From an uncultured Cloacibacillus sp. (lineage in GTDB: Bacteria; Synergistota; Synergistia; Synergistales; Synergistaceae), in NCBI GenBank assembly GCA_900544635.1, contig UQVV01000002.1, forward strand, positions 1 to 26,741: a stretch of DNA of 26,741 nucleotides, written 5' to 3'. Below, in pieces: positions 1-26,741 of this stretch; the stretch's first letter is position 1; each line of letters starts with the position of its first letter. The position numbers were made by a program, and so were the translations under genes. The notes beneath the pieces were generated by a model that was not told the origin of the DNA, did not search any database, and saw nothing but the letters and a program-made list of their open reading frames with translations.

Positions 1-1
1 G

Positions 2-586
2 GGCGATTTCCGCATCACGCCGTTCCGCCAGAAGAGCAACGGGCTGGAGCATGTGGCGCTGACCAAAGGCGAATGGACCGAGGACGAACCGGTGCTGACC
101 CGCGTACACTCGTCATGCGCCACGGGCGACATCTTCGGCTCGTGCCGCTGCGACTGCGGCGATCAGCTGCACGAAGCGATGCGCATGATCGAAAAGGAGG
201 GGAAGGGCGCGATCATCTACCTCCAGCAGGAGGGGCGCGGCATCGGACTCTGCAACAAAATCAAGGCATACAAGCTTCAGGACGAGGGACTGGACACCGT
301 GGACGCCAACGTGCAGCTGGGCTTCGGCGTGGACGAGCGCGACTACGGCATCGGCGCGCAGATACTCGCGGACCTCGGCCTCAGAAAGCTTCGGCTGATG
401 ACGAACAACCCCGTCAAGATAACGGGGCTTTCCGGCTACGGCCTAGAGATAACCGAGCGCGTGCCGATAGAGATACCGCCGAACCCGTACAACGAAAAAT
501 ATCTGAACACGAAGCTCTGCCGCATGGGGCACATGCTTCACGACAAAGCCTACTGCAAGCACTGCGGCGAAGGCTGCAAGAAATAA
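2..586 (+). CDS. ribA: GTP cyclohydrolase II (RibA domain), 5' end cut off by the window
   Basis: Catalyses the first step of riboflavin synthesis from GTP (ring opening to the diaminopyrimidine, with release of formate and pyrophosphate) in the cytoplasm. The reading frame is open from base 2, so the gene begins outside the window. It may be the C-terminal half of a bifunctional RibBA, but the RibB half is not visible. Seen: the zinc-site pattern SSC..(10)..CRCDCG, the nucleotide-binding motif [17 protein letters not shown] and LMTNNPVK. The gene precedes ribH by 27 nt, as expected of a rib operon. Odd point: after the usual end ([11 protein letters not shown]) there is a short tail, [15 protein letters not shown], with three further cysteines and two histidines that I do not recall in typical RibA proteins. 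Confidence 0.93.
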
Positions 587-613
587 TAAAATTACAGAAG
601 GGGGAAAAACGTC

Positions 614-2375
<1,762 letters not shown>

Positions 2376-2401
2376 GGGCGTCCGAAAAAATTGATTGACG
2401 A

Positions 2402-2445
2402 GGAAGCCGCCGGGGCGCGAAACCGTCTTGCGGCTTCCTTTTTTT
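2402..2445 (+). terminator. Rho-independent terminator after serS
   Basis: A 9-bp perfect stem, GGAAGCCGC (2402-2410) with GCGGCTTCC (2430-2438), is followed directly by a run of seven T. It lies 26 nt past the serS stop. A second, weaker inverted repeat, GTAAC-N5-GTTAC, lies just downstream, at about 2464-2478. Confidence 0.9.
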
Positions 2446-2523
2446 ATGGTAGGATAGTAAAGGGTAACGCAGAGTTACGGCGGCTTTATTTGTTTTATTG
2501 AGTTTTTGCGGGAGCGGGGCTTT

Positions 2524-4278
2524 ATGTTTTCTAATTCGTATCTGGGCACGGCGGCGATTATTGCGGTAATAGCCGTCATATGCGTGCTTATACAGAAATT
2601 TTTCAAAAAATACCTTGAGAGCGACCAGTATTACTACCTCAAGGACATTACTCTCGTGGGCGCGTGGGCGATATGCGGCATCTGGATGCCCGACGGCCCG
2701 CTGCGCATAACTGTAGCCGCGGGTGTCGCGGCGGCGTGCATAGGCTTCTGCCAGCGCGCGACGCGCGGCAAAAATCTGCGCTTTCTGTACTTTCTCATCG
2801 GCCTCGTCTTCTCGCTCTTCGGGCCGCGCATAGCGTTCATCGAGTTTACGAACGGAGAGTATTACTATCTTTCGTACTTCGTCTCGATAGCCATCAGCAC
2901 GCTGTGGGTCGGCATCTTCCCGATATTCTTTCAGGAGATCGACGAGATTCCGGGGCTTTGCGGGCTTCTGCTGACCGTCAGCTGGACGATGATCTCGGCG
3001 GTCATTTTCTCGTCGTCGCAGAGCCTTCGCGACGCCTCCCAAATCTGCATAATCGGCCTCGTATTCATACTCGTCTTCTGGAGCCGCCACGTCTACGCCT
3101 ACCGCAGGCTGACGGAGCCGCTGACCGCGCTCTGGGGGACGCTTTTCGCGGGGCTTTCGATTCTCGGCGTCAGCAAGGGGATAACCTTCTACACGCTCGC
3201 GCTGCTGCCGCTCGGATTTTTCGCGCTGCCGATAACGGAGACCTCGATGGGCGTCATAAGCGCCGCCGTCTCGCAGCGCCCGACCGGCAACATAATCCTC
3301 TACCGCAAGCTCATAACGCGCGGCTTCACGCATCCTGTGGCGATATATCTCGTCGTCGCCGTCTGCGCGCTCATGGGCTGCCTAGTGTCGGCGATACAGC
3401 TCGGCGCGGCGGACTTCTTCTGCCTGCTCGGCGCGGTCGCCGGAGTATTCGGGGTGATCTGGATTTTCTACACGTTCAAGTACAAGCGCCGCGGCATGAA
3501 CGACGAGCGGCGCAAGCCGGGGCTCTGGGGAGTCACGGTCGACAACATCTCGCTCAACTACGCGCTTTCGCGCGTGCAGCACTGGATAAAGAACGAGCGC
3601 ACGCCGCACATCATCGTCACGCCCGACGCGCTCGCCGCGCTGCGCAGCCGCACCGACGCGGACTACCGGCGCATCGTGCGCCACGCGGGACTCGTGCTGC
3701 CCGACGGTGCGGGGCTCATAGGCGCGCTCAAGCTCGTCGGCACTCCGATACAGGAGCGCATCCCCGGCGTCGAGTTCACGGAGCACCTCTGCAAGCGCGC
3801 GGCCTACGAGGGCTGGCGCGTCTGGTTCCTCGGGGGCAAGCCCGGCGTCGCGGAGGCGGCGGCGGAGAAGCTTATAGAAAAATATCCCGGCCTCATGGTC
3901 GCGGGGACGCGCGACGGATATTTCAAAGAAGAGGAGACGGCGTCGATATGCGCGAAGATAAAGGAATCGCGCGCCGACATCATTTTCGTCGGCTTCGGCG
4001 TGCCGAAGCAGGAATACTGGCTTGAGAAGCACATAGCGGAGACCGGCGCGGTCGTCGGCATGGGCGTCGGCGGCACGATGGACGTGATATCGGGCAACCT
4101 CACGCGCGCGCCGAAGGCGTGGCAGAAGTGCGGCATGGAATGGCTCTACCGCGTCATACAGGAGCCGTCGCGTTGGCGGCGCATAGCGAAGCTGCCGCTC
4201 TTCGTCTGGTATTTAATTTTAACCTGTTTTCACCTCGACAGGTATAAAGATGATGCCTTTTCTGAAGAAAAGCGTTAG
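2524..4278 (+). CDS. Membrane protein (degenerate WecA/MraY-like?) fused to WecG/TagA/CpsF glycosyltransferase (GT26)
   Basis: The first ~330 residues are polytopic membrane sequence with roughly ten hydrophobic stretches. The last ~250 residues are a clear GT26 domain (N-acetylmannosaminyltransferase type). Seen in the GT26 part: IIVTPDALAAL and VLPDGAGLIGAL (the Thr and Asp of the active site), WRVWFLGGKPG, IIFVGFGVPKQEYWLEKH, GVGGTMDVISG and EWLYRVIQEPSRW. The membrane part resembles the WecA/TagO/MraY family in layout: FFQEIDEIPGL falls where NxxDGxDGL would be expected, and KLITRGFTHPVAIYL where the HHxLxxxG segment would be. I see no DD pair in the first cytoplasmic loop, so it may not be catalytic. 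Known biology: TagO/WecA makes the polyprenyl-PP-GlcNAc acceptor that TagA/WecG extends, so the fusion would couple the steps or anchor the transferase. ATG 2524 was preferred to TTG 2506 because a GGAGCGGGG sequence precedes it. Confidence 0.85.
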   Translation: MFSNSYLGTAAIIAVIAVICVLIQKFFKKYLESDQYYYLKDITLVGAWAICGIWMPDGPLRITVAAGVAAACIGFCQRATRGKNLRFLYFLIGLVFSLFGPRIAFIEFTNGEYYYLSYFVSIAISTLWVGIFPIFFQEIDEIPGLCGLLLTVSWTMISAVIFSSSQSLRDASQICIIGLVFILVFWSRHVYAYRRLTEPLTALWGTLFAGLSILGVSKGITFYTLALLPLGFFALPITETSMGVISAAVSQRPTGNIILYRKLITRGFTHPVAIYLVVAVCALMGCLVSAIQLGAADFFCLLGAVAGVFGVIWIFYTFKYKRRGMNDERRKPGLWGVTVDNISLNYALSRVQHWIKNERTPHIIVTPDALAALRSRTDADYRRIVRHAGLVLPDGAGLIGALKLVGTPIQERIPGVEFTEHLCKRAAYEGWRVWFLGGKPGVAEAAAEKLIEKYPGLMVAGTRDGYFKEEETASICAKIKESRADIIFVGFGVPKQEYWLEKHIAETGAVVGMGVGGTMDVISGNLTRAPKAWQKCGMEWLYRVIQEPSRWRRIAKLPLFVWYLILTCFHLDRYKDDAFSEEKR

Positions 4279-4329
4279 AATATAAAACGTTACGCTCCGT
4301 TCGCGTAATTTTGAAAGGATGATAAAACT

Positions 4330-4641
4330 ATGAAGATGGATAAGATAATCAAACAGGCTCAGAGGATGCAGGCGCAGATGGCGCTGGCCCAGGAGGAGCT
4401 CCAGAACACGGTCCTCGAAGGCACGGCCGGCGGCGGAGCCGTCAAGGTGACGGCGAACGGCCACGGCGAAGTCCTCTCCGTCGTTATAGATAAAGAGGTC
4501 GTGAATCCCGACGACGTCGAGATGCTCGAAGACCTCGTGCTCGGCGCGATAAAGGAAGCCACGTCGAAGGCCCGCGCCCTTTCGGAGCAGAAGATGAGCG
4601 CGCTCACCGGAGGCATGGGCGGCTTCCCCGGCCTGATGTAA
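4330..4641 (+). CDS. ebfC: YbaB/EbfC family nucleoid-associated protein
   Basis: Small DNA-binding protein that binds as a dimer and bridges nucleoid DNA. The 103 residues are the usual length. Seen: an N-terminal helix rich in Gln/Met (IIKQAQRMQAQMALAQEEL), the central strands GTAGGGAVKVTANGHGEVLSVVID, and the acidic segment PDDVEMLEDLVLGAI, all typical of the family. Start ATG follows GAAAGGATG at suitable spacing. Immediately downstream is recR, a pairing conserved in many bacteria (often dnaX-ybaB-recR). No dnaX is present here, its usual place being taken by the WecG-type gene. Confidence 0.95.
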   Translation: MKMDKIIKQAQRMQAQMALAQEELQNTVLEGTAGGGAVKVTANGHGEVLSVVIDKEVVNPDDVEMLEDLVLGAIKEATSKARALSEQKMSALTGGMGGFPGLM

Positions 4642-4651
4642 GAGGCGCGTC

Positions 4652-5263
4652 TTGGCGCTTCCGGGGCCCGTTCAGACACTTATAAACGAATGGAGCCGCT
4701 TCCCCGGCGTCGGTGAAAAGACCGCGCGGCGCATGGTATTCTACCTTCTGCGCCAGGAGCCGGAGAAGATACGCGGCTTCGGCGACGCGGTGCTCTCACT
4801 GTCGAAGAACATCCGCCGGTGCAGCGAGTGCGGGGCCGTCACGGACGCCGACCCGTGCGCGATATGCACCGACCCGCTGCGCGACAGGCGGCTGATATGC
4901 GTCGTCGAGAACGAAGAGGACTGCGTCGCGATGGAGCAGGCGGGCATATTCAACGGCCTTTACCACGTCCTCGGCGGCAGGACGTCGCCGCTCGACGACG
5001 AGGAGATACCAGAGGAGAGCCTCGAAAGGCTGCGCCATAGGGTCGAGGAGGGCGGCGTGCAGGAGATAATCCTCGCGACCGCGCCGCGCATAGAGGGAGA
5101 CCTCACGGCCTATTCGGTGCAGGAGGCGCTCAAGGGGCTTCCCGTGCGCGTCTCGCGCCTTTCGTACGGCCTGCCGGCCGGCGGCAGCATAGGCTTCGCC
5201 GACCGCGTTACGCTGCACATGGCGATGGAGGCCCGGAAGGAGATGAACGGCTCGACGGAATAG
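4652..5263 (+). CDS. recR: Recombination mediator protein RecR
   Basis: Acts with RecF/RecO to load RecA at single-strand gaps. The protein starts with an unusual TTG (LALPGPVQTLI), which aligns with the family's normal MALPxPxxxLI start, so TTG 4652 is preferred. It overlaps no other gene and lies 10 nt after ebfC. Seen: the N-terminal helix-hairpin-helix FPGVGEKTARRMVFYLL, a C4 zinc finger CSECG..CAIC at about residues 54-69, and a Toprim domain beginning LICVVENEEDCVAMEQ with the glycine-rich YHVLGGRTSPLD. The Walker-like C-terminal loop SYGLPAGGSIGFADRVTL is present. The 203 residues are full length. Confidence 0.96.
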   Translation: MALPGPVQTLINEWSRFPGVGEKTARRMVFYLLRQEPEKIRGFGDAVLSLSKNIRRCSECGAVTDADPCAICTDPLRDRRLICVVENEEDCVAMEQAGIFNGLYHVLGGRTSPLDDEEIPEESLERLRHRVEEGGVQEIILATAPRIEGDLTAYSVQEALKGLPVRVSRLSYGLPAGGSIGFADRVTLHMAMEARKEMNGSTE

Positions 5264-5323
5264 TTTTCGGCAAAGCACGCATAAATCGGAAAAAATCTAA
5301 GGTACTGGAAAGGAGGAGATTTT

Positions 5324-6463
5324 ATGCGGCATGACCTTGAATTGTCCAAGGTGATGAAAAGATTGGTCACAGCGGTAATGGTCTTTATCTGCGGCGCGGC
5401 CGGCTATCAGTTCTATCTGCTGATGATAGCGGAAAACTGGTGGCCCGCGGCGACGGATATACACCCGATAGGGGCGGGCGTCCTGATCGTCCTAGCATCG
5501 GCGGCTTTCGGCTTTATACTTGCACCTCTGTTTTGGTGGTCTATCAAGAAATTCGGTCAGTTTTTCGAGTCCAAAATACAGAATGTGAGCGTGCCGGATC
5601 TGATAGTCGGCATGATAGGGCTGATCATAGGCCTGCTTCTCGCGAACCTCATCGCGATACCGCTGGCGAAGCTTCCCGGAGGAATCGGCGTCTACGTGGC
5701 GGTGCTGCTCAACGTCGCGCTCGGCTACTGGGGCGTCCGCTTCTTCGCGAAGCGCGGCGACGATTTCTGGAACATACTGACGAACATCGACATAAAGTCG
5801 AAGCTCACGCGCTCGAAGAAGAAGGGCGAAAGCCCCGCGCCCGAGGAGATGCAGATTGCGTCGTCCTGCGCGAAGATAATCGACACGAGCGCGATAATAG
5901 ACGGACGCATCCTCGACGTCGCGAAGACGGGCTTCATCGAGGGGACGATAGTCCTTCCGCGCTTCGTCCTCGCGGAGCTCCAGGGCGTTGCGGACTCGAC
6001 GGATCCGATGCGCCGCACGCGCGGCCGCCGCGGCCTCTCAGTCGTTACGGATCTCCAGAAGGTCAAGGGGCTGACTGTCGAGATACCTGAAGTGACGCTG
6101 CGCGAGCTTGAGCGCGACAAGGTAGACGAGGCGCTCGTCGTCCTCGCGCGCCGCCTCAGCGGCAAGGTCATCACGACCGACTACAATCTGAACCAGGTCG
6201 CGCAGATCGAGGGCGTGGACGTGCTCAACGTCAACGACCTCGCGAACGCGCTGAAGCCGATGCTCCTGCCGGGCGAGAAAATCGAGATAGACATCATCCG
6301 CCTCGGCAAGGAGAACCACCAGGGCATCGGCTATCTCGACGACGGCACGATGTTCGTGGTCGAGGATGGCTATCGCCACGTAGGCGAGCGCGTCAAGGTC
6401 ACAGTCACGTCGATGCTCCAGACCTCGGCGGGACGAATGATTTTCGGACGCATACATCCGTAG
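5324..6463 (+). CDS. Membrane-anchored PIN/TRAM domain protein (YacL-like putative RNase)
   Basis: Four hydrophobic segments in about residues 10-150 anchor a cytoplasmic PIN-type nuclease domain (about 185-310) followed by a TRAM RNA-binding domain (about 315-375). Seen: IDTSAIIDGRI (first metal-binding Asp), VLAELQ, the basic RRTRGRRGL segment, and ITTDYNLNQVA (further acidic residues), which make up the PIN active site. The TRAM part is GYLDDGTMFVVEDG followed by VTVTSMLQTSAGRMIFGRI. A strong AAGGAGGAG precedes ATG 5324. Bacillus yacL also precedes ispD and ispF, so the order here is a known one. Cellular substrates of the family are poorly defined. The product name is secure at domain level only. 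Confidence 0.9.
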   Translation: MRHDLELSKVMKRLVTAVMVFICGAAGYQFYLLMIAENWWPAATDIHPIGAGVLIVLASAAFGFILAPLFWWSIKKFGQFFESKIQNVSVPDLIVGMIGLIIGLLLANLIAIPLAKLPGGIGVYVAVLLNVALGYWGVRFFAKRGDDFWNILTNIDIKSKLTRSKKKGESPAPEEMQIASSCAKIIDTSAIIDGRILDVAKTGFIEGTIVLPRFVLAELQGVADSTDPMRRTRGRRGLSVVTDLQKVKGLTVEIPEVTLRELERDKVDEALVVLARRLSGKVITTDYNLNQVAQIEGVDVLNVNDLANALKPMLLPGEKIEIDIIRLGKENHQGIGYLDDGTMFVVEDGYRHVGERVKVTVTSMLQTSAGRMIFGRIHP

Positions 6464-6469
6464 GCCGGA

Positions 6470-7669
6470 ATGAAGGACGCGCCGAACTGGTCTTTCCTCA
6501 TAACCGCGGGCGGCTCGGGCAGCCGCCTCGGCGGCGTGCCGAAGCAGTTCCGTATGCTCGGCGGCGCGTCGGTGTGGCGCTGGTCCTTCGCTGCGGCGGA
6601 TAAGCTCCGCCGCATGGGGCGCGTCCGCGATATAGTGATGACCGTTCCGCGCGAAAGCTTCGCCGCGCTTGCCGGCGAGGCGGAGAAGCTCGGGCTGACG
6701 CTCGTCGAGGGCGGACGTTCGAGAAGCGAATCCGTGACGAAAGGGCTTAGAGCGTGCCGCGGGCCGCACGTGCTGGTGCACGATGGGGCCCGCCCTTTTA
6801 TAAGCGAAGGGCTCTGCCTGCGGCTCATGGACGCGGTCGAGGCCGAAGGCCCCGGAGCAGCGCCGCTGCTGCCGTCCACGGATTCCCTCAAAGTCGTGGA
6901 AGATGGCGAAATAACGGGCGTCGCGGACAGGTCACTCTACTTCAGGACGCAGACTCCGCAGGCCTTTCCGCTCCGCGAGCTCATAGAAGTCATGGAAAAT
7001 TCTCCCGGCGGCGGCACCGACGAGGCTTCGCTCTGGCTCGCGGCGGGAAAGAAAATCGTCCCGGTGGAGGGCGAAGAGATGAACTTCAAGATAACTTCTC
7101 AATTCGACTGGGAGACGGCGTGCGCGCTCGCGCGCGGCGGCGCGGAGGTCGAGCGAAGGACGGGCCACGGCTACGACATCCATCAGCTCGCGGAGGGCCG
7201 CCCGCTGATAATCGCGGGCGTGAAGGTCGAGGGCGTCAGCTACGGCCTGCTTGGCCATTCGGACGCGGACCTCGTCGCGCACACCGTCATGGACGCGCTG
7301 CTCGGCGCGGCGGGTGAGCCCGACATCGGGACGCTCTTTCCGGCCACGGACGAAAAATGGCGCGGCGCGGACAGCATGGCGCTGCTGCGCACGGTGCTCG
7401 AGCTTCTTGCGTCGAAGGGCTGGCGCGCAGAATGGGTGGACGTTACGCTCAACGCGCAGAGGCCGAAGCTCGGCCACCTAGTGCCGGCCTTCATCGAGAG
7501 CATGAACCGCGCGCTCGGCGGAGACGAAACGAAAAGAATCTTCAACATGAAAGTGAAATCGGCGGAGCGCTGCGGCAGCGCCGGAAGGGGAGAGTGCATG
7601 ATATGCCACGGCGTGGCTACCATTGCGCGCGAGCTTCCTGCGGGCGCGGCGCGCCAGGATTTTTATTAA
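6470..7669 (+). CDS. ispDF: Bifunctional IspD/IspF of the MEP isoprenoid pathway
   Basis: Fusion of 2-C-methyl-D-erythritol 4-phosphate cytidylyltransferase (about residues 1-230) with 2-C-methyl-D-erythritol 2,4-cyclodiphosphate synthase (about 235-399). IspD is shown by AGGSGSRLGGVPKQF, VEGGRSRSESVTKGL, VHDGARPF, YFRTQTPQAF and VEGEEMNFKIT. IspF is shown by GHGYDIHQL (zinc ligands Asp and His), LLGHSDADLVAHTVMDALLG, GEPDIGTLFP and a KVKSAERCG segment near the end. The fused enzyme is known from several lineages, in which the two steps flank IspE. The start is 6 nt after the PIN/TRAM gene without an obvious Shine-Dalgarno sequence, so coupling is likely. Confidence 0.95.
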   Translation: MKDAPNWSFLITAGGSGSRLGGVPKQFRMLGGASVWRWSFAAADKLRRMGRVRDIVMTVPRESFAALAGEAEKLGLTLVEGGRSRSESVTKGLRACRGPHVLVHDGARPFISEGLCLRLMDAVEAEGPGAAPLLPSTDSLKVVEDGEITGVADRSLYFRTQTPQAFPLRELIEVMENSPGGGTDEASLWLAAGKKIVPVEGEEMNFKITSQFDWETACALARGGAEVERRTGHGYDIHQLAEGRPLIIAGVKVEGVSYGLLGHSDADLVAHTVMDALLGAAGEPDIGTLFPATDEKWRGADSMALLRTVLELLASKGWRAEWVDVTLNAQRPKLGHLVPAFIESMNRALGGDETKRIFNMKVKSAERCGSAGRGECMICHGVATIARELPAGAARQDFY

Positions 7670-7673
7670 ATAA

Positions 7674-9173
<1,500 letters not shown>

Positions 9174-9185
9174 AATTTAAGAGCG

Positions 9186-9217
9186 AAGCGGACGTTTCAC
9201 GGAAGCGTCCGCTTTTT
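9186..9217 (+). terminator. Rho-independent terminator after guaB
   Basis: Perfect 9-bp stem AAGCGGACG (9186-9194) with CGTCCGCTT (9206-9214), with the T tract running on to 9217. It lies 12 nt beyond the guaB stop. Confidence 0.88.
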
Positions 9218-9500
9218 AGTAAGCTTTCATAAATCCGGCGCGCCGGCGTGAATGCGCGCCGCTTTGTCTCGCGCTGCGGAAACGCTGCGGAGTTTGGGCG
9301 CGCGGCGGCTTTGTGGAGCCGCGCGTAATTGCCGGAGCCGCCGCCGGCTCTGCGCCCACGCCGTCGCTTCGCGCCGCCTTCGGCGCGCGGCGGAGATTTT
9401 GCACGCGTTGCGGCGCGGCGGAAATTTCCCGGCTCTTCCTCACGGCGGCGCGGCGGCTGTATAATTGTGGCGCGAAAATATATTTTTGCGAGGTGCAGCG
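9218..9500 (+). other. GC-rich intergenic stretch with several hairpins and a possible promoter
   Basis: No convincing gene is seen between guaB and the exonuclease gene. The stretch is exceptionally rich in GCG/CGC and contains short perfect inverted repeats: GGCGCGC/GCGCGCC (9237-9243 and 9254-9260), GAGCCG/CGGCTC (9335-9340 and 9345-9350, 4-nt loop) and GCGCCG/CGGCGC (9371-9376 and 9381-9386, CCTT loop). A TATAAT box at 9460-9465, with only a weak -35 candidate around 9437, could serve the downstream gene. The open frames here look like composition artefacts. Confidence 0.5.
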
Positions 9501-10304
9501 ATGACGCTAAAGATAGCTACGTTCAACGTCAATTCCGTAAAGAGCCGCATTCCCGTGCTTATCCAGTGGTTCGAGACGAAGGGCGCGCCCGACATACTCT
9601 GCCTTCAGGAGACGAAGTGCGTCGACGAGGATTTCCCCGCTTACTTCTTCGAGGATTATTTCGACTTCTGCAATTACCGCGGCATGAAGAGCTACAACGG
9701 CGTCGCGATAATATCGAAGCGCGAGCCGGACGAGGTCTCGTTCGGCCTCGGCGACGAGGGCGAGGCGGGGCGCGAGGAGTCCGAGGCTGCGCGCGTGGCC
9801 TTCGCGCGCTTCGGGAAGCTCTTCGTGCTGAACACATACATCCCGCAGGGGAAGGATATCGAGCATCCAGATTACGCCTACAAGCTGCGTTTCATCGCGC
9901 GCGTGCGCGCTCTGCTCGAGCGGCGCTGCACGCCTGACGACCTCGTCGTCTGGGTCGGCGACCTCAACGTCGCTCCGTCGGAGATCGACGTCGCGAATCC
10001 GAAAAATAAGAAGAACCACGTCTGCTTTCACGAGGACGTGAAGCGCGCGCTCGCCTCGGCGATGGAGTGGGGGCTCGTAGACATATTCCGCGAGCATCTG
10101 CCGAACGAGGGCGAGTACACCTTCTGGGACTACCGCATAAAGGACTCGCTCGCGCGCAACATCGGCTGGCGCATAGACCACGTGCTCGGCACGAGGAGCG
10201 CCGCCGCGCTCTGCCGCTCCGTGAGCGTCGAGCGCGAGCTGCGCGCCGCGGCGAAGCCGTCGGACCACACGGCGGTCGTGGCGGAGTTCGATTACGATTT
10301 ATAA
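9501..10304 (+). CDS. xth: Exodeoxyribonuclease III (Xth/ExoA family AP endonuclease)
   Basis: Repairs abasic sites and blocked 3' ends in base-excision repair, using Mg2+. Seen in order: ATFNVNSVKSR (catalytic Asn), LCLQETKCVDEDFP (metal-binding Glu), YNGVAIISKR, YIPQGKD, GDLNVAPSEIDVANPK (catalytic Asp and Asn), FWDYR, WRIDHVLGT and a final SDHTAVVAEF (catalytic Asp-His). ATG 9501 follows GAGGTGCAGC. An upstream in-frame start at 9465 exists but lacks support. At 267 residues the protein is full length. It is monocistronic by position: a terminator lies upstream and the trp promoter begins 4 nt after its stop. Confidence 0.95.
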   Translation: MTLKIATFNVNSVKSRIPVLIQWFETKGAPDILCLQETKCVDEDFPAYFFEDYFDFCNYRGMKSYNGVAIISKREPDEVSFGLGDEGEAGREESEAARVAFARFGKLFVLNTYIPQGKDIEHPDYAYKLRFIARVRALLERRCTPDDLVVWVGDLNVAPSEIDVANPKNKKNHVCFHEDVKRALASAMEWGLVDIFREHLPNEGEYTFWDYRIKDSLARNIGWRIDHVLGTRSAAALCRSVSVERELRAAAKPSDHTAVVAEFDYDL

Positions 10305-10308
10305 AGTG

Positions 10309-10336
10309 TTGACAGCTGTAAGATTTTCTATATAAT
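10309..10336 (+). promoter_or_regulatory. Promoter of the trp operon
   Basis: TTGACA (10309-10314) and TATAAT (10331-10336), both perfect consensus, separated by 16 nt and directly upstream of the T-box leader. This is the strongest vegetative promoter in block 1. Confidence 0.88.
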
Positions 10337-10344
10337 CTACGGCG

Positions 10345-10628
10345 TGGTTTATAGAGACCGAAACCTGTGAGACGGAGATAACGTCTGTCGGGCGCCTACA
10401 GAGAGTCCGCGTTGGTGAGAGCGGATGGAACGCAGGCAGGCAAATGGACCGTTGAGGGCGCGAGGAAAGGCGAAAGCCGAGTATGATGCGACGCGTGGGC
10501 ATGCGTAAGTTGCCGGAGATATGATGGTATCTCGCTAAGAGCACGCAAAGTCGTGAAGCAAGGTGGCACCGCGGGAATTTTCAGCCCGTCCTTGGCAGAC
10601 TAAATATCTGCCGGGACGGGCTTTTTTA
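10345..10628 (+). ncRNA. T-box riboswitch leader of the trp operon
   Basis: Binds uncharged tRNA and lets transcription proceed into trpE when its amino acid is scarce. The invariant T-box sequence AAGGTGGCACCGCGG is at about 10559-10573, upstream of a terminator: stem AGCCCGTCC (10583-10591) with GGACGGGCT (10614-10622), an inner GGCAGA/TCTGCC stem, then a T run to about 10627. The upstream part carries the stem I landmarks AGAGAG and GGTGAGAGC. The downstream genes are all tryptophan biosynthesis, so the specifier should be UGG. I place it at TGG 10445-10447 (context CAAATGGACC). A second TGG at 10426-10428 is less likely. The tRNA-Trp assignment is inferred from context and was not folded. 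Confidence 0.93.
10583..10628 (+). terminator. T-box attenuator terminator hairpin
   Basis: Nine-bp outer stem (10583-10591 with 10614-10622) plus a 6-bp inner stem (10594-10599 with 10607-10612), followed by TTTTTT. It is mutually exclusive with the antiterminator formed by the T-box sequence just upstream. Confidence 0.87.
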
Positions 10629-10663
10629 GTTCCAGCCCTCCGGCAGCGAACGGAGGTAGTTTT

Positions 10664-12148
10664 ATGTATCCCGAGCTTGAAGAGGTCAAGAGGCTCGCGA
10701 AGAGCGGCGAGTACAAGAGGATTCCCGTCTGCCGCGAGCTGTACGCCGACAGGTTTACGCCGGTCGAGGTTATGAGGACTCTGCGCGCGGCGGGCAGGCA
10801 TTGCTTTCTGCTTGAGAGCGCGGAGAACAACCAGCGCTGGGGGCGCTATTCGTTCCTCGGCTACGAGCCGGAGCTCGAGCTGACCTGCACGGACGGCGTG
10901 CTGCGCGTCCGCGAGGCGGCGGGCGACGGCGAGGTCAGGGAACGGACTGAAAAGACGGAGCATCCGGGCGCGGCGATACGCTCGGTGCTGCGCGAACGCA
11001 AGAGCCCGAAAATCAAAGGAATGCCGCCCTTCTGCGGCGGCCTCGTCGGCTATTTCTCATACGAATATTTCAAGTACGCGGAGCCGACGCTTCGCTGCGG
11101 CGGAGAGTGCGGCGACTTCCGCGACGCGGACCTGATGCTTTTCGACAAGGTGATCGCCTTCGACCATTACCGTCAGAAGCTGCTGCTCATAGCGGGCGTT
11201 CCCGCGGACGACGCTGACGCTGGCTATCTGCGCGCGTGGAAGTCGCTCGACGAGATGGAGTCGCTGCTTACGAGCGGCGCGAAGGCCGTCTTCCGTCCTC
11301 TGAAGCTGAAGGAGGAGCTTGCGCCGCGCTTCTCGAAGAAGGAATTCTGCTCGATGGTGGAGAGCGCGAAGAAATATATCCGCGAGGGCGACATATTCCA
11401 GGTCGTGCTCTCGAACCCGCTGAGCGCGGCGGCGGAGGGCAGCCTCTTCGACACCTACCGCGTGCTGCGCACGACGAACCCGTCGCCCTACATGTTCTAC
11501 TTCTCGAGCGACGATATAGAGATAGCGGGCGCTTCGCCCGAGACGCTCGCGCGCCTTGAGGACGGCACGCTCTATACATTCCCGCTCGCGGGCACGCGCC
11601 GCCGCGGCGCGGACGAGCGCGAGGACGCGGAGCTCGAGCGCGAGCTGCTCGCAGACGAAAAGGAGCTCGCCGAGCACAATATGCTCGTCGACCTCGGACG
11701 CAACGACGTCGGGCGCGTCTGCCGCCTCGGCAGCGTGACGGTCGAACGTTATCTCGACGTTCTGCGCTTCTCGCACGTCATGCACATCGGCTCGACGGTC
11801 TCGGGCCGCCTGCGCGAGGACAGGGACGCGGTGGACGCCGTGGATTCGATACTGCCGGCGGGCACTTTGTCCGGCGCGCCTAAGATACGCGCCTGCGAGA
11901 TAATCCGCGAGCTCGAGGGCGGGCGGCGCGGAATTTACGGCGGCGCGGTCGGCTATCTCGATTTCAGCGGCAACATGGACACCTGCATAGCGATACGGCT
12001 CGCCTATAAGAAGAACGGGCGCGTCTGCGTACAGTCGGGCGCGGGCATCGTCGCCGACAGCGAGCCGGAGCGCGAGTTCCGCGAATGCGCGGACAAGGCG
12101 CAGGCGGTCGTCCGCGCGCTGCGCGCCGCCGAGGGAGGATTAAGATAA
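10664..12148 (+). CDS. trpE: Anthranilate synthase component I
   Basis: Converts chorismate to anthranilate using ammonia delivered by TrpG. The 494 residues are the usual length. The N-terminal half contains [20 protein letters not shown], including the LLES segment that forms the tryptophan feedback site in characterised TrpE proteins. The C-terminal chorismate-binding half shows [19 protein letters not shown], the GTRRRG loop, [28 protein letters not shown] and [28 protein letters not shown] Shine-Dalgarno precedes ATG 10664. It is first in the trpEGDCF(B) operon under the T-box, and its stop overlaps the trpG start by one base (TAATG). Confidence 0.97.
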
Positions 12149-12732
12149 TGCTTCTGCTTATAGACAACTACGACAGCTTTGCCTACAACCTCTATCAGCT
12201 AGCGGGGGCCTTCTCGCCCGACGTGATGGTGGAGCGCAACGACGCGCTGACGGCCGACGAGGTCGCCGCGCTCGCGCCCGAGGCGATATTCCTTTCGCCG
12301 GGGCCGGGGCGTCCCGAGGATGCGGGCGTCTGCCCCGCGCTCGTGCGCCGCTTCGCGGGGAAGATACCGATTTTCGGCGTCTGCCTCGGAATGCAGGTTA
12401 TCTGCTCCGCGCTCGGCGGGCGCGTATCCTATGCGAGGACGCTCATGCACGGCAAGGTCTCGAAAATTTCGCTCGAGGGCGAGAGCGTCCTCTTCAGGGG
12501 CATGAAGAGCGGATTTCCCGCGGCGCGCTACCATTCGCTCGCGGCCGTCGAGGAGAGCCTGCCGCCATCGCTGCGCGTCACGGCGCGCGCCGAAGACGGC
12601 GAGATAATGGCGCTCGAGGACGTGCGGCGGCTCGTCTGCGGCGTGCAGTTCCACCCGGAATCCGTGATGACGCCGGACGGCGCTGCGATAGTGAAGAATT
12701 TTATAGATGCGGCGAAGGCCGGGAGGAAATAA
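12148..12732 (+). CDS. trpG: Anthranilate synthase component II (glutamine amidotransferase)
   Basis: Class I glutamine amidotransferase that hydrolyses glutamine and channels ammonia to TrpE. Seen: [17 protein letters not shown] at the N-terminus, [16 protein letters not shown], the nucleophile loop [10 protein letters not shown] (catalytic Cys), YHSLA, and [12 protein letters not shown] (catalytic His and Glu). The start ATG 12148 overlaps the trpE stop, which explains the lack of a separate leader, although GAGGGAGGA lies just upstream inside trpE. The protein has 194 residues, is not fused to TrpD and appears intact. Confidence 0.97.
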
Positions 12733-12734
12733 AG

Positions 12735-13745
12735 ATGATTAAAGAGGCGATAGTAAAGCTTTCGAAGAAAGAGGATCTGACCTTCGCGGAGGCGCGCGAG
12801 GTCATGAACGAGATAATGGACGGGCAGGCGAGCGGCGTGCAGATGGCGGCCTACCTGACGGCGCTTTCGCTGAAGGGCGAGACGACGGATGAGATAACCG
12901 CCTCGGCGGTCGGCATGCGCGAGCACTGCATCAGGCTGCTGCACGACGTAGACGCGCTCGAAATAGTCGGCACGGGCGGAGACCACGCGAACTCCTTCAA
13001 CATCTCGACGACGGCGGCGCTCGTCACGGCGGCGGGCGGCGTCGCGGTCGCGAAGCACGGAAACCGCGCCGCCTCGTCGAAGTGCGGGGCCGCGGACGTG
13101 CTCGAGGCGCTCGGCGTGAACATCACGATTTCGCCGGAGCGCAGCGCGCAGCTGCTGAAGGAGATAAACATCTGCTTCCTCTTCGCGCAGAACTACCACA
13201 TCGCGATGAAGTACGTCGCGCCCGTGCGCCGTGAGCTCGGCATCAGGACGGTATTCAACATCCTCGGCCCGCTCTCGAACCCCGCGGGCGCGAAGCGCGA
13301 GCTGATGGGCGTCTACGACGAGACGCTCGTCGAGCCGCTCGCGCACGTCATGTCGCGCCTCGGCGTCTCGCGCGGCATGGTCGTCTTCGGACAGGACAGC
13401 CTCGACGAAATTTCTATGAGCGCGCCGACGACGGTATGCGAGATTCGCGACGGCTGGTTCCAGTCATACGAGCTGACGCCAGAGCGCTTCGGCTACGAGC
13501 GCTGCGCGAAGGCGGAGCTCGTCGGAGGAACGCCGCAGGAGAACGCCGCGATAACGCGCGCTATACTCGCCGGGACGGATCGTGGGCCGAAGCGCAGCGC
13601 CGTCTGCCTCAACGCGGGCGCGGCCCTCTACATCGGAGACAAAGCTGAGAGCGTCGAGGCCGGAGTGCGCAAAGCCGAGAAACTTATCGACTCCGGCGCG
13701 GCGGCTCGCAAGCTCGAAGAATTTATAAAAGAGAGCAATAAATGA
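12735..13745 (+). CDS. trpD: Anthranilate phosphoribosyltransferase
   Basis: Transfers phosphoribose from PRPP to anthranilate. Seen: the N-terminal helical part ([20 protein letters not shown]), [15 protein letters not shown] (PRPP-binding GTGGD), [35 protein letters not shown] and the late HD-like SLDEISMS segment. The 336 residues are normal. ATG 12735 is two nucleotides after the trpG stop, with GGGAGGAAA as ribosome binding site inside the end of trpG. The stop overlaps the trpC start by four bases (ATGA). Confidence 0.97.
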
Positions 13746-14533
13746 ACATCTTAGAGGAAATAGCAGAAAGGACGAGAATCCGCGTCGCGGAGGACAAAAA
13801 GCGCGCGCCGCTCGCGGAGGTGCGCCGCGCCGCGGAAGAGGCGGCGAAGGCGAGAGCTCCGCGCGGCTTCGAGAACGCGCTGCGCGGCGGCGACGTTTCG
13901 TTCATCTGCGAGGTGAAGCGCGCCTCGCCGTCTAAGGGGCTCATCGCCGAGGATTTCCCCTACCTCGACATCGCGCGCGGCTACGAGGCTGCGGGCGCGG
14001 CGGCGATATCGTGCCTGACCGAGCCCTATTGGTTTAAGGGCAGCGACGAATATCTGCGCGAGATAGCGCGCGAGGTACGCATCCCCGTGCTGCGCAAGGA
14101 TTTCACGGTGGACGAGTACATGATATACTCTGCCTCGGCGCTCGGGGCCTCCGCCGTGCTGCTGATAGTTTCGCTGACTGACGGCGCGGCGCTGCGCGAC
14201 TATATAGCCCTCGCGCACGAGCTGAATCTCTCGGCGCTCGTCGAGGTTCACGACGAGGCGGAGACGGAGCTGGCGCTCGGCGCGGGCGCGCGTATCGTCG
14301 GCGTCAACAACCGCGACCTCAAAACCTTCAAAGTGGATATGAACGTAAGCCTGCGGCTGCGCCCGCTCGTCCCGCGCGAAATCGTATTCGTCTCAGAGAG
14401 CGGAGTGAACGGCCCCGAGGATATAGAAAAGCTGCGCCGCTGCGGCGCGGACGCCGTGCTCGTCGGCGAGCGGCTGATGCGCGCGGCGGACAAGCGCGCG
14501 GCGCTCGCGGAGCTGAGGGGGACGGCGCGGTGA
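13742..14533 (+). CDS. trpC: Indole-3-glycerol-phosphate synthase
   Basis: Closes the indole ring from carboxyphenylamino-deoxyribulose phosphate. TIM-barrel protein of 263 residues. Seen: [19 protein letters not shown] (substrate Lys and the ASPSKG loop), [27 protein letters not shown] (catalytic Lys), [12 protein letters not shown] (catalytic Glu), [10 protein letters not shown] and [13 protein letters not shown]. The start overlaps the trpD stop by ATGA and the end overlaps the trpF GTG start, so translation is coupled along the operon. Confidence 0.97.
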
Positions 14534-15135
14534 CGAAAATAAAAATCTGCGGCCTCTCGCGCGAGTGCGATATAGATTTCGCCAACGAAACGAAGCCGGA
14601 CTACGTGGGCTTCGTCGTGAACTTCCCGAAGAGCCGCAGGAACGTCTCCCCCGACAGGGCGCGCGAGCTCGCCTCGCGGCTGTCGCCCGAAATTACGCCC
14701 GTCGGCGTCTTTGTGGACGAGCGGCCCGAGGTTATAGCGGAGCTCGTAAGCTGCGGCGCGATTGCGGCGGCGCAGCTCCACGGCTCCGAGGACGGGGAAT
14801 ATATAAAAAATCTGCGCGCGCTCTGCCGCTGCGAGATTATTCAGGCCTTCCGCGTGAAGGACGAAGAGGGCGTGCGGCGCGCCGCGCAAAGCTCCGCGGA
14901 TTACGTTCTGCTCGACGGCGGGCAGGGCGAGGGGCGGCGCTTCGACTGGAAGCTCGCGGAAAATTTCCCGCGTCCCTGCTTCATAGCGGGCGGCCTGTGC
15001 GCGGAGAACGCTGCGGAGGTTATGGAAAAGCTGCGCCCCTTCGCGCTCGACATGAGCAGCGGGGTGGAGACGGACGGATTCAAGGACTTGGAAAAAATCA
15101 GAGCGGCTGTCGCCGCCGTCAGGAGGTTTTCATAG
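14530..15135 (+). CDS. trpF: Phosphoribosylanthranilate isomerase
   Basis: Amadori isomerase between TrpD and TrpC. TIM barrel of 201 residues. Seen: [13 protein letters not shown] (catalytic Cys at the first strand), [51 protein letters not shown] (catalytic Asp) and [25 protein letters not shown] (phosphate site). It starts with GTG in a GTGA overlap with trpC. It is the last complete gene of block 1, and AGGAGG at 15121-15126 inside its end serves the next start, trpB. Confidence 0.96.
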
Positions 15136-15228
15136 ATGAGCGGAGGAAGGTTCGGCGAACACGGCGATCCGGCGGGCAGCAGCAGCGCGCTGCAATCGGA
15201 CGCGCCCTTATTACGCGTCCGGCGTTAA
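15136..15228 (+). pseudogene. trpB: trpB 5' fragment, cut after ten codons
   Basis: ATG 15136 has an ideal ribosome binding site (AGGAGG, 9-nt spacing) one base group after the trpF stop. It encodes [10 protein letters not shown], which matches the conserved start of tryptophan synthase beta (GRFGEHGGQYVPE in the family). After codon ten (GGC, ending 15165) homology stops. The frame runs through foreign sequence to a TAA at 15226-15228. The remaining ~390 codons of trpB, and trpA, are absent. The sequence that takes over belongs in another frame to an ABC ATPase gene. The cut is probably not biological (see the findings), so a complete trpB probably exists elsewhere in the source genome. Confidence 0.85.
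15163..15170. other. Junction of the two blocks, with GATC at the join
   Basis: trpB sequence is recognisable up to 15165 and ABC-ATPase sequence from 15168 (TCC of the SGGQ signature). GATC occupies 15166-15169. The base composition and codon choice change to AT-rich within about 100 nt downstream. No inverted repeats, target duplication or recombinase gene are seen at the join. Confidence 0.85.
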
Positions 15229-15425
15229 TTCTGGCTGACGAGCCAACCGGAAATCTCGACACACAAAACAGCAGCGAAGTAATCGCGCTCCTGAAAGAAG
15301 CGTCAAAAAAATATGAACAGACCATTATTATGATTACTCATAGCCGCAGTATTGCGCAAACCGCAGACAGGGTATTGCAGGTATCAGACGGAGTCCTTAC
15401 TGATTTTGGGAGGTGCCGCCAATGA
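15168..15425 (+). pseudogene. ABC transporter ATP-binding protein, 3' fragment (MacB/LolD-like)
   Basis: About 85 C-terminal residues of an exporter ATPase that would power the permease downstream. It begins exactly at the ABC signature, [14 protein letters not shown], then has Walker [14 protein letters not shown], the D-loop and the H-loop IIMITHS. The N-terminal two thirds, including Walker A and the Q-loop, are missing because the sequence is joined to trpB. It cannot be functional as it stands. The stop overlaps the permease ATG by four bases (ATGA, 15422-15425), the usual coupling in these two-gene transporters, so the break is only on the 5' side. Confidence 0.9.
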
Positions 15426-17224
15426 AAAGCTATCTAAGCCTTATCCCTATCTCCGCAAAGGTCAGAAAACGGCAAAACAGCATGACACTTTTATGCATTG
15501 TATTTGCTGTCTTTTTGGTAACAGCTGTTTTCAGCATGGCTGATATGGGTGTCAAAATGGAGCAGTCCCGATTGCTGGAGAAGCATGGAAACCTGACCCT
15601 TCAGGACCTGCTAACTAATACAATGACCCAAACCCTTTTTCTGACAGCAGGTGTATTGTTCGTGCTGATATTGACAGCGGCCGTATTGATGATTTCCAGC
15701 AGTATGAACAGCAATATAACCCAGAGAACAAAGTTTTTCGGAATGATGCGCTGTCTTGGTATGAGCCGTCAGCAAATAATCCGTTTTGTGAGACTGGAAG
15801 CCCTGAACTGGTGCAAAACCGCTATTCCCGCAGGCGTTGCGCTTGGAATAGCAGTCACATGGTGCCTGTGCGCTGCCCTGCGTTTTATTGTCGGTGAAGA
15901 ATTCTCCGGCATCCCTCTTTTCGGCATCAGCATGCCCGGTATTGTCAGCGGAATCGTTGTGGGTATCGTTACAGTATTACTCGCCGCAGGAGCTCCCGCA
16001 AAACGGGCTGCAAAAGTATCTCCTGTCACAGCCGTTTCAGGCAATTCACAAAATGATGGTAATGCACACCACACAGTAAATACACGCCTGTTTAAAGTTG
16101 AGACAGCGCTTGGCATTCATCACGCCCTGTCTGCAGCAAAAAACCTGATACTTATGACAGGTTCATTTGCCCTCAGTATTATTTTATTCTTAAGTTTTTC
16201 TGTTCTGATCGATTTTGTCGGCTATATTATGCCGCAGTCAGCCGGCACATCTGATATAAACATTACAAGTATTGACGGTTCAAATACAGTCAGCAGTGAT
16301 TTGCCTGATACAATCATTGGAATGCATGGGGTAAAACGCGTTTACGGGCGCCGAAGCAGTTTTGATGTTTCCGCAGGATTACATTCAGGTGGGGCTAAGA
16401 TTGATATTGTCTCTTACGATGACTTTGATTTGGACTGCCTTGTAAAAGATGGTATGCTGAAAAAGGGCAGCAATATTTCAAAGGTATACGGAAACAGCAA
16501 ATATGTGCTTGCGGTCTGGGATAAAGACAGCACATTGGAAATCGGAGATAAAATAGATGTTGGTAATGAAGAGCTTGAAATCGCAGGCTTATTAAAATAT
16601 AACCCTTTCAGCAGCAACGGTCTTACAAATGGAGAAATAACCCTTGTTACCTCCGGCGCTGTATTTACCCGTCTGACCGGCATCACTGACTACTCTCTCA
16701 TCATGATACAGACAGCAAAGGATGTGACAGATGAAGATGTGACAGCAATCCGCAGCATATTAGACCAAAACTGCGTATTAAAGGACCTGCGTGGCCAGCA
16801 CAATTCCGGCACTTATTTTGCATTTGTATTCTGCATATACGCGTTTTTAGCAATCATTACGCTGGTTACGGTGTTGAATATCGTAAACAGTATTTCCATG
16901 AGCGTATCCTCCAGAATAAAATCATACGGAGCAATGCGGGCGGTTGGGATGGACCAATATCAGATTACGAAAATGATTGCGGCCGAAGCCTTTACCTATG
17001 CTTTAATCGGCGGCCTTGTGGGTTGTGCAGCCGGTTTGCTGATTTACAAGCTTTTATATGACATTCTCATAATCTCTCACTTCAGCTACGCTGCCCTAAG
17101 TCTGCCTGCTGCCCCTTTACTGATAATCCTTTTCTTTGTTTGTATGGCAGCGATTGCAGCCGTTTATGCCCCTGCAAAGCGAATGAGAGACATGGAAATA
17201 ACAGAAATCATAAACGAATTGTAG
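15422..17224 (+). CDS. ABC transporter permease, FtsX-like family, apparently lacking one extracytoplasmic domain
   Basis: Membrane subunit of a two-gene exporter, partner of the ATPase fragment. ATG 15422 is chosen over GTG 15413 because GGGAGG (15408-15413) lies 8 nt upstream of it. There is an N-terminal membrane segment (about residues 20-40), then FtsX cores at about 70-200 (QRTKFFGMMRCLGMSRQQIIRF) and at the C-terminus (SSRIKSYGAMRAVGMDQYQITK). A membrane segment near 240 and an extracytoplasmic domain (about 260-460) lie between them. In relatives I remember, a substrate-facing domain of roughly 170-180 residues sits between the first membrane segment and the first FtsX core. Here LLEKHGN runs almost at once into the next hydrophobic segment. 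This may be an internal deletion. Typical substrates (lipids, peptides, antibiotics) cannot be read from the sequence. Confidence 0.85.
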   Translation: MKSYLSLIPISAKVRKRQNSMTLLCIVFAVFLVTAVFSMADMGVKMEQSRLLEKHGNLTLQDLLTNTMTQTLFLTAGVLFVLILTAAVLMISSSMNSNITQRTKFFGMMRCLGMSRQQIIRFVRLEALNWCKTAIPAGVALGIAVTWCLCAALRFIVGEEFSGIPLFGISMPGIVSGIVVGIVTVLLAAGAPAKRAAKVSPVTAVSGNSQNDGNAHHTVNTRLFKVETALGIHHALSAAKNLILMTGSFALSIILFLSFSVLIDFVGYIMPQSAGTSDINITSIDGSNTVSSDLPDTIIGMHGVKRVYGRRSSFDVSAGLHSGGAKIDIVSYDDFDLDCLVKDGMLKKGSNISKVYGNSKYVLAVWDKDSTLEIGDKIDVGNEELEIAGLLKYNPFSSNGLTNGEITLVTSGAVFTRLTGITDYSLIMIQTAKDVTDEDVTAIRSILDQNCVLKDLRGQHNSGTYFAFVFCIYAFLAIITLVTVLNIVNSISMSVSSRIKSYGAMRAVGMDQYQITKMIAAEAFTYALIGGLVGCAAGLLIYKLLYDILIISHFSYAALSLPAAPLLIILFFVCMAAIAAVYAPAKRMRDMEITEIINEL

Positions 17225-17418
17225 CTGCGTTATTGTTGCAGCTGCGTTATTGGCATTATGCGCCGGGACTTACCACCGGGACGGGAAGCCGGTCCGGGGG
17301 AGGGCGGGGTTAAGTCCGGGCTTGGCCGGTGCAAAGGCTGCGAAACAGGGAAATCATTTTCCGTAAGTTTCGCAGATTCCTGCCCTGGCCTCCTGTACCA
17401 AACCATATCATATGGTTT
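17225..17418. other. Structured intergenic region between convergent genes
   Basis: Lies between the permease (+) and the nucleotidyltransferase (-). It contains a 13-bp direct repeat AGCTGCGTTATTG (17223-17235 and 17240-17252). A GC-rich imperfect inverted repeat has arms 17262-17272 and 17311-17321 with one mismatch. A nested hairpin pairs CTGCGAAAC (17338-17346) with GTTTCGCAG (17367-17375) around an inner GGAAA/TTTCC. A perfect 9+1+9 palindrome AAACCATAT-C-ATATGGTTT spans 17400-17418. The hairpins may act as a bidirectional terminator. The ATCATATGG core of the palindrome also occurs at the start of the dispersed promoter repeat (first copy, 18777). Confidence 0.6.
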
Positions 17419-17915
17419 TATCTTTCGCCTTTGCCGTTCCCGGTTTTGTGTTCTGCAAATTTGTCAATCAATTCAACCTTAGACGTTCTCCCCATCCACT
17501 CATAATATTGACGCCACAGCGCCAATCCCTGTAAAGGGACACGCTCTTTGCCTATGGTGATATACTCAGTAATTTGGTCAGGTTTAAGGGAGCAATCGTG
17601 TTCCATGCAGTTATCTACTATAACAAATCCAGCTATCACATCTATTTCCACTTCATCCACGGTAAACTCTATAAAGGTCCTGGTCTTAAATTGAGGATCA
17701 GGGCTGGCAGCACCCATAGTTCCCATGTTCAAAAGAATGTTTTTGCATCGTTCAACATCTTTTTCATCAACCATGATGTCGATGTCATGAAACACCTCTG
17801 CCACTCCTTTAAAATACAAAAGCAGTGATGCACCGATAGCCCATAAAAGATTATCTTTGTTAAACTCTGCTGCTATTTTTTGTAATACATCCATCTTTTT
17901 CTGAAGATCATTCAC
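17418..17915 (-). CDS. Minimal nucleotidyltransferase-fold protein
   Basis: About 165 residues. Seen: LLWAIGASLLLYFKG followed by HDIDIMVDEKDVERC, which fits the GS-x(n)-DxD pattern of small nucleotidyltransferases (the AbiEii/MNT or aminoglycoside-adenylyltransferase type). A later acidic EIDVIAGFVIV may supply the third carboxylate. The start is taken as GTG 17915 because AGGGGAGG lies just upstream (17921-17928) at proper spacing, although the frame is open further. It follows the DUF4240-like gene on the same strand with a 67-nt gap, so the two probably form an operon. The substrate is unknown. Small nucleotidyltransferases occur both as toxins or antitoxins and in antibiotic modification, and nothing here decides between them. 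Confidence 0.7.
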   Translation of the reverse strand: MNDLQKKMDVLQKIAAEFNKDNLLWAIGASLLLYFKGVAEVFHDIDIMVDEKDVERCKNILLNMGTMGAASPDPQFKTRTFIEFTVDEVEIDVIAGFVIVDNCMEHDCSLKPDQITEYITIGKERVPLQGLALWRQYYEWMGRTSKVELIDKFAEHKTGNGKGER

Positions 17916-17946
17916 GTTTAACCTCCCCTTGCAGATTATTCTGAAT

Positions 17947-17974
17947 CTGCTCTCTGCAATCTGCTCTCTGCAAT
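17947..17974. repeat. Perfect 14-bp tandem duplication
   Basis: CTGCTCTCTGCAAT occurs twice without a gap in the space between the two minus-strand genes. It probably arose by replication slippage. No function is evident. Confidence 0.8.
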
Positions 17975-17982
17975 CTATTCCC

Positions 17983-18543
17983 TCAATCCTCTCTCTCAGT
18001 CTTTCCTTTCCATCCTTCAATATTGCTCATGGTTTCGTAACAATATTTTGTTGTGTGGGGATATTCATTCTCTGGTTTACCATGTACTCTTGCCCACGCA
18101 AAAGCAGGAACAGACAGAATAGATTCAAATGACAGGCTGCCTTTCAGTTTTCTTCTGCCGCTGACAATGTCGTTGTAATACCGTTTGGAATTAATTAATG
18201 CAGCACATCGAATATATAAAAACTCATCCGCAGAAAAACTTCTGTCCTTATAAATGTCCCCTGCAATTTTCTGAGTGTCTAACGAATATAAAAGCTCTGC
18301 CATGGTATCATGGAACGCAAAAATAAGGTCATCTCCCCAGGCAGCAAGCAATGTGACAAGAGGTTCAATGACAGCAATATCGTCCCCTTGCTTTTCCCAA
18401 TCCAGGCAGGCATCTGTCAAATGAAAAAAATCAATTGCCGACATTTTCTTCTCATATAAAATAGCCTGAATAAAAATGGGCGGTTTCCCCGGCCCAGAAG
18501 TATAATATTTTCTCTCTTTTTTAACTTTATTGTCTTTATCCAT
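17983..18543 (-). CDS. DUF4240-like protein
   Basis: 186 residues, no signal peptide or membrane segment. The layout fits DUF4240 as I know it: an early FFHLTDACLDW helix, then DDLIFAFHDTMAELLYSLDT, FSADEFLYIRCAALINSKRYYNDIV and a final FESILSVPAFAWARVHG. The family is of unknown function and is found widely in accessory regions. Start ATG 18543 follows AAGGAGAT at good spacing. It is upstream of, and on the same strand as, the nucleotidyltransferase gene. The first ~30 residues are lysine-rich (KKERKYY) and not part of the domain. Confidence 0.65.
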   Translation of the reverse strand: MDKDNKVKKERKYYTSGPGKPPIFIQAILYEKKMSAIDFFHLTDACLDWEKQGDDIAVIEPLVTLLAAWGDDLIFAFHDTMAELLYSLDTQKIAGDIYKDRSFSADEFLYIRCAALINSKRYYNDIVSGRRKLKGSLSFESILSVPAFAWARVHGKPENEYPHTTKYCYETMSNIEGWKGKTERED

Positions 18544-18595
18544 ATTTTATCTCCTTAAAATGCGGCTCTCCGTCCCCCATCACAAGTAACCCGGC

Positions 18596-18715
18596 TTATT
18601 CATATGGGTACTCTGGCTCGATTTCATAATGTACATCAAAGGGTTCAAGCCTGCCGTGCATTCTCCACATATCATAGGCGCTCCCGGCCGCAATCAGATT
18701 CCGCTTCTGCGTCAA
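18596..18715 (-). pseudogene. 3' remnant of a gene duplicated at 25161-25370
   Basis: Encodes 39 C-terminal residues, LTQKRNLIAAGSAYDMWRMH and so on, ending DVHYEIEPEYPYE. These match the C-terminus of the minus-strand gene at 25161-25370 (MQKRNLIAAGSAYDIWKML ... HHEIWPEYPYG) at high identity in both DNA and protein. The 5' part is missing, and the frame is closed by a stop directly before the leucine. Function is not recognised. The differences are scattered, several at third codon positions, so both copies were probably under selection before this one was lost. Confidence 0.75.
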
Positions 18716-18776
18716 TTATACATTCCACCGCCATTTGAAATGTCGGCATATTGCCCCTTTCCATTCCTTCATAAAA

Positions 18777-18858
18777 TAAATTATATCATATGGCGGGTGT
18801 ATGCAGCAACAGGCAGATAGGGACGTTGCGGAATCCCAGCGGCCATGCTATACTTTTG
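18777..18858 (+). repeat. Dispersed promoter-bearing repeat, copy 1
   Basis: Begins TAAATTATATCATATGG and continues with GTGTATGC-GCAACAGGCAG, ending in CCATGCTATACTTTTGT. It aligns with copies at 20851 and 25590. It lacks about six to nine bases in the middle relative to copy 2. Similarity stops a few bases after the -10 box. It precedes the AlkC-like gene. Confidence 0.85.
18826..18854 (+). promoter_or_regulatory. Promoter inside repeat copy 1
   Basis: -35 TTGCGG (18826-18831), 17-nt spacer, -10 TATACT (18849-18854) with a TGC extension just before it. The position relative to the AlkC-like start leaves a leader of about 70 nt. Confidence 0.7.
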
Positions 18859-18927
18859 TTGAAGTCAGACAAACTGTTTATGATAGGGTATACCCATGGC
18901 TGAATCACATTTGAAAAGAGGAAACAT

Positions 18928-20028
18928 ATGCCCGTATTAATGAAAGACAAATATTATAATTACGATTCGCTTCACGATTTGGCTTCGCGTATTCAAGCTG
19001 TCTTTCCCTCATTCCAGGAAAATGATTTTGTGGACCATATTATGAACGAAACATGGGATGCATTGGAACTGAAGGCCCGTATGCGGCAAATCACTATCAA
19101 TTTAGGAAAATATCTGCCGGCAGACTATAAACAGGCACTGGGTATTATAGACCAGGTCATTGCCGGGTATCCTTCAGGGTATAACGATAATGCACTCATA
19201 TACTTTCCGGATTTTGTTGAAGTCTATGGACAGGATGAATGCCATTGGGACTTGTCAATGGCCGCCATAGAACGATATACCCCGCTTTCAACTGCGGAGT
19301 TTGCCGTAAGACCGTTTATTATAAAGCAAGAAGCGCGCATGATGCAGCAGATGGCTGTCTGGGCCAGGCATGATAACGAGCATGTGCGGCGGCTTGCCAG
19401 CGAGGGCTGCCGTCCCGCCCTTCCCTGGGGCCAGGCATTGACCAGCTTCAAAAAGGACCCGTCGCCGGTACTTCCTATTTTGGAGCAACTGAACACGGAC
19501 CCATCACTGTATGTCCGCAAAAGTGTGGCCAATCATTTAAATGATATTTCAAAAACCCATCCTGGCCTGGTTACAAAAATCGCAAGAGATTGGTATGGCA
19601 GGCATGAGTATACGAATTGGATTGTAAAACATGGATGCCGGACACTGCTTAAAAAAGGAAATCAGGAGGTGCTGGATATTTTCGGGTACCACAATGCCGG
19701 TTCCGTGGATATCGCTGATTTTACGTTAGGCTCTGCGTCTATTTCCCTCGGAGAAAATATGACGTTTTCGTTTACAGTTTCGGCAAAAGAAACAACAAAG
19801 GTACGGCTGGAGTATGCCATGGGCTATGTAAAAGCAGATGGAAGGCTGAGCCGGAAAATATTCCAGATATCGGAGATTTTGTTAAAGGCAAACCAGAAAA
19901 AGACATATATAAAAAAACATTCCTTCTCAGATTTAAGGACAAGGAAACATTATCCGGGAACACATTCCGTCACGCTTATTGTCAATGGCGCTGAGCAGGA
20001 TACCTTGGATTTTGAATTGACAATATAG
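18928..20028 (+). CDS. AlkC-like DNA alkylation repair glycosylase with C-terminal Ig-like domain
   Basis: Predicted to excise 3-methyladenine-type alkylation damage. It is a HEAT-like-repeat glycosylase of the AlkC/AlkD superfamily, which acts without base flipping. Residues ~1-255 are helical repeats with LSTAEFAVRPFI, NEHVRRLASEGCRPALPWG and SLYVRKSVANHLNDISKTHP, all typical of AlkC. Residues ~260-366 are beta-rich (LGSASISLGENMTFSFTV ... THSVTLIVNGAEQDTLDFEL) and correspond to the Ig-like DNA-binding domain described for some AlkC proteins. Start ATG 18928 has AAGAGGAAAC upstream. Transcription probably comes from repeat copy 1. The gene stands alone, without an ada-like regulator nearby. 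Confidence 0.85.
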   Translation: MPVLMKDKYYNYDSLHDLASRIQAVFPSFQENDFVDHIMNETWDALELKARMRQITINLGKYLPADYKQALGIIDQVIAGYPSGYNDNALIYFPDFVEVYGQDECHWDLSMAAIERYTPLSTAEFAVRPFIIKQEARMMQQMAVWARHDNEHVRRLASEGCRPALPWGQALTSFKKDPSPVLPILEQLNTDPSLYVRKSVANHLNDISKTHPGLVTKIARDWYGRHEYTNWIVKHGCRTLLKKGNQEVLDIFGYHNAGSVDIADFTLGSASISLGENMTFSFTVSAKETTKVRLEYAMGYVKADGRLSRKIFQISEILLKANQKKTYIKKHSFSDLRTRKHYPGTHSVTLIVNGAEQDTLDFELTI

Positions 20029-20090
20029 GTATTGGCTTTATTTATTACCGCAGCATAATACTTGATAAACTCAAATTTTCGGAGGTAAAT

Positions 20091-20600
20091 ATGATACTTG
20101 AAACAGAGAGATTATATCTGCGCGAGATGAATCAGTCCGATTTTGACTCTTTATGCAGCATCTTACAGGACGAGGATACCATGTATGCATATGAAGGTGC
20201 ATTCAGCGATGATGAAGTCCAGGAATGGCTGGATAAACAAATTTTCCGTTATCAAAAATGGAACTTTGGTTTATGGGCAGTCATTCTAAAAGAAACCAAT
20301 GAAATGATAGGTCAGTGCGGACTTACAATGCAGCCGTGGAAAGATACGGAAGTGCTTGAAATAGGTTATCTTCTTGCGCGGCCGTACTGGCATAAAGGGT
20401 ATGCCATCGAAGCAGCAAAGGCGTGTAAAACGTATGCTTTTGAAATATTAAAGGCAGATGAAGTCTGCTCTATCATCCGGGATACAAATATAGCTTCCCA
20501 AAACGTAGCCATAAGAAACGGTATGACAATGACCGGCACATGGACAAAACATTACAGAGGTGTGGATATGCCTCATTACCGTTATGTGGTATCACGATGA
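20091..20600 (+). CDS. GNAT family N-acetyltransferase (RimJ/RimL type)
   Basis: 169 residues. Opens with ILETERLYLREMNQSDFDSL, typical of the RimJ/RimL subgroup. The acetyl-CoA binding region is EIGYLLARPYWHKGYAIEAA, and SQNVAIRNGMTMTG follows near the end. The real acceptor (a ribosomal protein, small molecule or other) cannot be deduced. ATG 20091 follows TTCGGAGGTAAAT. A TTGACA at 20017-20022 inside the end of the AlkC-like gene, with a weak -10 around 20041, could give it its own promoter. Confidence 0.9.
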   Translation: MILETERLYLREMNQSDFDSLCSILQDEDTMYAYEGAFSDDEVQEWLDKQIFRYQKWNFGLWAVILKETNEMIGQCGLTMQPWKDTEVLEIGYLLARPYWHKGYAIEAAKACKTYAFEILKADEVCSIIRDTNIASQNVAIRNGMTMTGTWTKHYRGVDMPHYRYVVSR

Positions 20601-20634
20601 TATAAGCCAAAATTGTGGAAGGCAGGAATAAACA

Positions 20635-20853
20635 ATGAGCAAATACAACGCCCTGTGGGAGTATGTACAGAAGAACGGAAGCCAGTCATTCAGGCTTACC
20701 TTTGAAGAAATACAGGATTTTGCCGGCATATCCATAGACCATTCTTTCCTGAATTATAAAAAGGAACTGACGGAATACGGCTATCAGGTCGGCAAGATTT
20801 CCCTGAAAGAACAGACCTGGCAGGGATACTTAAAACTGAATTTTCCGGGATAA
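20635..20853 (+). CDS. Small conserved protein (72 aa), possibly DUF7662-like
   Basis: MSKYNALWEYVQKNG then SFRLTFEEIQDFAG, DHSFLNYKKELTEYGYQVG and KISLKEQTW. The pattern of an initial 'KY-x-LWEYV', a central DHSFL and a basic C-terminal strand is one I recall from many small Firmicute proteins. I believe it is DUF7662, but I am not certain. Function unknown; no membrane segment. AAGGCAGGAA precedes the ATG at acceptable distance. It lies 34 nt after the GNAT gene and is probably cotranscribed with it. Its TAA stop is the first three bases of promoter repeat copy 2. Confidence 0.75.
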   Translation: MSKYNALWEYVQKNGSQSFRLTFEEIQDFAGISIDHSFLNYKKELTEYGYQVGKISLKEQTWQGYLKLNFPG

Positions 20854-20941
20854 ATTATACCATATGGCAAGTGCATGCGGCAACAGGCAGCCGGACGGGG
20901 AAACCGTTGTGGAAATCAGGGGACCATGCTATACTTTTATA
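20851..20941 (+). repeat. Dispersed promoter-bearing repeat, copy 2
   Basis: The longest copy: TAAATTATACCATATGGC, GCAACAGGCAG, GGGGAAACCGTTGTGG and CCATGCTATACTTTTATAA. It begins on the stop codon of the 72-residue protein and precedes the flavoprotein gene. The GGAAACCGTTGTGGAA segment is shared exactly with copy 3 and partly with copy 1. Confidence 0.88.
20907..20935 (+). promoter_or_regulatory. Promoter inside repeat copy 2
   Basis: -35 TTGTGG (20907-20912), 17-nt spacer, -10 TATACT (20930-20935), extended by TGC. Confidence 0.72.
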
Positions 20942-20977
20942 AGCGGATAGCGTTTAGTAATTCGGAGGATATACTTA

Positions 20978-21511
20978 ATGAAAAATGTGCTTATTATTTC
21001 AGGTAGTCCCAGAAAAAAAGGGAATTCTCAAAGATTATGTGAAGAATTTAAAAAAGGAGCTGAGGATAAAGGAAACTCTGTGGAACTGATTCGGTTAGCA
21101 GAAAAGAAAATAGGATTTTGTAAAGCATGCGATGTTTGTATGAAAAATAATGGCACTTGTGTTCAGCAAGACGATATGGCTGAAGTTCTGGAATCTTTTA
21201 AAAAAGCAGATGTTCTGGTATTAGCAACACCTGTATATTTCTACGGTATTTGCGCTCAAATGAAAACATTTATTGACAGGACATATCCTATATGGCAGCA
21301 TTTAGGAGAAAAAGAAGTTTATTATATTATTTCCGCCGGTCTGGGCGAAGACATAGTAAAACGTTCATTAGGTGATTTGGACGGTTTTGTCGAGCATCTA
21401 GAAAAACATGAGATAAAAGGACGTATTTATGCAACGAATGTTATGGATGCAGGAAAAGTCTGTGGAACGCCTTACATAAATATAGCTTATCAAATGGGCT
21501 GCCATATATAA
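20978..21511 (+). CDS. NAD(P)H-dependent FMN reductase / iron-sulfur flavoprotein family
   Basis: Flavodoxin-fold protein of 177 residues. Seen: VLIISGSPRKKGNSQRL (FMN-phosphate loop), GFCKACDVCMKNNGTC, which gives CX2CX2CX6C like the compact 4Fe-4S motif of archaeal and clostridial iron-sulfur flavoproteins, and VLATPVYFYGICAQMKTFID (flavin-binding loop and dimer helix). Likely a cytoplasmic electron carrier or quinone/nitro-type reductase. A bound cluster is an inference from the cysteines. The ribosome binding site TCGGAGGAT is strong, and the promoter is repeat copy 2. The coding frame is followed without shift by another 45 codons of protein-like sequence after the TAA. Confidence 0.88.
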   Translation: MKNVLIISGSPRKKGNSQRLCEEFKKGAEDKGNSVELIRLAEKKIGFCKACDVCMKNNGTCVQQDDMAEVLESFKKADVLVLATPVYFYGICAQMKTFIDRTYPIWQHLGEKEVYYIISAGLGEDIVKRSLGDLDGFVEHLEKHEIKGRIYATNVMDAGKVCGTPYINIAYQMGCHI

Positions 21512-21649
21512 ACAGAGGGCTTCCTGTTCACAGAGACAGATTTAAGCCGCATGCCGGAGGCTGGATCTGACTCCCGTGATGAATGTCATTACTTGATTGG
21601 CATATGGGACTATAGCGAACTTGGAAATCATAAAATGGACTTGGAGTGA
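21512..21649 (+). pseudogene. Stranded 3' gene remnant after the flavoprotein
   Basis: In the same frame as the flavoprotein and directly after its stop there are 45 codons to a TGA at 21647-21649. They read TEGFLFTETDLSRMPEAG and end HYLIGIWDYSELGNHKMDLE. The sequence looks like the C-terminal end of a globular protein, but it has no start codon with a ribosome binding site. I do not recognise the family. It may be the tail of a deleted gene, or the original end of a longer reading frame. Confidence 0.4.
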
Positions 21650-21654
21650 ATGAT

Positions 21655-22104
21655 ATGGGGATTTTCAAGAAAACTTTTAGGATGATTTTTAAGAAAAATA
21701 ATGGTAGTGAGAAGAAACATAATAATACGCTTGAAGAGGATATTCATTTGGCGTCAGATTGGGTGGTTAAAGCGCTAAATTCATCTGGCTACAAGGCAGA
21801 CTATTCTTTAGAAAGCATGAAAGAAATCGACAGATTTTTTGATGAGCAGAGTTCCGAAACAGGGCTGCTTTCAAAAAACCGTGGTGAAATCTTATTTGGT
21901 CTAGCTTCATATATTGGAGAATCTGCTATCAAATTATATGGTGGAGAATGGAATACTGATGATAGCGACCCACAGGGAGAGATACATATTTCTGTCAAGT
22001 TAGCGGACGGTACTGTCATTTGGCCTGTTATCAGATGTATGAAACGATATGAACATGGGTCTGAAGAAAGTATTTATGCCTATCTTTTTGTTCTAAATAG
22101 TTAA
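21655..22104 (+). CDS. Uncharacterised cytosolic protein (149 aa)
   Basis: Not recognised. ATG 21655 is chosen because GGAG lies 8 nt upstream; an in-frame GTG at 21646 overlaps the previous remnant. The first ~22 residues are strongly basic (FKKTFRMIFKKN). The rest is an alpha/beta protein with MKEIDRFFDEQ, LASYIGESAIKLYGGEW and DDSDPQGEIHISVKLADG, then TVIWPVIRCMKR. The layout recalls small immunity-like or housekeeping-accessory proteins of the DUF3806 kind, but I cannot confirm it. The stop is followed, again in frame, by a protein-like tail before the next gene (see the noncoding entry). Confidence 0.7.
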   Translation: MGIFKKTFRMIFKKNNGSEKKHNNTLEEDIHLASDWVVKALNSSGYKADYSLESMKEIDRFFDEQSSETGLLSKNRGEILFGLASYIGESAIKLYGGEWNTDDSDPQGEIHISVKLADGTVIWPVIRCMKRYEHGSEESIYAYLFVLNS

Positions 22105-22211
22105 TTTGCCAGACGTCTCCCATCAAAAGTTAAGCTTTCCGATTCCTTCAGTGACCTAGAGGACGCGGCCATCTCCAGCACAAAACAAAGCTTTTATCGG
22201 AGGACAGATTA
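22105..22211 (+). other. Intergenic stretch with a possible decayed coding tail
   Basis: No gene start is seen. One frame, continuous with the preceding gene after its stop, reads KLSDSFSDLEDAAISSTKQS and ends at the TAA that overlaps the next ATG. It may be a leftover of a removed gene. Evidence is weak. Confidence 0.25.
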
Positions 22212-22883
22212 ATGAAACGAATGGGTAAAATTATTATCGCCGGACTTTGTTTGGGACTGCCGTTACTCTTTGTAAAAATAGTATTTCAAATCCCAGATGA
22301 CTTATTTTGGAAGTATTATCTGATTTGCGGAGGAATCGCAGTTGTTGGCACAGCAGCATTCAACCTCCTCTACAACCGGCGTTATCTGAAAAAGATGCAG
22401 GCAGCCGTACATCTGTTGGAATCCAACCGCGCAGAGGAATACATCACAGAAGTAGAGTCAATGCGCCGTCTCGCCAAAGGTCGCTTTGCAAACTGCATGC
22501 TTACAATCAATTTGTCAGCAGGATACTGCAAACTCAAACAATATGACAAGGCTGCCGAACTATTGGAAAGCATATCAGATGTGAAACTGTCCGGTGATTT
22601 AGAATTGGTTCATCGTCTCAATCTCTGCCTTTGTTACTTCTATCAAAAACAAACAGGCCGTGCAATGGCATTATACGAAAGCAGCCAAAGGATATTAAAT
22701 CCATATCGGAACAGCAAGTTATATGGGGGAAATATCGCTGTACTCGATATTTATGCAGCAATCGGCCATAAAGATTATGCCCGTGCCGCAAAATTGCTGC
22801 AAACAGCCAGGAGCACATGGGATAATCCTCGTTTCTTAGATGACTATTGCTATTTGGAAGAAAACATTCATCAGACCCAATGA
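22212..22883 (+). CDS. Membrane protein with TPR-like helical domain (223 aa)
   Basis: Two membrane segments at about residues 6-24 and 35-53 form a hairpin. A cytoplasmic or external helical region then runs from about 65 to 220. Repeat-like pieces fit tetratricopeptide-style pairs: NLSAGYCKLKQYDKAAELLE, NLCLCYFYQKQTGRAMALYE, and YAAIGHKDYARAAKLLQ, each with the Gly/Ala-Tyr/Phe-Ala spacing of TPRs. Function not recognised; TPRs suggest a protein-binding role. Start ATG 22212 has TCGGAGGAC upstream. The stop TGA overlaps an ATG (ATGA, 22880-22883), hinting at coupling to the broken gene that follows. Confidence 0.8.
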   Translation: MKRMGKIIIAGLCLGLPLLFVKIVFQIPDDLFWKYYLICGGIAVVGTAAFNLLYNRRYLKKMQAAVHLLESNRAEEYITEVESMRRLAKGRFANCMLTINLSAGYCKLKQYDKAAELLESISDVKLSGDLELVHRLNLCLCYFYQKQTGRAMALYESSQRILNPYRNSKLYGGNIAVLDIYAAIGHKDYARAAKLLQTARSTWDNPRFLDDYCYLEENIHQTQ

Positions 22884-23136
22884 CCTTGAATACAGTAACA
22901 GGTGACGGTACGGTGAAGGAAATACATATCAAGGCAGGTCCAGAGAATCATTGGATGAATTATATAAAGCCCAGCAGATTGATGGTATTGTTTTAGAACG
23001 GGACTGGGAATGTAGTGTCGTTAGCTGCGCCCAAGGTATCGCGCAAATAACCTTGGCCCCAGGAAACCGTTTCATCCGGGATATGCTATTTAATGAAAGG
23101 AATCACACAATATGGGAACGTTCAGAAAAATCATAG
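22880..23136 (+). pseudogene. Frameshifted or remnant gene between the TPR protein and the next ORF
   Basis: An ATG overlapping the previous stop (22880) opens a 38-codon frame (MTLNTVTGDGTVKEIHIKAG) that ends in a stop. A second frame, readable to a TGA at 23134-23136, encodes SLDELYKAQQIDGIVLERDW, then ECSVVSCAQGIAQITLAPGN and RFIRDMLFNERNHTIWERSE. It has only a TTG (22951) as start and no ribosome binding site. The second part is well-formed protein-like sequence, so one gene broken by a single-base shift is plausible. Family not recognised. Confidence 0.45.
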
Positions 23137-23459
23137 TGGACAATTCAGAATATATGTGGCTTTTCCGATATGACGATTATGATTATCAAAGGATTCCATA
23201 CCTATTGATAACTACAAAAGCGTTCCCCAAAGCTACCCTGCATATCAATTTCCCAATTAAGGATCACTTCCTGCTCAACAGCGGCCTCCCCGCGGTTTTT
23301 CAGGGACAGCGAGTGAGCATAAATTTAAACCAGCCATTGTTCGTTTCCCAGATAATACAACAGTGCAGTAAACAGATAGATTTATCCAACCTGACCGGTT
23401 ATCATTATCTGAATGGATTAGATATCTTAAAAACAATCGGTTATGAATTGTTTTGGTAA
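23112..23459 (+). CDS. Uncharacterised protein (115 aa), probably with a lost C-terminus
   Basis: MGTFRKIIVDNSEYMWLFRY, then YLLITTKAFPKATLHINFPI, HFLLNSGLPAVFQGQRVSIN and FVSQIIQQCSKQIDLSN. The beta-rich core begins near the N-terminus. Family not recognised. GAAAGG lies 10 nt upstream of ATG 23112, and the start overlaps the previous frame by 25 nt. The stop (TAA 23457-23459) falls in a TTTTGGTAACTT sequence that is repeated 42 bp downstream. From the second copy, the frame GNLCDRLKAKCELPELNGMI continues to a TGA at 23578-23580. The ORF may therefore be a truncated form of a longer gene. Confidence 0.65.
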   Translation: MGTFRKIIVDNSEYMWLFRYDDYDYQRIPYLLITTKAFPKATLHINFPIKDHFLLNSGLPAVFQGQRVSINLNQPLFVSQIIQQCSKQIDLSNLTGYHYLNGLDILKTIGYELFW

Positions 23460-23493
23460 CTTTCAGTTCATATAGGCGTTAAGCAGGATTTTA

Positions 23494-23580
23494 TTTGGTA
23501 ACTTGTGTGACAGGCTAAAAGCGAAATGTGAGCTTCCTGAGTTGAATGGGATGATCAATCGGATGAAAAATCGGGGTTGA
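23494..23580 (+). pseudogene. Displaced C-terminal tail of the preceding gene (inferred)
   Basis: From the second copy of the 11-bp repeat TTTGGTAACTT (23494-23504; first copy 23452-23462) a frame reads GNLCDRLKAKCELPELNGMI then NRMKNRG and stops. Restoring the original gene would need removal of the 42-bp duplication and of one T from the TTTT run before the present stop. This is a reconstruction, not an observation of a functional gene. Confidence 0.4.
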
Positions 23581-23603
23581 TAAAGATAATGAGGTAAAAG
23601 TAA

Positions 23604-24161
23604 ATGAAAGAACTTGTCGGGGACAAATTCTATACAACTTTGTCTGAAAAATATAACGAACTTCTGCTTGACTATGTTTTGCTCAGTTGGGATGAGGACT
23701 ATCACGGGGCAGAATCTCACAAAAAAGCTGTAATTGAAGCAATATTGTCAATACTTAACACAAGGCATCGTGTAGGCAACAACATAAAACATCCTCTGTT
23801 TTATGTGCATGAATCAGACATGCGGTGTATTGAATGTGACGCAGGTGCGTTCTTTTATGAGGATAACAGAGGACGGTTTAATAAAGGAGTCTCTGAAACG
23901 CCAGAGAAGATGAAAATGAACTATTGGCTTGCTTTTTCAGGGCCGCCTTATGGTATCCCCTACAGCAAAGAGGACTTTCGTAAAATCAATGATTCACTAT
24001 TTCCTATACTGTTTAGAAAGGATTTGGAGATATTTAGCTGGAATGATGATTTCTCAAATTATTTTGATGATGGTAAAGAATGGTGGGGAACTGCTCTTTG
24101 GAGTATATACGATAAATGGATGAACCGTTTCGTCATTATAGGAGCTTCATTGACAGACTAA
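23604..24161 (+). CDS. Uncharacterised protein (185 aa)
   Basis: Family not recognised. No membrane segment or signal. Features: ELLLDYVLLSWDEDYHGAES at the N-terminus, a central CIECDAGAFFYEDN, NYWLAFSGPPYGIPYSKEDF, and a very aromatic acidic end (WNDDFSNYFDDGKEWWGTALW, IYDKWMNRFVIIGASLTD). Acidic, aromatic, single-domain proteins of this size are common among immunity proteins of polymorphic toxin systems, but no toxin is adjacent, so this is only a thought. ATG 23604 follows ATGAGGTAAAAG. Confidence 0.7.
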   Translation: MKELVGDKFYTTLSEKYNELLLDYVLLSWDEDYHGAESHKKAVIEAILSILNTRHRVGNNIKHPLFYVHESDMRCIECDAGAFFYEDNRGRFNKGVSETPEKMKMNYWLAFSGPPYGIPYSKEDFRKINDSLFPILFRKDLEIFSWNDDFSNYFDDGKEWWGTALWSIYDKWMNRFVIIGASLTD

Positions 24162-24522
24162 TAGCTTTAAGCCGGTGGTAATAATGTGCAGAATCAGCTA
24201 AAAGACAGGGTTTTCCATATCGTATGTTAGGGCAGCGTGAGGGTTTGTCCGTATGGTTGACGATCTGCCTGTGAACTAAATTCAACTATGTGAAAGAAGG
24301 TCTTTCGTGGATACACATGATAGCCTGGGGCAAAGGGGCCTGGGAGATTTCATGCATGCAAAAAGGACCCAACGTATGGTTTTCACATACCTCAGGTCTA
24401 TTATTTTTACTTTTTCAGCCCCAAAACAGCACATATATAACAGAAATCAGCCTCCCGGCCCTCTGTCTCCTGCTTTTAATTGCCGGATTAGGAAAAACAC
24501 ACTGGAAGGACCGCTTGCAAAG
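24162..24522. other. Stretch without a recognisable gene
   Basis: About 360 nt between the preceding gene and the terminator at 24523. The plus-strand open frame here starts without a ribosome binding site and runs on over the opposite-strand pseudogene. I see no promoter of note and no repeat. Confidence 0.4.
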
Positions 24523-24549
24523 AAAAACGGCAGGAACGCCGTCTTTTTT
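24523..24549 (-). terminator. Bidirectional intrinsic terminator
   Basis: A-rich arm, ACGGC (24527-24531), 6-nt loop, GCCGT (24538-24542), then C and six T. It reads as a terminator on both strands and ends at the stop of the minus-strand broken gene. Confidence 0.6.
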
Positions 24550-24850
24550 CATGTTCTTGCATGTTGAACCGACAAGAAATAATCCCATGTACAATAGGTA
24601 TCGTCATGTTCTACCTGGATTGAATAGCCTGCACACGCCAGGTATTGGTTGCAAAGCCCCATTTTTTCTTCCAGGTTATCCCGTTCATCTATATCTACAT
24701 ATATATCCAATCTTCCTCTTCCAGAAAATCCTCAAACTCCCACTGCTCTTTAATTCCAAGCATCAGGTCAACCGTTGGTTTCTGGGTCCGGTAGAGTTCC
24801 ATATAATCCTTTGCTGTAAAAATAGTCTGAATGCGCTGTTTTTCAACCAT
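24549..24850 (-). pseudogene. Small gene broken by a 2-bp slip in an AT repeat
   Basis: ATG (24848-24850) with GGAGGATAAACGAAGG upstream encodes MVEKQRIQTIFTAKDYMELY, then GIKEQWEFEDFLEEEDWIYM, then stop. The other frame takes up at the ATATAT run (24699-24704) and continues DIDERDNLEEKMGLCNQYLA, CAGYSIQVEHDDTYCTWDYF and LSVQHART to a TGA at 24549-24551. Removal of one AT restores a single frame of about 100 residues (..EEDWIYVDIDERD..). Family not recognised. Both halves are good protein-like sequence and the terminator at 24523-24549 fits the restored end. Either a real slippage mutation or a sequencing error is possible. Confidence 0.65.
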
Positions 24851-24925
24851 ATCCTTCGTTTATCCTCCATTATCCATGGCAAATAGCCTGGGGTTTGTAT
24901 GCCCTTGTATATCCGGAAACCCAGG

Positions 24926-25114
24926 TCAAACGCCAAAATGTATCATATATTTCTCCCTACAGATTGCCTCGCATATTTTAACAGCCAGGGCTGCCAGCTG
25001 CTCATCCCTGTTCATCCTTCTATCCGCTATCACTATCTCCTGGAATGCGGGGAGGGATTCCGGCAGTATCAGGGTAATGCCCCACCTTGCGAGCCCAAAA
25101 TACGCCCTTGCCAT
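24926..25114 (-). CDS. Small uncharacterised protein (62 aa)
   Basis: MARAYFGLARWGITLILPES then LPAFQEIVIADRRMNRDEQL, AALAVKICEAICREKYMIHF. The reading frame extends upstream, but a strong GGGGAGGTGCTGGC in front of ATG 25114 fixes the start here. No membrane segment is clear. Function unknown. It lies 46 nt after the minus-strand gene at 25161-25370 and is probably cotranscribed with it. Its 3' end runs into a weak CCTGGG/CCCAGG inverted repeat. Confidence 0.6.
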   Translation of the reverse strand: MARAYFGLARWGITLILPESLPAFQEIVIADRRMNRDEQLAALAVKICEAICREKYMIHFGV

Positions 25115-25160
25115 GCCAGCACCTCCCCTATATACTCTGTTTATGTGTCCTGTTCCTCTT

Positions 25161-25370
25161 TTATCCATATGGATACTCAGGCCAGATTTCATGATGCACA
25201 TTAAACGGCTCAAGCCTGCCGAGCATTTTCCATATATCATAGGCACTCCCGGCCGCAATCAGGTTCCGCTTCTGCATCAATGCCCGTTTTGCCTGGAGAT
25301 AATTCACATTCATGACCTTTGCATATGCCTTGATTCCCTCCAGGCTGAAGCAAGCAATGGCCTCTCCCAT
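25161..25370 (-). CDS. Uncharacterised protein (69 aa), probably the 3' part of a longer gene
   Basis: MGEAIACFSLEGIKAYAKVM, NVNYLQAKRALMQKRNLIAA, GSAYDIWKMLGRLEPFNVHH, ending EIWPEYPYG. ATG 25370 has no convincing ribosome binding site. The frame upstream is protein-like (ADGERLKIR) but meets a stop created next to a tandem duplication (25412-25445). The annotated ORF may therefore be the tail of a larger, broken gene. Its C-terminus is duplicated as the remnant at 18596-18715. Family not recognised. Confidence 0.5.
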   Translation of the reverse strand: MGEAIACFSLEGIKAYAKVMNVNYLQAKRALMQKRNLIAAGSAYDIWKMLGRLEPFNVHHEIWPEYPYG

Positions 25371-25589
25371 CCGGATTTTCAGACGTTCCCCGTCCGCCGC
25401 AATACCTCCATCTTATGATCCATGCAGGCTTATGATCCATGCAGGCTGATGCTCCATGTAGTACAGGTTCCCGTCACATCTTCCTCCTGGTTAGGCTGCT
25501 CCGCCCCATAAAGCAGGCGCCGTGACAGCCTCCTCAATTTCTATTTATCAATGCCCTGAATATGGTCAGGGTCCATATATTTCCATGCT
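25371..25589. other. Region upstream of the minus-strand genes, with a tandem duplication
   Basis: Contains the 17-bp tandem repeat listed separately. On the minus strand a GAGGAGG and short protein-like frames (DGNLYYMEHQPAWII) occur that are probably the 5' part of the broken gene. No intact gene is seen. Promoter repeat copy 3 begins at its right end. Confidence 0.4.
25412..25445. repeat. Perfect 17-bp tandem duplication
   Basis: CTTATGATCCATGCAGG occurs twice without a gap (25412-25428 and 25429-25445), followed by an imperfect partial third unit. Seventeen bases change the reading frame, and a stop appears inside the second unit on the minus strand. Confidence 0.85.
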
Positions 25590-25680
25590 TAAATTATAAC
25601 ATATGGTGCGTGTATACGGCAACAGACAGAGAGGGAGATGGAAACCGTTGTGGAATAAAGATGCGCATGTTATACTTTTG
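25590..25680 (+). repeat. Dispersed promoter-bearing repeat, copy 3
   Basis: TAAATTATAACATATGG, GTGTATACGGCAACAGACAG, GGAAACCGTTGTGGAA, then CATGTTATACTTTTGTAA. Same order and spacing as copies 1 and 2. It precedes the 160-residue gene. Confidence 0.86.
25648..25676 (+). promoter_or_regulatory. Promoter inside repeat copy 3
   Basis: -35 TTGTGG (25648-25653), 17-nt spacer, -10 TATACT (25671-25676), preceded by TGT. Confidence 0.7.
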
Positions 25681-25730
25681 TAAACTGATTATTTCTCTAC
25701 AGCAAAACTGGAATTGAATGGAGATATGGT

Positions 25731-26213
25731 ATGACTTACAATGTAATAAATGAATTGATTGTTTCCACTAAATCATCAGGACATGAAATGTTCTGGAAAT
25801 ACGACGCAGAGTTCTTCATGCTGTTTTATGACAGGTACAGGAACACACCGTTCACAGACATTCCGGATATTGCTTTTATGTATATGGAAATAAATAACTG
25901 GCAGGGAATGAGTCTTAGGTGCGGAGTATGGCAATATTACGAGAGCGGCGCATTCCAAAACGGGAAATTTGAAAGGGTACTGTCTTTTCTGAAAGCAACT
26001 AACGAAGAAGAAATGGCATCTGTTTATGGATGCGGTATACACGATTATGCAAATGAAAAATATCAGAAAAACTATGACTATCCAGAGGAATGGTTTGATG
26101 AAACGGACAAGATAGACAAATGGATAAGCGACAATGAGGTATATCTCTATAAGTGGATGTATGATTTAATCTTGAATCATAAAAGCGAAGTATTGAAGTT
26201 TGGAGAAATATAG
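25731..26213 (+). CDS. Uncharacterised protein (160 aa), possibly DUF4375/DMP19-like
   Basis: No signal or membrane segment. Helical: YNVINELIVSTKSSGHEMFW, FMYMEINNWQGMSLRCGVWQ, YYESGAFQNGKFERVLSFLK, EEEMASVYGCGIHDYANEKY, then an acidic EEWFDETDKIDKWI and a final YLYKWMYDLILNHK. The pattern of 'E-x-NN-x-G ... WQYY-x-SG' followed by short helical pairs resembles DUF4375/DMP19 as I remember it, but the match is loose. ATG 25731 follows ATGGAGATATGGT. It is driven by repeat copy 3, with about 50 nt between the -10 and the start. Confidence 0.7.
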   Translation: MTYNVINELIVSTKSSGHEMFWKYDAEFFMLFYDRYRNTPFTDIPDIAFMYMEINNWQGMSLRCGVWQYYESGAFQNGKFERVLSFLKATNEEEMASVYGCGIHDYANEKYQKNYDYPEEWFDETDKIDKWISDNEVYLYKWMYDLILNHKSEVLKFGEI

Positions 26214-26281
26214 ATTTAAAGATTTGTATTTGTATGTGGTCACAAAAGCCATGGGCAGACAGGATGATTCCTAACGCTGCA

Positions 26282-26310
26282 TGGACGGAATATCCGTATT
26301 ATGGTAGAAT
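26282..26310 (+). promoter_or_regulatory. Possible promoter of the last gene
   Basis: TGGACG (26282-26287), 17-nt spacer, TAGAAT (26305-26310) with a TGG extension just upstream. Not a copy of the dispersed repeat. Confidence 0.45.
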
Positions 26311-26370
26311 ATTTATCATAAGAATAATTCCGGCGCAACAGAACCTAAACAGCCCAGGAAGGAGCAAGGA

Positions 26371-26741
26371 ATGAGTTGGGATGTCATAATGATAAGGACA
26401 CAGGCAAACAGCGAAGCCATAGACGAGATAAACAGCGAAGATATCATTCCATTTAAGCAGACAGAAATAGCCTCCGTGATAAAGAAAATCGCAAAAAAGC
26501 CTGGACTTATTTACAATTGTGATGATTTGTCCTGGCAGAACCTTGACAGCAGCCGCTGGTCAATTGAATTCAATGTTGGTGAACATCCAGATACGGAATC
26601 TGTCATGCTGCATATCAGAGGCGGTGAGCCAAAAGAGGTATTTGCTGTTTTAATGGCCGACTTAAATACCCGGCTCATCGACTGCAGTACAGGCAGATTT
26701 ATCAGCCTGGATAAAACTACTGGATTTAAAAGATGGAAGGC
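26371..26741 (+). CDS. Uncharacterised protein, cut by the window end
   Basis: At least 123 residues. MSWDVIMIRTQANSEAIDEI, EDIIPFKQTEIASVIKKIAK, DDLSWQNLDSSRWSIEFNVG, SVMLHIRGGEPKEVFAVLMA, then LNTRLIDCSTGRFISLDKTT before the window ends. The start is well supported by AGGAAGGAG 7 nt upstream of ATG 26371. I recall similar small proteins with an MSWD start from other Firmicutes but know of no function. No membrane segment. Confidence 0.75.
   Translation, partial: MSWDVIMIRTQANSEAIDEINSEDIIPFKQTEIASVIKKIAKKPGLIYNCDDLSWQNLDSSRWSIEFNVGEHPDTESVMLHIRGGEPKEVFAVLMADLNTRLIDCSTGRFISLDKTTGFKRWK

Follow-up and report, generated by a model that had tools for sequence, protein, structure and literature searches.

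Does a gene that breaks off inside an unrelated gene record an event in a bacterial genome or an accident in the making of its sequence? The question is raised here by a trpB that, after ten codons, turns into the 3′ end of an ABC-transporter ATPase gene. We analysed the whole 26,741-nucleotide stretch of DNA that carries this join (the window) and consider it, at a probability of about 0.95, to be a chimeric contig of uncultured Synergistota and uncultured Clostridia DNA. Two lineages meet at a sharp join, and in independent sequence each side continues normally past the breakpoint; we infer a technical origin for the join.

Two blocks of different composition meet within trpB

The first-pass annotation of this DNA had described a trpB intact for ten codons behind an ideal ribosome-binding site and then an ABC ATPase in another frame, a description that holds to the base. 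The trpF stop codon (15133–15135) directly abuts the trpB ATG at 15136, AGGAGG lies upstream of this ATG at 15121–15126, and codons 1–10 agree with the TrpB start in relatives. From TCC at 15168–15170 onwards, a new frame that differs from that of trpB leads to a stop at 15425, its product ending in ...GRCRQ as the C-terminus of an ABC ATPase (PF00005). The features of the window are collected in Table 1.

Table 1 Features of the window on either side of the join and at the join itself.
Feature	Coordinates	Strand	Content or basis
Block 1, Synergistota chromosome segment	1..15166	+	Pfam and DNA matches to G127 (contig L115) and G128 (contig L114); GTP cyclohydrolase II, ribH, serS, wecG-like, ybaB, recR, PIN/TRAM, ispDF, guaB, exonuclease, trpE-G-D-C-F, first 31 bases of trpB
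trpB 5′ stub, 10 codons + 1 base	15136..15166	+	Comparison with intact trpB of L115 and L114
Join	15166..15168		Last trpB base 15166; first ATPase base 15167 (Leu codon TTA or CTA) or 15168 (one extra A)
GATC	15166..15169		Straddles the join; most simply created by it (G/ATC), not expected in either parent
Block 2, Clostridia segment	15168..26741		ABC transporter end, DUF4240, DNA-alkylation protein, GNAT, FMN reductase, unnamed small proteins
ABC-transporter ATPase gene 3′ end, SGGQQQR signature to stop	15168..15425	+	PF00005; exact 85-aa protein matches
FtsX-like ABC permease adjoining the ATPase	15413..17224	+	PF02687; start GTG 15413 or, more likely, ATG 15422

GC content is 62.3% to the left of the join and 42.5% to its right, bearing out the GC-rich to AT-rich switch noted earlier, and the tetranucleotide comparison that had been proposed gave a distance of 0.76 between the blocks versus 0.19 and 0.21 when either block was split into halves. 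A Markov score calculated in 500-base bins showed a single sign change, with the change point at 15260; this position derives from composition alone and was therefore not used to place the join. Up to the window end, the composition of block 2 stayed Clostridia-like, with neither a second edge nor a return to block 1, any far edge lying beyond the window. When each side was searched separately—another check suggested at the outset—the left matched Synergistota genomes up to the join and the right had its best genome matches in Clostridia.

The left-hand block runs on into an open trpB in related genomes

In a search of 185 Synergistota-side genomes, drawn from the phylum of the Synergistaceae genome G001 (locus L052) and with a match in 176, the SerS of the window was 99% identical to that of G127 and 98% identical to that of G128. 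The G127 contig L115 aligned with window positions 1041–15166 in one single alignment that ends at the join, at a DNA identity of 90%, which makes G127 the nearest Synergistota genome among those searched and places the window's own species outside that set. Contig L114 of G128 matched at 86% over 83–9196 and at 84% over 9428–15164, the BLAST alignments thus ending at 15166 for G127 and at 15164 for G128. Identity to L115 in 100-base bins left of the join averaged 90% (lowest, 64%); it was 89% in the last 100 bases on this side and 42% in the first 100 to the right. Past the join point, L115 and L114 both run on into a trpB that stays open over 394 residues (the L115 product being PF00291 by Pfam) and then into a 258-residue frame that, from its sequence and place, we take to be trpA. 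Beyond it, the G128 contig carries further frames that, as far as we can judge from resemblance, are presumably housekeeping genes. The window thus shares with the trp operon of these two genomes its gene order (E-G-D-C-F-B) and 84–90% DNA identity up to the join, but only the first 31 bases of its trpB are present and no remainder of the operon follows.

When the L115 trpB was searched in 24 clade genomes, 13 gave matches with E values no higher than 1e-60. Six of the 24 (including G127 itself, the source of the query) carry a trpB of at least 75% identity over the whole length, a seventh copy, in G136 (78%), is incomplete and lies at the start of a contig, and the remaining matches lie at 52–56%. 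Internal stops were absent from every listed trpB match.

The trp genes (window 10664–15135) come after the exonuclease gene in G127 and G128 too. No trp DNA match was present in the 19.9 kb examined of G167 or of G137 (L116, L117), and G137 and G138 have a trpB at 88% located elsewhere. The TrpF of the window is about equally near to Lachnospiraceae (57%, L065) and to Synergistaceae (54–55%), a pattern of similarity which suggests that the trp operon may itself have been transferred. Two distinct TrpF genes are present in some Synergistaceae genomes, the copies of G001 being 53% and 43% identical to the window TrpF. An Rfam search of the window yielded no match at gathering score; a tRNA-Glu match at 13805–13892, inside trpC and on the opposite strand, is probably a false positive and was discounted.

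The right-hand block is Clostridia-like and its ATPase is uncut elsewhere

The permease is 98–99% identical to three ENA proteins. Among genome loci, its best matches are L001 (Clostridiaceae bacterium 1XD21-72) and L002, at 74%, and for the ATPase fragment identity goes up to 95% (L017). Like Clostridia pairs of an ABC ATPase and an FtsX-like permease, the window has an ATPase C-terminus and then a permease, as in most permease-bearing loci compared, but its ATPase is without the N-terminal part. Some sources name the permease of such pairs as being of the antimicrobial-peptide type. At 7690–7760 of L001, the ATPase frame has stops just ahead of the signature motif, unlike the 45 other relatives displayed. 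Among the 185 Synergistota-side genomes, 117 matched the permease, in all cases remotely (best E 8e-8, 22% over 268 residues).

The right-hand parent is known as protein alone. The 85-residue ATPase fragment is found exactly in ten of 120 listed protein matches (7,994 scored), and in all ten ERRNHLPSQL stands directly before it, the ATPase sequence upstream of the fragment, across the breakpoint, amounting to at least 78 residues in total. Behind these ten stand 90%-identity clusters of 6, 10, 12 and seven times 1 contigs, whose members need not all be exact. None of the ten is a plain full-length ATPase: P0003–P0006 start late, P0007 and P0008 miss a piece at the P-loop, and P0010–P0013 show three differing N-termini, one common to P0010 and P0011 and the others belonging to P0012 and P0013. 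Judged from these proteins, the ATPase parent gene is itself poorly assembled or variable towards its start, its breakpoint region being uncut. The odd N-termini further suggest that other assemblies, too, may tend to misjoin this gene at conserved ABC motifs. Several metagenome proteins (P0002, P0010–P0013, P0024 and P0048) carry the C-terminus of this ATPase, or one closely related, behind N-termini apparently from other ABC subfamilies; together with P0007 and P0008, they give the impression of being either additional chimeras formed at conserved ABC motifs or real mosaics.

The DNA-alkylation protein has one ENA relative at 97%. The longest contig recorded for P0003 (ATPase) and for P0122 (alkylation protein) measures 9,349 bases in both cases, a hint, although no proof, that the two lie on one contig. 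The species behind block 2 was sought in sampled genomes of three orders, with window 15171–18000 in 394 genomes and with window 15413–20600 (E 1e-60 or better) in a further 345 and 392. The strongest match was of 73% DNA identity over the permease (L142), and up to 79% was reached over ~500 bases of the GNAT gene. None of 107 loci compared harbors both trpF and the permease, and, apart from the ATPase and permease, none carries block-2 genes in the order of the window; the gene order of block 2 is therefore without independent confirmation.

In support of the earlier remark that no mobile element is present, a Pfam scan of 14 block-2 frames returned no integrase or transposase family. Megablast found no plasmid match for block 2, and the exact pattern of the ATPase start had no match in viral contigs. 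Window 24162–25730 holds no convincing gene, with frames overlapping on both strands and no Pfam match in the one frame tested; a decayed gene on the minus strand may lie here.

The join lies in a shared 10-nt stretch and carries a GATC

At the breakpoint, the trpB of L115, the nearest relative, reads AACACGGCG followed by GGCAGTACA, and the window reads AACACGGCG followed by ATCCGGCGGGCAGCAG; strict microhomology at the join is nil. The join is contained in a 10-nt stretch, CGGCGGGCAG, that is common to the L115 trpB and the right-hand sequence and codes for the Gly-Gly-Gln motif of both TrpB and the ABC ATPase. Sharing of 10 nt arose in 5 of 20,000 random pairs and in 7 of 20,000 GC-matched pairs (about 0.0003), a figure to be read in the knowledge that the sharing was noticed after the fact and that the 90%-identical L115 stands in for the trpB of the window's own species. 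Repeats of at least 14 bases are absent from positions 14600–15800. The fused frame is covered to at most 45% by any of the 120 listed protein matches (7,994 scored), and the exact join pattern is absent from viral contigs (IMG/VR).

The first-pass annotation had placed a GATC exactly on the join. The site exists, and is the only GATC within 600 bases of the join; its relation to the join is refined here to one of straddling it. At the aligned position, all 45 TrpB places compared have Gly, and their codon pairs are free of GAT. Among 78 ABC places, 76 have Leu and 2 have Phe ahead of the signature serine; GATC is seen in 0 of the 78, and the ten exact ATPase protein matches all have Leu. Within these counts, some places share a genome. 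In 40 of the 78, the codon ahead of the serine is TTA or CTA, either of which would provide the A at 15167. Because TrpB has Gly and the ATPase relatives have Leu or Phe at this point, the GATC was most likely formed by the join, as judged from relatives and exact protein matches standing in for the parents' own DNA.

Very probably a chimeric contig rather than an event in a genome

A GATC made by the join renders restriction–ligation unlikely as its cause. An artefact specifically from ligated GATC-cut (Sau3AI/DpnII) ends, as in clone or proximity-ligation libraries, had been offered earlier as an example of how the contig might have formed, and the lone site on the join speaks for it; however, such ligation needs a GATC in both parents, and neither the relatives nor the exact protein matches provide for one. 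We regard this route as extremely improbable, and this part of the earlier proposal is not borne out.

A chimera was, in general terms, what the first-pass annotation had favored, and this has been upheld by the recovery of both sides uncut across the breakpoint in independent sequence (on the left as L115 and L114 DNA, on the right as protein). Alternatively, a Synergistota strain could have gained at least 11.6 kb of Clostridia DNA by a real illegitimate insertion at the 10-nt stretch, destroying its trpB. The rarity by chance of the shared stretch would suit illegitimate recombination in a cell, the patchy presence of trpB in the clade implies that its loss need not be lethal, and a strain-specific event retains a residual chance given that the nearest genome searched has only 90% DNA identity. 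Still, such an insertion is highly improbable: because both sides are uncut elsewhere, mobile-element families and edge repeats are lacking in the regions scanned, block 2 does not return to block 1 before the window ends, and the fusion was not found again in viral contigs or the listed protein matches, an artefact is far likelier than biology. Next to negligible is a real deletion or rearrangement in one genome containing both blocks, with an older transfer and then a deletion from trpB to the ATPase; it would account for two genes truncated at one point, but is at odds with the GC contents of the two blocks and with the Synergistota-side genomes having no more than remote relatives of the permease.

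As for how the chimeric contig came about, ~15.17 kb of Synergistota and ~11.57 kb of Clostridia DNA would have been joined at 15166/15167 in library preparation, amplification or assembly, presumably by a non-homologous join or a template switch and not by ligation of GATC-cut ends. The window resembles interspecies chimeric contigs in metagenome assemblies in its two unrelated genomes, its sharp join and its sides that are normal elsewhere and, as far as viral contigs and the listed protein matches go, in a join that was not refound, but differs from them in that the join lies inside a 10-nt stretch of two unrelated genes, with no long shared repeat seen. According to a spike-in study, species of low to intermediate coverage were likelier to end up in chimeric contigs with all assemblers used (PMC7881036).

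The broken trpB is almost certainly a sequencing or assembly error and not biology, and this window shows no cell that carries it. The genes at this join should hence not be taken as a case of transfer or gene loss, and the conserved codons of both parents offer a simple test of whether a restriction site on a join predates it. If the join were real after all, it would represent a rare transfer between phyla helped by ~10 nt.
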